Shown piece after piece: positions 1 through 64,000 of a stretch of DNA of 64,000 nucleotides. A program made the position numbers and the translations under genes. This DNA comes from Rhizobiaceae bacterium. Its GTDB lineage: Bacteria > Pseudomonadota > Alphaproteobacteria > Rhizobiales > Rhizobiaceae. The notes under the pieces are model-generated. The model saw nothing but the letters and a program-made list of their open reading frames with translations, did not search any database and was not told the DNA's origin. How positions within the stretch are numbered: position 1 is the first letter of the stretch; every line of letters begins with the position of its first letter. The DNA lies in contig JAEPMD010000001.1 of assembly GCA_017644105.1 (NCBI GenBank), forward strand, positions 62,001 to 126,000. Reading direction: 5' to 3'.

Positions 1-46
1 TGTCATTTATAATTAATAATAAGAACCCAAACAGGAGAAACCTAAC

Positions 47-1129
47 ATGAAACTAAATAGCTTGAAGAAAATGGCTCTAGCTGCTGCGCTGTCTGTTGCA
101 GCATTTGGCGCCACTGCCAAAGCAGAAACACTTGATATTGGTGTACTACTCCCATCACCGATTGCGGATGTAGGTTGGTCACATGCGCTTGTGGAAGGCT
201 TTAACACAGTCAAAGAAAAATACGGTGACAAAGTCAACTTCAACGTGGTTGAAAACATCCAAGAAGGCCCAGATGCCGACCGCATCATGAACAAAATGGT
301 CGGTGATGGTAACAAGTTCCTTCTGCTTGGTTCATTTGGTTATATGAATGGTGGTCTAAAACTTGCACAACGCAATCCAGATCTCTCATTCATTCACGCG
401 TCTGGATATAAGACAGCGAAGAACTTCTCACCGTTCACAGCGAAATATTTCGAGGGCGCCTACCTTATGGGCATGGCAGCAGCTGAACTCACCAAGACGA
501 AGAAGCTTGGTGTTGTGTCTGCATTTGCGATCCCTGAGCTGATCTCAACTATCAATGGCTTTACATTGGGTGCACGCTCAATCGATCCTGAAATCACTGT
601 TGATGTTATCTGGATCAACTCATGGTTCGACCCAGCAAAAGCACAAGCATCTGCAAAAGCTCTGATTGCGCAAGGTGCTGACATCTTGTTCTCAAATGCA
701 CAAGATACACCGTCTGTGGTTTCCGTTGGTGAAGAGGAAGGCGCTTACGTGTTTAACCTCAACAGTTCAATGAAAGAATATGCGCCAACGAAATATCTCG
801 GTGTTGTAAAAACCGATTGGGCTCCATTCTTCACAGCGTCCGTTGAAGCACATATGGCCGGCAATTTTGATGGCAAGAACGAATGGCTTGGCATGAAAGA
901 AAATGTTGTCGTAAGTGAAGACTGGAACTCAGATATCAGTGCTGAGATGATGGCTAAAATCAAAGCCGTGGAAGCTGAAATCGCGTCTGGCGCACGTCAT
1001 GTTTACGATGGTCCAATCTTCAACCAAGCTGGTGAAGAAGTCGTTGCTGCTGGGTCTCGTTTAGAAGACGGAGCAATCCTTGGCATTGACTGGCATGTTC
1101 AAGGCATCAATTCACCACTACCAAAATAA
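47..1129 (+). CDS. BMP-family ABC transporter substrate-binding lipoprotein/periplasmic protein
   Basis: This is a periplasmic binding protein of the basic membrane protein (BMP/PnrA) family, whose characterised members bind purine nucleosides. It has a signal peptide of about 26 residues ending near AKA|ETL, with no lipobox Cys visible. The mature part shows BMP-type features such as the early GWSHALVEGF stretch and a conserved DWAPF segment late in the protein. An AGGAGA ribosome site lies at about 35-40, a suitable distance before the ATG. The double ATPase and two permeases of the same importer follow on the same strand. A strong hairpin separates it from the ATPase, the usual arrangement when the binding protein is made in excess. 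Nucleoside specificity is inferred from family and neighbours only. Confidence 0.9.
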   Translation: MKLNSLKKMALAAALSVAAFGATAKAETLDIGVLLPSPIADVGWSHALVEGFNTVKEKYGDKVNFNVVENIQEGPDADRIMNKMVGDGNKFLLLGSFGYMNGGLKLAQRNPDLSFIHASGYKTAKNFSPFTAKYFEGAYLMGMAAAELTKTKKLGVVSAFAIPELISTINGFTLGARSIDPEITVDVIWINSWFDPAKAQASAKALIAQGADILFSNAQDTPSVVSVGEEEGAYVFNLNSSMKEYAPTKYLGVVKTDWAPFFTASVEAHMAGNFDGKNEWLGMKENVVVSEDWNSDISAEMMAKIKAVEAEIASGARHVYDGPIFNQAGEEVVAAGSRLEDGAILGIDWHVQGINSPLPK

Positions 1130-1138
1130 GCAAACAAT

Positions 1139-1164
1139 TGCCCCGGTGTTCGCGCATCGGGGCA
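1139..1164 (+). terminator. Intercistronic hairpin after the binding-protein gene
   Basis: The arms TGCCCCGGTG (1139-1148) and CATCGGGGCA (1155-1164) pair over ten positions with one G:U, around a six-base loop. No T run follows, so it is more likely an mRNA-stabilising or attenuating hairpin between the binding protein and the membrane components than a full terminator. Confidence 0.5.
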
Positions 1165-1198
1165 TATTCGCGTCTAATGTTGAAGAAAGTTTAGCCCG

Positions 1199-2734
1199 AT
1201 GAATGAAGATCAATCTTCGCTTCTCTCGTTACGAGGCCTGACCAAAATCTACGGCTCATTAATTGCCAATGATGCGGTTGATCTAAACGTATCCCCAGGG
1301 TCCATTCACGCAGTTTTGGGAGAAAACGGCGCTGGCAAATCGACATTGATGAAACTTGCCTATGGTGTCGTACCCCCCGATGCTGGCGAGATTTATTGGG
1401 AAGGCGAAAAGGTAGATCATTGGAATACATCGATCGCCCGAGAGCTTGGCATCGGGATGGTGTTCCAACATTTTTCACTCTTCGAAACCTTATCCGTTGT
1501 TGAAAATATTGCGCTCACCATTAAAGGCACACGCAAAGAACTCATCGAGCGCATTAACGACGTCAGTGCAGAATACCAACTTGAGATCGAGCCCGATGCA
1601 ATGGTGAGCTCTCTTTCTGTTGGCCAAAGACAGCGCGTTGAAATCATTCGCTGCTTATTACAAGATTTAAAACTCCTCATTTTGGATGAACCGACCTCGG
1701 TTCTCCCACCCCAGCATGTGCGCGCGCTGTTTGATGCTTTGCGCAAATTGCAAGACAATGGTGTTGCGATTTTATACATCTCACACAAACTGGAAGAAAT
1801 TCGCGAATTGTGTGACACAGCAACCATTCTTCGCAATGGCAAAGTCACCGGCATTATTGATCCAAACAAAAAGACGGCCCATGAACTAGCAACTCTAATG
1901 ATTGGTCGTGATATTCCGAAAATCGAACAACGCCAGAGCGCTAATAAAAGCGAAGCGGCTGTTCTTAAGATTACCAATTTATCCGTGACCAATCCGGATC
2001 CATTTGGTCCGGAACTGAAGGATATCAATCTATCGGTTTTTGGCGGCGAGATAGTCGGGATTGCTGGCGTCTCAGGAAATGGTCAACAGGAATTGGGGCG
2101 CATCATTTCAGGCGAAGATTTGCGCAAAGATCTGCCAAAGTCAGCCATTGAGATCTTGGGACAATCCGTGACGGACAAAGACGTGACAAGCCGCCGCGAT
2201 CTGGGTTTTTCATTTGTTCCAGAAGAGCGTCTTGGGCGTGGTGCCGTTCCGCCCATGAGCCTTAATCAAAATGCACTCCTGACCGCCTTTAAAGATGGCA
2301 TGCTAAAAAACGGCTTCATCCAAAACAATGCGGTTAGCAAATTCACCAAAAAATGTATTGATGATTTCAAAGTCAAATGTTCAGGCACCGCTGCGACAGC
2401 AAATTCACTATCGGGTGGGAATTTGCAAAAATTCCTTGTCGGTCGCGAACTGATGCTCGCGCCGAAATTTTTATTCATGTCCCAACCTACCTGGGGCGTT
2501 GATGTCGGCGCAGCGAATGAAATCAGACAAAAACTGATTGGCTTGCGAGAAAGTGGCGTTGCGATATTGGTGATCTCTGAAGAGCTTGAAGAATTATTTG
2601 AAATTACCGATCGGATCTATGTTTTGCGCAGTGGACGCTTGTCCCCATCCCTGAAAACAAGCGATGTGACGCCCGATGAAATCGGCGAATATATGATTGG
2701 TGAAACACGGGAGGAGACAGCGCATGCAGTTTGA
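1199..2734 (+). CDS. Nucleoside-type ABC importer, double ATP-binding protein
   Basis: This cytoplasmic energising subunit (511 aa) carries two nucleotide-binding domains, as in YufO/RbsA-type importers. The N-terminal domain has Walker A GENGAGKST (residues 41-49), the signature LSVGQRQRVEI and Walker B LLILDEP. The C-terminal domain has a weakened Walker A (GVSGNGQQE) and an LSGGNLQK signature; the Walker B region reads FMSQPTWGVD, the usual asymmetric pattern. No strong Shine-Dalgarno precedes the ATG. The gene overlaps the next permease by 11 bases, so translation is probably coupled. Confidence 0.92.
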   Translation: MNEDQSSLLSLRGLTKIYGSLIANDAVDLNVSPGSIHAVLGENGAGKSTLMKLAYGVVPPDAGEIYWEGEKVDHWNTSIARELGIGMVFQHFSLFETLSVVENIALTIKGTRKELIERINDVSAEYQLEIEPDAMVSSLSVGQRQRVEIIRCLLQDLKLLILDEPTSVLPPQHVRALFDALRKLQDNGVAILYISHKLEEIRELCDTATILRNGKVTGIIDPNKKTAHELATLMIGRDIPKIEQRQSANKSEAAVLKITNLSVTNPDPFGPELKDINLSVFGGEIVGIAGVSGNGQQELGRIISGEDLRKDLPKSAIEILGQSVTDKDVTSRRDLGFSFVPEERLGRGAVPPMSLNQNALLTAFKDGMLKNGFIQNNAVSKFTKKCIDDFKVKCSGTAATANSLSGGNLQKFLVGRELMLAPKFLFMSQPTWGVDVGAANEIRQKLIGLRESGVAILVISEELEELFEITDRIYVLRSGRLSPSLKTSDVTPDEIGEYMIGETREETAHAV

Positions 2735-3815
2735 ATTTGAACGGCGCGTCACACCCTCACGACGCGTCATGCTCGCGGTGCCGTTTATCACCATTGCCAT
2801 CACTGTGGTTCTGTCGGGTATTATGCTGCTGATCCAAGGTAAATCTGTCGGGCTGACCTTTTATGCTTTCTTCATCGAACCATTTGAAAGCGCATATTCG
2901 ATTTCAGAAATCTTTCTCAAATTCGGGCCTTTGTTATTAATCGCTCAAGCGCTTGCCATTGGTTTCCGCGCCAAGATCTGGAATATCGGCGCTGAAGGTC
3001 AAATGATCATGGGCGCGATTTTAGCAGGTTCCGTGCCGGTATATTTCACGGATTCAAGCTCGATATTCATGCTCCCAGCCATGATCGTTTTGGGCGCTTT
3101 GGGTGGCATGGCTTGGGCGTCCATCGCAGCTTTTTTGAAAACGCAATATAACGCCAATGAAATCCTAGTCACATTGATGCTGACATCGATTGCGCTACAG
3201 ATCCTTTATTATTTGCTTCTTGGGCCATGGAAAGACCCGATGGGGTTTAATTTCCCTCAAACCGTCATGTTCCAAGATGCAGCACTCTTCCCACCGATCA
3301 TCTTTGGTTTCCGCTTAAACTATTCCCTCGTCATCCCAATCTTATTCACCATTTTTGCCTGGATCTATATGGAAAAACGCTTTGGTGGTTTTCAGCTTGT
3401 TGTCGGCGGATTGGCTCCGCAAGCGGCCACCTATGCTGGGTTCAGTTCAAAAGGTGCTGTCTGGAAAAGTCTGCTGATTGCCGGCATGGCAGCTGGGCTT
3501 GCGGGCATGAGCGAAGTTGCAGGTCCCATCGGACAATTGCAGCGTTCCGTCACATCCGGCTATGGATATTCAGCCATCATTGTCGCTTATCTCGGTGCGC
3601 TTCACCCAATTGGCATTATCTTCGCAGCTTTCTTCTTGGCCGTTATTCATATCGGTGGTGATATCGCACTTGTCTCAGCTGATCTACCCATCAGCTCAGT
3701 GCACATCTTCCAAGGCCTTTTACTGGTGACTTATTTGGCAAGTTACACCTTCGTCAACTATCGTCTTAAGCCAAATAGGGCGAACCAAGAACAGATGGAA
3801 GGAGCTCGATCATGA
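2724..3815 (+). CDS. Nucleoside-type ABC importer permease 1
   Basis: This is an inner-membrane permease of the BPD_transp_2 family (YufP-like), about 363 aa with eight to ten hydrophobic segments. The ATG at 2724 is preferred over an upstream start at 2697 because GAGGAG at 2711-2716 lies just before it, inside the end of the ATPase gene. The family-typical stretch AKIWNIGAEGQM is present near the N terminus. It overlaps the following permease by four bases. Together with the preceding ATPase and binding protein it forms a complete importer. Confidence 0.9.
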   Translation: MQFEFERRVTPSRRVMLAVPFITIAITVVLSGIMLLIQGKSVGLTFYAFFIEPFESAYSISEIFLKFGPLLLIAQALAIGFRAKIWNIGAEGQMIMGAILAGSVPVYFTDSSSIFMLPAMIVLGALGGMAWASIAAFLKTQYNANEILVTLMLTSIALQILYYLLLGPWKDPMGFNFPQTVMFQDAALFPPIIFGFRLNYSLVIPILFTIFAWIYMEKRFGGFQLVVGGLAPQAATYAGFSSKGAVWKSLLIAGMAAGLAGMSEVAGPIGQLQRSVTSGYGYSAIIVAYLGALHPIGIIFAAFFLAVIHIGGDIALVSADLPISSVHIFQGLLLVTYLASYTFVNYRLKPNRANQEQMEGARS

Positions 3816-4738
3816 CGCCAATCGAGTTTTTCCTTGCTGGTACAATGAGTGCTGCCACCGTCTTTCTTCTGGCTGCCTTAGGAGAATTGGTCGCAGAAAA
3901 ATCCGGCATGCTCAATTTGGGTGTTGAAGGTATGATGGCTGTTGCCGCCGCCGTTGGTTTTGTGGTCACCTATCAGACGGGCAATCATTTCCTAGGCTTT
4001 GCAATAGCAGGTATCGCAGGCATATTGGTGTCATTGGTTTTTGCGGTTGTTTCCATCACCTTTTTGGCCAATCAGGTCGCGACAGGGCTAGCAGTTGGCA
4101 TTTTGGGTCTGGGTTTATCGGCGCTTATTGGTAAGCAGCATGAAAGCCTAACCATCACACCGCCTGGCACTTTAAACATACCCATCCTGAGCGATATTCC
4201 ATTTATTGGTCCGGTCTTCTTCCAGCAAAATATCGTCGTATATCTCACGATCCTGTTAGCGATCGCTATCAGCTTTTGCCTCAATAAAACACGCCTTGGT
4301 CTTGCCATTCGCGCAGCGGGTGAAAATCCAAAAGCGGCTGAAGCATTAAGTTATCGCGTGAAAATGATCCGCTATGGCAGCGTTGCTTTCGGCGGATTGT
4401 TGGCTGGTTTTGCCGGCGCTTATGCATCAACTATTTATACACCTTTATGGGCCGATGGCATGATTGCTGGACGCGGCTGGATCGCCGTGGCACTTGTAGT
4501 CTTCGGGACCTGGAAAACAGGCCGGATTTTCCTCGGTGCTTATCTCTTTGGCATGGTGTCACTCGGTGAACTCGTGGCGCAATCATTGGGTATTGGCATT
4601 CCATCGCAATTATTGTCAGCGATGCCATTCATTGTCACTATTGTCGTTCTGGCGGTGATATCATCCAATGGCGCGCGTTTGAAATTACACGCACCCTATG
4701 CGCTTGGCGAAACTTATGATGGATCTGAACCGCGTTAG
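3812..4738 (+). CDS. Nucleoside-type ABC importer permease 2
   Basis: This 308-aa inner-membrane permease of the BPD_transp_2 family (YufQ-like) is the second half of the membrane channel. It is largely hydrophobic, contains the family stretch KSGMLNLGVEGMM near residue 30, and has the GLAIRAAGENPKAAEA coupling loop that docks on the ATPase. It starts by an ATGA overlap with the previous permease and ends the operon. A bulged stem-loop follows at 4760-4786. Confidence 0.9.
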   Translation: MTPIEFFLAGTMSAATVFLLAALGELVAEKSGMLNLGVEGMMAVAAAVGFVVTYQTGNHFLGFAIAGIAGILVSLVFAVVSITFLANQVATGLAVGILGLGLSALIGKQHESLTITPPGTLNIPILSDIPFIGPVFFQQNIVVYLTILLAIAISFCLNKTRLGLAIRAAGENPKAAEALSYRVKMIRYGSVAFGGLLAGFAGAYASTIYTPLWADGMIAGRGWIAVALVVFGTWKTGRIFLGAYLFGMVSLGELVAQSLGIGIPSQLLSAMPFIVTIVVLAVISSNGARLKLHAPYALGETYDGSEPR

Positions 4739-4759
4739 ATAAAACACCGTATTTCTAAC

Positions 4760-4786
4760 GCTGCGACAAATCGGTTTGTTGTCAGC
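4760..4786 (+). terminator. Stem-loop after the nucleoside importer operon
   Basis: The arms at 4760-4770 and 4775-4786 pair with one bulged T and one G:U around a TCGG loop. There is no T tract. It could end or protect the operon transcript. It was judged by eye only. Confidence 0.3.
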
Positions 4787-4837
4787 CACTGTCACAGGCT
4801 TTATTGCTCATTGTGTAACCAACGGGCGAACAATTTG

Positions 4838-5215
4838 ATGAACAGACGGCGCATAATTTGTCATGCCATCTCGATCATAAGCATTTTTGCAATGATCTGG
4901 ATTGGCTTTGCGCATCGCCCAGTTATCAATCCAACAGCAGCCAGTAATATTGATCTTGCAGCTTACACTTTACCAGATGGTTCCATTCCGGTCATTTGTT
5001 TAGCGGACGATGGCAAACGTGATCACACATCACTTCAAGGCTGTCCAGATTGTACAATTGCAAATTCAATCATCGTCCCAGAACGCGCCGAGATCGGTGC
5101 GATTTCAATCATCGAAATCAACTTCAATCTTGGACCACATCGACAATTTGCCCTTTCAAACACCATTCAATTGGCCGGCGCACCACCAACCGGCCCACCG
5201 AATTTCTCCTCATAA
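4838..5215 (+). CDS. Small secreted or membrane-anchored Cys-containing protein, DUF2946-like
   Basis: This 125-aa protein has a basic N terminus and one hydrophobic segment (ISIISIFAMIWIGF) followed by a short exported domain. That domain contains a CLADDG turn and a CPDC motif. The layout resembles small DUF2946-type proteins found beside copper genes, but I could not confirm the family. The ATG at 4838 is chosen over a TTG at 4811 because it places the arginine-rich n-region directly before the membrane segment. It precedes a copper-protein gene by 125 bases on the same strand. A role in metal handling is inference from context. Confidence 0.55.
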   Translation: MNRRRIICHAISIISIFAMIWIGFAHRPVINPTAASNIDLAAYTLPDGSIPVICLADDGKRDHTSLQGCPDCTIANSIIVPERAEIGAISIIEINFNLGPHRQFALSNTIQLAGAPPTGPPNFSS

Positions 5216-5340
5216 ATATTTGCGCCAAACTCGCGCTGGAACTTGGTTCTAAGTTTCGAGAACGCGCCAAAATCCACATTTAAAATATTTATCAAGACCA
5301 GACATCGATCCATATCGATCATTGGTCTATGGAGATCCTA

Positions 5341-6315
5341 ATGACAAATCTTATGTTTAAACTCACCGCCGCAGCACTCATTTCAGCGCTTCCAACGACA
5401 TTCTTGACAACATCAGCGCATGCCCATGCGACTTTTGATGTGAAAGAAGCAGAGGTCAATTCATATCAAAGATTAGCCATCCGCATTGGCCATGGCTGCG
5501 ATGGTCAATCCACCGAAAAAGTCCGTGTTGCAATTCCTGAAGGCCTAATATCGGTCAAACCAATGCCAAAGCCAGGCTGGCAGTTGGAAACCACCACAGA
5601 TGACTATGCATCTGAATATCAATTGCATGGTCGCGCGATCACGTCAGGTGTCACAAAAATCACGTGGTCCGGTGGAGACCTCAAGGACGCGCATTATGAT
5701 GAATTCATCTTTCGCGCCCGCTTTACCGATCAACTTACCAAAGGGAAAAAACTCTTCATCCCGATCGTGCAATACTGCGCGTCGGGTGAACTATCGTGGA
5801 GTGAAATCCCCGCTGAAGGTCAAGATCCACATGACTTAAAACGACCAGCACCCGGCATTATGATCAAGGCATCAGCCGACACCCATCATAAACACACCAA
5901 AACCATGGATGTGATCAAAGTCGGTAATCTGGAAATCACGTCTCCGATCATTCGCGCGACCCCGCCAAATGCAAAAGTCGCGGCGGGCTATCTGACCATC
6001 AAGAACACCGGATCCGAAGCAGATCGTCTGATCGGCGGAACTGCAAGTTTTGCTGAAAAAGTTGAAGTTCACGAAATGAAGATGGACGGCGAGATTATGC
6101 GCATGCGTGAGATCGAAGGAGGCCTTGAAATTCCAGCCGGGGGAGAAGTAACTCTAGAAACCGGCGGCCTTCACATTATGTTTATGAAACTCAAAGAACA
6201 CATGAAGGAAGGTGAAACACACAAGGTCACCTATCAGTTTGAAAAAGCTGGCTCCATCGAATTGAAATTGCCCGTCAAAAAAGTTGAACGCGGCGGGCAT
6301 AATCATAACCACTAA
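5341..6315 (+). CDS. Secreted copper protein, DUF1775 (YcnI-like) fused to PCu(A)C chaperone domain
   Basis: This 324-aa exported protein has two copper-associated domains. After the signal peptide (ending near AHA) comes a DUF1775/YcnI domain starting HATFDV with the HGCDG motif. The second half, from about residue 195, is a PCu(A)C domain with the family ligand pattern: VHEMKMDGEIMRM followed by GGLHIMFM. The tail ends in a His-rich GGHNHNH. PCu(A)C proteins deliver Cu(I) to cytochrome oxidase, and YcnI binds Cu(II). The ATG at 5341 is preferred because GGAG at 5331-5334 sits just before it; an in-frame ATG at 5329 overlaps that site. The two domains are usually encoded by separate genes. 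Confidence 0.88.
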   Translation: MTNLMFKLTAAALISALPTTFLTTSAHAHATFDVKEAEVNSYQRLAIRIGHGCDGQSTEKVRVAIPEGLISVKPMPKPGWQLETTTDDYASEYQLHGRAITSGVTKITWSGGDLKDAHYDEFIFRARFTDQLTKGKKLFIPIVQYCASGELSWSEIPAEGQDPHDLKRPAPGIMIKASADTHHKHTKTMDVIKVGNLEITSPIIRATPPNAKVAAGYLTIKNTGSEADRLIGGTASFAEKVEVHEMKMDGEIMRMREIEGGLEIPAGGEVTLETGGLHIMFMKLKEHMKEGETHKVTYQFEKAGSIELKLPVKKVERGGHNHNH

Positions 6316-6626
6316 TCAACGAACGTATGACTAAATAAGAGCATGGGCGATCTCGTCGCCCTGCTCAAACTCAGATCTTCATGACGCGTAAGGTCCGTGG
6401 ATAAAATCACCAAAACTGCCGACTAGGATTCCAATTTGGCCTAAATTGCAAAGATATAATGCTCAATCTGGCTGTAATCGATTTCTAACTTCGCATTCAA
6501 CATATTGTGATGTTTAAATGAATAGACGAATACCCCACTATTCGTTACCACGTATTTCTATCATTCGGGCTTTTGGGCGACTGTGATTAAAATAGCCGCC
6601 TAAGTGGATATAAATTGAGAGGAACC
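6316..6626. other. Intergenic region between copper protein and YnjB-like gene
   Basis: This gene-free stretch holds the hairpin at 6339-6366 and a TATAAT hexamer at 6455-6460 without a convincing -35 box. I see no open reading frame, RNA gene or repeat. The promoter of the following transport operon presumably lies in its right half. Confidence 0.4.
6339..6366 (+). terminator. GC-rich hairpin after the copper-protein gene
   Basis: GAGCATGGGCGA (6339-6350) pairs with TCGCCCTGCTC (6356-6366) with one bulged T and a five-base loop. It lies 23 bases after the stop codon. No clear T run follows, so it may be a Rho-assisted terminator. Confidence 0.45.
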
Positions 6627-7859
6627 ATGAATAAAACAATTAAAACAACTTTGTTTGCAACCGCATTGTCGATTGCATCAGTGAACGCTTACGCTGATAC
6701 TGCAGATGGACAAGCGCTTTTGAACAAATCATGGAATGAAATTAAAACCATCGCCAAAGGCGGCGAGGTCAATTGGTTCATGTGGGGCGGCTCTGACAGC
6801 ATCAACCAATATGTTTCCGAATATATCGGCGGCATCTTAAAAGATGAATACGATATCACTTTAAACCGGGTCGGCATCAGTGACACAGCTGAAGTTGTCA
6901 ACATTGTTTTGGGTGAAAAAGAAGCCGGTGTAACCGACAAAGGCACCGTTGATATGATATGGATCAATGGTGAAAACTTCCGCACAATGAAGCAGGGCGG
7001 TTTGGCTTATTGTGGTTACACAGACCTGTTGCCAAATAATACACTGGTGAATTGGGATAACCCATCGATCGCCAATGATTTTGGTGTGCCTGTTGATGGC
7101 TGTGAAGTGCCATGGTCAAAAACGCAATTCTCATTCACACATAATACAGCGACAACTGAAAACCCGCCACGTTCTATTCCAGAATTGATCGAATGGGTAA
7201 AAGCAAATCCTGGCCAGTTTACATATCCTGCACCACCGGATTTTAACGGTGCAGTATTTGTGCGCCACGTGTTTTATCATGCGGCCGGCGGCGTTGAAAA
7301 TCTACTCGGTGAATTTGATCAGGCAAAATATGTCGAGGTGTCTGCCAAGACTTGGGAAATCCTCAATGACCTTGAGCCTTATTTGTGGCGCGAGGGCAAG
7401 ACTTACCCAACGACAATTGCCGCCCATGAGCAGCTTTATGCCAATTCAGAAATCTCGCTCACATTTAACTATGAGCCAGCTGGTGTTGGAATAAAAATTG
7501 AAAATGGAACCTTCCCGCCAACCAGCCAAGGTTATGGGCTAACAGACGGTACAATTGGCAACACCAATTATACCATCATTCCGTTCAACTCACCGAATAA
7601 AGCGGCGGCACTTGTTCTGCAAAATGTTCTTTTGTCCGGTAAAGCGCAGCTTGAAAAAGCACAGCCTGATGTTTGGGGTGCAGCCCCTGCGATCGAAGTT
7701 GATAGAACAGCAGATGATGTGAAAGCTGATTTTGCGAAGATCAAGAAACATCCAAAAGTCGCGCCAGCTGAAGAGCTCGCAAAATATGCATTGCCGGAAC
7801 TTCAAGCATCATGGATTTCAGCCATTGAAAAAGGCTGGATTGAAAACGTCGGGCGTTAA
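6627..7859 (+). CDS. YnjB-like ABC transporter substrate-binding protein
   Basis: This is a 410-aa periplasmic binding protein with a signal peptide ending near AYA|DTA (residue 23). The mature protein resembles the YnjB family: an early VNWFMWGGSDSINQY stretch, DMIWINGENF, and a central TYPAPPDFNGAVFVRH segment. The substrate of YnjB proteins is not established. The ATG at 6627 is chosen over a TTG at 6615 because GAGAGGA at 6617-6623 is a good ribosome site. Permease genes follow after a hairpin, giving a complete importer through 10682. Confidence 0.85.
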   Translation: MNKTIKTTLFATALSIASVNAYADTADGQALLNKSWNEIKTIAKGGEVNWFMWGGSDSINQYVSEYIGGILKDEYDITLNRVGISDTAEVVNIVLGEKEAGVTDKGTVDMIWINGENFRTMKQGGLAYCGYTDLLPNNTLVNWDNPSIANDFGVPVDGCEVPWSKTQFSFTHNTATTENPPRSIPELIEWVKANPGQFTYPAPPDFNGAVFVRHVFYHAAGGVENLLGEFDQAKYVEVSAKTWEILNDLEPYLWREGKTYPTTIAAHEQLYANSEISLTFNYEPAGVGIKIENGTFPPTSQGYGLTDGTIGNTNYTIIPFNSPNKAAALVLQNVLLSGKAQLEKAQPDVWGAAPAIEVDRTADDVKADFAKIKKHPKVAPAEELAKYALPELQASWISAIEKGWIENVGR

Positions 7860-7871
7860 TCAAAGTTTAGA

Positions 7872-7896
7872 TCCCGCAGCATTTCATGTTGCGGGA
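7872..7896 (+). terminator. Intercistronic hairpin after the YnjB-like gene
   Basis: TCCCGCAGCA (7872-7881) pairs with TGTTGCGGGA (7887-7896) over ten positions with one G:U around a five-base loop. There is no T tract. It sits between the binding protein and the first permease, as does the hairpin at 1139-1164 in the other importer. Confidence 0.5.
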
Positions 7897-7960
7897 CCAC
7901 ACTCCAAATATCTAAGAAGCTGTCTATGAACTCTGAGATTTCTGGAGTAGCATTTCCCTC

Positions 7961-8824
7961 ATGTCAGATCGCAAGAAAATAGCCCTCCTGCTTTTGCCAG
8001 CCATGCTGGTTATTGTGGTTCTATTTTTTGGTGGGCTCACCATTGGGCTCATGCGCAGCTTCAATTATATGCCGATTATCGGTCTGACCGAACCAAATTT
8101 TCAAGCCTATATATCTATATTTTCAGACATCGAATTTTATCATTCCTTCTTGCTGACTTTTCATATCGCCTTCACATCAACAGTAATTTCGTCAATCCTC
8201 GCAATTGGTGCTGCGCTATTGTTGCGCCGTAGCTTTGCCGGCAAATTTATTGTCAATTTTCTCTTCCAGCTCAATCTCACCATCCCACATCTGGTCGGTG
8301 CAATTGGCATGCTCTACTTATTCTCGCAATCGGGAAGTTTCGCGCGTTTAGCCGCTGAATGGCAGCTAATCGCCCGCCCAAGTGATTTCCCTGCCCTTGT
8401 ATTTGATCCCTATGCCATTGGCATCATCATGCAATATGTCTGGAAGGAAGTCCCTTTTATAGGTGTGATTGTGCTCGCCAATATGCAGGCCATTGGTGAG
8501 GATTATGAAAGCGTAGCACGATCATTGGGCGCCAGCAAATGGCAATCTTTTCGCCATGTCCTTATGCCAATGATTTTCCCAGGCGTTTTATCAGCATCGA
8601 TCATTGTATTTGCCTTCACCTTCGGCGCATATGAGATCCCAGCTTTGCTCGGAGCAAATTATCCGGCAGCATTGCCTGTTTTGGCCTATCAGAAATACAC
8701 AAATGTCGACCTCGCAGCGCGCCCGGAAGCCATGGCTATGGCAGTGATCATCGCCATTTTATGCGCAATTCTGATTTGGATTTATGTGCGCTATTGCCGT
8801 AAACGCATCAGGGGGCATGTATGA
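7961..8824 (+). CDS. ABC transporter permease, YnjC first-half type
   Basis: This 287-aa inner-membrane permease of the BPD_transp_1 family has about six membrane segments and an EAA-type loop near residue 190 (SVARSLGASKWQSFRHVLMP). In E. coli YnjC the two permease halves are one long protein; here they are separate genes overlapping by four bases (ATGA at 8821). It partners the permease and ATPase that follow. Confidence 0.88.
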   Translation: MSDRKKIALLLLPAMLVIVVLFFGGLTIGLMRSFNYMPIIGLTEPNFQAYISIFSDIEFYHSFLLTFHIAFTSTVISSILAIGAALLLRRSFAGKFIVNFLFQLNLTIPHLVGAIGMLYLFSQSGSFARLAAEWQLIARPSDFPALVFDPYAIGIIMQYVWKEVPFIGVIVLANMQAIGEDYESVARSLGASKWQSFRHVLMPMIFPGVLSASIIVFAFTFGAYEIPALLGANYPAALPVLAYQKYTNVDLAARPEAMAMAVIIAILCAILIWIYVRYCRKRIRGHV

Positions 8825-9645
8825 GCACACGCAAGAATACCCCGCTTCAAAGCCTGCGTGTTTTATCCGGCATAGTCTTGATCACTTGGCTCGTCTTACC
8901 GCCTATACCCTTGGCAATCTGGTCCTTCGCCAAGGGATGGTATTTTCCTGATATCTTGCCAAAAAGATGGACGCTCAATGCATGGGAATATACTTTCTCG
9001 AACACGGCCGGCGTTATCGACAGTCTTTGGATCACGATCTGGATTTCACTCGCGGCAACATTTTTATCTATTTTAATCGGTGTGCCTGCGGGACGTGCGC
9101 TTGGCATGTATAAGTTCAAAGGCAAAGAATTCATCGAATTACTGATCCTTGCCCCGGTCATCGTGCCCGGGATAGCCGTTGTCTTAGGCATCCACTCGGT
9201 CTTTTTGTTTATGGGGCTCACCAATACAGTGACGGGTGTCATTCTTGTCCATCTCATTCCAACTTTACCCTATATGACCTTGGTAATGTCCGGAATATTT
9301 GCCAATTATGATGCGGCTTTTGAAGATCAGGCACGGAGCTTGGGTGCCTCACCTTTTAAAACATTTTGGTATGTCACTCTGCCGGCAATCATGCCCGGTA
9401 TTATCGTCGGTGGATTATTTGCATTCCTTGTATCCTGGAGCCAATATATTCTGACTTTGCTCATCGGAGGCGGACGCGTGATCACATTGCCATTGCTGCT
9501 GTTTAACTTTGCAACATCTGGCCGCAATGACATTACTGGCGCCATCGGCATGATCTATATTTTGCCAGGGATTGTCATATTATTGCTAACCGCGAAGCAT
9601 CTGTCCGGGCGCAGCGGTGCTGTTGGAGGCTTTGGCCAAATTTGA
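8821..9645 (+). CDS. ABC transporter permease, YnjC second-half type
   Basis: This 274-aa BPD_transp_1 permease has six predicted membrane segments and an EAA loop (DQARSLGASPFKTFWYVTLP) near residue 170. It is translationally coupled to the permease before it and overlaps the ATPase gene by four bases, so the three form a tight unit. Confidence 0.88.
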   Translation: MSTRKNTPLQSLRVLSGIVLITWLVLPPIPLAIWSFAKGWYFPDILPKRWTLNAWEYTFSNTAGVIDSLWITIWISLAATFLSILIGVPAGRALGMYKFKGKEFIELLILAPVIVPGIAVVLGIHSVFLFMGLTNTVTGVILVHLIPTLPYMTLVMSGIFANYDAAFEDQARSLGASPFKTFWYVTLPAIMPGIIVGGLFAFLVSWSQYILTLLIGGGRVITLPLLLFNFATSGRNDITGAIGMIYILPGIVILLLTAKHLSGRSGAVGGFGQI

Positions 9646-10682
9646 CCCATGTTTCATTGAAAAACCTGTCGAAAATTTATCCCGGCACACAAATGCCTGC
9701 GCTGGATAATCTATCTCTTGAAATCCCCACAGGTGAACTGACCGCACTTTTGGGACCATCAGGCTGTGGTAAGACGACGACCATGAAAATGATCGCCGGA
9801 CTTTTGGAACCTTCATCAGGCGACATCACTTTTGATGGCAAGTCAGTCTTGGATGAAAAGCCCGAAGATCGCGGCGCGGTCATGGTCTTTCAAAACTATC
9901 TCTTATTCCCCTATATGAGCGTTGCCGAGAATATTGGATTTGGTTTGAAGATGCGCAAAACCGACCCGAACCAGATCAAAAAACGCGTTGGCGAGATGCT
10001 GGATATGGTCAAACTGCCTGATCTTGGAAATCGCAAGCCAAGTGAGTTATCGGGCGGTCAGCAACAGCGCGTTGCACTTGCCCGCGCTTTGATCATTCAA
10101 CCAGATGTACTGCTGCTTGACGAACCGCTATCGAACCTTGACGCACATTTAAGATTGGAGATGCGTGACCTCATTCGCTCTCTACAGCAGGAAATGAAAA
10201 TCACCACGATCTTTGTTACCCATGATCAGGAGGAGGCTGTGGTTTTGGCGGATAAAATTGCGCTCATTCTTGATGGCAAAATGAAGCAATATGACACGCC
10301 ACAGGCCTTTTACGATGCGCCAATCGACGAAGCAACGGCACGGTTTTTTGGATCGCAAAACTTCATCCATGGAAGCGCCAAAGACGGAATCTTTGAAAGC
10401 TCGCTCGGCAAAATCTCAATTCCCAAGAACATAAAAACCGGACAAGGTGCCTTAACCTTTCGGCCTGAAAATGTTCAGATCCAGCAAGACGGTTCAAAGG
10501 ACAACACATTCACAGCATCCGTCGACAATATCATATATCTCGGCACCCAAACGCGACTAAAACTCAAACTATCTGATGTTGAGATTGACGCCATTGTGAA
10601 CCCGCGCGAAGCACAAGGCCTCTCCATTGGCGATCAAATCAATATCCGCCTGCCAGCCGAAATTCTCTGGAAAGTTAACTAG
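9642..10682 (+). CDS. PotA-like ABC transporter ATP-binding protein
   Basis: This 346-aa ATPase has Walker A GPSGCGKTT, signature LSGGQQQRVALARAL, Walker B VLLLDEPLSNLD and a His switch (FVTHDQEEA). A C-terminal TOBE-like domain covers roughly residues 240-346. That makes it longer than E. coli YnjD and closer to PotA/FbpC ATPases. The start is an unusual TTG at 9642 overlapping the upstream stop; the only nearby ATG is out of frame, and GGAGG at 9625-9629 precedes the TTG. It is the last gene of the importer. Confidence 0.9.
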   Translation: MTHVSLKNLSKIYPGTQMPALDNLSLEIPTGELTALLGPSGCGKTTTMKMIAGLLEPSSGDITFDGKSVLDEKPEDRGAVMVFQNYLLFPYMSVAENIGFGLKMRKTDPNQIKKRVGEMLDMVKLPDLGNRKPSELSGGQQQRVALARALIIQPDVLLLDEPLSNLDAHLRLEMRDLIRSLQQEMKITTIFVTHDQEEAVVLADKIALILDGKMKQYDTPQAFYDAPIDEATARFFGSQNFIHGSAKDGIFESSLGKISIPKNIKTGQGALTFRPENVQIQQDGSKDNTFTASVDNIIYLGTQTRLKLKLSDVEIDAIVNPREAQGLSIGDQINIRLPAEILWKVN

Positions 10683-10691
10683 CGGCTTTCA

Positions 10692-11492
10692 CTAGTCTTT
10701 CGCATAGGTCAAAGAGGCCCAAAGTGTTTCCCACACAGCGCCCTGTTGGTTGCCCTTTTCTGCCTGTCTTATTTGCACAGTGTCAACAAGATAAGAGTGA
10801 CCACTTTCAATCGGTAAAAGCGCCACACCTTGATCATTTGTTAGGTGCAACGTCACTTCAACATCACCTGAAGGCTGCTTATCAAAGAGTTCGATCTGCA
10901 CATCTGCAAGCGATTCTCCTTGATAATAGGCTTTGACAGGCATGCCGTTTGATGTGTCATCTTGATAGGGATTGGCAAGCGCAACCAATTCAATTTCGAG
11001 CCCTACCTGGCGATCATTGCCTTGCGCATTCCCGACACCCACCAAAGACTTGGCAAATCGACGATATATTTCCTTAAAACCAGTCTCAGGATGACCGAGC
11101 GCTAAATGATCATCTTTATCCAGATCAAAATCTTTGTGATTGATGAACTTCTGGAACTTCTCCCATTCCGAATAAGACAGCGAATTTGATTTTGATTCAA
11201 CGACCAAAATCGCAAGGCCTTCTTGCGTAACTTTCGTCGATATTGCCGGACGTTGACCCAAATCCCCATCAATCATTAGTTGAGATTGTCCAACAAACAT
11301 GTCAAACTTCTCATAACGATCACGAATATAAGAATAGGAACTTCCCTTAAAATTTTGGCCATTGCGAAGATCTGCAACGACGTTATCCGATGCATTGATC
11401 GTATAATCTTTTGGCTCGATCCAAAATTCATGTGCTGTCACTGAGGTGGCGCTCAAAAACACTAAGAGACTTAAAAACCGAGCATAAATCAT
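10692..11492 (-). CDS. DUF4198-family exported protein
   Basis: This 266-aa exported protein begins with a short signal peptide ending near VTA|HEF; the mature HEFWIEP start is typical of DUF4198 (NikM/CbiK-like) proteins, often linked to metal uptake. The reading frame is open further upstream, but the signal peptide fixes the start at 11492. CTCC at 11500-11503 on the plus strand gives a GGAG ribosome site for it. Its ATG shares the CATG at 11490-11493 with the divergent HupE-like gene. Its stop lies nine bases from the stop of the convergent ATPase gene. A metal role is inferred from the family and its partner. Confidence 0.8.
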   Translation of the reverse strand: MIYARFLSLLVFLSATSVTAHEFWIEPKDYTINASDNVVADLRNGQNFKGSSYSYIRDRYEKFDMFVGQSQLMIDGDLGQRPAISTKVTQEGLAILVVESKSNSLSYSEWEKFQKFINHKDFDLDKDDHLALGHPETGFKEIYRRFAKSLVGVGNAQGNDRQVGLEIELVALANPYQDDTSNGMPVKAYYQGESLADVQIELFDKQPSGDVEVTLHLTNDQGVALLPIESGHSYLVDTVQIRQAEKGNQQGAVWETLWASLTYAKD

Positions 11493-12654
11493 GAACTTCT
11501 CCGATACCAAGACCAGTATAATCACTACTGCGCACCTCTTGATACTGTCAACTCTTCTTGCTGTGTGCACAGCTTGGATCAAGCCAGCAGTCTCACATGA
11601 ACTACAGCCTGCCATTATCAATTTCACGATCTCGGAAAAAACCTTAAACGGTACGCTTGAACTATCTTTGGAGCCCGTGATTTCCGGGATGGATCTGAGC
11701 GCGCTTGAAAATACAGATGATGCGCCGGAAGCTGCACAATATGACGCATTACGGGCTTTATCACCACAAGAGCTCCAAGCGAGATTTGATGAAGTTTGGC
11801 CAAATATCAAATCTAAGTTTCAACTCAACGCTGGCGCAGCACCCCTCGACATAAACATTGACGACATCATTATCCCCGAGATCGGCGATATAGAGTTAAG
11901 CCGCACATCAACACTGAAGATGTCCGCTGCATTGCCCGATGATGGTTCGAACATCAGCTTTGGCTGGAATGCTGATTTGGGCGAAATCATTGTTCGGCAA
12001 ATCGATAAAGATGGCGAAGTTGGCTATGCCAAGCTTCTGGCATCTGGCAGCATATCTGATCCTATGCCGCGCACGGGTGTAGTAGACGTAGATTGGCTCG
12101 ATAATTTTCTCAATTATATTGTGATCGGTTTTGAACACATTATTCCAAAAGGGCTCGATCATATCCTGTTTGTTTTGGGACTGTTCTTCTTCTCACTAAA
12201 AATGAAACCGCTCATCCTGCAAATCACGGCCTTTACGCTTGCCCATACGGTGACGCTTGCCATGGCGACGTTAGGTTTAGTATCAGTTCCAGCGTCTATT
12301 GTTGAACCACTCATCGCATTATCAATAGCCTTTGTAGCGCTTGAAAATGTGAAAGGCGGGAAGATCGGAATCCGGCGGACCGCTATTATATTTGCGTTTG
12401 GTTTGTTGCACGGTCTTGGCTTTGCCTATGTGTTGGGAGATGTGGGTCTCCAACCATCGCAATTTGTCTCAAGTCTGATTGCGTTTAATATCGGCGTGGA
12501 GATTGGCCAACTTAGCATTATCGCCATTGCATATGTCTTACTTGGTCTCACCTTCGGCAAAAAACCATGGTACCGCTCCTATATCGCGATACCCGCATCG
12601 GTTCTCATTGCCGCTGTTGGGATATATTGGACCATTGAACGGGTATTTTTTTAG
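11491..12654 (+). CDS. HupE/UreJ-like membrane protein
   Basis: This 387-aa protein has an N-terminal signal segment and a periplasmic domain of about 200 residues. It ends in a membrane domain of about seven segments of the HupE/UreJ_2 type. Diagnostic stretches are HIIPKGLDHILFVLGLF, FTLAHTVTLAMA and FGLLHGLGFA, which carry conserved His and Asp residues. Relatives are proposed nickel or cobalt transporters. No clear Shine-Dalgarno precedes the ATG. The start codon overlaps that of the divergent DUF4198 gene, so the control region of each gene must lie inside the other. The metal is not deducible. Confidence 0.85.
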   Translation: MNFSDTKTSIITTAHLLILSTLLAVCTAWIKPAVSHELQPAIINFTISEKTLNGTLELSLEPVISGMDLSALENTDDAPEAAQYDALRALSPQELQARFDEVWPNIKSKFQLNAGAAPLDINIDDIIIPEIGDIELSRTSTLKMSAALPDDGSNISFGWNADLGEIIVRQIDKDGEVGYAKLLASGSISDPMPRTGVVDVDWLDNFLNYIVIGFEHIIPKGLDHILFVLGLFFFSLKMKPLILQITAFTLAHTVTLAMATLGLVSVPASIVEPLIALSIAFVALENVKGGKIGIRRTAIIFAFGLLHGLGFAYVLGDVGLQPSQFVSSLIAFNIGVEIGQLSIIAIAYVLLGLTFGKKPWYRSYIAIPASVLIAAVGIYWTIERVFF

Positions 12655-12691
12655 AGATTTCATGAATATTTTTTCATAACAGACTATATTT

Positions 12692-12703
12692 GTTATCGAT
12701 AAC
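12692..12703. promoter_or_regulatory. LacI-type operator, perfect 12-bp palindrome
   Basis: GTTATCGATAAC is a perfect palindrome 58 bases before the SDR start codon. It is of the gluconate-regulator class and recurs, with small changes, before several other genes of this island. Confidence 0.75.
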
Positions 12704-12761
12704 TATTTATAAGAAATCAAGAAGTTTAGTCATAAGACTGAAGCGAATTAGGGAGAATGAA

Positions 12762-13502
12762 ATGAGCAAAATTGCACTTATCACCGGCGGTGGTTCTGGC
12801 ATCGGTCTAGCATGCGCAAAAACTTTAGCTGAGAACGGCTACCAAACAATTTTGACAGGCCGTCGCTTATCAGCGCTTGAGGACGCTTGCAAAGCCATTG
12901 GCGAACAAAGCGCGGCGATTGCATGTGATGTTACATCTCCCGACGACGTTGATGCGCTTTATGAAAAGATCGAACAGGATTATGGTCGACTAGATGTGTT
13001 GTTCAATAATGCTGGCAATAATGTCACCGCAGCACCGATTGGCGATGTGCCAGTTGAAGATTTCATCAAAGTGATCAATGTCAATTTAATCGGTGCCTTC
13101 ACCATGGCGCGCGGCGCATTTAATCTCATGCGCAAGCAAGACCCGCAAGGTGGCCGCATCATCAATAATGGTTCGATCTCCGCATCTTTACCGCGCCCTG
13201 GTTCTGCGCCTTACACATCATCCAAACATGCGATTACCGGACTGACCAGATCGATCTCACTAGACGGGCGCCCATATAATATCGCCTGCGGACAAATTGA
13301 TATTGGTAATGCAGCATCTGACATGACGGCAAAAATGAGCGGTGGTGTGCCGCAAGCTGATCTGTCCATTAAACCAGAGCCTGTGATGGATGTGCAGCAT
13401 GTGGCCGATTCTGTATTACACATGGCCAATCTACCATTAAGCGCCAATGTGCAGTTTATGACTGTGATGGCAACCACAATGCCATTTATCGGACGCGGTT
13501 AA
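12762..13502 (+). CDS. Short-chain dehydrogenase/reductase
   Basis: This 246-aa cytoplasmic oxidoreductase has the SDR nucleotide-binding motif TGGGSGIG near residue 8, NNAG, a Ser (NNGSISAS) and the catalytic YTSSK. The substrate is unknown; the setting suggests a polyol or sugar acid. The ATG at 12762 is selected because GGGAG at 12751-12755 precedes it and the protein begins directly with the Rossmann strand. The operator at 12692-12703 indicates control by a LacI protein of this island. It converges with the LacI gene at 13544. Confidence 0.85.
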   Translation: MSKIALITGGGSGIGLACAKTLAENGYQTILTGRRLSALEDACKAIGEQSAAIACDVTSPDDVDALYEKIEQDYGRLDVLFNNAGNNVTAAPIGDVPVEDFIKVINVNLIGAFTMARGAFNLMRKQDPQGGRIINNGSISASLPRPGSAPYTSSKHAITGLTRSISLDGRPYNIACGQIDIGNAASDMTAKMSGGVPQADLSIKPEPVMDVQHVADSVLHMANLPLSANVQFMTVMATTMPFIGRG

Positions 13503-13528
13503 AATCAGCTGATAATTTGAGAAGTAAG

Positions 13529-13563
13529 TTAAGCGCTTTAAAGTTACGCACTTTGGCGCTTAA
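13529..13563. terminator. Possible bidirectional hairpin between convergent genes
   Basis: TTAAGCGC (13529-13536) and GCGCTTAA (13556-13563) are perfect inverted repeats with additional AAAG/CTTT pairing inside. The structure overlaps the end of the minus-strand LacI gene and follows the SDR gene. It may terminate both transcripts. Confidence 0.35.
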
Positions 13564-14563
13564 TCAGTGTCGGCTCGGTTTTCACAATTTTGGCTGATTT
13601 AGTGTTCCCATCATCGGATAATAATTCGATGATTTTTTCGGCTGCGAATTTGCCAATCTGCGCGGCACCTACATCAATCGTTGTTATGGACGGGTTCAAG
13701 AACTGACCTAGCTCATACGCGCCAAATCCCCCGATCTTAACGTCGTCCGGTACATTGATACCCATGCGTTGGCATTCTGTAATTGCGCCATATGCAATCA
13801 GATCTGAAACGCACATCACCGCTTCTGTGTCTGGCCATTCTTTCATGATCGAGCGAATACCACTCGCGCCCGGTTCCATAGAAAAAGGAGCTAACTCTTG
13901 AAATGACACGCGCTCACTGGAAAGCCCATGCTTTTCCATCGTGTTACAAAATCCAAGATAACGATCGCGACCACGGCTATCGCGCGAATTATCGCCACCA
14001 ATAAAGCCGATCTTTTTATGCCCCTGCGCAATGAAATGCTCAAACATCAATTCAGAGGCTTGCAAGTTTGAAAACCCAACAACATGATCAATTGGTTGTT
14101 CCGGAACGTCCCAAGTTTCAATCACTGGAATGCCCGAATTTTCAAGCAACAGCCGACAGCGATCTGTGTGCATGCCGCCGGTGACCACAATCGCCTCAGG
14201 GCGCTTTTTCAACAGCTGTTCAACCAATTGTTCTTCGCGGTCCACATGGTAATTTGTATAGCCCAAGAGAACTTGCAGATCCTGCTCGGCCAAGCCATCT
14301 GAAAACGCTTTAACCGTATCCGCAAAATTGCCATTGTTAATGGATGGAATAGTGATCGCAACAAAGCCGGATTTACCAGATGAGAATTCCGATGCTCTGG
14401 TATCAAGCACATAGCCCAGTTCGTCCGCAGCTTTTTGAATTTTCTCTCGCGTGGATTTACTCACCGAAGTGTCAGGTTTTAAAGCACGAGAAACAGTCAT
14501 GCTGGAAACGCCAGCGAGATTGGCCACATCCGCCATTGTGGGCAGCTTGGTTTTGTTTCTCAA
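13544..14563 (-). CDS. LacI-family transcriptional regulator (first of two)
   Basis: This 339-aa repressor-type protein has an N-terminal LacI helix-turn-helix (MADVANLAGVSSMTVSRALK) and a periplasmic-binding-protein-like effector domain. It is the last gene of the minus-strand group idnO, idnK, hydroxyisobutyrate-dehydrogenase-like, lacI. It resembles GntR-type gluconate regulators in length and setting. The GTTATCGATAAC-like sites across the island are its probable targets. Which of the two LacI proteins binds which site cannot be told from sequence. Confidence 0.9.
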   Translation of the reverse strand: MRNKTKLPTMADVANLAGVSSMTVSRALKPDTSVSKSTREKIQKAADELGYVLDTRASEFSSGKSGFVAITIPSINNGNFADTVKAFSDGLAEQDLQVLLGYTNYHVDREEQLVEQLLKKRPEAIVVTGGMHTDRCRLLLENSGIPVIETWDVPEQPIDHVVGFSNLQASELMFEHFIAQGHKKIGFIGGDNSRDSRGRDRYLGFCNTMEKHGLSSERVSFQELAPFSMEPGASGIRSIMKEWPDTEAVMCVSDLIAYGAITECQRMGINVPDDVKIGGFGAYELGQFLNPSITTIDVGAAQIGKFAAEKIIELLSDDGNTKSAKIVKTEPTLIKRQSA

Positions 14564-14592
14564 TTTAAAACTCCATCTTCGTTGCGCGAAAT

Positions 14593-15483
14593 CTAATTCG
14601 CATTGACGACGTTTCTGTCTGGTCCTTTAAAATATTCCATCAAGACTGGCAAATCTTCTTCACCCAAACCGGCCGCTGTCAGCATTTTATATATTTCCAT
14701 ACAAGCTGCGGTGATCGGCATAGATGTGTTGGTTGAAAGAGATAAATCCTGCGCAAATTTCAAATCTTTGATCATATTGGCAAGTCTGCCTTGGCGTGTG
14801 TAGTCCTTATTTGCATAACGCGGCATAAATTCCTGCAAAATCGCACTATCAGCACGACCACCCGCCAAAGCGCCAGGAATTTTGGAGGCATCTACGCCAG
14901 CGTCCAGCGCCAATTGCGTTGCTTCTGCTACGGCCACAAAGTTTAAACCACACAAAACCTGGTTGATGATTTTCGTGGTTTGCCCAGCACCGCTTGGCCC
15001 CATATGGGTCATATTAGAGGCAAGCAGCTTTAAACATTCCATCGCGCGAGACACATGTGCGTCTTCACCGCCAATCATTAAAGTCAATTCACCGATTAGA
15101 GCTTTTGGCGCGCCACCTGATAAAGGTGCATCAACCCAACCGATATTGTGCTTTAAAGCTTTTTCGGCAAGTTCTTTTGTTTCTTCAGGGCCAACCGATG
15201 ACATATCTATAAAGATCGTATCCGAGTTTGCACCAGAAGCCGCACCGCCTTCACCAAAGGCAGCAATATCGACAATGCGCGACGCGTTTAAACTGAAGAT
15301 CACAAAATCAGCTTCTGAAGCTGCATCTGCTGCGGAGGACGCTGCACGTCCACCCTTATCAACAAGCTCTTGAACGCGCGCCTTATCCAAATCAAACACA
15401 GCAAGTGCGCAGCCAACTTCTAAAAGACGCGCTCCAATCGCGCCACCCATGGCACCTGCACCGATTAATCCTACTTTAAACAT
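14593..15483 (-). CDS. 3-hydroxyisobutyrate dehydrogenase-family oxidoreductase
   Basis: This 296-aa beta-hydroxyacid dehydrogenase has an N-terminal Rossmann motif GLIGAGAMGGAIGARL, the substrate motif DAPLSGG and the catalytic Lys in GAGQTTKIINQ. Characterised relatives oxidise 3-hydroxyisobutyrate, tartronate semialdehyde or related acids. It lies 12 bases after the gluconokinase gene in the same operon, so a sugar-acid side reaction is more likely than valine catabolism. Exact substrate is unknown. Confidence 0.85.
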   Translation of the reverse strand: MFKVGLIGAGAMGGAIGARLLEVGCALAVFDLDKARVQELVDKGGRAASSAADAASEADFVIFSLNASRIVDIAAFGEGGAASGANSDTIFIDMSSVGPEETKELAEKALKHNIGWVDAPLSGGAPKALIGELTLMIGGEDAHVSRAMECLKLLASNMTHMGPSGAGQTTKIINQVLCGLNFVAVAEATQLALDAGVDASKIPGALAGGRADSAILQEFMPRYANKDYTRQGRLANMIKDLKFAQDLSLSTNTSMPITAACMEIYKMLTAAGLGEEDLPVLMEYFKGPDRNVVNAN

Positions 15484-15495
15484 CGTTACGCACCT

Positions 15496-16008
15496 TTATG
15501 TTTGAGCTTTGATTTTCGACATAATGTCAGCAACAATTTCATCGCTTGAACCACTGATATCGACGACGATAGCCTGTTCGCGGTCAATCAAAGGTTCCAG
15601 TGTTGCGAACTGACTTTTCAGCAAGCTAAGTGGCATAAAATGCCCACCGCGTTTGGCCATACGATCTGCGATGAGTTCTTGCGAACCGGACAAATGAATA
15701 AATGTCACCCGTTCACCGGCCTCCTGTTCAATCAAATCGCGATAGGCAAGTTTTAATGCAGAGCACCCAGCGAAGATCAAACCCTCCGCTTTGGCCATTT
15801 CCTGCCCGATGATTTTTAGCCAGGGCCAACGATCCTCATCGGTCAATGGCGTGCCTTCACTCATCTTTGCAATATTGCTGTCAGGGTGAAAACTGTCCCC
15901 TTCAAGATAGGTACCGCCAAGCTGGTCAGCGAGTGCATTGCCAATTGTGGATTTGCCGCATCCGGCAACACCCATCACAATAAAAAGTCTGTTATTTTGA
16001 ACCGACAT
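15496..16008 (-). CDS. gntK: Gluconokinase
   Basis: This 170-aa kinase phosphorylates D-gluconate to 6-phosphogluconate. It has Walker A GVAGCGKS (residues 13-20), the family stretch LEGDSFHPDSNIAKM, and TPLTDEDRWPWL. These are characteristic of GntK/IdnK enzymes of about 170-180 aa. The ATG at 16008 is chosen over an upstream start at 16050, which would extend into the preceding gene and add non-family residues. It follows the gluconate 5-dehydrogenase gene by ten bases and supplies the last step of the idonate route. Confidence 0.92.
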   Translation of the reverse strand: MSVQNNRLFIVMGVAGCGKSTIGNALADQLGGTYLEGDSFHPDSNIAKMSEGTPLTDEDRWPWLKIIGQEMAKAEGLIFAGCSALKLAYRDLIEQEAGERVTFIHLSGSQELIADRMAKRGGHFMPLSLLKSQFATLEPLIDREQAIVVDISGSSDEIVADIMSKIKAQT

Positions 16009-16018
16009 ATCAAATAAT

Positions 16019-16786
16019 TTACAGGCTGGCTGTGATACCGCCATCCACATAAAGCGTATGACCGTTTACAAAACTGGATCCTGCAGAGCTTAGGAAAACA
16101 CAGGCGCCAACCAATTCTTCAACATTTCCCCACCGCCCTGCAGGAGTTCGTTTCTCAAGCCAAGCGCTGAAATCTGGATCAGCCACCAGCGCTGCGTTGA
16201 GAGGAGTATCAAAATATCCAGGTGCAATTGCGTTACACTGCAAACCATATTTGGCCCAGTCTGTCGCCATGCCCTTTGTTAAATTGCCCACAGCACCCTT
16301 GGTTGCTGTGTAAGGCGCAATACCTGGTCGCGCCAATGCAGTTTGCACCGATGCGATATTAATAATCTTACCAGCCTTACGTTTGATCATGTGACGCGCT
16401 ACGGCTTGCCCAACGCTAAATACCGACGCAATATTGGTTGATAGCAGTTTTTCAAACATATCCGCTGGGAAATCTTCTAGCGGTGTACGATGTTGCATGC
16501 CCGCATTATTGACCAAAATGTCAATCGGGCCGACATGGGCTTCAAACTGATCTACCGCTGTTTGAACAGCAACATGATCCGTCGCATCAAAAGCCAATTC
16601 GTGAACGATTGCGCCCATTGCTTTAAGCTCTTCTGCCGCCTTGGAAAGCTTTGATTTATCTCGGCCATTTAACACAATCGCCGCGCCAGATTCTGCCAAA
16701 CCTTTGGCAAGCGCAAAGCCAATCCCCTGCGATGAGCCGGTGATCAAAGCTGTTTTTCCATTTAGGTCAAAGAGGGCGTGTGTCAT
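16019..16786 (-). CDS. idnO: Gluconate 5-dehydrogenase (5-ketogluconate reductase), SDR family
   Basis: This 255-aa short-chain dehydrogenase has TGSSQGIG (residues 16-23), NNAG, Ser146, Tyr159 and Lys163 in YTATK. The sequence follows IdnO/Ga5DH closely, including PGYFDTPLNAALV and KRTPAGRWG. IdnO converts 5-ketogluconate to D-gluconate with NAD(P)H. The kinase follows directly, and an IdnD-like gene lies just across the divergent promoter. An operator at 16837-16848 lies between the two divergent units. Confidence 0.88.
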   Translation of the reverse strand: MTHALFDLNGKTALITGSSQGIGFALAKGLAESGAAIVLNGRDKSKLSKAAEELKAMGAIVHELAFDATDHVAVQTAVDQFEAHVGPIDILVNNAGMQHRTPLEDFPADMFEKLLSTNIASVFSVGQAVARHMIKRKAGKIINIASVQTALARPGIAPYTATKGAVGNLTKGMATDWAKYGLQCNAIAPGYFDTPLNAALVADPDFSAWLEKRTPAGRWGNVEELVGACVFLSSAGSSFVNGHTLYVDGGITASL

Positions 16787-16836
16787 TTATTAACTTTCAA
16801 TTTTTAACTGGACAGGTATTGGTTCGGTGTATAAAT

Positions 16837-16848
16837 GTTATCGATATC
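16837..16848. promoter_or_regulatory. LacI-type operator in divergent promoter
   Basis: GTTATCGATATC differs from the perfect palindrome GTTATCGATAAC at one base. It sits in the 89-base gap between idnO (minus) and the 2-hydroxyacid dehydrogenase gene (plus). The surrounding ATGTTATCGATATCAAAA is identical to the site at 19332-19349. Confidence 0.75.
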
Positions 16849-16875
16849 AAAAGCAAGCCAATTTAGGATTATTGA

Positions 16876-17820
16876 ATGTCAAAAGTAGAAATTTTACAGA
16901 TGGGCCCCTATTCAGAACGGGATGAAAAGATGCTCGAAGGCGCATTTACTGTTCACCGATATTTTGACCAAAAAGATAAGGCTAGCTTCTTAAAAGACCA
17001 TGCAGATTCAATCAAAGCGATTGCCACACGCGGGGATTTGGGTGCAGACAAGGCACTGATTGATGCCCTACCCAATCTTGAAGTTATCAGCATTTATGGC
17101 GTTGGCTATGATGCAGTTGATATCGATGCCGCCAAAGAGCGTGGCGTTCGTGTGACCAATACGCCAGATGTTCTAACCAAGGATGTCGCAGATCTTGCGG
17201 TCGCAATGATGTTAGCGCTTGGACGCCGCATAAATGAAGCCGCCGATTGGTCAAGAGGTGACTGGGCGGCAAAGGGCATGTTCCCGCTTACAAGACGCGT
17301 GCATGGAAAACGTGCTGGTATACTTGGCCTCGGGCGCATTGGTTACGAGATCGCGCGACGCCTGCAAGGCTTTGACATGGAAATCAGCTATAGCGCCCGT
17401 GCACCACACGAGCTTGACGAAAATTGGGGGTTTATTGCAGATCCAGTGGAACTTGCAAAAAACAGCGATGTGCTATTCGTCTCGCTCGCAGCGTCAAAAG
17501 AAACCCATCACATTGTCAATAAGGAAGTCATGGAAGCCCTTGGCCCAGACGGCATGGTGATCAATATTTCACGCGCATCCAATATTGATGAGATCGCGCT
17601 TTTAGATGCCCTTGAAGCAAAAACGCTTGGCTCCGCCGCGCTTGACGTATTTGAAGGCGAACCAGATATCAATCCGCGTTTTCTAAACCTTGATAATGTG
17701 CTCTTACAGCCGCATCATGGCTCAGGCACAGTTGAGACACGCGAAGCCATGGGCGATCTCGTTTTTGAAAATCTCAAAGCCCATTTTGATGGCAAAGAAC
17801 TCCCAACTCCCGTTGTGTAA
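16876..17820 (+). CDS. D-2-hydroxyacid dehydrogenase (GyaR/GhrB-like)
   Basis: This 314-aa NAD(P)-dependent enzyme reduces 2-keto acids. It shows the Rossmann motif GLGRIGYEIARRL near residue 155, the catalytic Arg region (INISRASNIDE), a Glu-containing segment and the His in QPHHGSGT. Relatives reduce hydroxypyruvate, glyoxylate or 2-ketogluconate. Beside IdnD, IdnO and gluconokinase, a 2-ketogluconate reductase role is attractive but unproven. IdnD follows after 15 bases. Confidence 0.88.
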   Translation: MSKVEILQMGPYSERDEKMLEGAFTVHRYFDQKDKASFLKDHADSIKAIATRGDLGADKALIDALPNLEVISIYGVGYDAVDIDAAKERGVRVTNTPDVLTKDVADLAVAMMLALGRRINEAADWSRGDWAAKGMFPLTRRVHGKRAGILGLGRIGYEIARRLQGFDMEISYSARAPHELDENWGFIADPVELAKNSDVLFVSLAASKETHHIVNKEVMEALGPDGMVINISRASNIDEIALLDALEAKTLGSAALDVFEGEPDINPRFLNLDNVLLQPHHGSGTVETREAMGDLVFENLKAHFDGKELPTPVV

Positions 17821-17835
17821 ATTATAGGAAATATT

Positions 17836-18867
17836 ATGCGCTCAATCGTTATTCACAAAGCTAAAGATCTTCGAATTGAAGAGACAGACGTGCAGGCTCC
17901 CAAAGCCGGGGAAGTACTCGTACGCATCGCGACGGGCGGTATCTGCGGCTCAGATTTACACTATTATAACCACGGTGGTTTTGGCACGATTAAAGTCAAA
18001 GAACCAATGATTTTGGGTCATGAAGTTTCGGGCTATATCGAAAAGATCGGCCCTGAAGTTGAAGGGCTTGCCGTTGGTGATCTCATCGCGCTTTCGCCAT
18101 CTCGCCCCTGCAACAAGTGCCAATATTGCTTGGAAGGCAAACAAAACCATTGTGAGAATATGAGATTTTATGGCTCAGCCATGCCCTTCCCACATATTCA
18201 AGGCGCGTTCCGCGAAATGATCGTCGCAGATGCATCCCAATGCGTGAAAGCCGATGGACTGACTTCGGGTGAAGCTGCCATGGCTGAACCATTATCGGTT
18301 TGCTTACATGCAACACGCCGTGCCGGTGATATGCTGGGCAAAAAGGTTTTGATCACCGGATCCGGTCCAATTGGCACATTAAGTGTGCTCGCAGCGCGAG
18401 CAGCAGGAGCAGCTGAAATTGTTGTGACGGACCTAGAAGATCAGGCACTATCATTTGCGACTAAAGTTGGTGCGAATAAAACCATCAACATGATAACGCA
18501 GGCGAGCGAGCTTGATGTCTATAAGGAAGGCAAAGGTTATTTTGATGTCCTGTTTGAATGTTCCGGTGCGGCACCCGCACTTGCGGCAGGCATATCCGTT
18601 ATGCGTCCAAGAGGCATTGTCATGCAATTAGGCTTGGGTGGCGATATGTCGATCCCTATGCAAGCGCTCACAGCCAAAGAATTGGATCTGCGCGGCTCCT
18701 TCCGTTTCCATGAAGAATTTGCCATGTCGGTCAAACTCATGCAGCAAGGTCAGATCAACGTCAAACCACTTATTTCACACACGGTGAAATTGGATGATGC
18801 GATCTCCGGCTTTGAAATTGCGGGCGACCGTAAGCAAGCGATGAAGGCGCAGATCGAGTTTTCGTAA
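17836..18867 (+). CDS. idnD: L-idonate 5-dehydrogenase
   Basis: This 343-aa zinc-dependent medium-chain dehydrogenase oxidises L-idonate to 5-ketogluconate. Catalytic zinc ligands are visible at Cys37 and His62-Glu63 (GHEVSG); the structural zinc site is Cys92, Cys95, Cys98 and Cys106. A Rossmann motif GSGPIG follows near residue 175. The FRFHEEF stretch and overall layout match IdnD better than sorbitol or threonine dehydrogenases. It is cotranscribed with the 2-hydroxyacid dehydrogenase. Confidence 0.85.
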   Translation: MRSIVIHKAKDLRIEETDVQAPKAGEVLVRIATGGICGSDLHYYNHGGFGTIKVKEPMILGHEVSGYIEKIGPEVEGLAVGDLIALSPSRPCNKCQYCLEGKQNHCENMRFYGSAMPFPHIQGAFREMIVADASQCVKADGLTSGEAAMAEPLSVCLHATRRAGDMLGKKVLITGSGPIGTLSVLAARAAGAAEIVVTDLEDQALSFATKVGANKTINMITQASELDVYKEGKGYFDVLFECSGAAPALAAGISVMRPRGIVMQLGLGGDMSIPMQALTAKELDLRGSFRFHEEFAMSVKLMQQGQINVKPLISHTVKLDDAISGFEIAGDRKQAMKAQIEFS

Positions 18868-18880
18868 GGCTCAGTCGAAT

Positions 18881-19300
18881 TTAAAATTCGACATCAGCAC
18901 CCACGGCACTCAGCGCGGCAATTGCCACTTCGATATCTTGTTCTGCAGAACCCGAACCAACACCGATACCGCCAACGCAAATCCCATCCTTGATAACTGG
19001 CAGGCCACCACCCAGGCCTGTCACATTCCCCCCGGTCGCGGCACCAATGGCTGGGCGGACTGCTTCAGGAATATTTGAACTTGGTGCGCGGATAGAGGCA
19101 GCCGTTAAAGCTTTCGACAGAGCGCTCTTGCGGCTTAAAAATTTAGCACCTGTCATGCGAATTTCAGCGAGAAGTTCGCCACTGGCATCGACAATGACAA
19201 TACATTGCGGCTGGTTCATTTCTTCCGCTTTGTTTACTGCAGCTTGTAACATCGATAAGCTTGCTGCGTGCGTTAATAAAAGGCTTGTTTGAAAATTCAT
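18881..19300 (-). CDS. HbpS/GlcG-family small protein
   Basis: This 139-aa cytoplasmic protein belongs to the HbpS/GlcG (DUF336) family. It has the typical glycine-rich segment GLGGGLPVIKDG, GGIGVGSGSAEQD and an early VIVDASGELLAEIRM strand. Some members bind haem or corrinoids, others sit in glycolate or glycerol clusters, and the molecular role is unclear. It is divergent from the SMP-30 lactonase gene with a LacI-type operator between them. Confidence 0.85.
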   Translation of the reverse strand: MNFQTSLLLTHAASLSMLQAAVNKAEEMNQPQCIVIVDASGELLAEIRMTGAKFLSRKSALSKALTAASIRAPSSNIPEAVRPAIGAATGGNVTGLGGGLPVIKDGICVGGIGVGSGSAEQDIEVAIAALSAVGADVEF

Positions 19301-19333
19301 GTGGGAATTCCACTTGCTGTTTACGTAATATAT

Positions 19334-19345
19334 GTTATCGATATC
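19334..19345. promoter_or_regulatory. LacI-type operator in divergent promoter
   Basis: GTTATCGATATC is identical to the site at 16837-16848, including flanking bases. It lies between the HbpS-like gene and the SMP-30 gene, so it can control both. Confidence 0.75.
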
Positions 19346-19369
19346 AAAAAAACATGCGGAGATAAATAG

Positions 19370-20269
19370 ATGTCTTTCTTTGAAGCAGCAGATCCTGTCT
19401 TTTCCACTTATGTATTGGGAAATGCGCCACTAAAACAGCTCGCCACTGGTTTTGATTGGGTGGAAGGCCCGGTTTGGTTTGGCGACGCGAATTGTTTGCT
19501 ATTCTCGGATATCCCAAACAACCGCATCATGCGTTGGAGCCCAGATACGGGCATCAGCATTTATCGTGAACCGGCTAATTTCACCAATGGTCACACACGT
19601 GATTTACAAGGACGTTTGATCTCTTGCGAACATGGCACGCGTCGCGTAACGCGCACTGAACATGACGGCACCATCACAGTCGTCGCAGATAGTTATCAGG
19701 GCAAACGCCTTAATTCTCCCAATGATGTTGTGGTCAAATCCGATGGTTCAATTTGGTTCTCTGATCCGCATTACGGCATAATGACCAATTATGAAGGTCA
19801 TAAATCTGAGCAGGAACTTCCCTGTCAGGTCTATCGGGTAGATCCAGAAACATACGAGATGAAGGCAGTCGTCACAGATCTTGATTGCCCAAATGGATTG
19901 GCTTTTTCAAAAGATGAGAGAACGCTTTATGTGGCTGATACTGGTAAGATCTTTGATGAAAATGCCAATCGTCTCATCCGATCTTATGATGTGGATAATC
20001 AAACAGTTTCCGGCGGCAAAGACTTCCACACAGTTTCAGCTGGCTGCGCTGACGGTTTCCGCCTTGATGAAAACGGCAATATATGGACATCAGCCGGTGA
20101 TGGTGTTCACTGCATTAGCCCGGAAGGCAAGTTCTTAGGTAAAATTCTCGTTCCAGAAACAGTGTCTAATATTTGCTTCGGTGGACGCGCAAAGCATCAA
20201 TTGTTTATCACTGCAACAACAAGTCTTTACGCGATCAAACTCAATCGCAGTGGTGTTCAAAAACCCTAG
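19370..20269 (+). CDS. SMP-30/gluconolactonase-family lactonase
   Basis: This 299-aa six-bladed beta-propeller enzyme would hydrolyse sugar lactones to aldonic acids. The family metal ligands are recognisable: Glu in WVEGPVWF, Asn in NSPNDVVV, Asn in CPNGLAFS and Asp in CADGFRLDENG. There is no signal peptide, so it is cytoplasmic. In this island it would feed gluconate or idonate from the lactone. The operator at 19334-19345 lies just upstream. Confidence 0.9.
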   Translation: MSFFEAADPVFSTYVLGNAPLKQLATGFDWVEGPVWFGDANCLLFSDIPNNRIMRWSPDTGISIYREPANFTNGHTRDLQGRLISCEHGTRRVTRTEHDGTITVVADSYQGKRLNSPNDVVVKSDGSIWFSDPHYGIMTNYEGHKSEQELPCQVYRVDPETYEMKAVVTDLDCPNGLAFSKDERTLYVADTGKIFDENANRLIRSYDVDNQTVSGGKDFHTVSAGCADGFRLDENGNIWTSAGDGVHCISPEGKFLGKILVPETVSNICFGGRAKHQLFITATTSLYAIKLNRSGVQKP

Positions 20270-20277
20270 CAAATTTC

Positions 20278-20325
20278 ACAACTAAACAGTCTCGCAATTA
20301 AACGGTTTCACAATTAAACAGTTTC
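20278..20325. repeat. Three tandem 16-bp repeats across the stop of the second lacI
   Basis: Units at 20278-20293, 20294-20309 and 20310-20325 share the pattern ACAATTAAACAGTTTC with few changes. The last unit contains the stop codon of the minus-strand LacI gene, and the other two repeat it downstream. It looks like a small slippage duplication. Confidence 0.8.
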
Positions 20326-21333
20326 ACCTGGGATCAAACGTGTTTCGACCACGTTGACATCCTTGGTGGGTTCGTTGCGGATGCGCGCCACAAGTGCCTC
20401 TGCTGCAGATTTTCCAAGCGTCTCTGTCGCAACCGTGGTCGTTGTTAATTTGCGCGGCAAAACGGATGTAACTTCCATGCCGCCCCACCCGGCAATTGCG
20501 ATATCGTTTGGGATCTCAATGCCATGCTTTTGGCAATAGAACATGCCGCCAACTGCCATTGTGTCATCTTGATAATAAATCGCGTCTATGTCGCTGGTTC
20601 TATTGAGCACATTTTCCGTACCATAATAGCCAGGGTAAAATCCTGCGTGATCAACCAGAATTTCTTTCGAGACCAATTGCAATGAACTGTCATTCAGCGC
20701 AGCTTCAAATCCATCAAGCCGAATAAGGTTGGTGCTGCCTTCATTCCGATTTGCACCGATATAGGCAATCTTGCGATAGCCCTTAGAGAGCATAAACCGC
20801 CCCATCTCGTAACCACAATCATAGTGGTTAAATCCAACGGATATATCCAAAGGGCTGGTGTTTAGATTCCACATCTCGACGATAGGGATTGCTTGGGCTT
20901 TTAAAATCTCGATGGTAGCAGGCGTGTGCTTTCGTCCGCTTAGAATGACACCTGCGGGTCTCCAGGCGAGAATGGCCCGCAGCCATTCCTCTTCAGTTTC
21001 AGGTGAACGCTCATGCGCTCCGATCATCGTCTGATAGCCATACTTTAAAAAAGTCCGGTCAATGGAATCCAAAACAGGGCCATAAAGGCCACTTGTTAAA
21101 CTGGGAACCGAAACACCAATTAACGTGGATGTATCAACAGAACCGAACGCTGCGGCGATCCGATTTGGCACATAGCCCAACCGTTCGACTTGCAACATCA
21201 CCTTAGCTTTTGTTTCTTCTGTAAATCCACTGGCATTTCTCAAAACCCGGGACGCAGTCATTTTTGACACGCCTGCTGCCTCCGCAACTTCGCTCAGCGT
21301 CGCGCCACCTTTTCTGCTAGATTTTTTTGCCAT
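20314..21333 (-). CDS. LacI-family transcriptional regulator (second of two)
   Basis: This 339-aa regulator has an N-terminal helix-turn-helix (LSEVAEAAGVSKMTASRVLR) after a short basic leader, then a sugar-binding-type effector domain. It diverges from the sugar ABC importer at 21471, with operators at 21358-21369 and 21415-21426 between them. Its recognition helix (SKMTASRVLR) differs slightly from the first LacI (SSMTVSRALK), which fits the two operator variants seen. E. coli GntR uses sites like the one at 21415. Confidence 0.9.
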   Translation of the reverse strand: MAKKSSRKGGATLSEVAEAAGVSKMTASRVLRNASGFTEETKAKVMLQVERLGYVPNRIAAAFGSVDTSTLIGVSVPSLTSGLYGPVLDSIDRTFLKYGYQTMIGAHERSPETEEEWLRAILAWRPAGVILSGRKHTPATIEILKAQAIPIVEMWNLNTSPLDISVGFNHYDCGYEMGRFMLSKGYRKIAYIGANRNEGSTNLIRLDGFEAALNDSSLQLVSKEILVDHAGFYPGYYGTENVLNRTSDIDAIYYQDDTMAVGGMFYCQKHGIEIPNDIAIAGWGGMEVTSVLPRKLTTTTVATETLGKSAAEALVARIRNEPTKDVNVVETRLIPGETV

Positions 21334-21357
21334 TGCCGCTTCTTACTACAAATTTAA

Positions 21358-21369
21358 GTGATCGATAAC
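21358..21369. promoter_or_regulatory. LacI-type operator near the second lacI start
   Basis: GTGATCGATAAC keeps a full ATCGATAAC half and a degenerate left half. It is 25 bases upstream of the minus-strand LacI start, a position fitting autoregulation. Confidence 0.55.
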
Positions 21370-21414
21370 ATTTTGCTTGACTTTCGAAACATATGCAAGA
21401 CATTATAGAATAAC

Positions 21415-21426
21415 GTTACCGGTAAC
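21415..21426. promoter_or_regulatory. GntR-like operator, perfect palindrome
   Basis: GTTACCGGTAAC is a perfect 12-bp palindrome, the class bound by E. coli GntR, 45 bases before the ABC ATPase start. Its ACCGGT core differs from the ATCGAT core used elsewhere in the island. Confidence 0.75.
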
Positions 21427-21470
21427 TTCACATTTCTATGATGTTTTATCGGTGTAAGGGAGGAAGTTTT

Positions 21471-23003
21471 ATGCCGAAGTCGACACAGGACGGCTTGTTT
21501 TTTGACGATATTGTCAAATCCTTTGGAGGAACACTTGCGCTTCGCGGTGTGTCTCTCCACATTGCGCGCGGTGAAATTGTTGCGCTATTGGGCGAAAATG
21601 GCGCTGGTAAATCGACGCTGATTAAAGTGCTGGGTGGCATTCACCAACCAGATTCGGGTCGTGTTTCAATTGATGGCATCAATTATACGCATTCTCCGTC
21701 GCGCTTAGATGAACGTCAGGCGGTGGCTTTTATTCACCAAGATTTGGGTTTGGTTGAATGGATGACAATTGCTGAAAACATGGCACTCTCCCAAGGCTAT
21801 GCCAAAAAAATGGGTTTCATTGACTGGAAATCGGCTGAGGAAAACGCAAGGCTAGCACTTCAAAAAGTCGATTGTGATTTCGATCCAACAACACGGATCT
21901 CCGATCTCAGCCGAACTGAAAAATCTCTCGTTGCTATCGCACGTGCTCTTGCCGTTGATTGCGATTTTCTCGTGTTGGACGAACCAACGGCGAGCCTCCC
22001 TGCGGACGAAGTGGAACGCCTATTTAACGCGCTTCGTCCGCTAAAAGAGGCCGGTGTGGGCATGATCTATGTCTCCCACCGATTAGACGAAGTCTTTAAA
22101 ATCGCAGACCGTGTCGCAGTTCTGCGCGATGGCATGATGGTGGGGATGCGCGACATTGCACATACCAATCCGCCAGAACTTGTAAATTTAATCGTTGGTA
22201 AAAAGACCCGCGAAATCGACCGCCCGGAGGTAGATCTTGGTGCACCGGTTATTCAAGCCAAAGCCTTACGATCCGGCATTGCCGGACCGATTGATCTGAA
22301 AATCAATCAAGGTGAAGTCGTCGGCCTTGTTGGATTGCGTGGCGCAGGTCACGAAGAAATTGGCCGTAGCTTTTATGGTTCAAGCCCGTTTACCGGCGAC
22401 ATCTTGCTCAATGGGCAAACGCCAGATCTATCAAGCCCACGCGCTGCCATGAAATCGGGGGTCGGCTTGGTTGCAAGAGATCGCGTTGTTGAATCCATTG
22501 CGCCAAGCCTGACCATTCGCGAAAATTCATACATCAATCCTGAAGCTGTTGGCAGAAAGCTCTTATCGTTCATGTCACCGCGCCAGGAAGATAAAAATTC
22601 CTATGATCTGGGTAAAGAACTTGGCTTAAGCCCCAATGATCCGACCCTTGCGATTGAAGCACTTTCAGGCGGCAATCAGCAAAAAGTTGTGGTTGGACGC
22701 TGGCTCGCAACAGGTCGTAAACTTTTGATCGCCGAAGATCCTACGGCCGGCGTTGATGTTGGCGCGAAAGCTGAAATTTACGCGCTCTTATTTGATGCAT
22801 TGGCCACCGGCATGGGCGTGATTGTCGTCTCGACAGATTTCGAGGAAGTTGCCGCCATCTGTCACAGAGCCATCGTCTTTAGCCGTGGTCACGTCGTTGA
22901 TGAATTATCCGGCGTTAGCCTATCGACAGAAACACTTATCCAAGCTGCTTCCGCAGGGGAAGCCAATCAAAATTCACCCGCCGTAGAAGCGGGCAGGAGT
23001 TAA
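21471..23003 (+). CDS. Sugar ABC importer double ATP-binding protein (RbsA/XylG type)
   Basis: This 510-aa ATPase has two nucleotide-binding domains. The first has Walker A GENGAGKST (residues 41-49) and FLVLDEPTASLP; the second has the usual degenerate Walker A (GLRGAGHEE) and LSGGNQQKVVVGRWL. The ATG at 21471 is chosen because GGGAGGAAG precedes it; an in-frame ATG at 21438 lacks such a site. Permease and binding protein follow, forming a complete CUT2-type importer probably carrying the sugar or sugar acid used by this island. Confidence 0.9.
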   Translation: MPKSTQDGLFFDDIVKSFGGTLALRGVSLHIARGEIVALLGENGAGKSTLIKVLGGIHQPDSGRVSIDGINYTHSPSRLDERQAVAFIHQDLGLVEWMTIAENMALSQGYAKKMGFIDWKSAEENARLALQKVDCDFDPTTRISDLSRTEKSLVAIARALAVDCDFLVLDEPTASLPADEVERLFNALRPLKEAGVGMIYVSHRLDEVFKIADRVAVLRDGMMVGMRDIAHTNPPELVNLIVGKKTREIDRPEVDLGAPVIQAKALRSGIAGPIDLKINQGEVVGLVGLRGAGHEEIGRSFYGSSPFTGDILLNGQTPDLSSPRAAMKSGVGLVARDRVVESIAPSLTIRENSYINPEAVGRKLLSFMSPRQEDKNSYDLGKELGLSPNDPTLAIEALSGGNQQKVVVGRWLATGRKLLIAEDPTAGVDVGAKAEIYALLFDALATGMGVIVVSTDFEEVAAICHRAIVFSRGHVVDELSGVSLSTETLIQAASAGEANQNSPAVEAGRS

Positions 23004-23007
23004 AAAA

Positions 23008-24030
23008 ATGCAGTCCATTGAATCCAGCGCTCTCGAGCCAACAAAAGCTGAATTAAAAGGTTTGACCCTTGGCGAAAAACTCGTCCGGTTTATCCCTGTC
23101 TACGGGCTCCTCATTTTGACGGCCTTTCTGATCATACTCTTTTCAATCATGTTGCCGGACACATTCCCAACCATGTTGAACTTGCGAGCGATTTTGTCTG
23201 ATAAAGCCATCATTGCCATATTAAGTTTAGCGGCGATGATCCCCATGGCTGCGGGTCGTATTGATCTCACCGTGGGATACGGCATTGTGATTTGGCATAT
23301 CCTAGCGATATCGCTGCAAACGCTTTACGGCTTTCCCTGGCCGGTCACTGTTATCATCGTTTTGCTGCTTGGCGCATTCGTTGGTTTCTTAAACGGTATC
23401 TTGGTGGAAGTTGCAAAAATCGACTCCTTTATTGCAACGCTTGGCACCGGTACTGTTTTATACGCGCTCGCACTTTGGCACACCGGTGGTCGCCAAGTGG
23501 TTGGTGCGCTACCTGACGGATTTTACGCGCTAAGCAGCACTTTTGTATTCGGTCTACCGATCACAGCTTATTATGTATTCGCGATCACAGTATTGCTTTG
23601 GCTGATCCTCGAATACACCCCAATTGGCCGCTATCTTTATGCCATTGGCGCAAACCAAAAAGCGGCTGAACTCAACGGTATTCCAACACGCAAATTTGTT
23701 GTCGGCGCCTTCATCTCATCTGGTGTCATGACGGCACTTGCTGGCGTGATTTTGGCTTCCAAGCTTCGCATTGGTCAAGCCAGTGTTGGCCTTGAATATC
23801 TTCTGCCAGCGCTCGTGGGTGCCTTTTTGGGATCAACAACCATTAAGCCAGGCCGCGTCAATGTTTGGGGCACAATTATCGGTGTTTCCATTCTCGCTGT
23901 TGGCATTTCAGGAATTCAACAATTCGGCGGTTCATTCTGGGTTGAACCAATGTTTAACGGCGCGACTTTGCTCGTTGCGATCGGCATTGCCGGTTATGCA
24001 CAAAGACGCAAAGGCGCTGTCAAAAAGTAA
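23008..24030 (+). CDS. Sugar ABC importer permease (RbsC type)
   Basis: This 340-aa inner-membrane permease of the BPD_transp_2 family has about nine hydrophobic segments and the family stretch MAAGRIDLTVGYG. The coupling region contains the variant GRYLYAIGANQKAAELNGI. It starts five bases after the ATPase stop and is followed by the binding protein. Confidence 0.9.
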   Translation: MQSIESSALEPTKAELKGLTLGEKLVRFIPVYGLLILTAFLIILFSIMLPDTFPTMLNLRAILSDKAIIAILSLAAMIPMAAGRIDLTVGYGIVIWHILAISLQTLYGFPWPVTVIIVLLLGAFVGFLNGILVEVAKIDSFIATLGTGTVLYALALWHTGGRQVVGALPDGFYALSSTFVFGLPITAYYVFAITVLLWLILEYTPIGRYLYAIGANQKAAELNGIPTRKFVVGAFISSGVMTALAGVILASKLRIGQASVGLEYLLPALVGAFLGSTTIKPGRVNVWGTIIGVSILAVGISGIQQFGGSFWVEPMFNGATLLVAIGIAGYAQRRKGAVKK

Positions 24031-24060
24031 GAAAATTTATCAGCAACTATGGAGGAAATA

Positions 24061-25113
24061 ATGCTGAAACGTACATTTATGAAGGTCCTGCTTGCAGGCA
24101 CACTGATGGCAGGAACAGGCTTCTCTTCAGCCGTCGCCATGGACAAATGGGATGGACCAACCACCGGACCAAAAGCAGCAGAAGGTAAAACAATTGTTGT
24201 GCTGGCAGGTGATCTGAAAAATGGTGGTATCTTGGGTGTCACCAATGGTGTTGCAGAAGCGGCAGAAAAAATTGGCTGGACCGTGCGCGTGCTTGATGGC
24301 GCGGGTTCTATCTCTGGCCGCACAGCAGCATTTGGTCAAGCCATGGCTTTAAAACCCGATGGACTGGTGATCAATGGTTTTGATGCAGTTGAACAACAAG
24401 CTGCGCTTGAAGGTGTTGCTGCTGCCAATATTCCAATGGTGTCTTGGCATTCAGGTCCAAAGATTGGTTGCGATGCACCAGGTGGGATTTTCGCCAATGT
24501 CTCAACAGATGCAATGACTGTTTCAGAAACAGCGGCTGAATGGGCAATCGCCGATGGTGAAGGCAAACCAGGTGTTGTGATCTTTACAGATTCCACATAT
24601 CAGATTGCGATTGATAAAGCCGACCGCATTCAAGAAACCATCGAGAAGATGGGCGGCACTGTGCTTGAATATGTCGACACTCCGATTGCCGATACATCTG
24701 CACGTATGGGTCCGCTTACAACATCACTTCTTCAGAAATATGGTGCGAAATGGACGCACGCGCTTGCGATCAATGATCTTTATTTCGACTTTATGGGCCC
24801 TGCATTGGCAGCTGCCGGAATTTCAGGCGATGGTGCACCAAAAGCAGGTTCTGCGGGTGATGGATCTGAAGCTGCATTCCAGCGCATCCGTACAGCTCAA
24901 TATCAGGCAATCACAGTTGCTGAGCCACTTAACTTGCAAGGATGGCAGCTCGTGGATGAGCTTAACCGCGCAATCCAAGGTGAAGCTTGTTCAGGCTATA
25001 TCACAGCACCTGCATTGGTGACCGAAGAAGGGCTAAAAGCCATGGGAGACAGCAATCAGTTTGACCCACAATCTCCTTATCGTGAAGCTTATGCAACGAT
25101 CTGGGGCAAATAA
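24061..25113 (+). CDS. Sugar ABC importer periplasmic binding protein (Peripla_BP_4 type)
   Basis: This 350-aa exported protein has a signal peptide ending near AVA (residue 26). The two-lobed sugar-binding fold is suggested by IVVLAGDLKNGGILGVTNGV, DGLVINGFD and the GDGSEAAFQRI hinge. GGAGGAAATA at 24051-24060 fixes the ATG at 24061. It is the last gene of the importer and is followed by a strong terminator. The ligand is unknown; a sugar acid fits the island. Confidence 0.88.
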   Translation: MLKRTFMKVLLAGTLMAGTGFSSAVAMDKWDGPTTGPKAAEGKTIVVLAGDLKNGGILGVTNGVAEAAEKIGWTVRVLDGAGSISGRTAAFGQAMALKPDGLVINGFDAVEQQAALEGVAAANIPMVSWHSGPKIGCDAPGGIFANVSTDAMTVSETAAEWAIADGEGKPGVVIFTDSTYQIAIDKADRIQETIEKMGGTVLEYVDTPIADTSARMGPLTTSLLQKYGAKWTHALAINDLYFDFMGPALAAAGISGDGAPKAGSAGDGSEAAFQRIRTAQYQAITVAEPLNLQGWQLVDELNRAIQGEACSGYITAPALVTEEGLKAMGDSNQFDPQSPYREAYATIWGK

Positions 25114-25146
25114 GAATTCATAAATCCCAAACTCCAATCAGCTAAG

Positions 25147-25174
25147 GGGCGGTTCATTGAGCCGCCCTTTTTTT
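25147..25174 (+). terminator. Rho-independent terminator of the sugar ABC operon
   Basis: GGGCGGTTC (25147-25155) pairs with GAGCCGCCC (25159-25167) with one G:U and a three-base loop, followed by seven T residues. It lies 33 bases after the binding-protein stop. Confidence 0.9.
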
Positions 25175-25470
25175 GTCCGCCAGAACCCAGCAACACACTT
25201 CAACAAGTGTGAGACATATATCTACTTTTACTTGAATGGCGTGTGATGCATGTGTTGAAATTCGAGTGGCAAGAGCCGTGTTGAAGAAGAGTAAACATTG
25301 AATGCGAATGCTTGCATGCAGCTCCAACAAATTGACACCTGACAACGCGTACCAACCACTGACGTCATCAATAAAAGCCATCACTAAGCAGCTAAGCATT
25401 TCCACGAAACCGAATGGAGACATGAAGCTTGTCGTGAAATCGATGAATTTGTTTTAGGAGACATAAGGGC

Positions 25471-25507
25471 AAAAAATAAGGCCACGCATCGGGCTAAGCG
25501 TGGCCTT
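25471..25507 (-). terminator. Rho-independent terminator of the minus-strand sugar importer operon
   Basis: Read on the minus strand, AAGGCCACGC and GCGTGGCCTT (plus-strand arms 25478-25487 and 25498-25507) form a ten-pair stem followed by a T-rich run. It lies about 50 bases past the binding-protein stop at 25560. Confidence 0.88.
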
Positions 25508-25559
25508 TGGGAGAGGCGGGGGAATTGATGAAAAGAACGCCTCTATCTAAGAGAGATGA

Positions 25560-26705
25560 TTACCGCTTGAGCGCGCCAACACCTGAGAAGCGGAATGCTT
25601 CTTTTTCAAGGTTGTCAATTTCCTCAGCACTCATCTGATCATGAGCAACTGTAATGCGGCCCAAGAACACAAATGGCAGCTCGCCTGCGCGATCTTCCAT
25701 ATCGGCTTTGATGGCTTCCGCTGTCGCGGCACCAACATCATCACCCATACGCATTGGCGTTGCATCTAGCTCACCGCGACGGATCGCATCCAGCTCAAGG
25801 CCAGTACCACCCCAACCGGTTGAGAAGACGTCTTTCTCTTTACCAACAGAAACTTGTGCTTCCACGGAACCCATAGCCATTGCCGTGTTCGCATTGTGGA
25901 TCACTGTTGCTTCAGGGTAAGATTGCAATATCAAAGATGTGCCGGCAAATCCGCCTTCACGCTGATACTCACCATAGTGTTCGTAAACAGTTGTCCAATT
26001 GCCTTTTTCTTCAACGCAAGCTTTGAAATCGCCAGAACGCTGATTATCCGTAATACCTGGAATGCCGCGGTTCATCGCCATCGTAACACCTTCACCAAGA
26101 CGGCCAAGCATATAGTCACACATGGTTAGCGCACCGGCGGCAGATGAGAAATCAAACCATGCGTCTGGTTGGTTTTCAAGATCCTTAAGAGGCGTATGGA
26201 ACGCCCAGACATAAGTTGTCAACGCGTCTTCTCCCGCGAGTTTGGAGATGTTGTCCGCCTGAACTGCAAGCTCAGATGGACCGAACACAACATAGTCATA
26301 AATGTCTTTATCAAGCACAACCTGATTGGTGTAAGTTGACTGCAATGAATGCTCGATTTGACGTGACGCAAACTCAGTTGTCTCATATTTAATACCAAGC
26401 TGATCCAGACGCTTTGTCATAGCTAGATAGTTGCGCGCCCAAAAATCTGATGTGTCTGATGAAGGGTAAATCAATGCGATTTGGATCGGCTTATCTTGGG
26501 TACCTGTAAATGGTACAGCTTCAGCACCGACAACGGCTTGCATGGCTTCCAAGGCACCGTCGGCATTCACTTCACCTGGCACCCAGTGATCGCGATCTGC
26601 GATACCTGGAAGCTCCTTCAAAGGAAGCTGCGAGTGGCTGTCGGCCATTGCTGCGCCTGTAAAGGCGATCATGGCGGTGAGTGCAGTGGTTGTAAATAAT
26701 CTCAT
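25560..26705 (-). CDS. Sugar ABC importer periplasmic binding protein
   Basis: This 381-aa exported protein has a signal peptide ending AMA|DSH (residue 21). The binding-protein fold shows IQIALIYPSSDTSDFWARNY, a YVVFGPSEL strand and GIPGITDNQRSGDF. It is related to the Peripla_BP_4 sugar and LuxP/TorT-like group. The ATG at 26705 has GGGAGGAAA just upstream. It is the last gene of an operon reading ATPase, permease, binding protein, with operators upstream at 28807 and 28830. Ligand unknown. Confidence 0.85.
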   Translation of the reverse strand: MRLFTTTALTAMIAFTGAAMADSHSQLPLKELPGIADRDHWVPGEVNADGALEAMQAVVGAEAVPFTGTQDKPIQIALIYPSSDTSDFWARNYLAMTKRLDQLGIKYETTEFASRQIEHSLQSTYTNQVVLDKDIYDYVVFGPSELAVQADNISKLAGEDALTTYVWAFHTPLKDLENQPDAWFDFSSAAGALTMCDYMLGRLGEGVTMAMNRGIPGITDNQRSGDFKACVEEKGNWTTVYEHYGEYQREGGFAGTSLILQSYPEATVIHNANTAMAMGSVEAQVSVGKEKDVFSTGWGGTGLELDAIRRGELDATPMRMGDDVGAATAEAIKADMEDRAGELPFVFLGRITVAHDQMSAEEIDNLEKEAFRFSGVGALKR

Positions 26706-26782
26706 ATTGGTTTCCTCCCTAGTCATGAGAATGTTTGAAACTGACCGCAGAAGCCCACGGCCAATTCTTTGTATGGGTTTGA

Positions 26783-27910
26783 TTAACCGCTCGCCGTCAC
26801 CTCACCAGCGGTGATACCACCGATGGCAAGGAGTGCGATTAACAGACCGATAATGATGGCAACGAGTTGCATGGTTTTCCTCCCCTCAGCGGACTTCAAA
26901 CCCGCAAAGAAGCCCATGGCTCCATCCCTGTCTTTCTTCTGAATCCAAGCGTAAAGTGCGACCGAACTGATGATCACGAAGCCTGAAGCTACAGGCTGCC
27001 AGAAAAACTCGATGCGCAGCGTCACCAAAGCGTTCAACATCATGGCAAGAAGCAATACACCGGAGAATGAACCGATCATCGAAGCGCGCCCACCGAATAG
27101 GGATGTGCCGCCCACAACAACCGCCGCAATAACATGCAGATTAAAGAATGGAGCCATTGTTGCCTGGATCGCATTTTGCTTGCCTGTGAGCATCAGACCA
27201 GCGAGCGCGGCACAGGCACCACAAAGCACATATGCATAGACTTTATGACGATTTACACCGATGCCGGTCAGCTCTGCTGACTCAGGGCTGGAACCAATGG
27301 CGACGGTATAGCGACCGAAATAGGTGCGCTTGAGCGCAAAGTAACCAAGCGCCATGACCAACATGCCAATCACGGCGGGCGTTGGGATGAGAAATGGCGT
27401 TTGCCCGCGACCAAGTTCGGTTAATACTTCCGGGAAACGTGCCAGAACAAGACCCTTTGCCAACAACAGCGCAAGACCTTTATAAACGAGATCCATCGCC
27501 AAGGTTCCAATGAGATCAGGCACATTAAAGCGTGTGATGATGAGGCCGTTAATGAGGCCAAGCAACGCACCTATCGTCAAGGCGATTGGAATACCGACAT
27601 AAATCGAAAAACCATATTGCTTGACCAGAAATGCCATGATGATGGACGAAAGTACCGCAACAGAACCGACCGAAAGATCAATTCCTCTCAGCGTAATGAC
27701 ATAGGTCATTGCCATAGCCATTGGCATGTAAAGCGCTGCATCTTGCAGGATCAGTGTCAAATTGTCAGGCCGGAAAAAGCGTGTTGGCGAAGCGACTGCC
27801 ATGAAAAGGAAAATCGCAACAATCATGGCCATCGGCGCAATGATTGCCATATAAGGTTCTATTCGTTCGGCGAATGGTTGTTTTTCTATATTTGCAGCTG
27901 GCATATTCAT
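26783..27910 (-). CDS. Sugar ABC importer permease (FrcC type)
   Basis: This 375-aa permease of the BPD_transp_2 family contains TLRGIDLSVGSVAVLSS and GRYTVAIGSSPESAEL. Compared with a usual length near 330-350 aa it has a C-terminal extension: a basic linker (GLKSAEGRKTM) and one extra hydrophobic segment. It overlaps the ATPase gene by four bases. The short ATPase and gene order resemble fructose-type (Frc) importers; the sugar is not proven. Confidence 0.87.
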   Translation of the reverse strand: MNMPAANIEKQPFAERIEPYMAIIAPMAMIVAIFLFMAVASPTRFFRPDNLTLILQDAALYMPMAMAMTYVITLRGIDLSVGSVAVLSSIIMAFLVKQYGFSIYVGIPIALTIGALLGLINGLIITRFNVPDLIGTLAMDLVYKGLALLLAKGLVLARFPEVLTELGRGQTPFLIPTPAVIGMLVMALGYFALKRTYFGRYTVAIGSSPESAELTGIGVNRHKVYAYVLCGACAALAGLMLTGKQNAIQATMAPFFNLHVIAAVVVGGTSLFGGRASMIGSFSGVLLLAMMLNALVTLRIEFFWQPVASGFVIISSVALYAWIQKKDRDGAMGFFAGLKSAEGRKTMQLVAIIIGLLIALLAIGGITAGEVTASG

Positions 27911-28671
27911 GCTGCGTCCTCCTTTGCGCCAACAATCATGCCCAATACTTCTTGGGTGGAACTCTCGGCTGTTTTAACAACACCAACATTTTGACCGCGA
28001 CGCTGAACATGCACACGGTCAGCCACTTCAAAAACATCGTCCAGTGAATGGCTGATCAGGATCACGGCAAGGCCTTGCTCTTTCAGCGCTTTGATAAGTT
28101 TAAGGGTCCGCGCTGTTTCCTGTGGTCCCAAAGCCGCCGTTGGCTCGTCCATGACAAGAACGCGGAGATTGGTGTTGTAAACAGCACGCGCAATCGCAAC
28201 GGCCTGACGCTGACCGCCAGACAGACTGTCTGTTTGCGCGTCCAGCGAGCGTAGGCGCACACCAAGACGCTCCATAAGGACGCGCTCGGTTTCAGAACGC
28301 ATTTTCTTGTTATCCAGAAGCGTAATTCCGAGAACTTTTTTAGTGAGTTCGCTGCCAAGAAACATATTGGCGGCGGGATCAAGGTGATCTGCCAACGCCA
28401 AGGTCTGATAAACAGCATCAATACCGACATCGATCGCATCGGCATGCGAGCTCATTTCAAGCGGTTGGTCATCCAGCTTGATCGCACCTTCTGTGGGTTG
28501 GTAAACCCCAGTTAGAATTTTAATCAGCGTAGATTTACCTGCACCATTATCGCCCACGATAGCCAAAACTTCGCCGGCATAAGCATCCAAATCGACGTCG
28601 TTGAGTGCAACAACGCCACCAAATCTTTTAACAATGCCACGCATCGAGATTATGGGTTTCTTATCAGTCAT
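27907..28671 (-). CDS. Sugar ABC importer ATP-binding protein, single domain (FrcA type)
   Basis: This 254-aa ATPase has one nucleotide-binding domain: Walker A GDNGAGKST (40-48), signature LSGGQRQAVAIARAV and Walker B VLVMDEPTAALG. A single-domain ATPase in this family is typical of FrcA, unlike the double ATPase at 21471. The ATG at 28671 is chosen because GGAGG at 28676-28680 on the complementary strand precedes it; earlier in-frame starts add unrelated residues. It is the first gene of the operon. Confidence 0.9.
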   Translation of the reverse strand: MTDKKPIISMRGIVKRFGGVVALNDVDLDAYAGEVLAIVGDNGAGKSTLIKILTGVYQPTEGAIKLDDQPLEMSSHADAIDVGIDAVYQTLALADHLDPAANMFLGSELTKKVLGITLLDNKKMRSETERVLMERLGVRLRSLDAQTDSLSGGQRQAVAIARAVYNTNLRVLVMDEPTAALGPQETARTLKLIKALKEQGLAVILISHSLDDVFEVADRVHVQRRGQNVGVVKTAESSTQEVLGMIVGAKEDAA

Positions 28672-28806
28672 TAGTCCTCCAAAAGGCATCAAAAAACCAC
28701 GCCCTGAAAATCGCGTTGCGACCAGGGTCAAATAAGGGTTATTCCGCCTAAAATTTCCTCCAGATGATCGTCATTTAGGGTGATCGATCATTGGTTACAT
28801 AATCAC

Positions 28807-28818
28807 GTTATCGGTAAC
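28807..28818. promoter_or_regulatory. LacI-type operator upstream of the Frc-type importer
   Basis: GTTATCGGTAAC is a one-mismatch palindrome combining the two core types seen in the island. It lies 136 bases before the ATPase start and 23 bases centre to centre from the next site. Confidence 0.7.
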
Positions 28819-28829
28819 ATGTGTCAAGT

Positions 28830-28841
28830 GTTATCGTTAAC
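28830..28841. promoter_or_regulatory. Second LacI-type operator upstream of the Frc-type importer
   Basis: GTTATCGTTAAC is a near palindrome flanked by TGTTATCGTTAACAT. The pair with 28807-28818, two helical turns apart, suggests cooperative binding. Confidence 0.7.
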
Positions 28842-29157
28842 ATTTTTAGTTTTTTGCCTGACGTGGAGCTAGTTGCCAAAAAAAGTTTTGAACATAAAAA
28901 ACATGCTCAAAGCTTGTTTTTATTGCCTTTTTGCAGTGCAGCGACAGCTAGGAGAATACTCATTAATTTTTCGATTTTGGAGTAGATATATTTTCAAAAA
29001 CGCACAAATTAGAGGGTTCTTGAAAACAAATTACAGCCTCAAACTGCAAAAGCTCCACATGAATCAAACACACGTTTTTACACATATCCACCTTGAATAA
29101 AATCAATAGGTTGTGGCAATCTCAGTTTATCAAGAAAAACAATCAACCAGAATTACA

Positions 29158-29187
29158 TTGACCATAAGCCATCACCCTCAATATAAA
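29158..29187 (+). promoter_or_regulatory. Sigma70-type promoter for the MHYT-LytTR regulator gene
   Basis: TTGACC (29158-29163) and TATAAA (29182-29187) are separated by 18 bases. Transcription would start near 29194, about 23 bases before the GTG start, leaving room for the GGGAG ribosome site at 29202-29206. Confidence 0.5.
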
Positions 29188-29216
29188 CATGCGGGGGAAT
29201 TGGGAGAAAAGCACCT

Positions 29217-30362
29217 GTGCTTGAGATGTCGCATAACCATTTATTGATCTCAGCATCATTGATTGTTGCAATGATGGCGGGCTTTACCGGGCTGAGTGTC
29301 ATGCAAGGCGCATCCAGCCTGAACTTGGTGGAGCGCAAGCGCGCTGTGATCATGGCAGCGATCACAATGGGCACTGGAATTTGGTCAATGCATTTCGTTG
29401 CCATGCTGGGAATGGAGCTACCCGTCCCATTCTTTTATGATGCCCTCATCACACTTGCATCGGCACTGGTTGCCATTCTTGTTGTCGGCATAGCCCTCCT
29501 CATCATGCATTTCATGCCGCGTACAACGCAGACCAAAACCGCTGCAGGTTTTATTGTCGGATCAGGTATTTTAGCGATGCACTATTTGGGCATGTATGGC
29601 ATTAAGCTCGTCCTACCAGTTTATTCAGGAATTGGAATCTTCGTTGCGATCGCAACCTCAGTCGTTCTCAGCACGAGCATGATTTTTATCGCGTATAAAG
29701 AACGTGAAAACCGAAACATCATTGGTGGCACCATTTTATTCGGTATTGCCGTCTTTATGGTGCATTTCGTCGCCATGGCCGGCACCGAATTCAAGGAGAT
29801 CAGTAATGCGTCCGTTCCTGATTTGCGCTTGAGCAATGAGGTTTTGGCTCTTGGCGTTGCCGTTGCCAGCTTTGTCATTAGTGGTGCATTTTTGCTCATG
29901 AGTGTGAGCTTACTACCGTCGGAAATGAAAGTTGAACCAGCTGAAGAGAGCACCAATACTAGCACGGAGCTTGAGACAACCCAAACTGCAGAACCGATAA
30001 AAACAGACGCTGAGCCTGAAAAAGAACTGGTTCAGATACCGTTTGAAAAGAACAACCAGACGCATTTTATCAAAGTTGAAAATATTGCAGCCATCCGCGC
30101 TGAAGGTCATTACACAATTTTATATTCCGCGGATGAAAAACATTTCTGCCCCTGGAATATATCTGAAATGAAAAAACGACTGTCTGGTCAAGGGTTCTTA
30201 CAAACCCACAGAAGCTATTTGGTGAACCCGCTTCATATCAGCAGTTTTGAGCGCACCAAGGACAATGGCTATCTACTTTTTGACCAATTTAGCTCATTTG
30301 AAAAAGTGCCAGTTAGCCGTTCAAAGCTCAACGAAGTCCGCAAAGAACTCGACTTAAGCTAA
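29217..30362 (+). CDS. Membrane MHYT-sensor / LytTR DNA-binding regulator, CoxC/CoxH-like
   Basis: This 381-aa protein is a membrane-bound transcription regulator. The N-terminal 230 residues form about seven membrane segments with three MHYT-type repeats (SMHFVAM near 57, AMHYLGM near 120, MVHFVAM near 183). MHYT domains are proposed to sense diatomic gases through bound copper. A charged linker (235-280) leads to a C-terminal LytTR domain (about 283-378; IRAEGHYTILYS, LQTHRSYLVNP). CoxC and CoxH of Oligotropha carboxidovorans have this architecture and lie in its CO dehydrogenase cluster. GTG at 29217 is preferred over ATG 29226 because GGGAG is ten bases upstream. Confidence 0.85.
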   Translation: MLEMSHNHLLISASLIVAMMAGFTGLSVMQGASSLNLVERKRAVIMAAITMGTGIWSMHFVAMLGMELPVPFFYDALITLASALVAILVVGIALLIMHFMPRTTQTKTAAGFIVGSGILAMHYLGMYGIKLVLPVYSGIGIFVAIATSVVLSTSMIFIAYKERENRNIIGGTILFGIAVFMVHFVAMAGTEFKEISNASVPDLRLSNEVLALGVAVASFVISGAFLLMSVSLLPSEMKVEPAEESTNTSTELETTQTAEPIKTDAEPEKELVQIPFEKNNQTHFIKVENIAAIRAEGHYTILYSADEKHFCPWNISEMKKRLSGQGFLQTHRSYLVNPLHISSFERTKDNGYLLFDQFSSFEKVPVSRSKLNEVRKELDLS

Positions 30363-30363
30363 A

Positions 30364-30405
30364 TCGCATAAATTCGCATTTCGTGAAATTTCTTCGCATT
30401 TCGTG
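30364..30405. promoter_or_regulatory. Direct repeats before coxM, candidate LytTR binding site
   Basis: TTCGCATTTCGTG occurs twice without change (30373-30385 and 30393-30405), 20 bases apart. A third TCGCAT core lies at 30364-30369, ten bases before the first. All three lie on the same helix face. LytTR proteins bind spaced direct repeats, and a LytTR gene ends two bases upstream. Confidence 0.65.
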
Positions 30406-30490
30406 CGGCAGCAGCGGCGCTGGAACATCAGCGGATGCATTCACATCAAGTCTCTTATTAGGTTGTTCCATCACTTAGATGGAGGAACTA

Positions 30491-31345
30491 ATGATACCCG
30501 CAGCATTTGAATATCATCGTCCTGATTCGATCGATGACGCGATCAAAATTATAACAGAGCATGGCGATGAAGCACGTGTGATCGCAGGCGGTCACAGCTT
30601 AATCCCAATGATGAAATTGCGTATGGCTGATCTATCGCATCTCGTGGATTTGCAACAAATCAGTGAACTCAAAGGCATCATCATTGAAGGTCAATCTGTC
30701 ACAATTGGTGCAATGACCACACAGCACGAACTGATCGCCCACGAAGAATTGGCGAAAGTGGCACCTATCATGACGGAGGCCGCACTTCAAATCGCCGATC
30801 CGCAAGTCAGATATATGGGAACAATTGGCGGCAATGTCGCAAATGGTGACCCCGGCAACGACATGCCAGGTTTGATGCAGTTGTTGCACGCAAGCTATAC
30901 TTTAGCCGGACCCAATGGCACACGAACAGTTCAAGCACGCGACTTTTATGAAGCCGCCTATTTCACCGCGCGCGAAGAAGAAGAAATTCTCACATCGATC
31001 ACGTTTAACTCACCAGTGGGTGGATATGCGTATGAGAAGCAAAAACGTAAAATCGGCGATTATGCAACAGCCGCAGCCGGTGTTTTGATCACTAAAGATG
31101 GTGGCACATGCAGCCATGCATCCATTGCGTTGACGAACTTGGCCGACACCCCAATCTATTGCGAAGAAGCCGTATCAATTCTAACCGGATCCGACTTAGG
31201 CGCGGGGGCCATCGAAGCCGCAACAATGGCAGCGGTGAATGCCAGCGACCCCGGCGAAGACAATCGCGGGCCCATCGAATTTAAAAAACATGCAGCAAAG
31301 GTCGTCATTCGCCGTGCTTTAGAGCGCGCGATTGAACGCGCTTAA
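30491..31345 (+). CDS. coxM: CO dehydrogenase medium (FAD) subunit
   Basis: This 284-aa flavoprotein passes electrons from the FeS subunit towards the quinone pool. FAD-binding motifs are AGGHS at residues 32-36 and TIGGN at 111-115, the same positions as in the Oligotropha CoxM. That agreement, plus GGAGG at 30481-30485, supports the ATG at 30491 over the one at 30479. It is first of the order coxM, coxS, coxL used by form I CO dehydrogenases. Confidence 0.93.
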   Translation: MIPAAFEYHRPDSIDDAIKIITEHGDEARVIAGGHSLIPMMKLRMADLSHLVDLQQISELKGIIIEGQSVTIGAMTTQHELIAHEELAKVAPIMTEAALQIADPQVRYMGTIGGNVANGDPGNDMPGLMQLLHASYTLAGPNGTRTVQARDFYEAAYFTAREEEEILTSITFNSPVGGYAYEKQKRKIGDYATAAAGVLITKDGGTCSHASIALTNLADTPIYCEEAVSILTGSDLGAGAIEAATMAAVNASDPGEDNRGPIEFKKHAAKVVIRRALERAIERA

Positions 31346-31369
31346 TCGGCTGCGGGAGGAAATTATATC

Positions 31370-31861
31370 ATGTCAAAAATGCATATTAAATTAAAGGTCA
31401 ACGGCGAAGAGGTGGAAACACTTGCCGAACCTCGCGAACTGTTAATCCACGTTCTGCGCGAACGTCTTGATATCACTGGACCACATATTGGTTGCGAAAC
31501 ATCTCATTGCGGTGCTTGCACAATCGATATGGACGGAAAATCTGTCAAATCCTGCACCGTCTTTGCAGCGCAAGCCAATGGTGCAGATATCACGACGATT
31601 GAAGGTTTGGGCAATCCTGATGGGCTGCATGTGCTTCAAGAAATGTTTAAAGAACATCACGGTTTGCAATGCGGGTTCTGCACACCGGGCATGATCACAA
31701 GAGCGCATCGCCTATTGCAGGAAAATCCGGATCCTACCGAAGAAGAAGTACGTTTTGGAATGGCGGGCAATCTTTGCCGCTGCACTGGATACCAAAATAT
31801 CGTGAAATCTATTCTGGCCGCCGCGGCTGAATTAAATTCTGCAAAGGAGGCAGCACAATGA
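31370..31861 (+). CDS. coxS: CO dehydrogenase small (2Fe-2S) subunit
   Basis: This 163-aa protein carries two [2Fe-2S] clusters. The plant-ferredoxin-type set is Cys42, Cys47, Cys50 and Cys62; the second set is Cys101, Cys104, Cys136 and Cys138 (CGFC and CRC motifs). GGGAGG lies about ten bases before the ATG. It overlaps coxL by four bases. Confidence 0.95.
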
Positions 31862-34278
31862 ATGAGATGACACCTCCAAAAGAAGAACGCTCAGAAGCAC
31901 TCAAAGGTCTTGGTTGTTCTCGCAAACGCGTTGAAGACGCACGCTTTACCCAAGGTAAGGGCAATTATATCGACGATATTAAATTGCCGGGCATGCTGTT
32001 TGGTGACTTTGTGCGTTCGCCATATCCGCACGCCTATGTAAAATCAATCAATCCAGACAAGGCATTGGAAGTCCCGGGTGTCTTGGCCGTTATTACCGCC
32101 AAGGATCTCGAGCCACTCAATCTACATTGGATGCCAACACTTGCTGGCGATAAACAGATGGTTTTGGCAGATGGAAAAGTTCTTTTCCAAGGTCAAGAAG
32201 TTGCCTTTGTCGTTGCAACTGATCGTTATGCAGCGGCCGATGGCGTTGAACTGGTCGAAGTAGAATATGAAGAACTACCGCCACTCGTCGATCCATTTAA
32301 AGCAGAGATCGAAGGCGCACCTATCCTACGTGAAGATATTGCCGAAGAAAAAGAAGGTGCTCATGGTCCACGTCGGCATCCAAATCATATCTTCACGTGG
32401 GAAGCGGGTGATAAAGACGCAACTGAATCTGTGCTGGATGGCGCCGATGTTGTTGCTGAAGAAATGGTCTATTATCACCGCACGCATCCTTGCCCGCTTG
32501 AAACATGTGGCTCTGTTGCCAGCATGGATAAGGTCAACGGCAAATTAACGCTGTATGGCACATTCCAGGCGCCACATGCCGTGCGAACCGTGGCCTCATT
32601 AATCTCAGGTATTGCCGAGCATAATATTCGTGTGATCTCACCTGATATCGGTGGCGGCTTTGGTAACAAAGTAGGCGTTTATCCCGGATATGTGTGCTCT
32701 ATCGTGGCGTCAATTGTCACCGGCAAACCGGTGAAGTGGATCGAGGATCGCATTGAAAACCTCACCGCCACAGCCTTTGCCCGCGACTATTGGATGAAGG
32801 GTAAAATCTCTGCCACGAAAGAAGGCAAGATCACTGGGCTTTGGTGTCATACAACAGCTGATCATGGTGCATTTGACGCCTGCGCGGATCCGACGAAATT
32901 CCCAGCGGGTTTCATGAATATCTGCACCGGGTCTTATGATATTCCAACGGCCTATCTTGCCGTTGATGGTATCTATACCAATAAAGCGCCAGGCGGCGTT
33001 GCCTATCGTTGTTCGTTCCGGGTGACAGAAGCAGCTTACTTTATCGAACGTATGATCGAAGTTCTTGCGATCAAGCTTGATATGGATGCCGCAGAATTTC
33101 GCCGGATCAACTTCATCAAAAAAGAGCAATTCCCCTATCAATCTGCATTGGGTTGGGAATATGATTCAGGTGATTATCACACGGCTTGGGACAAAGCCCT
33201 TGATGCAGTGAACTACAAAGCACTGCGCGAAGAACAAGCAGAGCGCCTTGAAGACTTTAAAGCTGGCAAGACACGTAAACTGATGGGCATTGGCCTCACA
33301 CACTTTACCGAAATTGTTGGTGCAGGTCCGGTTAAAAACTGTGACATTTTGGGTCTTGGCATGTTTGATAGTTGCGAGATCCGCATCCATCCAACAGGGT
33401 CTGCCATTGCGCGGTTGGGCACAATTTCTCAAGGTCAGGGACATGCAACAACATTTGCGCAAATTCTAGCAAGTGAAATTGGCATCTCAGCCGATGACAT
33501 CACCCTAGAGGAAGGTGACACAGATACGGCACCTTATGGTTTGGGCACCTATGGGTCACGTTCAACACCGGTTGCCGGTGCTGCAACAGCCATGGCGGGT
33601 CGTAAGATCAGAGCCAAAGCGCAAATGATCGCGGCTTACTTGCTTGAAGTGCATGACGGTGATGTGGAATGGGATATCGATCGCTTTGTGGTGAAAGGCG
33701 CGCCTGAGCGTTTTAAAACCATGAAAGAGATTGCTTTTGCGGCTTACAACCAAGCCATTCCGGGCATTGAGCCTGGCCTTGAAGCTGTGTCCTACTATGA
33801 TCCTCCAAACATGACTTACCCATTTGGCGCTTATATTTGCGTGATGGATATTGATGTAGATACAGGCACAACCGAAATCCGCCAGTTCTATGCGCTGGAT
33901 GATTGCGGAACCCGCATCAACCCAATGATCATTGAAGGTCAGGTGCATGGTGGCCTCACCGAAGCGCTTGCCATCGCCATGGGTCAGGAAATTGCCTATG
34001 ATGAAATGGGCAATGTGAAAACCGGCTCTTTGATGGACTTCTTCATCCCGACCATGTGGGAAACACCAAACTATCAGACGGACCACACAACAACACCAAG
34101 TCCGCACCACCCAATTGGTGCCAAAGGTGTGGGTGAAAGTCCAAATGTGGGCGGTGTGCCAGCATTTTCAAATGCCGTGCACGATGCGTTCCGTGCCTTT
34201 GGTCTAACCCAATCGCATATGCCACATGATCACTGGCGTATCTGGCAAACAGCCAACAAGCTTGGTCTACACGACTAG
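31858..34278 (+). CDS. coxL: CO dehydrogenase large (Mo) subunit, form I
   Basis: This 806-aa subunit carries the Mo-Cu active site that oxidises CO to CO2. The form I signature AYRCSFR is present at residues 382-388, so the copper-binding Cys is Cys385. The catalytic Glu of GAKGVGES is Glu760. Both are offset by three from the published Oligotropha positions (Cys388 and Glu763), so the active-site loop and catalytic Glu are both in register. A GGGFGNK molybdopterin motif lies near residue 265. These features separate it from form II and from other xanthine-dehydrogenase relatives. The organism is therefore predicted to oxidise CO aerobically. Confidence 0.96.
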
Positions 34279-34291
34279 GCAGAAATTGCTT

Positions 34292-34322
34292 GGGGCAATC
34301 GGCGATAAGCACCGATTGTCTC
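34292..34322 (+). terminator. Hairpin between coxL and coxD
   Basis: CAATCGG (34296-34302) and CCGATTG (34312-34318) form a perfect stem extendable by four weaker pairs, with a nine-base loop and no T run. It may lower expression of the maturation genes relative to the structural subunits. Confidence 0.4.
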
Positions 34323-34358
34323 GAGCAAAACCAACCAAAAATTAAGAACGAGACTGAC

Positions 34359-35225
34359 ATGAGTTGGACAGATTTAAAATCAGATCTGAGCAATAGCGGT
34401 TATGTGGCAACAGATCAGCTAGCAATGGCGCTGCATATTTCTTTGTCACTTGGTCGACCTTTGCTGCTTGAAGGTCCAGCTGGTGTTGGCAAAACACAAG
34501 TTGCCAAAACCTTGTCAGAGATCAAAGATACCAATCTCATTCGCTTACAATGCTATGAAGGCCTTGATGCTTCCGCAGCAATTTATGAGTGGAATTACCA
34601 AAGACAGCTTCTGGCCATCAGCGCATCGAAAGACAAATCGGACGCAAATGACGATGAGATTTTTTCAGATAAATATCTCTTGCGCCGACCACTGCTGGAA
34701 GCCATCCAGCAAAACACCCCGCCGGTTTTGTTAATCGATGAAGTTGATCGCGCCGATGAAGAATTTGAAGCGTATCTACTAGAGATCTTATCAGATTTCC
34801 AAGTGTCGATCCCAGAGCTTGGCACCATTAAGGCCAAGTCAAAGCCACATGTGATTCTAACAGCCAATGGTGCGCGTGATTTATCAGACGCCTTGCGTCG
34901 ACGCTGCATCTATTCCTTTGTTGAATATCCAGATAAAGCCGCCGAACTTGCAATCCTCAACAAACATCACCCGCATCTCAATGCGTATCTTGCAGCGCAG
35001 ATTGTGGGTTTCGTGCAAGCCTTGCGCAAAGAAGAGCTTGAAAAAGTTCCAGGTGTTGCCGAAATGCTGGATTGGGCAGCAACGATTTCTGGGCTTGGGA
35101 TCAATGACCTATCCGATGATCCTGTTGCGCTTCATGCCACACTTGTCTGCTTGTTAAAAACACAAGCTGATCAAGCATCAATCCCAACGGAAATTGCGCA
35201 AAAACTTGTTGGAAAGGCAGCTTAA
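34359..35225 (+). CDS. coxD: MoxR-type AAA+ ATPase for CO dehydrogenase maturation
   Basis: This 288-aa AAA+ ATPase has Walker A GPAGVGKT (39-46) and Walker B VLLIDEVDRAD. CoxD is implicated in assembling the Cu-S-Mo centre of CO dehydrogenase. The ATG at 34359 gives the family-length protein; an in-frame start at 34290 lies within the hairpin region. It ends directly at the coxE start. Confidence 0.9.
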   Translation: MSWTDLKSDLSNSGYVATDQLAMALHISLSLGRPLLLEGPAGVGKTQVAKTLSEIKDTNLIRLQCYEGLDASAAIYEWNYQRQLLAISASKDKSDANDDEIFSDKYLLRRPLLEAIQQNTPPVLLIDEVDRADEEFEAYLLEILSDFQVSIPELGTIKAKSKPHVILTANGARDLSDALRRRCIYSFVEYPDKAAELAILNKHHPHLNAYLAAQIVGFVQALRKEELEKVPGVAEMLDWAATISGLGINDLSDDPVALHATLVCLLKTQADQASIPTEIAQKLVGKAA

Positions 35226-36419
35226 ATGCCTTTAGCGACAAAGTTTCCAACACGTGCAGATATCGTTTCAGAACGGGTCATTGATTTTATGGCGCATCTT
35301 CGAAGTCACGGCCTGCGATTAGGCGTGTCCGAAACACGTCTAGCGCTTGAAACTTTGTCACAGATTAACATGACCAATGCAGAAGAGGTCAAATTAGCGC
35401 TCAAATCGGTCTGCGCAAGTGATGCTGATCAATACGCCAAATTTGATGATCTATTTAGGTCCTTCTGGTTCAACCATACGCGAAAAACAGAGCGCCATGA
35501 GACTTCGGAAAAGCCAGCCAATAAAAGCCATTGGTCTAATCTCAGTCAACATGATGATGGATTGCAATCATCGGGCGTTGGCCAACAAGATTTGCCAGAT
35601 GACAACAATGGCGAGGATCAAGAAGCTGCGCATTCCGGCGAGGGCAAACTTATCGCTTCAGAAGTTTACAATATCAACAAAGCAGACTTGCGCGAATTTA
35701 TGAAACCCGAAGATCAGGAGCGTGCCAACAAGGTTGCAGAAAGTCTAGCGCGGGCCATCAGAGATCACCGCTCACGCCGCAGGCGATCTGCAATCAAGGG
35801 TGCATTGCTGGATCTAAGAAAAATTGCCCGCAAAAGCATTTCTACAGGCGGCGTGCCGTTTAAACTGGCCAAACGGATAACGCCTGATCGTCCAGTGCAT
35901 CTGGTTGCGATTTTAGATGTATCGGGATCCATGACCGTTTATTCGCGCATTTTCTTATCTTTCTTAAAGGGCCTTGTTAGCGCGGACCAACGAACGGATG
36001 CTTATTTATTTCATACACAATTGGTGAAAATCTCCGACGCTTTGCGCGACCCAGATTCGTTCCGTTCGATCAATCAATTATCGATGATGGCGCAAGGTTT
36101 TGGCGGCGGCACCAAGATTGGCAAAAACATTGAGACCTTCAACAATCAATATGCAGCCCAATCCGTCTCAAGCCGATCCGTGGTGATCATATTATCTGAT
36201 GGTTATGACACAGATCCGCCGGAGGTGCTCTCACATGCGCTTGCGCGACTAAAGAAGAAGGGCTGCAAACTCATTTGGCTAAATCCGCTTAAAGGCTGGA
36301 AAGATTATCAACCCATTGCAGCCGGCATGGCAGCAGCACTGCCGCATTTAGATCTCTTTGCACCAGCCACGACGCTGAATGATCTAGCAGCGCTTGAACC
36401 ACATTTAGGTAGAATATAA
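35226..36419 (+). CDS. coxE: VWA-domain CO dehydrogenase maturation protein
   Basis: This 397-aa protein has an acidic, low-complexity middle (about residues 95-145) and a C-terminal von Willebrand A domain with the MIDAS motif DVSGSM near residue 229. CoxE works with the MoxR ATPase CoxD in metal-centre assembly. It follows coxD without a gap and shares one base with coxF. Confidence 0.9.
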   Translation: MPLATKFPTRADIVSERVIDFMAHLRSHGLRLGVSETRLALETLSQINMTNAEEVKLALKSVCASDADQYAKFDDLFRSFWFNHTRKTERHETSEKPANKSHWSNLSQHDDGLQSSGVGQQDLPDDNNGEDQEAAHSGEGKLIASEVYNINKADLREFMKPEDQERANKVAESLARAIRDHRSRRRRSAIKGALLDLRKIARKSISTGGVPFKLAKRITPDRPVHLVAILDVSGSMTVYSRIFLSFLKGLVSADQRTDAYLFHTQLVKISDALRDPDSFRSINQLSMMAQGFGGGTKIGKNIETFNNQYAAQSVSSRSVVIILSDGYDTDPPEVLSHALARLKKKGCKLIWLNPLKGWKDYQPIAAGMAAALPHLDLFAPATTLNDLAALEPHLGRI

Positions 36420-37255
36420 TGATCGATGTAGTTGATATTCACGATACTGTTTCGAAGCTGAAATCTTCTGGCGAAGCATTTGCTTTAGCAACGGTTGTCA
36501 GGACCATATCTGTGACATCCGCTAAGACCGGAGCCAAAGCTGTGATCATGGCCGATGGATCAATTTCGGAAGGTTGGATTGGTGGCGGTTGCGCGCGAGC
36601 AGCGGTGCTCAAAGCGGCAAAAGAAGTAATTGCCGATGGCACAACACGGCTCGTTTCTATCCAGCCTGAAGATCTTTTGCGCGAACAGGAAATTGAATCC
36701 GGCACGACCCAAAACGGGATCAAATTCGCCACCAATATGTGCCCCAGTCAGGGCACAATGGATATATTCGTCGAAGCTATATTACCACGTCCAGAACTTG
36801 TGATCTTTGGGGCCAGTCCGGTCGCAATCGCGCTGGCCACACTTGCAAAACCCATGGGTTTCACAACGACCATCTGCGCTGAAAAACCTGATCACGATAA
36901 ATATCATTTTGGCGATAAATTCGTTGAAGGTTTGAACTACGAAACCAACACCAACAATAAGCGCTATGTGATCATCTCGACCCAAGGGCGCGGCGATCAG
37001 GCGTCATTAGAAAATGCACTTTCGTTAAACGCTGAATTCATTGCCTTTGTTGGCAGCCGCAAGAAAGCCGAGAAGCTCAAAAGTAACCTCGCATCCAATG
37101 GCATGCCGCAGGAAAAACTCGACACAATCAAGGCGCCAGCAGGTTTGGATATCAACGCCATCACACCTGAAGAAATCGCGCTTTCGATTCTTGCTGAACT
37201 CACCAAAGTGAGACGCGCTGACCAATATCAATCTTTCAGATCAGACGATAGCTGA
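36419..37255 (+). CDS. coxF: XdhC/CoxF-family maturation protein
   Basis: This 278-aa protein has an N-terminal XdhC_CoxI domain (SEGWIGGGCARAAV) and a C-terminal Rossmann-like domain beginning LVIFGASPVAIAL. XdhC-type proteins bind molybdenum cofactor and help insert it, sulfurated, into the large subunit. It sits in the expected coxF position. Confidence 0.87.
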   Translation: MIDVVDIHDTVSKLKSSGEAFALATVVRTISVTSAKTGAKAVIMADGSISEGWIGGGCARAAVLKAAKEVIADGTTRLVSIQPEDLLREQEIESGTTQNGIKFATNMCPSQGTMDIFVEAILPRPELVIFGASPVAIALATLAKPMGFTTTICAEKPDHDKYHFGDKFVEGLNYETNTNNKRYVIISTQGRGDQASLENALSLNAEFIAFVGSRKKAEKLKSNLASNGMPQEKLDTIKAPAGLDINAITPEEIALSILAELTKVRRADQYQSFRSDDS

Positions 37256-37293
37256 TCAGATACACATCCATATGATTTAAAGTAGGACTAAAC

Positions 37294-37797
37294 ATGGAAA
37301 TAGAAGACGAAATCTTTATCAATGCACCCCGCGATGTTGTGTTTAAATCGCTCAACGATCCTGAGATTTTAAAACAATGCATCCCTGGATGCGAAGAATT
37401 GACCAAAGTGAGCGATACCGAGTTAACGGCCAAAGTCGTTTTAAAAATCGGTCCGGTCAAAGCAAAATTCTCCGGCGATGTTGAATTAAATAACGAAGGC
37501 GCGCCCGATTCATTTTCACTCACCGGCAGCGGCAATGGCGGGGTCGCTGGTTTTGCTAAAGGTGGCGCAGATGTTGAACTCATCGAACAAGATGGTGGCA
37601 CTTTGCTGAAATATGTCGCCAAAGCCGATATTGGCGGTAAGCTTGCGCAATTAGGTAGCCGTCTTGTTGTCAGCACATCTAAAAAACTCTCTAAAAGCTT
37701 CTTTGAAGAATTTGATAAGGCCGTGACCGGCGGTGATTCCACACCTGATGAAGAAGAAGAAAAGTCGGGTTTCTGGAACAAAATAGTGGGAGACTAA
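37294..37797 (+). CDS. coxG: CoxG-family SRPBCC protein
   Basis: This 167-aa protein is almost entirely a SRPBCC/CoxG domain, starting MEIEDEIFINAPRD and containing CIPGCEEL. CoxG proteins recruit CO dehydrogenase to the membrane and handle quinone. Here the C terminus is a short acidic stretch (PDEEEEK) followed by GFWNKIVGD, with no hydrophobic anchor such as longer CoxG proteins carry. A membrane protein gene follows after 12 bases. Confidence 0.87.
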   Translation: MEIEDEIFINAPRDVVFKSLNDPEILKQCIPGCEELTKVSDTELTAKVVLKIGPVKAKFSGDVELNNEGAPDSFSLTGSGNGGVAGFAKGGADVELIEQDGGTLLKYVAKADIGGKLAQLGSRLVVSTSKKLSKSFFEEFDKAVTGGDSTPDEEEEKSGFWNKIVGD

Positions 37798-37809
37798 GAA
37801 AGGTTTCCC

Positions 37810-38568
37810 ATGCCCAGATTTGATCCCACCGCGAAAACGATGATCATATCATCTATAGCAACACCCAAATCTCAAAGGGATTTAGGTGGTCTAGTTTTGC
37901 GTCGGGACATTATTCTGGGCGCCGCTTTTTTGGCATGGATTTATCTCATCATCCAATCATTCCAGTTCGCAGTGGAAGGGACTGCCCAAGATCTCGGGCC
38001 GGGAATGATGATCTTTGATTGGTTATACCAACAGTCAGGCATGTTTGGCGCGTTCAGCCAGAACATCTGGTCCATATGCGTGACAAAAATTGAGGCCTGG
38101 GGAATAAGTGATTTTTCCCGCGTCTTCCTCATGTGGCAGATCATGATCATCGCAATGATGGCACCGACCTTATTGTTTCGGAAGCTTTATAATATGGAGA
38201 AAAATTACAGTTTCTCCAAATTTTCACGATTTATAGCCGGCTATCTTTTCGCTTGGTCACTGTTTTCAATCCCGATGGTTTTACTCCAATGGGGATTGCA
38301 AACAAATGGTTTACTCACCGATGGAATGATGATTGGTATACCATGGTTCAGCACAGTTATGCTTATCGCTTTAGTTGGGTTTCAACTTAATAATTGGAGA
38401 CACAAGACCAATTCCGATCAAAGCGGTTTCCAACTCGGGCTCAATTGCATTCGGACCAATTGGCCGCTCATGCTCAGCATGTTTGCCTTTGGTCTGATGA
38501 ATTTGATCTATATGGCTGTACTCACTGTGCTGATGATTGTGTTTTTAAAGGATGCACAAAAGCACTAA
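37810..38568 (+). CDS. DUF2182-like polytopic membrane protein
   Basis: This 252-aa protein has about six membrane segments. Its pattern (FLMWQIMIIAMMAP, GYLFAWSLFSI, FAFGLMNLIYMAVL) follows DUF2182 predicted metal-binding membrane proteins. The cysteine-rich loop common in that family (of LGCCW type) reads CIRTNW here, so the proposed ligands are partly lost. It is joined to the cox operon by spacing of 12 bases and is absent from the classical cox set as I know it. The function is unknown; a membrane partner for CoxG is possible. Confidence 0.65.
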   Translation: MPRFDPTAKTMIISSIATPKSQRDLGGLVLRRDIILGAAFLAWIYLIIQSFQFAVEGTAQDLGPGMMIFDWLYQQSGMFGAFSQNIWSICVTKIEAWGISDFSRVFLMWQIMIIAMMAPTLLFRKLYNMEKNYSFSKFSRFIAGYLFAWSLFSIPMVLLQWGLQTNGLLTDGMMIGIPWFSTVMLIALVGFQLNNWRHKTNSDQSGFQLGLNCIRTNWPLMLSMFAFGLMNLIYMAVLTVLMIVFLKDAQKH

Positions 38569-40340
38569 AGCGGCCATACAAATAGGATCGCGGGAAACGC
38601 GACGGCAATCACCAATAACTCCAGCAACAATCCCATCTTCCAATAATCCCCGAAATGATAGCCACCAGGGCCTAGGATGATCGTATTATTTTTATGACCA
38701 ATCGGCGTTAAAAACGCACATGATGCGGCCACCGCAACTGTCATGAGCCATGCATCAGGATTGGTGCCTGTTGCCGTTGCCATACCAATGCCAATGGGTG
38801 CCGCAATCAGTGTCGTCGCCACATTGTTTAAAAAATCCGACATGGTCATAGTCACCACCATTAAAACCAAGAGTGAAACCCATGCCGGATATCCATCAGT
38901 CACGGATAGAATTTGCGACGCAATGAGTTCCGCACCACCAGATTTCTCAAATGCTTCTGCGAGTGGAATAAGACTGGCCAGCAGAACAACCACTTTCCAT
39001 TCAATGGAATCATAAACCTCCGAACCGGACACCAGACCGATCGTGATCATCGCAATGACAGCAACACAGAGCGCAACTGGCAAAGACACCATGCCCAAAA
39101 CTGCAGCGGCGATGGCAGCAAGAAATATCCCGATGGAAATTCCGGCTTTTGAGCGTTGCACAACTTGTGTCTCTCGGCCCTGCAAAGGAAGAACACCCAT
39201 TGCGGAAATCGCGGCTGAATTACTTTCCGGCGTGCCAAGAAGAAGCAATACGTCGCCGGGTTTAATCGTCAACAAACGCACGCGATCTTTAAATTTACGT
39301 CCGTTACGCGACACGCCAAGCAGCGTGACCGAGTAGGAGTATAAAAGCTTCATACTGCGCGCGGTGCGATCGGCAATCCGCGCGTCTTCAGGCACAATGA
39401 CTTCGCTCAGTGTCAAGCCGCCCGATGTCACCCTTCCAGGATGCTTTTCCGAACCCGAAAATTCCAATGCGCCTTGGCCCATGAAAGCTTCAATAGCTTT
39501 GGGTTCGCCTTCCACCACGAGAAAATCACCGGTGCGAATTTCTTGACGACCAGCATAGCCCGGTAACCGTTTTCCACGGCGAACAAGGCCCAAAATGTGC
39601 AAGTCGTGCTGATCCGCTAATGGATAAAGATCAGACACAATGGTGCCCTCTTTCACGGATTTATCACCTACGCGTAGTTCAGCGATATAACGTCCATTGG
39701 CAAAATCAACTTCCTGCTCAAGCGCACCTTCCCGCTTGGGTAAAAACCGCCACCCGATCAGTGACACAAACGCAATCCCCATGATCGCGACTGTGAGACC
39801 AACAGGTGCAAAGTCAAACATTCCAAAGGGCGTCCCAATTGCATCTTCCCGATAAGCTGCAATGACAATATTAGGCGGCGTACCAATCAACGTAATCATA
39901 CCGCCAAGAATAGTTGCAAAAGAAAGCGGCATCAGGGTGAGGCTAACGGCACGTTTGGCCTTTGCCGCGGTATCGATATCAAGTGGCATGAGCAGCGCCA
40001 ATGCAGCAACATTATTGATCACTGCCGACAGACCAGCACCGACAATCGCCATGATCGCAATATGTAATGGTAATGGACGATCCGAGTTCAAAAGACGCTG
40101 CGCAAGTTTTTCAATCGCACCAGACCCAACAAGGCCGCGTGAGACAATCAAAACCAAGGCAATGATCGCCACTGCCGAATGACCAAATCCAGAAAAAACT
40201 TGTTCTGATGGTACGAGCCCTAAAACAGTTGCCAACACCAATGCGCCAAATGCCACAAGATCATATCGAATACGTCCCCATACAAGGAGAACAAACAAAA
40301 CCACAAATATTGAAATTATCAAAGATTGATCTGAAAACAT
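38565..40340 (-). CDS. SLC13/DASS-type transporter with two TrkA_C domains
   Basis: This protein of about 591 aa has membrane segments at both ends and two cytoplasmic TrkA_C (RCK_C) domains in the middle. The domains cover about residues 205-285 and 300-385 (RTGDFLVVEG and KPGDVLLLLGTP). Transport motifs include LIGTPPNIV and, at the end, TPIGHKNNTI. Relatives move sulfate, dicarboxylates or other anions with sodium. The ATG at 40340 is preferred, though a TTG at 40373 is in frame. It overlaps the end of the DUF2182-like gene by four bases on the opposite strand. Confidence 0.88.
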   Translation of the reverse strand: MFSDQSLIISIFVVLFVLLVWGRIRYDLVAFGALVLATVLGLVPSEQVFSGFGHSAVAIIALVLIVSRGLVGSGAIEKLAQRLLNSDRPLPLHIAIMAIVGAGLSAVINNVAALALLMPLDIDTAAKAKRAVSLTLMPLSFATILGGMITLIGTPPNIVIAAYREDAIGTPFGMFDFAPVGLTVAIMGIAFVSLIGWRFLPKREGALEQEVDFANGRYIAELRVGDKSVKEGTIVSDLYPLADQHDLHILGLVRRGKRLPGYAGRQEIRTGDFLVVEGEPKAIEAFMGQGALEFSGSEKHPGRVTSGGLTLSEVIVPEDARIADRTARSMKLLYSYSVTLLGVSRNGRKFKDRVRLLTIKPGDVLLLLGTPESNSAAISAMGVLPLQGRETQVVQRSKAGISIGIFLAAIAAAVLGMVSLPVALCVAVIAMITIGLVSGSEVYDSIEWKVVVLLASLIPLAEAFEKSGGAELIASQILSVTDGYPAWVSLLVLMVVTMTMSDFLNNVATTLIAAPIGIGMATATGTNPDAWLMTVAVAASCAFLTPIGHKNNTIILGPGGYHFGDYWKMGLLLELLVIAVAFPAILFVWPL

Positions 40341-40510
40341 TGGCCTATCATCATTTCGGTTGGTTTTAGACAAACTATATCACCCGAAAGTTAAGCATAT
40401 ACCTAAGAGTTGTAGGATGAAAATCAGCAAAATCCATTGTACACCAATGATTGACCATTATGCCAAACCATGGATAATAATGTTCAACGTTAATTTGTGG
40501 GGGATATGAG

Positions 40511-41197
40511 ATGAAAATCAATAAGGCGCTCATCGCAGTCGGATTTTTGGCCGCTTTTGGCATGCAGGCGCAACTAAGCTCCGCCCAATCAGTCATCACC
40601 CTTGATGATTTCGATTTAGAGATTGAACCAAGTCCATCAAAACCAGCAGCTAAATCACAATTGGAAAGCTGTTTGCTAGGATCCGCGGATTGCAAAAGTG
40701 ATGAGTTGAAGTCCGGCGCATCCTTTAGTTTGGATGATGTTCTCAATCTGGGTGTGATTGATCGAAGCCAAGTTAAGGCCGAACCAGCCAGCACATCAAC
40801 AAACACAGACAATAATGCGGCATCTGTAGCTGCATCAGCTGATCCATTGCCATCTGTCGATATGGAAATTCTTTTTGATTATAATTCATCCAATATTAGA
40901 TGGGATCAAAAGGAACGTCTGATCGATTTGGCACGCACGCTAAGTTCATCTGATTTTCGTAAATTTTCTGTGCTGTTTGTCGGGCACACCGATGCCAAGG
41001 GGTCGGCTGAGTATAACAAGAGACTTTCAAGCCAACGGGCTGAAGCAGTTGCCGATTTTATTCGTGTAAATACAGCTATTCCTCCGACACAGATTGTATC
41101 ATCTGGCGTTGGCTTTGAGCGACTAAAAGACAACAATGATCCTTTCAGCGAAAGAAATCGCCGCGTACAGCTCGTGCTTATTCCGCTGAAAAACTAG
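40511..41197 (+). CDS. OmpA-domain outer-membrane or periplasmic protein
   Basis: This 228-aa protein has a signal peptide ending SSAQS near residue 26. A low-complexity linker follows, then a C-terminal OmpA peptidoglycan-binding domain (about 117-228) with FDYNSSNI, FVGHTDAKGSAEYN and SERNRRVQLVL. It converges with the caspase-like gene, the stops being six bases apart. It probably attaches to cell-wall peptidoglycan. Confidence 0.88.
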   Translation: MKINKALIAVGFLAAFGMQAQLSSAQSVITLDDFDLEIEPSPSKPAAKSQLESCLLGSADCKSDELKSGASFSLDDVLNLGVIDRSQVKAEPASTSTNTDNNAASVAASADPLPSVDMEILFDYNSSNIRWDQKERLIDLARTLSSSDFRKFSVLFVGHTDAKGSAEYNKRLSSQRAEAVADFIRVNTAIPPTQIVSSGVGFERLKDNNDPFSERNRRVQLVLIPLKN

Positions 41198-41203
41198 CCC
41201 TTT

Positions 41204-42433
41204 TCACTGAATGGTGAAATCACGAAACTGAAAGTTTGATGTCAGATTTTCAAAGGTGAATTCACCTTCGATATGCCCATTGCGGATCTCGGTAATGATC
41301 TGCCGTAAAGCCGCTTGAATTTGCGGCTTTTCAAATGTGCCTTCCGGTTCACAAAAATAACCGAAATTATTCTTGCCCTTTTCATCTTGTTCTTGCACCA
41401 CAAGGCCATATCGCGAACCAGGAGATATTTCATATCGGAATTGGCTATTGCCAAGTTCAACCTGCTTAAAGAATTGCAGCGGGATGGGTGTGAGTTTTCC
41501 ACCGGGTCCAATATTAAGAAAAAACGGTCTGCAGCTTTTTGGCACATCGGCGACGACAGAGACCTCTTCCCCAACAGTCACATAAGGCGGATAAACCGCA
41601 AGCAGCGGATTGGGCTGTTGAATAGCAACCACTTTTGCGGCTCCATTGTCCTGCTTCTCAGACTGCGAGAAATAAAATTCGTTTTGCATTTGTGAGAGCT
41701 GCTGAGGGCGTTGCTGGCGGTTCGTCTCATCCATCACATCTCGCGTCACGCGTTTCATCATTACGGAGACTTCAATATCGGGTGTCATCATGTGCTTGGC
41801 CAGTGACTTGGCAAAAGGTGAATTACCATCAGTACCATCGGACGCCGTTGCGTTTGGCAGTGTTGCAAACGCAACCAGCGTATCCCCGGTCGGGCGCACA
41901 AAGGCCAAACCGCGACTTAAGCCAGCGCTTCTTTGATTAGTTTTAGCTTTCGCTAGAATTGCTTCCGCAAACGGATTATTGCGGCAGGCATCAAGAAAAA
42001 CCAAACCCGTTGGAAGATTTTCCATAATCTGAAGTATCGAGCGTAGCGGGATCCCGTCACGCTCAATCGATGCCGGCGACTTTAATTCGGTATCAATTGG
42101 CATGAGATAATTTTCACCATCTTTTTGCATACCATGTCCCGCATAATACAACGCACCAACGTCTGCAGATGCTGCTTCAACGGCGAAATTATCAATCGCG
42201 TCGGCCATATCATCTTCGGTCAAATCGTAATGCTCAAAAACTTTAAAACCCAGTAATTTGAGGCGATCGGCTATGAGACTTGCATCATGCTCGGCATTCT
42301 CAAGCGCACCAATGGTTTCATAAGCTGAATTGCCAATCACCAGCGCAACTCGATTTTCCGCTTTCGCCGTCTCAAACCAAATCACGCTTAAAAAGACAAT
42401 ACACACTAATCTGAAATGGTAAGAAAAACGCAT
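41204..42433 (-). CDS. Exported caspase-like (C14) protease
   Basis: This 409-aa protein has a signal peptide of about 25 residues and a peptidase C14 caspase domain (about 28-255). The catalytic dyad is intact: His100 in YYAGHGMQ and Cys150 in FLDACRNNPF. Family landmarks include ALVIGNSAY and NAEHDA. The C-terminal 110 residues (starting YPPYVTVGE) form a separate, beta-rich looking domain I cannot place. Export of a caspase-type protease to the periplasm is shared with other proteobacterial relatives. It diverges from a ClpP-like gene, with about 200 bases between. Confidence 0.88.
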   Translation of the reverse strand: MRFSYHFRLVCIVFLSVIWFETAKAENRVALVIGNSAYETIGALENAEHDASLIADRLKLLGFKVFEHYDLTEDDMADAIDNFAVEAASADVGALYYAGHGMQKDGENYLMPIDTELKSPASIERDGIPLRSILQIMENLPTGLVFLDACRNNPFAEAILAKAKTNQRSAGLSRGLAFVRPTGDTLVAFATLPNATASDGTDGNSPFAKSLAKHMMTPDIEVSVMMKRVTRDVMDETNRQQRPQQLSQMQNEFYFSQSEKQDNGAAKVVAIQQPNPLLAVYPPYVTVGEEVSVVADVPKSCRPFFLNIGPGGKLTPIPLQFFKQVELGNSQFRYEISPGSRYGLVVQEQDEKGKNNFGYFCEPEGTFEKPQIQAALRQIITEIRNGHIEGEFTFENLTSNFQFRDFTIQ

Positions 42434-42635
42434 TTGAAAAATCCTGACCCATCGACTGCTGGTAACGCCAACAATCTCCCCATTATGATGAGCCTAAATC
42501 TAAACGCACTTTGCGCATGGTTGCAATATTTAAAGTCCCCGCTTCATGGTCGCATGTTATTCAAAATACAAACAAAACTACCAATGATGCTGGTAATGCT
42601 GATAAATTTGTATTTAACTTACCTCAGCGGCAAAC

Positions 42636-44231
42636 ATGTTCTGGGGCAAATTTAAATTGATAAACAACGCGCTTTTTCTCCATCCAATGAGACTGATCCT
42701 TACGGTCCTGCTCATACTCATATCTTCATCACCATCTCGAACAGCAGAATTTACAGCAATCGATGATGACCTCTACCATTGCAAATTTTTGATGGAAGGC
42801 ACCATTGAAAAAGGCGACGCTGAAAAGCTCCAGCGCGTGATCGATACGCAAGAGATCAAGATGTATCCCACGCCAAATAACGGTTATCCAGATCGACTTT
42901 GCTTGAATAGTCCAGGTGGCAATTTACTTGAAGCAATCAAAATGGCTCAAATGTTTACGCGAAATGGCGGCACAGCGGTTCGCGCCAACGAGCGATGCGA
43001 ATCTTCCTGTGCGATATTGTTTATGTCGGGAAGCTTTATCGGAGAAGATGGTATATTTGCAGGGGTTGATCGTATCATTCATCCCACCGCAAAGTTGGGT
43101 TTTCATTCCCCCAGTTTAGAAATACCTGAAGGTAATTATGAGAAAGCAGCGGTCGATAAAGCGTATAAAATCGCACTCGCTGGCGCTGCAAAGATTAACG
43201 GTATCTCAAATAGCATCGACATTCCGGTAACGCTTGTGACCGAATTACTCAACACACCATCAGATAGCATGCTCTATGTGGATAAAGTCTGGAAAGCAGT
43301 TCGCTGGGGTATCAATGTTGGGCCGACAAAAGAGCATTTGCCTATCAATCGGTCAGGTTACGTCGCCGCGTGCAATAACGTTATTGAGCGCAGTTTAGAA
43401 AACAATATTCGAACGTCTTTTGGTAGAGGTTCGGTGTTCTCCAGCGATGAAAGGATAGGCTGGACAGGGGGCGATATCTTAAACGTCGCGAGAAAAGGTG
43501 ACAAAATTGAAGTCTATTTTAGCGCTTTGACCTATCTCGAAGATGATTGCTATTTAAAGCTACCAGCTTCGATGGAAGAGATTAGAACTTTGAGTACAAC
43601 GCCTGATGGGCTATCTGTAGGTGCCAATCAGGCAGATGACTTTGTCACAACGGCGCTCATCTTTTTCAATGGATCAACAAACCTAGCCGATATTGCGCCA
43701 CGACCGAACCAAGTCACGACGCAAAGTGCTGCTGTAACGAACGACAACGACCATTTGGGCATGAAGCACTTTCCGGCCTTTGATTTAAAGGGCGGTGATA
43801 TCTCGATTAATCGCGGCATTTCGCAGGAGGCTTGTCTTGCGCAATGCAATCGCCAAGGCAATTGTACCGCCTTAACCTATGATAGCTGGAACAATATCTG
43901 CATTTTGAAAGATTTTCGCACGAGCAGCAAAACCATGTTGATGCAGCCCAAATCGCATACCTATATCAACGCTGCGAGCACAAGCGAGATATCGTATTCT
44001 CAAAGCAAGCCAACATTTAAGCGGCGCGATGATCGGCATTTCCCTGCTAAAGCCTATTCAGTTGTTATCCAAGGAGACCGCGAAGCATGCCAAAGCGAAT
44101 GTGCATCCGACAATCAATGCCAGGCATACGCCTACGCCAAATATCTCAGCGAATGCGAATTATACAATTTACCGCCTGAATATTTCCCAAAATCAGGGAG
44201 TTATATCGGCGTCAAAGAACAGCTGAAATAA
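42636..44231 (+). CDS. Exported ClpP-like (COG3904) protein with two PAN/Apple domains
   Basis: This protein of up to 531 aa may start at 42636 or, more neatly for a signal peptide, at the ATG 42687 (MRLILTVLL); neither has a clear Shine-Dalgarno. The first part (about residues 45-230) is a crotonase/ClpP-fold domain of the COG3904 type. It has LNSPGGN, the putative nucleophile Ser124 in CESSCAILF and His157 in GFHSP. Two Cys-rich PAN/Apple-type modules follow at about 382-440 and 470-515 (CLAQCNRQGNC, CQSECASDNQC), usually protein- or carbohydrate-binding. The combination suggests a periplasmic protease with substrate-binding modules. Confidence 0.75.
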   Translation: MFWGKFKLINNALFLHPMRLILTVLLILISSSPSRTAEFTAIDDDLYHCKFLMEGTIEKGDAEKLQRVIDTQEIKMYPTPNNGYPDRLCLNSPGGNLLEAIKMAQMFTRNGGTAVRANERCESSCAILFMSGSFIGEDGIFAGVDRIIHPTAKLGFHSPSLEIPEGNYEKAAVDKAYKIALAGAAKINGISNSIDIPVTLVTELLNTPSDSMLYVDKVWKAVRWGINVGPTKEHLPINRSGYVAACNNVIERSLENNIRTSFGRGSVFSSDERIGWTGGDILNVARKGDKIEVYFSALTYLEDDCYLKLPASMEEIRTLSTTPDGLSVGANQADDFVTTALIFFNGSTNLADIAPRPNQVTTQSAAVTNDNDHLGMKHFPAFDLKGGDISINRGISQEACLAQCNRQGNCTALTYDSWNNICILKDFRTSSKTMLMQPKSHTYINAASTSEISYSQSKPTFKRRDDRHFPAKAYSVVIQGDREACQSECASDNQCQAYAYAKYLSECELYNLPPEYFPKSGSYIGVKEQLK

Positions 44232-44240
44232 GCTCTTGGA

Positions 44241-45455
44241 TCAAGCAAATGCTTGTAAGCCGGTTTGTGCACGACCCAAAATCAAAGCATGTACATCATG
44301 GGTGCCTTCATAGGTGTTGACTGTCTCTAAATTCACCATATGTCGGATTACAGGATATTCCATACTGATGCCATTACCACCATGCATGTCGCGGGCGTTA
44401 CGCGCAATATCGAGCGCCTTGCCGCAATTATTACGCTTGATCAAAGAGATCATTTCAGGTGCCGCTTCGCCCTCATCCATCAAGCGGCCGACGCGCAATG
44501 CAGCTTGCAATCCAAGCGTAATTTCGGTCTGCATATTGGCGAGTTTAAGCTGGAACAATTGAGTTTGCGCGATCGGTTTATCAAATTGTTTACGATCAAG
44601 ACCATATTGACGGGCAGCAAACCAACAGGCTTCCGCTGCACCCATCACACCCCAGGCAATACCGTAGCGCGCTCGGTTCAAACATCCAAATGGACCTTTT
44701 AATCCTGCAACATTTGGCAGTAATGCATCCTCACCCACTTCGACATTATCCATCACAATCTGGCCAGTAATGGATGCGCGCAAAGATAGTTTGCCGTCAA
44801 TCTTTGGTGCAGATAGGCCTTTCATGCCCTTTTCCAGCACAAAACCTTTGATCTTACCATCATGCGCATCTGACTTGGCCCAAACAATAAAGACATCCGC
44901 AATGGGTGAATTCGAAATCCACATCTTTGAACCATTGATAACATAGCCACCATCAATCTTCTTGGCTGTTGTGCGCATGCCTGCTGGATCAGACCCAGCA
45001 TCTGGTTCGGTTAAACCAAAACAACCGATCGACGTTCCGGCAGCCAATCCCGGCAAATATTTCTGACGTTGCTCATCAGTGCCATAAGCATAAATCGGAT
45101 ACATGACCAAACTCGATTGCACTGACATCATGGAGCGATATCCGCTGTCCACCCGTTCTATTTCACGCGCCACCAATCCATAGCTCACATAGCTTGAACC
45201 CAGCCCACCATAGTCCTCAGGGATCGTGATACCCAAAAGCCCCATCTCGCCCATTTCTGCAAAAATAGCAGGATCGGTATATTCTTTTTCAAATGCTTCA
45301 TTGACGCGTGGTTGAAGCTTATCCTGCGCATATTCATGTGCGCTGTCACGGATCAACCGCTCATCCAAATCAAGTTGGCTTTCCATGTGAAACGCATCAT
45401 CCCAAACAAATTTGGAAAGATCAGGGCGGCTTTTTGCTGGTAATTCACTGCTCAT
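44241..45455 (-). CDS. gcdH: Glutaryl-CoA dehydrogenase
   Basis: This 404-aa acyl-CoA dehydrogenase oxidatively decarboxylates glutaryl-CoA to crotonyl-CoA. It has the GCDH-specific region around the catalytic base Glu383 in [15 protein letters not shown] and the FAD/substrate segments [13 protein letters not shown] and KMWISN. The ATG at 45455 follows a GGAA ribosome site and gives normal length. It diverges from the enamidase gene, linking the nicotinate ring-opening route to central metabolism. A MarR-type site lies at 45496-45508 in its upstream region. Confidence 0.93.
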
Positions 45456-45495
45456 CTTAATTCCTTCAACCGATCTTAACGGCAATCTTTATTCG

Positions 45496-45508
45496 TTTGT
45501 ATGCTAAT
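45496..45508. promoter_or_regulatory. Putative MarR operator upstream of gcdH
   Basis: TTTGTATGCTAAT matches the motif TTTGYAYRCWAAY repeated before other genes of the nicotinate region. It lies about 40 bases upstream of the gcdH start. Confidence 0.55.
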
Positions 45509-45594
45509 AATTATGCCGACACGTGTAAAGTACAGATATGCGGGTTTGTGAAAATGTCGCAAGCAATTGACTAATAGAACCGCATGTATAATTA

Positions 45595-45607
45595 TTTGCA
45601 CACAAAT
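45595..45607. promoter_or_regulatory. Putative MarR operator upstream of enamidase gene
   Basis: TTTGCACACAAAT is the most symmetric copy of the motif (ATTTG and CAAAT arms) and lies 45 bases before the enamidase start. Confidence 0.5.
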
Positions 45608-45651
45608 GAATTCTATCTCGATAAAATTCATCAAGAGGTGAGGGTATATCC

Positions 45652-46812
45652 ATGAAGCTTGTTATCAAAAATATCGGCCAAATCCTGTCTGGTAAAATCG
45701 AAGATCCGATTTTTGAAGGTGATTGCCTCATCGCAATAGATGGAAAAATCACCGAATGGGGCAAGGAAAAAGATCTTGATACCGAAGGCGCGGACACGCT
45801 CGTCGATGCCCATGGCGTCACGCTAGCACCGGGATTAATCGACAGTCATATCCATCCTGTCGTCGGTGATTATACCCCGCGCCAACAGCAATTGCATTGG
45901 ATTGATTCAACCCTTCACGGCGGTGTCACAACACTCATTTCCGCAGGTGAAGTGCATATGCCCGGCCGCCCAAAAGACGTTGTTGGATTAAAAGCAATGG
46001 CAATCGCCGCACAGCGTTGGTATGAAAATTTCCGCCCGTCGGGCGTCAAAGTTCATGCCGGTGCACCAGTGATCGAACATGGCATGGAAGAGCATGACTT
46101 TAAGGAAATGGCTGATGCTGGCGTTAAGCTATTAGGTGAAGTTGGACTCGGTACGGTTAAAGACGGTAAGACCGCGCGCCAGATGGTGGAATGGGCACGT
46201 AAATATGGGATTCAAAGTACTATCCACACAGGCGGGCCCTCTATCCCAGGTTCAGGTCTTATTGATGCTGATATGGTTTTAGAAACCGGCACCGATGTCG
46301 TTGGTCACATCAATGGAGGCCATTCTGCCCTTCCTGATGATCAAATCATTTGCCTTTGCGAGAGCTGCAAAGCTGCACTTGAAATTGTGCATAATGGCAA
46401 TGAGCGCGCCGCGCTCTTAACGCTCAATACCGCGCGTGAATTGGATAAACTTGATCAGGTTATTTTAGGGACAGATGGACCGGCCGGTTCCGGCGTTCAA
46501 CCCTTGGGGATTATGCGCATGGTGGCGATGTTATCATCACTTGGTAACGTGCCAGCTGAGATCGCATTTTGTTTTGCCAATGGCAATACCGCCCGTCAAC
46601 GCGAGCTGGATGTTGGCCTGATTGAACAGGGTAAAAGTGCTGATTTTGTTCTCATGGATCAAGCGCAACACGCGCCTGGAAAGAATCTGTTGGAATCTGT
46701 TCAACTCGGCAATCTGCCCGGCGTTGGCATGACTATCATTGATGGTGTGGTGCGCAGTGAACGCAGCCGCAATACACCGCCTGCCCAGCGCTTGCCGGAG
46801 ATCATCGCTTGA
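45652..46812 (+). CDS. ena: Enamidase (6-oxo-1,4,5,6-tetrahydronicotinate amidohydrolase)
   Basis: This 386-aa amidohydrolase opens the reduced ring of 6-oxotetrahydronicotinate, releasing ammonia and 2-formylglutarate. It resembles the Eubacterium barkeri enamidase along its whole length, from IKNIGQILSG to the C-terminal SRNTPPAQR. The metal ligands are recognisable: His66 and His68 (DSHIH), Glu163 (GEVGLG), His192, His219 and Asp275 (GTDGPAGSG). It begins a two-gene unit with the CoA transferase, whose TTG start overlaps its stop codon. Confidence 0.9.
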   Translation: MKLVIKNIGQILSGKIEDPIFEGDCLIAIDGKITEWGKEKDLDTEGADTLVDAHGVTLAPGLIDSHIHPVVGDYTPRQQQLHWIDSTLHGGVTTLISAGEVHMPGRPKDVVGLKAMAIAAQRWYENFRPSGVKVHAGAPVIEHGMEEHDFKEMADAGVKLLGEVGLGTVKDGKTARQMVEWARKYGIQSTIHTGGPSIPGSGLIDADMVLETGTDVVGHINGGHSALPDDQIICLCESCKAALEIVHNGNERAALLTLNTARELDKLDQVILGTDGPAGSGVQPLGIMRMVAMLSSLGNVPAEIAFCFANGNTARQRELDVGLIEQGKSADFVLMDQAQHAPGKNLLESVQLGNLPGVGMTIIDGVVRSERSRNTPPAQRLPEIIA

Positions 46813-47918
46813 ACACGCCACTAGATGGGCTGAAAGTCGTCGAACTTGCGAGAATTCTTGCTGGTCCCTGGATTGGCCAAACGCTCGCAGATCTTGGCGC
46901 AAATGTGATAAAAATCGAGAGCGCAGCGGGCGATGACACGCGGCGTTGGGGTCCACCTTTCATTGAGCGCGATGATGATATATCCGCAGCCTATTTCCAT
47001 TGTACAAATCGCGGCAAGGACAGCATATCCGTTGATTTCAACAACGAAGAAGACTTAAACGCGCTCATTGAAATTATCAAAGACGCCGACGTATTGATTG
47101 AAAATTTCAAAGTTGGTGGTCTGGAGAAATATGGGCTCGATTTCCCATCGATCCATAAACTCAATCCACGGCTGATATATTGCTCGGTGACAGGCTTCGG
47201 CCAAGATGGCCCATATGCCCATCGTGCTGGTTATGATTTTCTCATTCAGGGCATGTCGGGTATCATGGATTTAACTGGAGATCCTGACGGCTCACCGCAA
47301 AAAATCGGTGTCGCGTTTGCTGATATTTTTTCAGGGCTTTATGGTGTGATTGGTATTCAAGCAGCACTTGCTGAGCGCGAACGCAGCGGTATCGGACAAC
47401 AAGTTGATATTTCATTGCTGGACTGCATGACCGGCGTTTTGGCCAATCAGGCGATGAATTATCTCGCATCTGGCACTTCACCCACACGCATGGGAAATGC
47501 CCACCCCAATATTGTGCCCTATCAAACGTTTGAAGTCTCCGACGGTTATATCATAATCGCCTGTGGCAATGATCGCCAGTTTCAATCACTTTGCAATGTT
47601 TTAGAGCTCAATGAAGTCGGCATAGAAGAGGCCTTTCAAACCAATTCAAGCCGCGTTGAAAATCGTGCCGATTTGGTCCCACTTATTCAAGCAGAATGCA
47701 TCAAGTGGACGAAGTTAGATCTATTACAAGCGCTGGAAGAGGCTGTGGTGCCCGCAGGCCCAATTAATAACGTTGCGGAAGCGCTTGATAACCCGCAGAT
47801 CAAGCACCGCAACATGCAGATCGCACCAGATGGCATTCCAGGTTTGAGAACGCCCATCACATTCTCAAGATCAGAACAAAACCACAGTTCTGCATCCCCC
47901 AAATTGCCGCGTAAATAG
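46809..47918 (+). CDS. Class III CoA transferase, probably glutarate-specific
   Basis: This 369-aa CaiB/BaiF-family enzyme moves CoA between carboxylic acids. The catalytic Asp143 lies in AGYDFLIQGMSG, and the N terminus LKVVELARILAGPW is typical. Family members include succinyl-CoA:glutarate CoA-transferase. With enamidase upstream and glutaryl-CoA dehydrogenase nearby, glutarate activation is the best reading. The start is TTG at 46809, overlapping the enamidase stop; no ATG lies nearby in frame. Confidence 0.85.
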   Translation: MNTPLDGLKVVELARILAGPWIGQTLADLGANVIKIESAAGDDTRRWGPPFIERDDDISAAYFHCTNRGKDSISVDFNNEEDLNALIEIIKDADVLIENFKVGGLEKYGLDFPSIHKLNPRLIYCSVTGFGQDGPYAHRAGYDFLIQGMSGIMDLTGDPDGSPQKIGVAFADIFSGLYGVIGIQAALAERERSGIGQQVDISLLDCMTGVLANQAMNYLASGTSPTRMGNAHPNIVPYQTFEVSDGYIIIACGNDRQFQSLCNVLELNEVGIEEAFQTNSSRVENRADLVPLIQAECIKWTKLDLLQALEEAVVPAGPINNVAEALDNPQIKHRNMQIAPDGIPGLRTPITFSRSEQNHSSASPKLPRK

Positions 47919-47927
47919 CGTGGACAC

Positions 47928-48365
47928 TTATGTGAGTTTTTGAAGTAGTTTGACCAAGGTCGCGCGCTCAGCCTCATTTAATGGCGACAAGGTTTCCTCA
48001 GTAATTTTCATACCAATGTCTTCGAGACCACGAACGATATTTTCGCCTTTTTCAGAAAGAAAAATCACCAACCGTCGTTTATCTTCAAGATCGGGTTTTA
48101 ACTCGACAAATCCTTTATCTTTCAAACGCTCGACCACACCTTTAACGGTCGCAACATCCATACCCGCCAAACGCCCAAGATGGTTTTGCGAAACCTTGCC
48201 TTGTTGGGAAATACGTAAAAGCGCCGAGAACTGAGTTGGGGTCAATTTCTCAATTGTATGGGACTTGAAAATTTCGGCATGCCTTTGGTGCGCGAGCCGG
48301 AGTAAATACCCGACTTGATCGTTTAGATTATATGCGCCCGCCTTACCATTTGTCGATTTCGTCAT
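47928..48365 (-). CDS. MarR-family regulator, NicR/BpsR-like
   Basis: This 145-aa winged-helix regulator has the MarR layout: an N-terminal dimer helix (DQVGYLLRLAHQRHAEIF), a recognition helix (MDVATVKGVVERL) and a wing with KRRL. NicR and BpsR, MarR regulators of nicotinate degradation in Pseudomonas and Bordetella, have a similar N terminus. It converges with the CoA transferase gene. The TTTGYAYRCWAAY sites in this region are its likely targets, the ligand being 6-hydroxynicotinate or a neighbour. Confidence 0.82.
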   Translation of the reverse strand: MTKSTNGKAGAYNLNDQVGYLLRLAHQRHAEIFKSHTIEKLTPTQFSALLRISQQGKVSQNHLGRLAGMDVATVKGVVERLKDKGFVELKPDLEDKRRLVIFLSEKGENIVRGLEDIGMKITEETLSPLNEAERATLVKLLQKLT

Positions 48366-48435
48366 AGGTAAAGCTTACAGGGAAAGATGCAACTTACACA
48401 ATACCGGATTGTTCCATTCAATCGTCGTCCACCGA

Positions 48436-49020
48436 TTAACGCAGCCCATCTTCGCCTTTTGCGTCTTCATGAGTGAGACCACCGACACGCGGCAAGGGGC
48501 GACCACTATCAGTGACCGCGACAGCTACCATCAATTCATTCGCGCGTGGCGCATCATTTAAGCGCACTTCAATCCCATCAAAATGACTGCGCACATATGC
48601 AGCATCCTTGTGACCAAGCGGCACATCTAAAACCTGACCAGGACTTCCCATTTTTTTCGATGAGGCAACAAGTGCAGCGCCTTTTTCAACGGCCTTACGC
48701 AATGGCGCTCCGAGCTTTGGATGCAGGATCGCAGCGGCATGTTCAAGCTCACCATTTTCGCCGACCATCACAGATTTCCCATAGCTTTCCGCTTCAGATG
48801 GAGAAATGCCTAGGGCTGCCACACATTTATCACCCAAGAGACCCCCAAGCTCCGCGCCCATTTCCATCAGTTCGGATAGATCTTCTTGATAAATACCCGC
48901 ATATGGATTTTCGATTACAGCTACGGCGACAGCTTTTCGTGTTGCCGGGGAAATTTCGCGACCAATTTCGCGATGGGTTTCCTCCACATTCACGGCAATT
49001 TTTCTGATCTTCATGCTCAT
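48436..49020 (-). CDS. DUF1185 family protein, paralogue B
   Basis: This 194-aa cytoplasmic protein belongs to DUF1185, labelled amino acid synthesis family without known activity. Conserved stretches are VIENPYAG, GELEHAAA, YVRSHFDG and NDAPRANE. It is the last gene of the nicotinate operon and overlaps its paralogue by four bases (ATGA). The two are clearly related, both ending KGEDGLR. A role in converting a nicotinate intermediate is inferred from the operon alone. Confidence 0.8.
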   Translation of the reverse strand: MSMKIRKIAVNVEETHREIGREISPATRKAVAVAVIENPYAGIYQEDLSELMEMGAELGGLLGDKCVAALGISPSEAESYGKSVMVGENGELEHAAAILHPKLGAPLRKAVEKGAALVASSKKMGSPGQVLDVPLGHKDAAYVRSHFDGIEVRLNDAPRANELMVAVAVTDSGRPLPRVGGLTHEDAKGEDGLR

Positions 49021-49598
49021 CGTAATCCATCCTCTCCCTTAATCTGTGAAGCTTCAAGTCCACCCGAACGCGAGTGAATACGCGCGCCTGTTGACATCAC
49101 CAAAGCCAGCGCCATTTCATTGGCCCTTGGCGCATCATTGGACCCCACTTCCATCGCATCAAAATGGCTGCGCACATAAGATGCGTTAACATGAGTAATC
49201 GGCACGTCCAAACGTGCACCCACACCACCAACTTTTTTCGTTGATGGCACAATGGCATTGGATTTCGCCAATTGATCTCGCATTGCATAGCCACCTGGCG
49301 CATGCCACAGCGCACCATGCTCTAATTCGCCAGCCTCACCGATGATCGCGCCTTTACCATAACCTTCGATCTGATCGGCACCACCAAGCAATTGAACAAG
49401 CTTTTTGGACATATCCAAGCCCATAGGCTTGAGATCCTCCATAAAGCTTTGAATGTCCTCTTCATAGCGCCCGGCAAATGGGTTCTCAATGATGGCGAGG
49501 ATGGATGCGCGCTTAACTGGGACATCCGCAACTGGTCCACCTTCGTGATAAATCTCTTCAACAGAGGTTATTAGTTTTCTTAAGATGACGTCAGGCAT
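49017..49598 (-). CDS. DUF1185 family protein, paralogue A
   Basis: This 193-aa protein has the same landmarks as its neighbour: IIENPFAG, GELEHGAL, YVRSHFDA and NDAPRANEM. The ATG at 49598 is chosen because GGATGG lies upstream and the family N terminus begins there. It overlaps the UPF0280 gene by eight bases and its paralogue by four. Tandem, coupled paralogues suggest a mixed oligomer. Confidence 0.8.
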   Translation of the reverse strand: MPDVILRKLITSVEEIYHEGGPVADVPVKRASILAIIENPFAGRYEEDIQSFMEDLKPMGLDMSKKLVQLLGGADQIEGYGKGAIIGEAGELEHGALWHAPGGYAMRDQLAKSNAIVPSTKKVGGVGARLDVPITHVNASYVRSHFDAMEVGSNDAPRANEMALALVMSTGARIHSRSGGLEASQIKGEDGLR

Positions 49599-50454
49599 AC
49601 TGAACCATCCTTTCATGTATTTTGAGATTATTCTGACCAATGATGCGATGCGCATCTTGGAAAAAGAGAGCTGCCGCTTTGATTAATCCTTGTTGCAAAA
49701 GCACCTCTGCTTTTGCTTTGCCGTTTTCAATCGCAAGATTCTGGTCTTGAGGCGATAATTCCTCACAGCCAATGACTACCAATTTAGCTCCCAGATCACT
49801 GTCAGGGCTCAGCTCAGCCGCAGGTTTTCGCATCACGAGAGGATGGTTTGGAATATCAACCGCATTGGCAATGAGTGTTGCTGCGACATCAGCCTGCGCT
49901 GCAGTCTCCGCTAAAACGGTAACGCTATCTGCAATCCCCAAACTATGGCTGCGCCCATGCCGACCGCTGGTCGCTATCCCCGAAATTCCATCCCCCGCAC
50001 GAATATCAATTCGTCCTAATTCAAAGCCTTGGTGAGATTGCACGGATGTGACGAATTTTTGCCCGTCTTCAAGATAAAGGGCGATATCACCGCCATTATT
50101 CACATAGGCTTTTTGAAACTTCGCAGCATTACGCATTGTCAATAAAATCGTATCTGCTACAGCACCGGCAACAGCTGCCATGCGCGTCACAAACTGATCC
50201 CTAGCATAAGGAAGACACGCATCATGCATAAGATTTGCGATCTCACCTTCTGGGCGTATAGTGCTTGCATTAAGTGGTGATCTCAACGTGGGCAACTCAG
50301 AAGCCAATTCTTCAAGCACAGTTTCAAACCGATCAATCGCTGCCTTAAATGCTTTGTTATGATTGCGATCTACCGAGATGATCAAATCAATCGGACCGTG
50401 TTGCAGATGAAGCCTCTTTCCGCAAGGCAATATGGTAGCCTGTGGAGTCATCAT
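49591..50454 (-). CDS. UPF0280 family (ApbE-fold) protein
   Basis: This 287-aa protein belongs to UPF0280, related in fold to ApbE FAD:protein FMN transferases. It shows AYVNNGGDIALYL and GIATSGRHGRSHSLGIADSVTVLA, which resemble ApbE nucleotide and metal sites. It overlaps 6-hydroxynicotinate reductase by four bases. It may modify or load a flavin on the reductase, or act directly on an intermediate; neither is shown. Confidence 0.8.
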   Translation of the reverse strand: MMTPQATILPCGKRLHLQHGPIDLIISVDRNHNKAFKAAIDRFETVLEELASELPTLRSPLNASTIRPEGEIANLMHDACLPYARDQFVTRMAAVAGAVADTILLTMRNAAKFQKAYVNNGGDIALYLEDGQKFVTSVQSHQGFELGRIDIRAGDGISGIATSGRHGRSHSLGIADSVTVLAETAAQADVAATLIANAVDIPNHPLVMRKPAAELSPDSDLGAKLVVIGCEELSPQDQNLAIENGKAKAEVLLQQGLIKAAALFFQDAHRIIGQNNLKIHERMVQYA

Positions 50455-51956
50455 GTTCCTGATCCACCAGCTTTAGTGTCTTCAGACCATCTATAATTAG
50501 ATGCCCGCATTGGATTATGATCATCTTGGCTGCGCGAAACTTTGCGTGTGGTTTGCGCATTGATCTCGTCAACCTGCTTGATCTCGTCCACATAGCCACC
50601 CAGAACACCATAGTCACTGGCGCGCATCGAAAATTCAATCGGGGCAACCAGCGCAGGCGTTGGCACATACCCAAAGGAATTGGTTGGCATATCCAAGACA
50701 TCCACCATCACCGTAATCCCGCCGCCTGGCCAGACATAGGCCTCTGCACCACCGCATGACACATGAGTGAGGGAATTTTTGACAGATTTTGTCAAACGCA
50801 CCGGGTTTTCTGTGACCCCTGCTCGCAGGCTTCCGCCAGCGCCACCCATAAAGAGGACGGAACAGACTGATGGTTCACAATTTTCCGCAATCAGCTCACA
50901 AGAACTTAATAGTTTGGGCGGAATGTCAGCAGGCATGGGCTTCAGATCTTGATCCAAAACAAAATAGGCGAACTGTTCTCCGGTGGTCGACACCATCAGC
51001 ATCGTCATGCCTTCGCGGGCGGTTTTTGGATTAAACGGCCCCAATATTGTCAGCGGGTCTTCAATATCCGTCCCACCCCAACCAATGCCTGGTTCGGCAA
51101 CCTGGAAATAACGACCCGGCGTTGATCGACGTCCCAGCATCTTAATGCCTGTCGGCGGAATATCGAGCTGCTTGCCGGCTTCATGCTCGGATAAAACACC
51201 GGTGATATGGTCATCAACCACCACGACTTCATCCACCTCATCAAGCCATTGTTTGGCAAACATGCCGATGGTTGCCGAGCCGCAGCCCACGCGCATCAGC
51301 TTCTCTTCAACACCGTTGATGATAGGCGCTTTTCCAGCGGCAACAACGACCGTGATCTGTTCATCATTTTCACCGATCACCAGTTCAACAGCTTCGCGAT
51401 TGCAGAGCTTTAATAATGTATCGCAGGTCACCCGACCTTCTTTTTTTGAACCACCAGTGAGATGTTCAACACCACCAAGCGACAACATTTTTGAGCCATA
51501 TTCTGACGTCATGACATGACCCACAGGTTCACCATCCACGCGAACCACATCACGCTCATGACCAATATGGCGATCGGTATCGATCTTCACTTTCACACCG
51601 CAATAAGAAAAAATCCCTTCGGTGACGACCGTCACCATATCAACGCCATCAATATCTTGGCTGACAATGAAAGGCGCAGGCTTATAATCTGGATAGGTTG
51701 TCCCAGCGCCAATCGCGGTGACAAATTGCCGATCACCTTTCACGATATCGCCGTCCCAATCTTCCTGATCCGTGCCTGACAAAAACGGCACGATTTTGTG
51801 CTCGGTTTCATGGAGTACCGTTAAAGGATCAAGGCGCACCAATTCACCGGCATGATTGGCATAGCGATCACATGCGCCAGACTTACCTTCCGCGATGTAA
51901 CACATGACGGGGCAGGCATCGCAGCGGATTTTTTCTGTCTTTACTTTATCGCTCAT
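50451..51956 (-). CDS. hnr: 6-hydroxynicotinate reductase
   Basis: This 501-aa enzyme is predicted to reduce 6-hydroxynicotinate to 6-oxo-1,4,5,6-tetrahydronicotinate. Near the N terminus, Cys12, Cys15, Cys19 and Cys29 (CDACPVMC then GACDRY) form a plausible [4Fe-4S] site, matching the iron-sulfur flavoprotein described in Eubacterium barkeri. The assignment rests on this signature and on enamidase, which acts on its product. It overlaps the nicotinate dehydrogenase gene by 11 bases. Use in an aerobe, with an unknown electron donor, is notable. Confidence 0.83.
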   Translation of the reverse strand: MSDKVKTEKIRCDACPVMCYIAEGKSGACDRYANHAGELVRLDPLTVLHETEHKIVPFLSGTDQEDWDGDIVKGDRQFVTAIGAGTTYPDYKPAPFIVSQDIDGVDMVTVVTEGIFSYCGVKVKIDTDRHIGHERDVVRVDGEPVGHVMTSEYGSKMLSLGGVEHLTGGSKKEGRVTCDTLLKLCNREAVELVIGENDEQITVVVAAGKAPIINGVEEKLMRVGCGSATIGMFAKQWLDEVDEVVVVDDHITGVLSEHEAGKQLDIPPTGIKMLGRRSTPGRYFQVAEPGIGWGGTDIEDPLTILGPFNPKTAREGMTMLMVSTTGEQFAYFVLDQDLKPMPADIPPKLLSSCELIAENCEPSVCSVLFMGGAGGSLRAGVTENPVRLTKSVKNSLTHVSCGGAEAYVWPGGGITVMVDVLDMPTNSFGYVPTPALVAPIEFSMRASDYGVLGGYVDEIKQVDEINAQTTRKVSRSQDDHNPMRASNYRWSEDTKAGGSGT

Positions 51957-54666
51957 TGTTTAATGCCTTTATCGCCATTTTCACACGCGACGGTGTCGCC
52001 GGGATTTGGGTGATCCTTGCGCCAGTTGCTGCATAAATTGCGTTTAAAATTGCTGGTGCCGTCGGAACGAGCACATGTTCTCCCAGACCTTTTGCACCAT
52101 AAGGACCATGCGCGTCTGGATCTTCAATGATCAGCGTTTCAACCGGTGGCATGTCACCAATCGTTGGGATCAGGTAATCATGTAGATTTTCAGTTCGCCC
52201 AGGGATATATTCTTCCATTAATGCCATGCCGAGCCCTTGCGCGATGCCGCCATGAACTTGCCCCTCAACCAATACCGGATTGATCGCTTTGCCCACATCA
52301 TGAGCTGCGATGAACTTGATGGGTTTAACCGTGCCTAACTCGGTGTCAACTTCCATAATCGCCATTTGCGCAGCATAACCAAACTGCGCATAAGGCGAGC
52401 CTTGTCCGTTCTCGTCAAGCGGCACAGTCGGTGGATCATAGGTTTCCTCAGCGCGAAACACATAACCCTCATCATCAGCAGTGAGTGAAATCAAATCCAG
52501 CGAATGTTCTTTACCGTTTTCACGTACACTCAGCATCGAACCTTCAAAAACAATTTCACTGTCTTCACTTACATTAAATCGATGCAAAATATTTGCCCGC
52601 AATGCTTCGCCAGATAAACGCGCTGCATTACCCGACACAAAGGTTTGACGAGAGGCTGAGGTTTTCCCCGCATCTGGCGTAACATCTGTATCCGGTCCGA
52701 CGAGTTCAATATCTGAGATCGAAACACCAAGTGCAGTGGCAAAAATCTGACTGATAACCGTATTCGCACCTTGGCCAATATCCATCGCACCTTGATGGAG
52801 CAAAATAGTGCCATCTGCCTTAATGCCCGATTTGATCGTGGATGGATTGGGCAATGATGTATTCCCGCAACCATACCAACCTGACGCGACACCAACACCT
52901 CGTTTTAGCACCTTGTTTTCAGCATTAAATTGATCACATTTTTTACGCTCTTGATCCCAGTGCGGATTTAATGCTTCTAGGCACTTCTTTATCCCAACAC
53001 CTTGCGAAAACACCTGCCCGCAAACGGTTGGTTGATCTGCTTCCAGCGCATTGATAATGCGAAACTCCAGAGCATCAAACCCTGCCTTTAGCGCAAGCTC
53101 ATCAAATAATGATTCCTGCGCAATCGCCGACTGCGGCACACCAAAACCTCGAAAGGCACCAGAAGGAGGGTTATTGGTATAAATGCCTTGAGATTTTGCT
53201 CGGTAGTTTTCAATCAAATATGGACCAGATGCATGAACGGGAACGCGATTAGCAACAGTTGGGCCCCAGCTCGCATAGGCGCCCGTGTCAAAGCGGCCAA
53301 AAAAATCAAACCCAACGATTTTGCCCTCTGAATTCGCACCGATCTTTAACGCGATATCTGACGGGTGCCGCTTGGTGGTGCTTTGCATGGATTCTGTACG
53401 TGTATAGGTCAGTCGCACAGGCTTGCCAGTTTTAATCGCAGCGAGCGCCAAAATTGGCTGCACAGATATATCGAGTTTTGAGCCAAACCCGCCGCCGACA
53501 CTTGAGGGGATAATTCTGATCTGATCTTTGCTTTTCCCAAGAATGATTTCCAAAGCTTCCTGATCCATCACAGGTGCCTGTGTGCAGGCATGAACGGTGA
53601 CTTTGCCATCAATTACTTCAGCAAAACCAGCTTCCGGTTCAATATAGGCATGTTCAACAAAGCCTGAATTAAAATGCCCTTCAACAACAAAATCCGCCTG
53701 CGCAATGCCAAAAGCCGCATCACCGCGCTGAACAAATCCTTCACACATGAGATTGTGCGCATGTTTTTCGTGTAGCTTGGCGGCAAGGTTCGATTGCGCT
53801 TTATCGATATCTTGCGCTGCATCTTCTTCACGCCAAATAATCGGAAAGTCTTCTGGGTCAAATTCGCGAATATAGTCTGGCGTGCCAATTATAGCCGCTA
53901 CCGCTTCACCACGAAAACGTGCCTCGTGAACAGCAAAAACCGGCTGGTCTTGAAATTGCGGAATCACGCCAAAGGCATTTTCACCTTCAATATCATCGGC
54001 AGTTATGATTGCTGACACCTCAGGATGACGCTCGACGAAACCAACTAAATCACCCAGCTCAAAACCCGCTCGCGGGAACGGTGATCGAATGACAAAAATT
54101 TCCAAAGTGCCGGGAGGCGCAATATCATCGCCATAAAGATCGCGGCCCGCTACTTTTTCAACGCCATCTAATCGCCGGATCGAACTCCCGATGTGGCCAA
54201 GGTCTTCGGAAAGCATCGGGGCAACATCCAACACGGCATCGATAATCTTTCGATAGCCGGTGCAACGGCATAAGACACCGCCCAAGGCATCTTTAACCTC
54301 TTCTTCCGAAGGGTTCGAATTTGCACGTAACAAGGCGACGGCAGACACGATCATCCCGGGCGTACAAATCCCGCATTGTGCTGCACCATGATTGAGAAAA
54401 TTATCCGCAAGTTTCTCAGCAATCGGATCGCCTTCGTAAAGACCACTAACCGTTTCAATCTTTTTCCCACGGATTTGGTGCGCCGGCGTCAAACATGCAC
54501 AAACCACATTACCATCAACGACAACCGAACAGGCACCACAATCACCGGCATTACAGCCAATTTTAACATCACGTGCGCCAACTCGCTCGCGCAACATTTC
54601 TGAAAGCCGCTCACCCGGAATAGGATCAGATGAAATATGATCACCGTTTAAAGTAAAATCTGTCAT
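51946..54666 (-). CDS. Nicotinate dehydrogenase, fused FeS and molybdopterin subunits
   Basis: This 906-aa member of the xanthine dehydrogenase family would hydroxylate nicotinate at C6. The N-terminal 165 residues are a CoxS-like domain with [2Fe-2S] ligands Cys38, 43, 46, 58 and Cys98, 101, 133, 135. The rest is the molybdopterin domain with GGGFGSK, AFRGFG and the catalytic Glu in GAKGLGEH near the C terminus. It lacks the AYRCSFR motif, so it is not a CO dehydrogenase. The ATG at 54666 overlaps the FAD-subunit stop. Substrate is inferred from hnr and enamidase. Confidence 0.87.
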   Translation of the reverse strand: MTDFTLNGDHISSDPIPGERLSEMLRERVGARDVKIGCNAGDCGACSVVVDGNVVCACLTPAHQIRGKKIETVSGLYEGDPIAEKLADNFLNHGAAQCGICTPGMIVSAVALLRANSNPSEEEVKDALGGVLCRCTGYRKIIDAVLDVAPMLSEDLGHIGSSIRRLDGVEKVAGRDLYGDDIAPPGTLEIFVIRSPFPRAGFELGDLVGFVERHPEVSAIITADDIEGENAFGVIPQFQDQPVFAVHEARFRGEAVAAIIGTPDYIREFDPEDFPIIWREEDAAQDIDKAQSNLAAKLHEKHAHNLMCEGFVQRGDAAFGIAQADFVVEGHFNSGFVEHAYIEPEAGFAEVIDGKVTVHACTQAPVMDQEALEIILGKSKDQIRIIPSSVGGGFGSKLDISVQPILALAAIKTGKPVRLTYTRTESMQSTTKRHPSDIALKIGANSEGKIVGFDFFGRFDTGAYASWGPTVANRVPVHASGPYLIENYRAKSQGIYTNNPPSGAFRGFGVPQSAIAQESLFDELALKAGFDALEFRIINALEADQPTVCGQVFSQGVGIKKCLEALNPHWDQERKKCDQFNAENKVLKRGVGVASGWYGCGNTSLPNPSTIKSGIKADGTILLHQGAMDIGQGANTVISQIFATALGVSISDIELVGPDTDVTPDAGKTSASRQTFVSGNAARLSGEALRANILHRFNVSEDSEIVFEGSMLSVRENGKEHSLDLISLTADDEGYVFRAEETYDPPTVPLDENGQGSPYAQFGYAAQMAIMEVDTELGTVKPIKFIAAHDVGKAINPVLVEGQVHGGIAQGLGMALMEEYIPGRTENLHDYLIPTIGDMPPVETLIIEDPDAHGPYGAKGLGEHVLVPTAPAILNAIYAATGARITQIPATPSRVKMAIKALNNER

Positions 54667-55493
54667 GAGCGCACCGCCCGCATCACAGCACGTTTGCACT
54701 GTTCTGCAACCACATTCAGACGATAATCGCCGGTGCCACGCACATCATCAATCGGCTTAAGAGGCGACAAATATTGCGGCGTGACAGCAACCTCATCAGG
54801 TGTTTTTCCGATCATATCCGCTTCAAGCGCAGGCAATCGCTGCGCCACCGGTGAACAGGCGCCAACTGCAATTTTCGCACCAGTAATGATGCCGTTATCA
54901 TCACAGGTAATATTGGCTGCTGTCATCGTGATCGAGATCACCAAATACCGTCGACTACCCAGCTTTTCAAATGCGGATTTTTCTCCCTTTGAAGGATTGG
55001 GTATCAAAACGGCTGATAAAATTTCATCCCCCGAAAGCGATGTTTTACGCACATGTAATATGAAGTCTGACAAAGCCATCACCCGCGTGCCATTAGATGC
55101 GCTGACAAGCTCCACTTGCGCATCTAGCGCCAATAGTGGCGGCACACCATCTGCTGCTGGAGAAGCATTGCAAATATTACCACCAATGGTGCCAGCATTT
55201 TGAATTTGAATGCTCCCAACTTCACGCGCGGCTTGTTTTAAAGCATCAAAGCTAGGCGGCAGATCTGCTTTGATTATGTCTGTCCAAGTAGTCGCCGCTC
55301 CAATGCGATAGATGTCATCGGTCAACGTGATGCCAGACAATTCCGGGATAGAAGTAAGGTCTATTAAGTTACGTGGCGAATGCCCTTGTTGCGAGGACGG
55401 ATAAACATCCGTTCCGCCAGCAATAATACGCGAGCCTTTAACCGCATATAATTGAAGCGCGGTTTCCAGATCTGTCGGGATTTCGTAACGCAA
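54663..55493 (-). CDS. Nicotinate dehydrogenase FAD subunit
   Basis: This 276-aa CoxM-like flavoprotein has IIAGGTDVYPS near residue 20 and NAGTIGGNICNASPAAD near residue 100, the two FAD-binding motifs of the family. It is the first gene of the minus-strand catabolic operon and overlaps the fused FeS/Mo subunit by four bases. A 34-base near-palindrome at 55500-55533 lies just upstream. Confidence 0.88.
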   Translation of the reverse strand: MRYEIPTDLETALQLYAVKGSRIIAGGTDVYPSSQQGHSPRNLIDLTSIPELSGITLTDDIYRIGAATTWTDIIKADLPPSFDALKQAAREVGSIQIQNAGTIGGNICNASPAADGVPPLLALDAQVELVSASNGTRVMALSDFILHVRKTSLSGDEILSAVLIPNPSKGEKSAFEKLGSRRYLVISITMTAANITCDDNGIITGAKIAVGACSPVAQRLPALEADMIGKTPDEVAVTPQYLSPLKPIDDVRGTGDYRLNVVAEQCKRAVMRAVRS

Positions 55494-55499
55494 ACCTCA

Positions 55500-55533
55500 C
55501 CTCTTTATCATTTGTATACTAACGATAAAGAGG
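55500..55533. promoter_or_regulatory. Long near-palindrome containing a MarR-type motif
   Basis: The arms CCTCTTTATC (55500-55509) and GATAAAGAGG (55524-55533) are perfect inverted repeats. Between them TTTGTATACTAAC (55511-55523) is centred on GTATAC, so the whole is symmetric apart from two mismatched pairs. It begins seven bases upstream of the first operon start codon, a position suited to repression. Confidence 0.65.
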
Positions 55534-55594
55534 CGAACTTATTTTGTCAAACTGAAATGCTTTTCGAAGTAAATCAGAACAATCAAACGAATAG

Positions 55595-56200
55595 CTAGAG
55601 CAGCGATACGCCCGCTTGTGACATGCCTTCACGCGCCGCATCTAATGAACCATCAAAATCAATGGCACGGCATAAGGATTGATCAACGGTTACATCAAAA
55701 CCTTGTTTCGCACCGTCCACAGCAGAATAATTGACGCAAAAATCAGTTGCCAAACCAACCAATAATAATTTTTCAACGCCGCGACTTTTTAGGTAGCCAT
55801 CAAGCCCCGTCGGTGTCGTGTGGTCATTTTCAAAAAATGCAGAATAGCTGTCGATTTCTGGGCGAAAGCCTTTGCGAACAATCATATGGGCAGCATCAAC
55901 ATTAAGGTCCGCATGAAATTCAGCACCTTGGCTACCTTGCACACAATGGTCAGGCCAAAGAACTTGCGGGCCATAGGGCATATCAATCAACGACATAATT
56001 TCCGCACCCTCATGGGATGATGCAAAAGATGAATGTCCGGCTGGATGCCAATCTTGCGTGAGGACAATTGTTTGAAATTCAGACATGAGTGCATTCACAC
56101 CGGACACGAACTGATCACCTTCATTGACGGCCAACGCGCCGCCGGGGCAGAAATCGTTTTGAATATCAATTACAATCAGGGCTTCGTTTGCAGCTCGCAT
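55595..56200 (-). CDS. pncA: Nicotinamidase
   Basis: This 201-aa isochorismatase-fold hydrolase converts nicotinamide to nicotinate and ammonia. The catalytic triad is Asp12 (VIDIQNDF), Lys110 (VRKGF) and Cys155 (ATDFCVNYS), and the metal site is Asp50, His52 and His85. The ATG at 56200 is supported by AAAGGA at 56211-56216; earlier in-frame starts lie in the inverted repeat upstream. Next to nicotinate catabolism it widens the substrate range to nicotinamide, besides any role in NAD salvage. Confidence 0.93.
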   Translation of the reverse strand: MRAANEALIVIDIQNDFCPGGALAVNEGDQFVSGVNALMSEFQTIVLTQDWHPAGHSSFASSHEGAEIMSLIDMPYGPQVLWPDHCVQGSQGAEFHADLNVDAAHMIVRKGFRPEIDSYSAFFENDHTTPTGLDGYLKSRGVEKLLLVGLATDFCVNYSAVDGAKQGFDVTVDQSLCRAIDFDGSLDAAREGMSQAGVSLL

Positions 56201-56216
56201 TTTGGGATGTCCTTTC

Positions 56217-56237
56217 ATTGTCCATTGCGTGGACAAT
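56217..56237. promoter_or_regulatory. Perfect inverted repeat upstream of pncA
   Basis: ATTGTCCA (56217-56224) and TGGACAAT (56230-56237) are perfect 8-bp arms around TTGCG. The site lies 17 bases before the pncA start, so it could be an operator or leader hairpin. A half site AATTGTCCAG occurs at about 60950, before the Liv-type operon. Confidence 0.5.
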
Positions 56238-56278
56238 ATCTTAAAAATCTAAATTGCAGCAAGTCACTAATGGAACGA

Positions 56279-56974
56279 TCAAACGCCTAAATAGCGTTTA
56301 ATTTTATCCGGTGATGCGCCCAGCTCTTTTGCGGTGAGGGTTTCAACCGATTTGCCATTTTCAATCATCGTCACACGGTCCGCCAGCGCCAAGACCGCAT
56401 CAATGCGCTGTTCAACCAAAACAATGGCAAAACCTTCATCTTTCATCTTCAAAATGACCTGTCGGATTTGCTCGATCATTGAAGGCTGCAGACCTTCCGT
56501 TGGTTCATCAAGCAGAAGTACCTTAGGCCGCAAGGCGAGTGCGCGGGCCGTTGCCAACATCTGTTGCTCACCACCTGATAATGTCCCTGCACGTTGATCA
56601 AGCCGCTCGCGAAGTCGCGGGAACAAATCCAAGACCCAGTCTCTGGTATCGTTACTCACTTTCCGCACCATCAAGCCCATCTCGATATTTTCAGACACGG
56701 TTAGTTCAGGAAACAATCGGCGCCCTTGTGGGATATAACCAATGCCGCGCCTTGGGATTTCATGCCCTGGCAAAGTGTTGATAGCTTCACCTTCCAATGA
56801 GATCACACCATCCTCGATTTGTACAATCCCCATGATCGATCTTAAAAGTGTGGTTTTGCCCGCACCGTTACGACCCATCACGCATAAAATCTCGCCCGCC
56901 GCCACATCAAGTGACACTCCGTGCAACACCTGAACCTGGCCATAACCAGCATATATGTCTTTCACCTCAAGCAT
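56279..56974 (-). CDS. Liv-type ABC importer ATPase 2 (LivF)
   Basis: This 231-aa ATPase has Walker A GRNGAGKT (34-41), signature LSGGEQQMLATARAL and Walker B VLLLDEPTEGL, as in LivF/UrtE. The ATG at 56974 is selected because the family start MLEVKDIYAGYG begins there. It overlaps the LivG-type gene by eight bases and ends the operon. Confidence 0.9.
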   Translation of the reverse strand: MLEVKDIYAGYGQVQVLHGVSLDVAAGEILCVMGRNGAGKTTLLRSIMGIVQIEDGVISLEGEAINTLPGHEIPRRGIGYIPQGRRLFPELTVSENIEMGLMVRKVSNDTRDWVLDLFPRLRERLDQRAGTLSGGEQQMLATARALALRPKVLLLDEPTEGLQPSMIEQIRQVILKMKDEGFAIVLVEQRIDAVLALADRVTMIENGKSVETLTAKELGASPDKIKRYLGV

Positions 56975-57698
56975 CTTCAGACGTACCCAGATATGCGCTT
57001 TGGACAGATTTGTTTTCGCGGATTTCAACTGGCGTTCCTTCCGCCAGCAATTCACCAAAATTAAGCACTGCAATATGGTCCGCGGATTTCATCACCACAT
57101 CCATATTATGCTCAATCAGTAATATCGTCGTATCACCAGCAAGCGATTTGATCAGCGCAATAAATTCTTCAACTTCAGACTCAGACAACCCCTGTGTCGG
57201 TTCATCCAAGATGAATAACTTAGGATCTTGGGCCAGACCCATGGCAATTTCCAAAATGCGCTGATGCCCATAACTTAAATCTTTCGCAACCTGATCCGCG
57301 CGATCGGACAGATTGACCTGTGCGAGAACTTTTTGAACCGTAGCACCAATATCTTTGGTTTTTAACTTTTGAGCACGTCTTAATGACAATTCAACATTGC
57401 GGGCAACACTGAGGCCGGGAAAGATCGAGGTGATCTGAAACGTGTAAGCGATGCCAAGGCGAATGCGTTGATGTGCCGGCAATGCGCTGATATCCTGACC
57501 ATTAAAAAATACCCGGCCAGAAGTTGCAGGAATACGACCGCACAACATGCCCACAAAAGTGGTTTTACCTGCACCATTGGGACCGATCAATGCAGTGATC
57601 AAACCCTCTTGCAGCTTAAAATCGATATCGGTATTGGCCTGCAAACCTCCAAAGGATTTACTCAACCCTTGAGTTTCTAAAATCGTTACGGAAGCCAA
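56967..57698 (-). CDS. Liv-type ABC importer ATPase 1 (LivG)
   Basis: This 243-aa ATPase has Walker A GPNGAGKT (39-46), a YGHQRILEIAMGL signature variant and Walker B LFILDEPTQGLS. It resembles LivG, and the GHQR in place of the common GxQR keeps the key Gln-Arg. It overlaps the upstream permease by 13 bases. Confidence 0.9.
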   Translation of the reverse strand: MASVTILETQGLSKSFGGLQANTDIDFKLQEGLITALIGPNGAGKTTFVGMLCGRIPATSGRVFFNGQDISALPAHQRIRLGIAYTFQITSIFPGLSVARNVELSLRRAQKLKTKDIGATVQKVLAQVNLSDRADQVAKDLSYGHQRILEIAMGLAQDPKLFILDEPTQGLSESEVEEFIALIKSLAGDTTILLIEHNMDVVMKSADHIAVLNFGELLAEGTPVEIRENKSVQSAYLGTSEDA

Positions 57699-58630
57699 GG
57701 CAAATACCTCCGTCGTAATTCACCCGCCAAACCCTGAGGCGCAAAGAGAGTTAAGAGCACCAATGCTAAACCTGCAATTAACATGTAAGCGGGTGTGATC
57801 GCACTGGAATAATCAATCAGATAGAACATGAAGATCGTGCCAATCAACGGCCCAATTGTCACGCCTGCACCACCTAGCAAAACCCATAACAATGGAAAAA
57901 TCGAATATTGCACGGTGGCAAATGTTGCGCCGGCATAACCAAAGAGCAACGCATAGGCCGCGCCAGCTGATCCAGACATTACGCCCGATATCACAACCGC
58001 CTGAAGTTTTAAGCGCATGACATCATAGCCAAGCATGGTCGCGCGTTCTTCGTTTTCGCGAATGGCCACAAGTGCCAATCCAAAACCTGATCGAACGATA
58101 TATGCGACGATGAAAAAACAAATCGCAAATAATAAAAGCGCGGTGAAGAAACGTCCCATCGGGCTGGTCAGATCAATCATGCCAACCATGCGATCTGCCT
58201 GTTGGATGACAAAGCCTTCATCGCCGCGGGTATATTCACCAAAATAAAGGATGGTTAGATAGCCAGCTTGCGCGAACATTAGCGTGACAATCATAAAAGC
58301 CACACCCGTTGTGCGCAGCGCCAGGAAACCCACGCAGATTGAAACCACCAAGGCCAGGATCAATCCAGCGATCACAGCAGCAATGGGATTAAAATCGAAA
58401 AATTGCATGGCAAGGCCAAGCCCATACATCCCGGCGGCAAAGAACAAGGCATGGCCCAAACTTAATAGGCCTGTATAGCCAAAGAGCAGATTATAGCCCA
58501 TGGCGTAAACCGCCAATACGAGAATTCGTGCAAGATTTCCGGAGTGATATTCCGGCAAAATGAAAAATGAACAGGCGAGCGCGATGACAACACCAATATG
58601 CAGCCAATTCGAACGCTGGATATCCGTCAT
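57686..58630 (-). CDS. Liv-type ABC importer permease 2 (LivM)
   Basis: This 314-aa inner-membrane permease of the LivM family has about ten hydrophobic segments and the stretches YNLLFGYTGLLSLGHALFF and VAIRENEERATMLGYD. It overlaps the LivH-type gene by four bases and the ATPase gene by 13. Confidence 0.9.
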   Translation of the reverse strand: MTDIQRSNWLHIGVVIALACSFFILPEYHSGNLARILVLAVYAMGYNLLFGYTGLLSLGHALFFAAGMYGLGLAMQFFDFNPIAAVIAGLILALVVSICVGFLALRTTGVAFMIVTLMFAQAGYLTILYFGEYTRGDEGFVIQQADRMVGMIDLTSPMGRFFTALLLFAICFFIVAYIVRSGFGLALVAIRENEERATMLGYDVMRLKLQAVVISGVMSGSAGAAYALLFGYAGATFATVQYSIFPLLWVLLGGAGVTIGPLIGTIFMFYLIDYSSAITPAYMLIAGLALVLLTLFAPQGLAGELRRRYLPWLP

Positions 58631-59553
58631 GAGCGCAATTTCCCCATTAAACCTTGGGGTCTAAAGACCAGAACCATGGCCACCAATAATGTCGCTAAAA
58701 TTTTGGCGAGTGTCGGAGAGAAGAAGACCGAAATGATCCCATCGCTCATGCCAATCAATACGGCGGCAATCACTGTGCCTGGCAAACTTCCCAAACCGCC
58801 AATAATGACAACGATGAAGGATAAGAGTAAAGGATCATGCCCCATCAAATAATGCGCTTGTTGGACAGGAACCACTAAAACCGCACCCATGGCCGCAAGG
58901 CCAGCACCAAGACCAAATACCCAAGCATAAACACGTTTGACCGGTACGCCAAAGGCACGTGCCATTTCGCTATCTTGTTGGGTAGCGCGCATGATCAAAC
59001 CAATTTTGGTTTTGGTCATCAACACCCACAAAGCTGTTAAAATGGCAATCGCAGCGACGATGATGAAAAGCTTATAACTGGTGATGGATAGACCCCAAGG
59101 CCAATAAATTTCAAAACCATTGTCACCAAACTCAAACCACGGGATCGCCAATCGTTGATTAAACGGCGCTTCCACCGGACGCGCTTCCGGACCAAAGGTC
59201 ATAAGTGTGACTTGCTGAATGATATATAAAAGCCCGATCGTGCCCACGATAGTGCGGTCAGGATCGTAATCAATGCGCTGCAGTACAAGCCGATCCGAAA
59301 TGGCCGCAATAAAACCAACGAGTAGCGGCGCAAAAATAAGCGCAGCGATAAAACCGATCGCCGGATGACCGCCCAATAAATGCGCCACCCACCAGGCAAT
59401 CACCGCCCCTAACATAAAAAATTCACCATGCGCGACATTCACGACGCGCATGATGCCGAAAACAATGCTTAGGCCCATCGCTGTCATTGCTAGAACTGCG
59501 GCAATAACAGCACCCTCAAGGGAGGCAAGAATAAGATGCGGCCCAAATTCCAT
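58627..59553 (-). CDS. Liv-type ABC importer permease 1 (LivH)
   Basis: This 308-aa LivH-family permease contains GIMRVVNVAHGEFFMLGAV near its N terminus and RATQQDSEMARAFGV in the coupling loop. It follows the binding-protein gene after 34 bases. Confidence 0.9.
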   Translation of the reverse strand: MEFGPHLILASLEGAVIAAVLAMTAMGLSIVFGIMRVVNVAHGEFFMLGAVIAWWVAHLLGGHPAIGFIAALIFAPLLVGFIAAISDRLVLQRIDYDPDRTIVGTIGLLYIIQQVTLMTFGPEARPVEAPFNQRLAIPWFEFGDNGFEIYWPWGLSITSYKLFIIVAAIAILTALWVLMTKTKIGLIMRATQQDSEMARAFGVPVKRVYAWVFGLGAGLAAMGAVLVVPVQQAHYLMGHDPLLLSFIVVIIGGLGSLPGTVIAAVLIGMSDGIISVFFSPTLAKILATLLVAMVLVFRPQGLMGKLRS

Positions 59554-59587
59554 ATTGTTTTCTCAGTCTAAATTCCAAACTTTGTGA

Positions 59588-60886
59588 TTAGAACGGCTGT
59601 GTTGTGTAATCCACTTCGTCTTCATACAACGTGTCTTCAATTGATGTTGTATGCGACACCACAAGTTTGCCATCTGTCACTTTTGAAATGTACTGCGATC
59701 CAAATGTTTGGTGTGTTTTACCATTAAAGCGTTTTGCGCCCTGCGGATGATCATCCGACATTGGCATATCCGACATGGCTTCCACTGCCTCAATCAACTT
59801 GGCACGATCTTCAGGACCTTTATAGCCTGCAGATTCCATACCCGCTTTAACGATATTAAGCGTTTCCCAACAACCAAACATATGCGCAAATGTGGAGACG
59901 TCTTTTGAATCTGATGTCGAAGCACCATTTTCATCAACACCCACAGCTTCGCGATAAAGCTTGTCATGAGATGTTTGATTGGCTTGCGCATAACGCGGCA
60001 TGCCTTCCCAGAAATATGTACCCTCCAAGAATTCAAGGCCTGGGCTGTTGATGTCTACTGCTTCAAGACTATCAATAAAGCCGAAGATTTCTGGGCGGCT
60101 TGGTCCGAAGAATTCACCCAATTCTTTCACGAAAGTCAAAACAGCAGGTCCGACCATCACGTGATAGACAACTTCTGTATCACGTGGGATTTTCGGGAAG
60201 TATTTCGTAAATGATGTTTCAGCTGGCGGTACGGCGATTTTCGCAACGACCTGACCACCCTGACGCTCAATCGCTTCACTAAAAAAATCGCGATGATCAT
60301 GACCGAACGCAAAGTCTGGATAGATCATAGTAACTTTTTTACCCAGATTGTCGCCAACAAATGGCGCCATGGCTTGTACCTGACTTTTCACATCTGTGAT
60401 GCCTGGCTGAAGCGTATATCTGTTGAGCTTACCACTGGCGACATGGTGTCCTTCAGACACAACAAAATACGGAAGCTTCAATTCACCAGCACGTGGGGCT
60501 GATCCGAAAACAACGTGACTGAACAATGTACCAAATGCGATATCGCAATTATGCTGTGACGCAAATTTCTCGACCACTTCGGCGCCGCGCTTTGGATCTG
60601 TGCCATCGTCTTCGGCAACGATTTCAACCGGACGTCCATTGATGCCGCCCATATCGTTGATACGTTTAACAGCAGCTTGCGTGGTGCGATCATACCAACG
60701 GCCATAAGCTGCACCAATACCGGTTCTATGAACCTGAAAACCGATCTTGATCGGCTCTGATGTTTGCGCTTGCGCATATCCCATCATCTTTGGCATTCCC
60801 GTCGTTGCCAAAAGTGCACCTGCGCCAATTCCCTTAAGTGTGTTGCGGCGGGAGACCAGCTTTGGTCCCTTCTTCTTATCAGTCAT
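59588..60886 (-). CDS. Liv-type periplasmic binding protein with Tat signal, possible nicotinate binder
   Basis: This 432-aa binding protein of the Peripla_BP_6 (LivK/UrtA) family begins with a twin-arginine signal (SRRNTLKGIGAGAL) and is probably exported folded. The mature domain starts near IKIGFQVHRTGIGAAYGRW. It is the first gene of the Liv-type operon. A MarR-type site at 60936-60948 lies about 50 bases upstream and the operon follows pncA. Import of nicotinate, 6-hydroxynicotinate or a related N-heterocycle is therefore inferred; the binding pocket cannot be read from sequence. Confidence 0.85.
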   Translation of the reverse strand: MTDKKKGPKLVSRRNTLKGIGAGALLATTGMPKMMGYAQAQTSEPIKIGFQVHRTGIGAAYGRWYDRTTQAAVKRINDMGGINGRPVEIVAEDDGTDPKRGAEVVEKFASQHNCDIAFGTLFSHVVFGSAPRAGELKLPYFVVSEGHHVASGKLNRYTLQPGITDVKSQVQAMAPFVGDNLGKKVTMIYPDFAFGHDHRDFFSEAIERQGGQVVAKIAVPPAETSFTKYFPKIPRDTEVVYHVMVGPAVLTFVKELGEFFGPSRPEIFGFIDSLEAVDINSPGLEFLEGTYFWEGMPRYAQANQTSHDKLYREAVGVDENGASTSDSKDVSTFAHMFGCWETLNIVKAGMESAGYKGPEDRAKLIEAVEAMSDMPMSDDHPQGAKRFNGKTHQTFGSQYISKVTDGKLVVSHTTSIEDTLYEDEVDYTTQPF

Positions 60887-60935
60887 TTTCGTTCCTCTCT
60901 GGAGCTTCTATGGATAATCCTGCATAGGCAGTTTG

Positions 60936-60948
60936 TATGTATACTAAC
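60936..60948. promoter_or_regulatory. Putative MarR operator upstream of the Liv-type operon
   Basis: TATGTATACTAAC differs from the other copies mainly at the first bases and continues TAACGA as at 55521-55526. It lies about 50 bases before the binding-protein start. Confidence 0.5.
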
Positions 60949-60994
60949 GAATTGTCCAGCCCTTTTTTCAAAAGGCCATTTGCTCCAAGACCGA

Positions 60995-62452
60995 TCAAGC
61001 GCCCTTTGGAGCGGCCAACAACCAAAGACCAAACCATGTATAGGTTGCCATGAATAAGGCAATCGGAATGTGAAAAATAACTACGTCTTTCCACGTATTA
61101 AAATGCTTGGCGATCACAAAATGCGCCATCAAAACAGCAATGATATGACCAAAAACAACAAGGCTGGCTTGGGACAACCAAATACGCCTCACACTGGCAA
61201 TTTCGTTTAAATATCCAGTGGTTACCTGATAGTTCTCCAATCCTAAAATGTTTGAACCATTGCCTAAAGGGTCTGACAATGCGGCAATCAGATATTGCCC
61301 GTTCACCATCGATGTCGTCAGATAATGTGACGCGTGATAAACAGCAGCTATTGGCAAGACCGAAATGGCAAGCGCTGAGAAGATGCGTTGGAAATTGACG
61401 TCTGTTTTTATTCCGCGATCCGCTCCGCTATACCCATAATTTACCGCTTTCAGACCCAGCCAGATGCAGATGGCAAAGATGACATAAAGCAAAATATTGG
61501 CACCTATTATGCCGAGAGTTGAGGGCCAGACCACCGCAGAACGCCCCGGAAATGCCAACGGATTAATATCAATTTGAACGAGCCACCAGAAAGTTTCATT
61601 GACCCCGTCAAAGCTTCCTGACCCGAGAACCGACAACAGAAACAACGCTTGAGTGAACGGTATATTTCGTTGGCGTAATACCTGCCAACCGGGCAAACCT
61701 ATATGCCAACCTCGGCCATGCGGATTGATCTTAAACGGTGAAAGCTGCGCGAGCAGCGAAAACAAAATCGTAAAACATTCAACCTGTTTGAACCAGTTTT
61801 CAGCACCGAAAATTATCATCCCAAGAAACGTGAATATCAGATAACCCAAAACGAAATTTGAAAGTCGCGCCGGATCATCTGGCGCAATATCTGCAATGAT
61901 AAAACCGTAAAATGCGATGAAGACAAAAATGGCAGGCCAGCACCCGATTTGACGAGGTAGCTCAAGTCCGAAACCGATATTTTTCAACAACTGATTATAC
62001 AAACCAGACCAGGGATTGATCCATGACCAGATATTGCCAAACACGCTATGCATCATGAAAATTGCGATCCACCAAAATGTCCAAATGGAAAGCGGCAACA
62101 TGTTCACAAGCGGATCTCTCGATCCGATCGCACCAATGACGATTAATCCCAGCACAATGACCAAAGACAAAATACTAACGAGGTCTTTGAGGGTCGCATT
62201 TTGAAAGATGAAATCGAATGACGGCAATCTGATATGCAACGGTTTGAAAAATGAAAACACCCGATCATGCGGTAAGAACGCCACAAGCAACATGGATGAA
62301 ATCACCGCCAGACATCCGCTGATAATGTAAATATTGGTGGGGAGGAGCAATACAATTCCCTGCTCGGATACATGGGCTGCGGCAATTTTTGTCGTCGACA
62401 AAATCACAATCCATGCCATTATAAGCGCAGTAAAAAATGCTCTAACTCTCAT
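60995..62452 (-). CDS. Polytopic membrane protein of unknown function
   Basis: This 485-aa protein has an N-terminal signal-like segment ending near AAAHVSE and roughly eleven or twelve membrane segments. Distinct stretches are HSVFGNIWSWINPWSG, NPHGRGWHIGL and QIDINPLAFPGRS, with Trp, His and Asn residues in likely membrane-edge positions. I do not recognise a characterised family with confidence. AAGGAG precedes the ATG. It diverges from a copper-binding-type protein and shares its promoter region with the MarR-type site at 62499, which ties it to the nicotinate region. Confidence 0.7.
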   Translation of the reverse strand: MRVRAFFTALIMAWIVILSTTKIAAAHVSEQGIVLLLPTNIYIISGCLAVISSMLLVAFLPHDRVFSFFKPLHIRLPSFDFIFQNATLKDLVSILSLVIVLGLIVIGAIGSRDPLVNMLPLSIWTFWWIAIFMMHSVFGNIWSWINPWSGLYNQLLKNIGFGLELPRQIGCWPAIFVFIAFYGFIIADIAPDDPARLSNFVLGYLIFTFLGMIIFGAENWFKQVECFTILFSLLAQLSPFKINPHGRGWHIGLPGWQVLRQRNIPFTQALFLLSVLGSGSFDGVNETFWWLVQIDINPLAFPGRSAVVWPSTLGIIGANILLYVIFAICIWLGLKAVNYGYSGADRGIKTDVNFQRIFSALAISVLPIAAVYHASHYLTTSMVNGQYLIAALSDPLGNGSNILGLENYQVTTGYLNEIASVRRIWLSQASLVVFGHIIAVLMAHFVIAKHFNTWKDVVIFHIPIALFMATYTWFGLWLLAAPKGA

Positions 62453-62498
62453 TGCATTTATCTCCTTACGCTTGACACAAATATGCCAAACAATAATG

Positions 62499-62511
62499 TT
62501 TGCATACTAAC
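62499..62511. promoter_or_regulatory. Putative MarR operator in the divergent promoter
   Basis: TTTGCATACTAAC fits the nicotinate-region motif. It lies 47 bases before the membrane-protein start (minus) and 19 bases before the copper-protein start (plus). Confidence 0.5.
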
Positions 62512-62529
62512 AACAACGGATGGGCGCCG

Positions 62530-63339
62530 ATGTCAAATAACCGCAAATTTGCGATCATTGCTATACTCATTTTGGGTGCTGCTGCATTATTTTGGTCATT
62601 GAATACGGCAAGCGCACCCATTTTGGTATCGAATGTCAAAGCCGTTAAAATGAACGCGAACATGTATTCGGTTTATCTCAACATGCAAAATGATGGTGAC
62701 GCGGATTTTATCACCAGCATTCAATCGACAGATCAAAACCATACCCATGTGATGGGTGCACATCCGACCTATGGTATTGCCATTCCAAAAGGAGCATCAC
62801 CGAGTTTCTCATCCGATGGTGCACATATTATGGTCAGCGCGAATAGCGCCGAACTTAAAGCTGGCGAATTTATCCCGCTCACCATTAATTTTAAAAATTC
62901 AAAATCTCAGCAAATCAAAGCGATTGTAGAAGACGCATCAGCTTCGGACACCATGGCAATTGGTGATGAAAGTGCGCCCATGGATCATTCCATGCATGGA
63001 AGTGCGAAAATTGAAGTTGGTGGGAACGACAACGCACCTGCCATTGAGATGAGTGTAACCCAAAACGATGACGAGACGTGGGCTGTAAATATTTCAACGC
63101 AGAATTTCGAGTTTTTCGAACCGCAAAAAGAACCAATGACGCATAAAGACGGTCAAGGTCATGGCCATCTTTATCTTAATGGATTAAAATTGCAGCGCAT
63201 GTATTCAAACACAGCCACAATCGGTAAATTGCCACAAGGACAACACGAAATTACCGTAACGCTCAATAGCAATGACCACAAAACCTATGCGATCAATGGC
63301 GAACCTGTATCAGCATCATCTGAAATCACAGCCGACTAA
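62530..63339 (+). CDS. Membrane-anchored PCu(A)C-like copper-binding-type protein
   Basis: This 269-aa protein has one N-terminal membrane anchor or signal (FAIIAILILGAAALFW). A PCu(A)C-like domain (about 30-135) follows, with NHTHVMGAHP and GAHIMV. The C-terminal part contains MDHSMHG and HGHLYLNG with LNSNDHKTYA. The His and Met residues suggest copper binding. The ATG at 62530 is preferred over 62500, because the latter overlaps the operator-like site. Its relation to the downstream HglS gene and the divergent membrane protein is unknown. Confidence 0.7.
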   Translation: MSNNRKFAIIAILILGAAALFWSLNTASAPILVSNVKAVKMNANMYSVYLNMQNDGDADFITSIQSTDQNHTHVMGAHPTYGIAIPKGASPSFSSDGAHIMVSANSAELKAGEFIPLTINFKNSKSQQIKAIVEDASASDTMAIGDESAPMDHSMHGSAKIEVGGNDNAPAIEMSVTQNDDETWAVNISTQNFEFFEPQKEPMTHKDGQGHGHLYLNGLKLQRMYSNTATIGKLPQGQHEITVTLNSNDHKTYAINGEPVSASSEITAD

Positions 63340-63362
63340 ATCATGTTATACCGGAGGAAACC

Positions 63363-64000
63363 ATGTCAGATAAATCGATGATTAGCCCAAGCGAATTAAG
63401 GGCAAAGTTCTCATCCGCTATGTCGCTCATGTATCGCGATGAAGTTCCTGCCTATGGCACATTGATGGATTTGGTTGCTGAGGTAAATTCTTCAACGCTT
63501 GATGCAGACCAAGAACTTGCACAAACGCTTAAATCAACCAATGGACTTGCACGCATATCAGATGAACGACATGGTGCCATTCGTCTTGGCACCGAAGATG
63601 AGTTGAAGTTGATCCGCCGGGCATTTTTTCAAATGGGTATGTTCCCCGTTGGCTATTATGATTTAAGCGTTGCAGGAATTCCCGTTCATTCAACGGCATT
63701 TAGACCCATTGATGGCGACGCGTTATCAATCAATCCCTTTAGAATTTTCACATCTTTATTGAGGTTGGATCTGATTGAAGATGAGGCATTAAAAACGGAT
63801 GCCCAAGCCGTTCTTGCTGAACGACAAATCTTTACCGATAGACTGGTTGAAATGATCGATCAGGCTGAAGCACAAGGTGGAGTTTATCACAAGGATGCAG
63901 ATGAGTTTATCACTGAAATTCTCATTACATTTAAATGGCATCCCGAGGCCAATATCACCCAAGAGCTTTATGATCGTTTGCACCAAGAGCATCGTTTAAT
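63363..64000 (+). CDS. hglS: 2-oxoadipate dioxygenase/decarboxylase, partial (window end)
   Basis: The frame from the ATG at 63363 stays open to the window end (212 codons), so the C terminus is missing. The protein matches the HglS/DUF1338 (YdcJ) family: GMFPVGYYDLSVAGIPVHST, FRPIDGD and NPFRIFTSLLRLDLI. His70 in SDERHGAIRLG corresponds to the iron ligand described for the Pseudomonas enzyme. HglS converts 2-oxoadipate to D-2-hydroxyglutarate in lysine catabolism. GGAGGA at 63353-63358 gives a strong ribosome site. The gap to the copper-protein gene is only 23 bases, suggesting cotranscription. Confidence 0.88.
   Translation, partial: MSDKSMISPSELRAKFSSAMSLMYRDEVPAYGTLMDLVAEVNSSTLDADQELAQTLKSTNGLARISDERHGAIRLGTEDELKLIRRAFFQMGMFPVGYYDLSVAGIPVHSTAFRPIDGDALSINPFRIFTSLLRLDLIEDEALKTDAQAVLAERQIFTDRLVEMIDQAEAQGGVYHKDADEFITEILITFKWHPEANITQELYDRLHQEHRL

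Follow-up and report, generated by a model that had tools for sequence, protein, structure and literature searches.

The window, the whole 64,000-nucleotide stretch of Rhizobiaceae DNA analysed here, carries a form I CO dehydrogenase operon consisting of coxM, coxS, coxL and accessory genes. The regulator gene, at 29217-30362 on the plus strand, encodes a 381-residue CoxC orthologue in which an N-terminal MHYT domain (Pfam, 4.5e-30) is fused to a C-terminal LytTR domain (4.5e-20), the architecture of CoxC-type regulators, and like their genes it lies beside cox genes. Alignment with CoxC of Afipia carboxidovorans gives 30% identity over the whole length and shows MHFV, MHYL and VHFV as candidate MHYT-like motifs, the third without the Met; a search of solved structures yields one weak LytTR match only. 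The gene for the FAD subunit, coxM (30491-31345, plus strand; Pfam FAD_binding_5 and CO_deh_flav_C), is given a start at 30479 by the ORF finder; since most homologues align only from residue 5, at 30491, it most likely starts at the ATG there. The 2Fe-2S subunit, coxS (31370-31861, plus strand), is assigned from its place in the operon, its best NCBIfam matches being related subunits below their cut-offs. The large subunit, coxL (31858-34278, plus strand), scores 1374 bits against the form I equivalog TIGR02416 (cut-off 991) and contains AYRCSFR, in agreement with AYXCSFR, which we take to be the motif rule for form I CoxL. Directly after a coxG-like gene, a gene at 37810-38568 encodes a PpoB2 copper-chaperone domain (Pfam PF09948, 3e-22), possibly supplying copper to the CO dehydrogenase or to the sensor; tblastn at 1e-3 finds no relatives of it in the 12 kb stretches of eight relatives, the pHCG3 stretch or locus L125.

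The stop codon of the regulator ends at 30362, leaving a gap of 30363-30490 before coxM. Near the coxM end of this gap, at 30462-30488, an inverted repeat (GTTGTTCCATC/GATGGAGGAAC, 11 nt, 82%) would fold over the coxM ribosome-binding site; it is identical in locus L039 and similar in L040 and L012, and translational control at this site is possible. At the regulator end, two identical 13-mers, TTCGCATTTCGTG, occupy 30373-30385 and 30393-30405 on the plus strand, with the letters and coordinates that the sequence-only reading had given them. They are 20 bases apart from start to start and end 85 bases before the probable coxM start; within them the conserved 11-mers span 30375-30385 and 30395-30405, and their 8-bp cores, likewise 20 apart, leave 12 bp between them. 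The segment 30400-30407, within and just after repeat 2, reads TTCGTGCG and fits the published TTNNNGCN, and the core of repeat 1, TTCGTGAA, is without the GC of TTNNNGCN, a point counted against the operator reading. No other 13-mer of the window recurs exactly at a distance of 5-40 bases. Of 200 first-order Markov copies of the window, 10 contain one or more such pairs, an event of about 5%, so that the pair alone is a lead rather than a finding. Taken singly and with up to two mismatches, the 13-mer occurs 3 times against a mean of 3.87 in shuffles, and so is not enriched. As a pair with a period of 20 bases and at most three mismatches, it occurs only once in the whole 3.9 Mb genome, at 30373-30405; the version with a 21-base period has three matches elsewhere, all with three mismatches, against one in the reversed control.

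Conservation among relatives places the pair far beyond chance. The loci compared comprise 80 from named genomes, 30 from a family search and 30 from an order search (CoxC query), with a further 17 new loci from a class search, 6 plasmid loci and 5 contigs of a viral collection. Loci L010 and L011, which lie on the contigs of L039 and L040, and seven loci lacking the LytTR end were left out, as were near-identical gaps (8-mer Jaccard ≥0.3) and, from the statistics, loci without coxM within 2 kb. A complete regulator is present at 159 loci, counting that of the window; at 142 of them coxM lies no more than 600 bp further on, and most of the regulator-coxM gaps read contain CGCATTTCGTG twice at 20-21 bp. 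An 11-column matrix, applied with 20 bases of padding, was built from 68 non-redundant loci and then scored on 67 held-out ones, of which 60 exceed the 99.9th percentile of dinucleotide shuffles between regulator and form I coxM; relatedness among the loci is only partly removed, and the p-values are indicative. With periods of 19-22 allowed, these 60 loci give 20 in 38, 21 in 21 and 19 in 1; with 12-32 allowed, they give 20 (37), 21 (21) and 31 (2). The letters of the spacer vary while the 20-21 bp phase is conserved. Seven held-out loci fall below threshold (L023, L024, L035, L038, L151, L155 and L167), and all of them except L151 and L155 show TTCGTG-like repeats by eye despite their scores. 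Upstream regions of coxM paralogues served as controls, sampled as the first 40 of the 68 places listed below the form I group; not one of them reaches the threshold on either strand. In some Ruegeria loci repeat 1 begins inside the stop codon of the regulator; an earlier, 13-column matrix, for which the gap began after the stop codon, was used for the upstream core and for the placements in L084, L014 and L025 described below. On these alignments, CGCATTTCGTG is a directional repeat kept before form I coxM in Alphaproteobacteria that carry the regulator, and the window site has direct repeats with a period of about two helical turns upstream of the target gene. The sequence-only reading would have been contradicted if relatives close to the window had carried this regulator and lacked the repeats; put to this test, it was not refuted.

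A third repeat follows the pair. The match to the consensus, plotted against distance, peaks 21 bases after repeat 2 in the 96 window-like loci; in the 33 CoxC-like loci the peak lies at 19-20 bases, with other offsets (for example -22) nearly equal. This phase and the alignment locate the third copy of the window at 30415-30425 on the plus strand, where CGGCGCTGGAA is weak and agrees at 4 of 11 positions; the congener at L012 has an intact CGCATTTCGAA in its place, and the third repeat is weaker in many loci. The array is thus best read, from the aligned gaps, as three phased repeats, of which two are strong and one is eroded in the window. The erosion was counted against the operator reading, as the published CoxC operator needed all three. 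The sequence-only reading had sought its third member on the other side, in a TCGCAT ten bases before the pair. That hexamer is present at 30364-30369 on the plus strand; L039 and L040 differ there, L012 has nothing similar, and with the first matrix no conserved signal stands out at this offset in 93 + 30 loci. It is probably no part of the operator, and because it is not conserved, the proposal that it puts three cores on one face of the helix is unsupported. The broader proposal, an operator of the MHYT-LytTR regulator before coxM, gains strong comparative support and the precedent of CoxC, and loses this upstream detail.

When regulator and coxM are separated by another gene, it is coxM that the repeat accompanies. 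L084 has an intervening ORF of about 1.2 kb, with the repeats directly before coxM; in L014 (gap of about 400 bases) and L025 (about 500 bases) they are on the coxM side. A close coxM is found in 28 of 199 family genomes, and a regulator match in 27 of the 28, the exception, G110, having its coxM at a contig end. After regulators without coxM in reach, no repeats are found in the stretches scanned in L054, L060, L081, L087, L093 and L119-L122, nor in L169, and in L022 and L147 the repeats lie at the end of the available stretch. A few regulators keep repeats without an intact coxM, which makes another target possible: L126 (Sinorhizobium meliloti AK83), L032, where a 50-residue coxM-like fragment is retained, and in part L066, with one good copy. 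On the AK83 plasmid, three repeats occupy 5206-5300 of L126 after the MHYT-LytTR gene, coxM is absent, and the annotation continues with a gene for a short EAL-domain protein. A separate arrangement occurs at 2992-6207 of L093, and also in L087 and L119-L122, where phage-type genes for a portal protein and a head maturation protease come directly after the MHYT-LytTR gene (identities checked with PHROGs in L093 only). The coxM repeats are missing from this cluster, which has the look of a prophage or gene transfer agent under a gas-sensor-like regulator.

The window operator already has a characterised cousin in CoxC. CoxC, an MHYT-LytTR protein of the A. carboxidovorans OM5 membrane, occupies three direct repeats at PcoxB; CO releases it, and this requires copper (PMC11347149). 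In E. coli, PcoxB is repressed by CoxC and by its isolated LytTR domain. CoxC is the only bench-tested MHYT-LytTR regulator found in searches of an open-licence library, in which no other description of the present operator was found. The two systems share an MHYT-LytTR regulator, cox targets and the TTNNNGCN core, which sits at one constant position within the repeat in 79 of the 129 first copies and 64 of the 129 second copies. They differ in that the window site lies between regulator and coxM, has a period of 20-21 bp instead of the published 29 and 26, and combines two strong copies with an eroded third. As to the overlap with a -35 element reported for PcoxB, none is seen in the window, which shows no consensus promoter, and relatives suggest an adjacent TTG. 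Two published features are not found in the window: of the three TTNNNGCN direct repeats only the second copy fits, and in place of spacers of 18-21 bp the cores leave 12 bp, with a family period of 20-21. The common form of the repeat, TTCGTGCA, fits the RcoM1 consensus TTCNNGCA quoted in PMC11347149. In that source, the RcoM1 operator of Paraburkholderia xenovorans also consists of direct repeats before cox genes bound by a LytTR domain, and its 8-bp repeats and 12-13 bp spacers amount to the same 20-21 bp period as in the window family; RcoM1 differs in being a soluble haem sensor, not a membrane MHYT protein, and an activator, and its third copy is intact. Canonical LytTR operators, for which PMC11347149 cites 9-bp direct repeats in pairs with 10-13 bp between them, resemble the window site in their direct repeats, two-turn period and position beside a promoter; the window family departs from them in its core sequence and its tendency to three copies.

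The disagreement in period probably reflects the register of the published site. On the pHCG3 record (L124), the primers given in the paper place the published motifs at 2705, 2734 and 2760, 29 and 26 apart, and the family register gives 11-mers starting at 2688, 2709 and 2729, 21 and 20 apart. The bases altered by published mutation 1 are at and just before the start of the re-registered repeat 2, and those altered by mutation 2 are inside the re-registered repeat 3, so that either register accounts for the reported loss of binding. The re-registered array does not include mutation 3; the PcoxB3 probe, which adds the change at the third published motif, loses the residual binding of PcoxB2 (PMC11347149), an extra effect that the new register leaves unexplained. 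The PcoxB operator as published is probably out of register, with a true period of 20-21 bp rather than 26-29. In a 20 kb stretch of pHCG3 the three best sites are the coxH-coxI gap (14940, periods 20 and 22, triple score 16.6), PcoxB (16.3) and the coxC-coxM gap (5728, periods 20 and 20, 9.3). The best scores of random 20 kb stretches have a 95th percentile of 12.9 and a maximum of 24.6; PcoxB and the coxH-coxI site are above 12.9, and the coxC-coxM site is below it. The putative sites before coxM and coxI in OM5 are candidates that are new relative to the available part of PMC11347149. In the same record coxH is annotated as two overlapping ORFs (L124, 13668-14925), and is therefore frameshifted or misread there.

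The position of the array relative to the promoter bears on the direction of control. Of 129 loci, 26 have a TTG exactly 15 bases after the core of the third repeat (+15), compared with a background of 1.7%; the 26 divide into 19 of 33 CoxC-like and 7 of 96 window-like loci. At this position TTGA is found in the re-registered PcoxB and in the OM5 coxC-coxM gap, the latter among the 33; TTG is absent there from the coxH-coxI gap and from the window, where the tentative -35 position, set by the distance from the third repeat in relatives, reads ATGCAT (30435-30440, plus strand). Two beta-proteobacterial coxM loci contain three arrays, two in L259 and one in L260, with TTG at +14. Near the arrays of L259 is an annotated LytTR gene, in whose product Pfam finds a LytTR domain and no sensor domain, and which we take to be RcoM-like by size and place only; the record of L260 carries no annotation. 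No consensus sigma-70 promoter, and no clear promoter, is found in the window gap, and the loci compared show weak peaks and no clear conserved -10. These positions point to an array that adjoins the -35 element without covering it, an activator-like placement, and this RcoM-like position next to a TTG calls the pure-repressor model into question.

Taken together, the comparisons make it highly probable that the two 13-mers form the main part of an operator through which the adjacent MHYT-LytTR regulator controls coxMSL and later genes. LytTR domains would bind side by side on one DNA face, 20-21 bp corresponding to two helical turns; the MHYT domain, sensing CO at the membrane (via copper in the one case studied), would alter occupancy; and the bound array, adjoining the -35 region, would gate RNA polymerase. 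A chance or slippage duplication, or a leader RNA element, with no operator role, is scarcely credible by comparison. The exact pair does turn up in simulated windows, and folding of the gap RNA is slightly more favourable than that of shuffles (z -2.62), its strongest part being the ribosome-binding-site hairpin; the 60 held-out loci that keep the phase while the spacer letters vary already contradict this account. The repeats might instead be the operator of a different DNA-binding protein, as their following coxM rather than the regulator gene in L084 and other loci would allow. This is improbable in view of their agreement with the CoxC and RcoM consensus and period (PMC11347149), the co-occurrence of regulator and close coxM in all but one of the 28 family genomes, their absence before coxM paralogues, and their persistence next to the regulator in S. 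meliloti AK83, where coxM is absent.

Given the operator, the regulator would by precedent keep the operon off without CO, and CO would release it; repression is, on the present analysis, a little better than an even prospect, and activation, which the placement fits at least as well, has an appreciable though lesser chance. The corresponding alternative to the operator reading as a whole keeps the site and makes the regulator an activator or dual switch contacting RNA polymerase beside the -35, as RcoM does, and it is held only tentatively. It draws on the enrichment of TTG at +15 in relatives, on TTGA at the re-registered PcoxB and the OM5 coxC-coxM gap, on the three beta-proteobacterial arrays, and on RcoM1 and most LytTR regulators, which bind upstream of -35 and activate (PMC11347149). 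Against it stand the repression of PcoxB in E. coli, the ATGCAT and lack of a resolved -10 in the window, and the relatedness of the TTG loci, which leaves the p-values indicative. A wider conjecture, doubtful but worth stating, is that CoxC and RcoM, though unrelated as sensors, use the same type of coxM promoter, with CoxC contacting the polymerase and PcoxB published out of register. If true, this promoter would have three TTCNNGCA-type repeats with a 20-21 bp period and the last core 14-15 bp before a TTG -35, and CoxC would probably be an activator or dual switch in its native hosts, not a simple occluding repressor.

The analysis adds to the operator reading a precise, predictive definition, a probable correction of register, two further candidate sites in OM5 and a testable sign. 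For A. carboxidovorans, the definition supplies a corrected footprint to test and raises the number of candidate sites from one to three. Whether MHYT sensors repress or activate in response to CO can now be tested directly in tractable roseobacters. Aerobic oxidation of CO is a widespread process, and an operator so conserved and precisely defined would allow the regulon to be located in other genomes.

Follow-up and report, generated by a model that had tools for sequence, protein, structure and literature searches.

The stretch of DNA analysed here (the window, 64,000 nt, in which no RNA families or tRNAs were found) carries a nicotinate cluster, the core of which is an unbroken chain of overlapping genes on the minus strand. 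In reading order, these specify the FAD subunit of nicotinate dehydrogenase (54663..55493; FAD_binding_5 and CO_deh_flav_C by Pfam), its fused 2Fe-2S and molybdopterin subunit (51946..54666), which adjoins hnr in most relatives, the 6-hydroxynicotinate reductase Hnr (50451..51956; 501 aa), a UPF0280 (COG2122) protein of ApbE fold (49591..50454), and two proteins of the DUF1185 family (PF06684), namely DUF1185-B (49017..49598), of the clade found directly 3' of UPF0280, and DUF1185-A (48436..49020), of the clade that tracks enamidase. Hnr was recognized from alignments and from homologues annotated as '6-hydroxynicotinate reductase' (58–79% identity), and UPF0280 from NF003322, its predicted structure and fold matches, and its co-occurrence with Hnr. 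The start of DUF1185-B was taken at 49598, as in homologues, the ORF list having a longer version with an ATG at 49655. Successive genes overlap by 4, 11, 4, 8 and 4 bases, exactly as described in the initial annotation of this DNA, and the families named there were also confirmed (PF06684, NF003322). The overlap of hnr with UPF0280 is 4 bases in 41 of 69 named relatives, that of UPF0280 with DUF1185-B is 8 bases in 36 of 45, and that of DUF1185-B with DUF1185-A is 4 bases in 38 of 42. The overlaps are thus shared by most related loci and not peculiar to one genome.

On the plus strand lie the gene for an amidohydrolase (45652..46812; Amidohydro_1), the enamidase that opens the tetrahydro-6-oxonicotinate ring and whose orthologues adjoin hnr loci, and, overlapping it by 4 bases, a class III CoA-transferase gene (46809..47918), the nearest model being succinate--glutarate CoA-transferase, matched below its cut-off. 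The minus strand specifies an acyl-CoA dehydrogenase (44241..45485), a family-level match that from the pathway is probably glutaryl-CoA dehydrogenase, and a MarR-type regulator (47928..48365) that is also present in most related loci. At the upstream end of the cluster is a PncA-type nicotinamidase (55595..56236, minus strand; above the NF008623 cut-off), and beyond it are ORFs for a branched-chain-amino-acid-type ABC transporter consisting of two ATPases, two permeases and a binding protein (56279..60886, minus strand). A transporter of this type is also found beside hnr in relatives, and is probably the uptake system of the nicotinate pathway. Molybdenum nicotinate dehydrogenase, Hnr and enamidase are encoded together, as in the THON route of E. 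barkeri and Azorhizobium, and the gene set fits the aerobic tetrahydro-oxonicotinate route of Azorhizobium.

The cluster (44241-56236) is nearer to those of roseobacters (Hnr 74–79%, DUF1185-A up to 88%) than to those of genomes from its own GTDB family (Hnr about 68%), a likeness which suggests that it may have been gained horizontally. A hypothetical membrane-like protein of 460–490 aa, encoded at 60995-62452 of the window and also at L171:3234-4643 and L226:4737-6200, is specified beside hnr clusters in 12 of 59 loci; its L171 homologue had no match in Pfam. Of 59 full loci, 23 have close to hnr a gene for ferredoxin-NADP reductase, a likely electron donor for Hnr (e.g., L171:15109-15918, L225:11021-11848 and L226:3831-4667), and none was found within the window.

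The association of UPF0280 with Hnr is very strict. In 289 alphaproteobacterial genomes, both occur in the same 44, and UPF0280 exceeded its cut-off in none of the other 245. In 43 of the 44, it directly follows hnr in the same orientation, the remaining case being at a contig end. A set of 388 Pseudomonadota genomes, sharing four of the Hnr/UPF0280 genomes with the first set, gave the same picture: the 32 genomes with Hnr were the same 32 with UPF0280 over the cut-off, which it exceeded in none of the rest. The 44 Hnr genomes represent 28 families, and the 19 genomes with enamidase represent 13. Eight genomes were picked in which UPF0280 was displaced from hnr or not found next to it, the locus was cut by a contig end, or DUF1185 was missing or had moved, and all eight were found to encode UPF0280. 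At three loci (L070, L078 and L083) it lies away from hnr and is retained in the genome, so that the pairing outlasts the loss of linkage, indicative of a functional need. The search tables also list one in-frame stop in each of two matched stretches, that of Hnr at L027 and that of UPF0280 at L113.

UPF0280 scores above the NCBIfam NF003322 cut-off (354.7 against 290 bits), and its AlphaFold model has a pLDDT of 95.4. The closest VIA matches were 2O34 (Z 20.1), Treponema Ftp (16.6) and FmnB with FAD (15.7), the next unrelated fold being at 7.6. Matches to the ApbE, Ftp and FmnB flavin transferases lie at Z of about 14–17 (16 for ApbE/Ftp), with a Foldseek E-value of 1e-6 to FmnB, so that the ApbE-like character proposed in the initial annotation is well founded. 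The Pfam model PF02424 gave 15.3 bits, which is below its gathering score of 25.6. In a profile alignment, the GGDI, ATSG and SVTVLA...AD..AT blocks of UPF0280 align with those of the ApbE encoded by the same genome. The catalytic triad of ApbE is Ser241-His257-Asp285 (PMC12052999), and by block, spacing and profile alignment the Ser and Asp correspond to S163 and D189 of UPF0280, each present in 51 of 51 sequences; N119-N120 and G122-D123 are also invariant. The general-base His, which falls in a gap of this alignment, is not conserved, position 170 being L in 20, H in 19 and F in nine of the 51. UPF0280 is, therefore, not a canonical ApbE.

The presumed partner is less easily characterized. 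Alignment of Hnr sequences shows nine invariant Cys and, at residues 83–92, an invariant G-[AS]-x-T-T-Y-P-D-Y-K segment. Hnr matches no Pfam family, a profile search for a solved relative found none, and the predicted model is poor (pLDDT 71), with no Foldseek match below 0.001 and a best VIA Z of 5.5 over 67 residues; for these reasons no statement is made on its fold. The G-[AS]-x-T-T segment falls within a low-confidence region of the model. The Hnr of E. barkeri was reportedly described by Alhapel et al. in 2006 as having covalently bound flavin. The canonical acceptor motif of ApbE, D-x-x-[ST]-G-A-[ST], was considered as the flavin site of Hnr and rejected, as none of the 80 Hnr sequences contains it, nor does any of the operon proteins.

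An ApbE-like protein so tightly bound to Hnr in 44 of 44 and 32 of 32 genomes is best read as supplying or attaching flavin to the reductase, an activity that the initial annotation had suggested for it. UPF0280 is probably a dedicated, altered flavin-loading factor that equips Hnr with its flavin. Two other roles have to be weighed against this one. Instead of maturing Hnr, UPF0280 could be a subunit of the reductase or its partner in electron transfer; the strict pairing, the adjacency and the conserved 4-base overlap would suit a subunit equally well. Such a role is unlikely, given that the gene can leave the side of hnr and still be kept, that the protein has the fold of a cofactor-transfer enzyme and an invariant catalytic Ser and Asp, and that the E. 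barkeri reductase is said to have been purified as a single-subunit enzyme. It could also deliver sulfur or aid Fe-S assembly, as proposed for COG2122 and DUF39 in methanogens and Desulfovibrio, where homocysteine synthesis needs COG2122 together with DUF39 and a NIL/ferredoxin protein (PMC5764234), and the nine invariant Cys of Hnr are what would be expected of an Fe-S enzyme. Yet the ApbE fold indicates flavin or nucleotide chemistry, and Cys is conserved at no position in the 51 UPF0280 sequences, for which reason a persulfide carrier was rejected and a role in sulfur delivery or Fe-S assembly appears improbable.

The two DUF1185 proteins are clear members of PF06684 (E-values 5e-70 and 8e-70; 235.1 and 234.3 bits against a cut-off of 27). 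In a tree of 80 DUF1185 sequences, A, B and the trigonelline-type proteins form separate clades, of which A and B are old; both lie outside the 19-row TGN clade (100/99) and so are not TgnF orthologues. A cluster of charged residues (Lys82, Glu93, His94, Arg108, Glu162, Arg174 and Arg178 in DUF1185-A numbering) is present in 80 of 80 sequences, including those of TgnF type. DUF1185-B follows UPF0280, even where an hnr genome has no enamidase. DUF1185-A occurs in 19 of 19 genomes with an enamidase orthologue and in two of the 270 others (p 8e-28 over the 289 genomes, a value that overstates their independence since most are related). The evidence of G082, G197, G001, G080 and G195 led to the rejection of the possibility that DUF1185-A tracks Hnr, enamidase or HyuAB being preferred as its partner. 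In G082, enamidase and DUF1185-A are encoded on different contigs and there is no hnr; in G197, hnr, enamidase and DUF1185-A are far apart on one chromosome; and in G080 and G195, DUF1185-A is found without an enamidase orthologue, and HyuAB is beside hnr in both. G082 is near-complete (L127 and C8:32012-33166) and also lacks UPF0280, so it may have either another route to the enamide or have lost the first steps.

By Pfam, HyuA and HyuB are hydantoinase/oxoprolinase A and B. Among 59 full-length hnr loci, 35 include enamidase, eight include HyuAB, and none has both. HyuA was found within about 10 kb at 13 of 20 hnr loci of genomes without an enamidase orthologue, several times in the same gene string, and DUF1185-B and -A adjoin HyuAB. 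It is likely that the ATP-dependent HyuAB takes the place of enamidase as ring opener, which would account for working hnr genomes that have no enamidase. Enamidase-less hnr loci with HyuA or HyuB are seen often (L056, L060, L068, L072, L080, L224-L226, L227, L230-L232, L234-L236, L239 and L242-L246).

Outside hnr loci, DUF1185 has a recurring type of neighbour. At L125, L133, L148 and L165 (A. vitis), it directly adjoins an enamidase homologue (40–42% identity), and these loci have no hnr. The trigonelline-type clade adjoins an alpha/beta hydrolase, usually together with a flavin reductase, a luciferase-type oxygenase and an aldehyde dehydrogenase, an arrangement seen in Sinorhizobium, Klebsiella, Leisingera, Agrobacterium, Acinetobacter and several further loci. 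When the neighbours of DUF1185 away from hnr are pooled, alpha/beta hydrolase and luciferase-like oxygenase are the commonest families. The trigonelline hydrolase should pass via 2-formylsuccinate to succinate semialdehyde and CO2. The product of enamidase is the analogous 2-formylglutarate (PMC9304392, PMC7356986). Since two unrelated hydrolases give products of one kind and both have DUF1185 as a neighbour, 2-formyl dicarboxylates are the likely substrate, and DUF1185 proteins probably process them by decarboxylation, tautomerisation or deamination. The earlier idea that they handle 2-formylglutarate gains support from this, but not the statement that DUF1185 has no assigned activity, as leads exist in the literature. 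TgnF of the trigonelline pathway, a homologue of HcdD, is reported to assist the oxidation of succinate semialdehyde (PMC7913881), and for HcdD itself, a DUF1185 protein of 7-hydroxycoumarin breakdown, attempts to detect stimulation failed (PMC7913881). A role for DUF1185 as semialdehyde oxidase was rejected, since its fold is hexameric and chorismate-mutase-like (PMC2954203) and a conventional SSADH is encoded elsewhere in the same genome, so that DUF1185 is not required as an oxidase. The remaining DUF1185 clades have different neighbours, and the scope of the family may be wider than the handling of 2-formyl dicarboxylates.

The fold and the HyuAB neighbourhoods also bear on whether DUF1185 could be an enamine or imine deaminase, similar to RidA, acting on an aminomethylene dicarboxylate, rather than a formyl decarboxylase or tautomerase. 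A hexameric, chorismate-mutase-like protein would suit such a function, and an ATP-dependent lactam opener such as HyuAB, beside which the DUF1185 genes occur, would leave an enamine. Enamidase, though, itself liberates ammonia (PMC9304392), and every enamidase genome nevertheless carries DUF1185-A, so this is a possible but somewhat doubtful role. The initial annotation had treated UPF0280 and both DUF1185 proteins as one set with stoichiometric, pathway-specific roles, an idea prompted by the conserved overlaps in an unbroken chain. That idea was not supported. DUF1185-A, -B or both are absent from many hnr genomes, five of the 44 (two of them near complete) having no DUF1185 at all; 17 of 56 DUF1185 genomes have no hnr; and a single copy is the rule in the 16 named genomes checked. 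Missing and single copies make a fixed stoichiometric set unlikely, and a complex of all three proteins is very improbable, while the five genomes indicate that DUF1185 is helpful but not essential. Likewise, the expectation that these genes would keep to hnr and enamidase held for UPF0280, which stays with hnr, and failed for DUF1185, which often occurs without hnr and yet often adjoins enamide hydrolases. That the three genes are passengers of an often-transferred cluster, with no direct role, can be given hardly any credence: the cluster is carried on plasmids, but UPF0280 keeps to Hnr and DUF1185-A to enamidase even when unlinked. UPF0280 and the two DUF1185 genes are not one unit and serve two different steps.

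From the observed gene content, overlaps, co-occurrence, neighbourhoods, ApbE fold and retained active-site residues, we infer all catalytic roles in the following scheme, in which UPF0280 is a maturation factor of Hnr and DUF1185 acts on the ring-opening product, two successive steps; as a whole, we would give it an even chance of being correct. The route would run from nicotinate to 6-hydroxynicotinate, tetrahydro-6-oxonicotinate, 2-formylglutarate, glutarate semialdehyde, glutarate and glutaryl-CoA. UPF0280, in a maturation step dedicated to Hnr, would most likely take FAD and load flavin onto the reductase, as suggested by the ApbE fold and the motifs of Mg and nucleotide type. The flavin may be held covalently at a site different from that used by ApbE, a candidate being the invariant Thr86/Thr87 of the G-[AS]-x-T-T-Y-P-D-Y-K segment. 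The cyclic enamide would then be cut by enamidase, by HyuAB or, in the case of trigonelline, by the alpha/beta hydrolase, to give a 2-formyl or aminomethylene dicarboxylate. DUF1185, acting by decarboxylation, tautomerisation or hydrolysis of the enamine, would accelerate conversion of this product into free semialdehyde, after which an ordinary aldehyde dehydrogenase could act.

The scheme provides specific, testable roles for two large families currently labelled 'UPF0280' and 'amino acid synthesis'. It would account for the way in which Hnr acquires flavin, and for a possible need of a helper when Hnr is produced in another host, and would bear on the function of COG2122 in the homocysteine synthesis of methanogens and Desulfovibrio. 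DUF1185 would supply a step that the aerobic route has so far lacked, from ring opening to glutarate semialdehyde, and link this route to the breakdown of trigonelline. It could further be speculated that UPF0280/COG2122 represents a second kind of flavin-loading enzyme, with the fold of ApbE, another base and acceptor, and dedication in each organism to a single iron-sulfur enzyme (Hnr in this case, DUF39 in methanogens and Desulfovibrio), and that DUF1185 is a general enzyme for 2-formyl or aminomethylene dicarboxylates common to unrelated pathways of pyridine-ring breakdown. Both parts together make this a tentative proposition, and one that we would not expect to hold in full.

Several known systems are related to the genes described here. 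Clusters of the Azorhizobium route have previously been seen to contain two proteins of unknown function (PMC3511419). For the nicotinate clusters of Azorhizobium, Bradyrhizobium and strain SG-6C, the available parts of the published accounts propose no roles for these proteins and do not show the split between partners. UPF0280 shares with ApbE, Ftp and FmnB (PF02424) the fold, the GGD, ATSG and AD..AT blocks and the Ser and Asp, but differs from ApbE in that a short loop replaces the HxxDxxTG stretch, the His is not conserved and the partner has no flavinylation motif. DVU1097 (PDB 2O34), which with MA1715 belongs to COG2122/DUF375, is of the same UPF0280 family (E-value 6e-12 with profile A2, besides the Z of 20.1). 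The COG2122/DUF375 protein of homocysteine synthesis, like UPF0280, has an iron-sulfur protein as its partner (PMC5764234), though this is DUF39 with NIL/ferredoxin rather than Hnr, and the subfamily found here is NF003322.

Two DUF1185 structures are available for comparison, BB2672 (3BYQ) and SPO0826 (2QTP), the latter matched by DUF1185-A over its full length (349 bits). The 'amino acid synthesis' label of PF06684 derives partly from the branched-chain transporter genes beside SPO0826 (PMC2954203). As DUF1185-A is close to SPO0826, and the same type of transporter adjoins the nicotinate cluster in the window, this label probably arose from a misreading. TgnF and HcdD belong to the same Pfam family as DUF1185-A and -B, and genes of TgnF type adjoin a hydrolase expected to yield a semialdehyde; the TgnF system differs in belonging to a separate clade, in the fold of its hydrolase, and in leading to a four-carbon rather than a five-carbon product.
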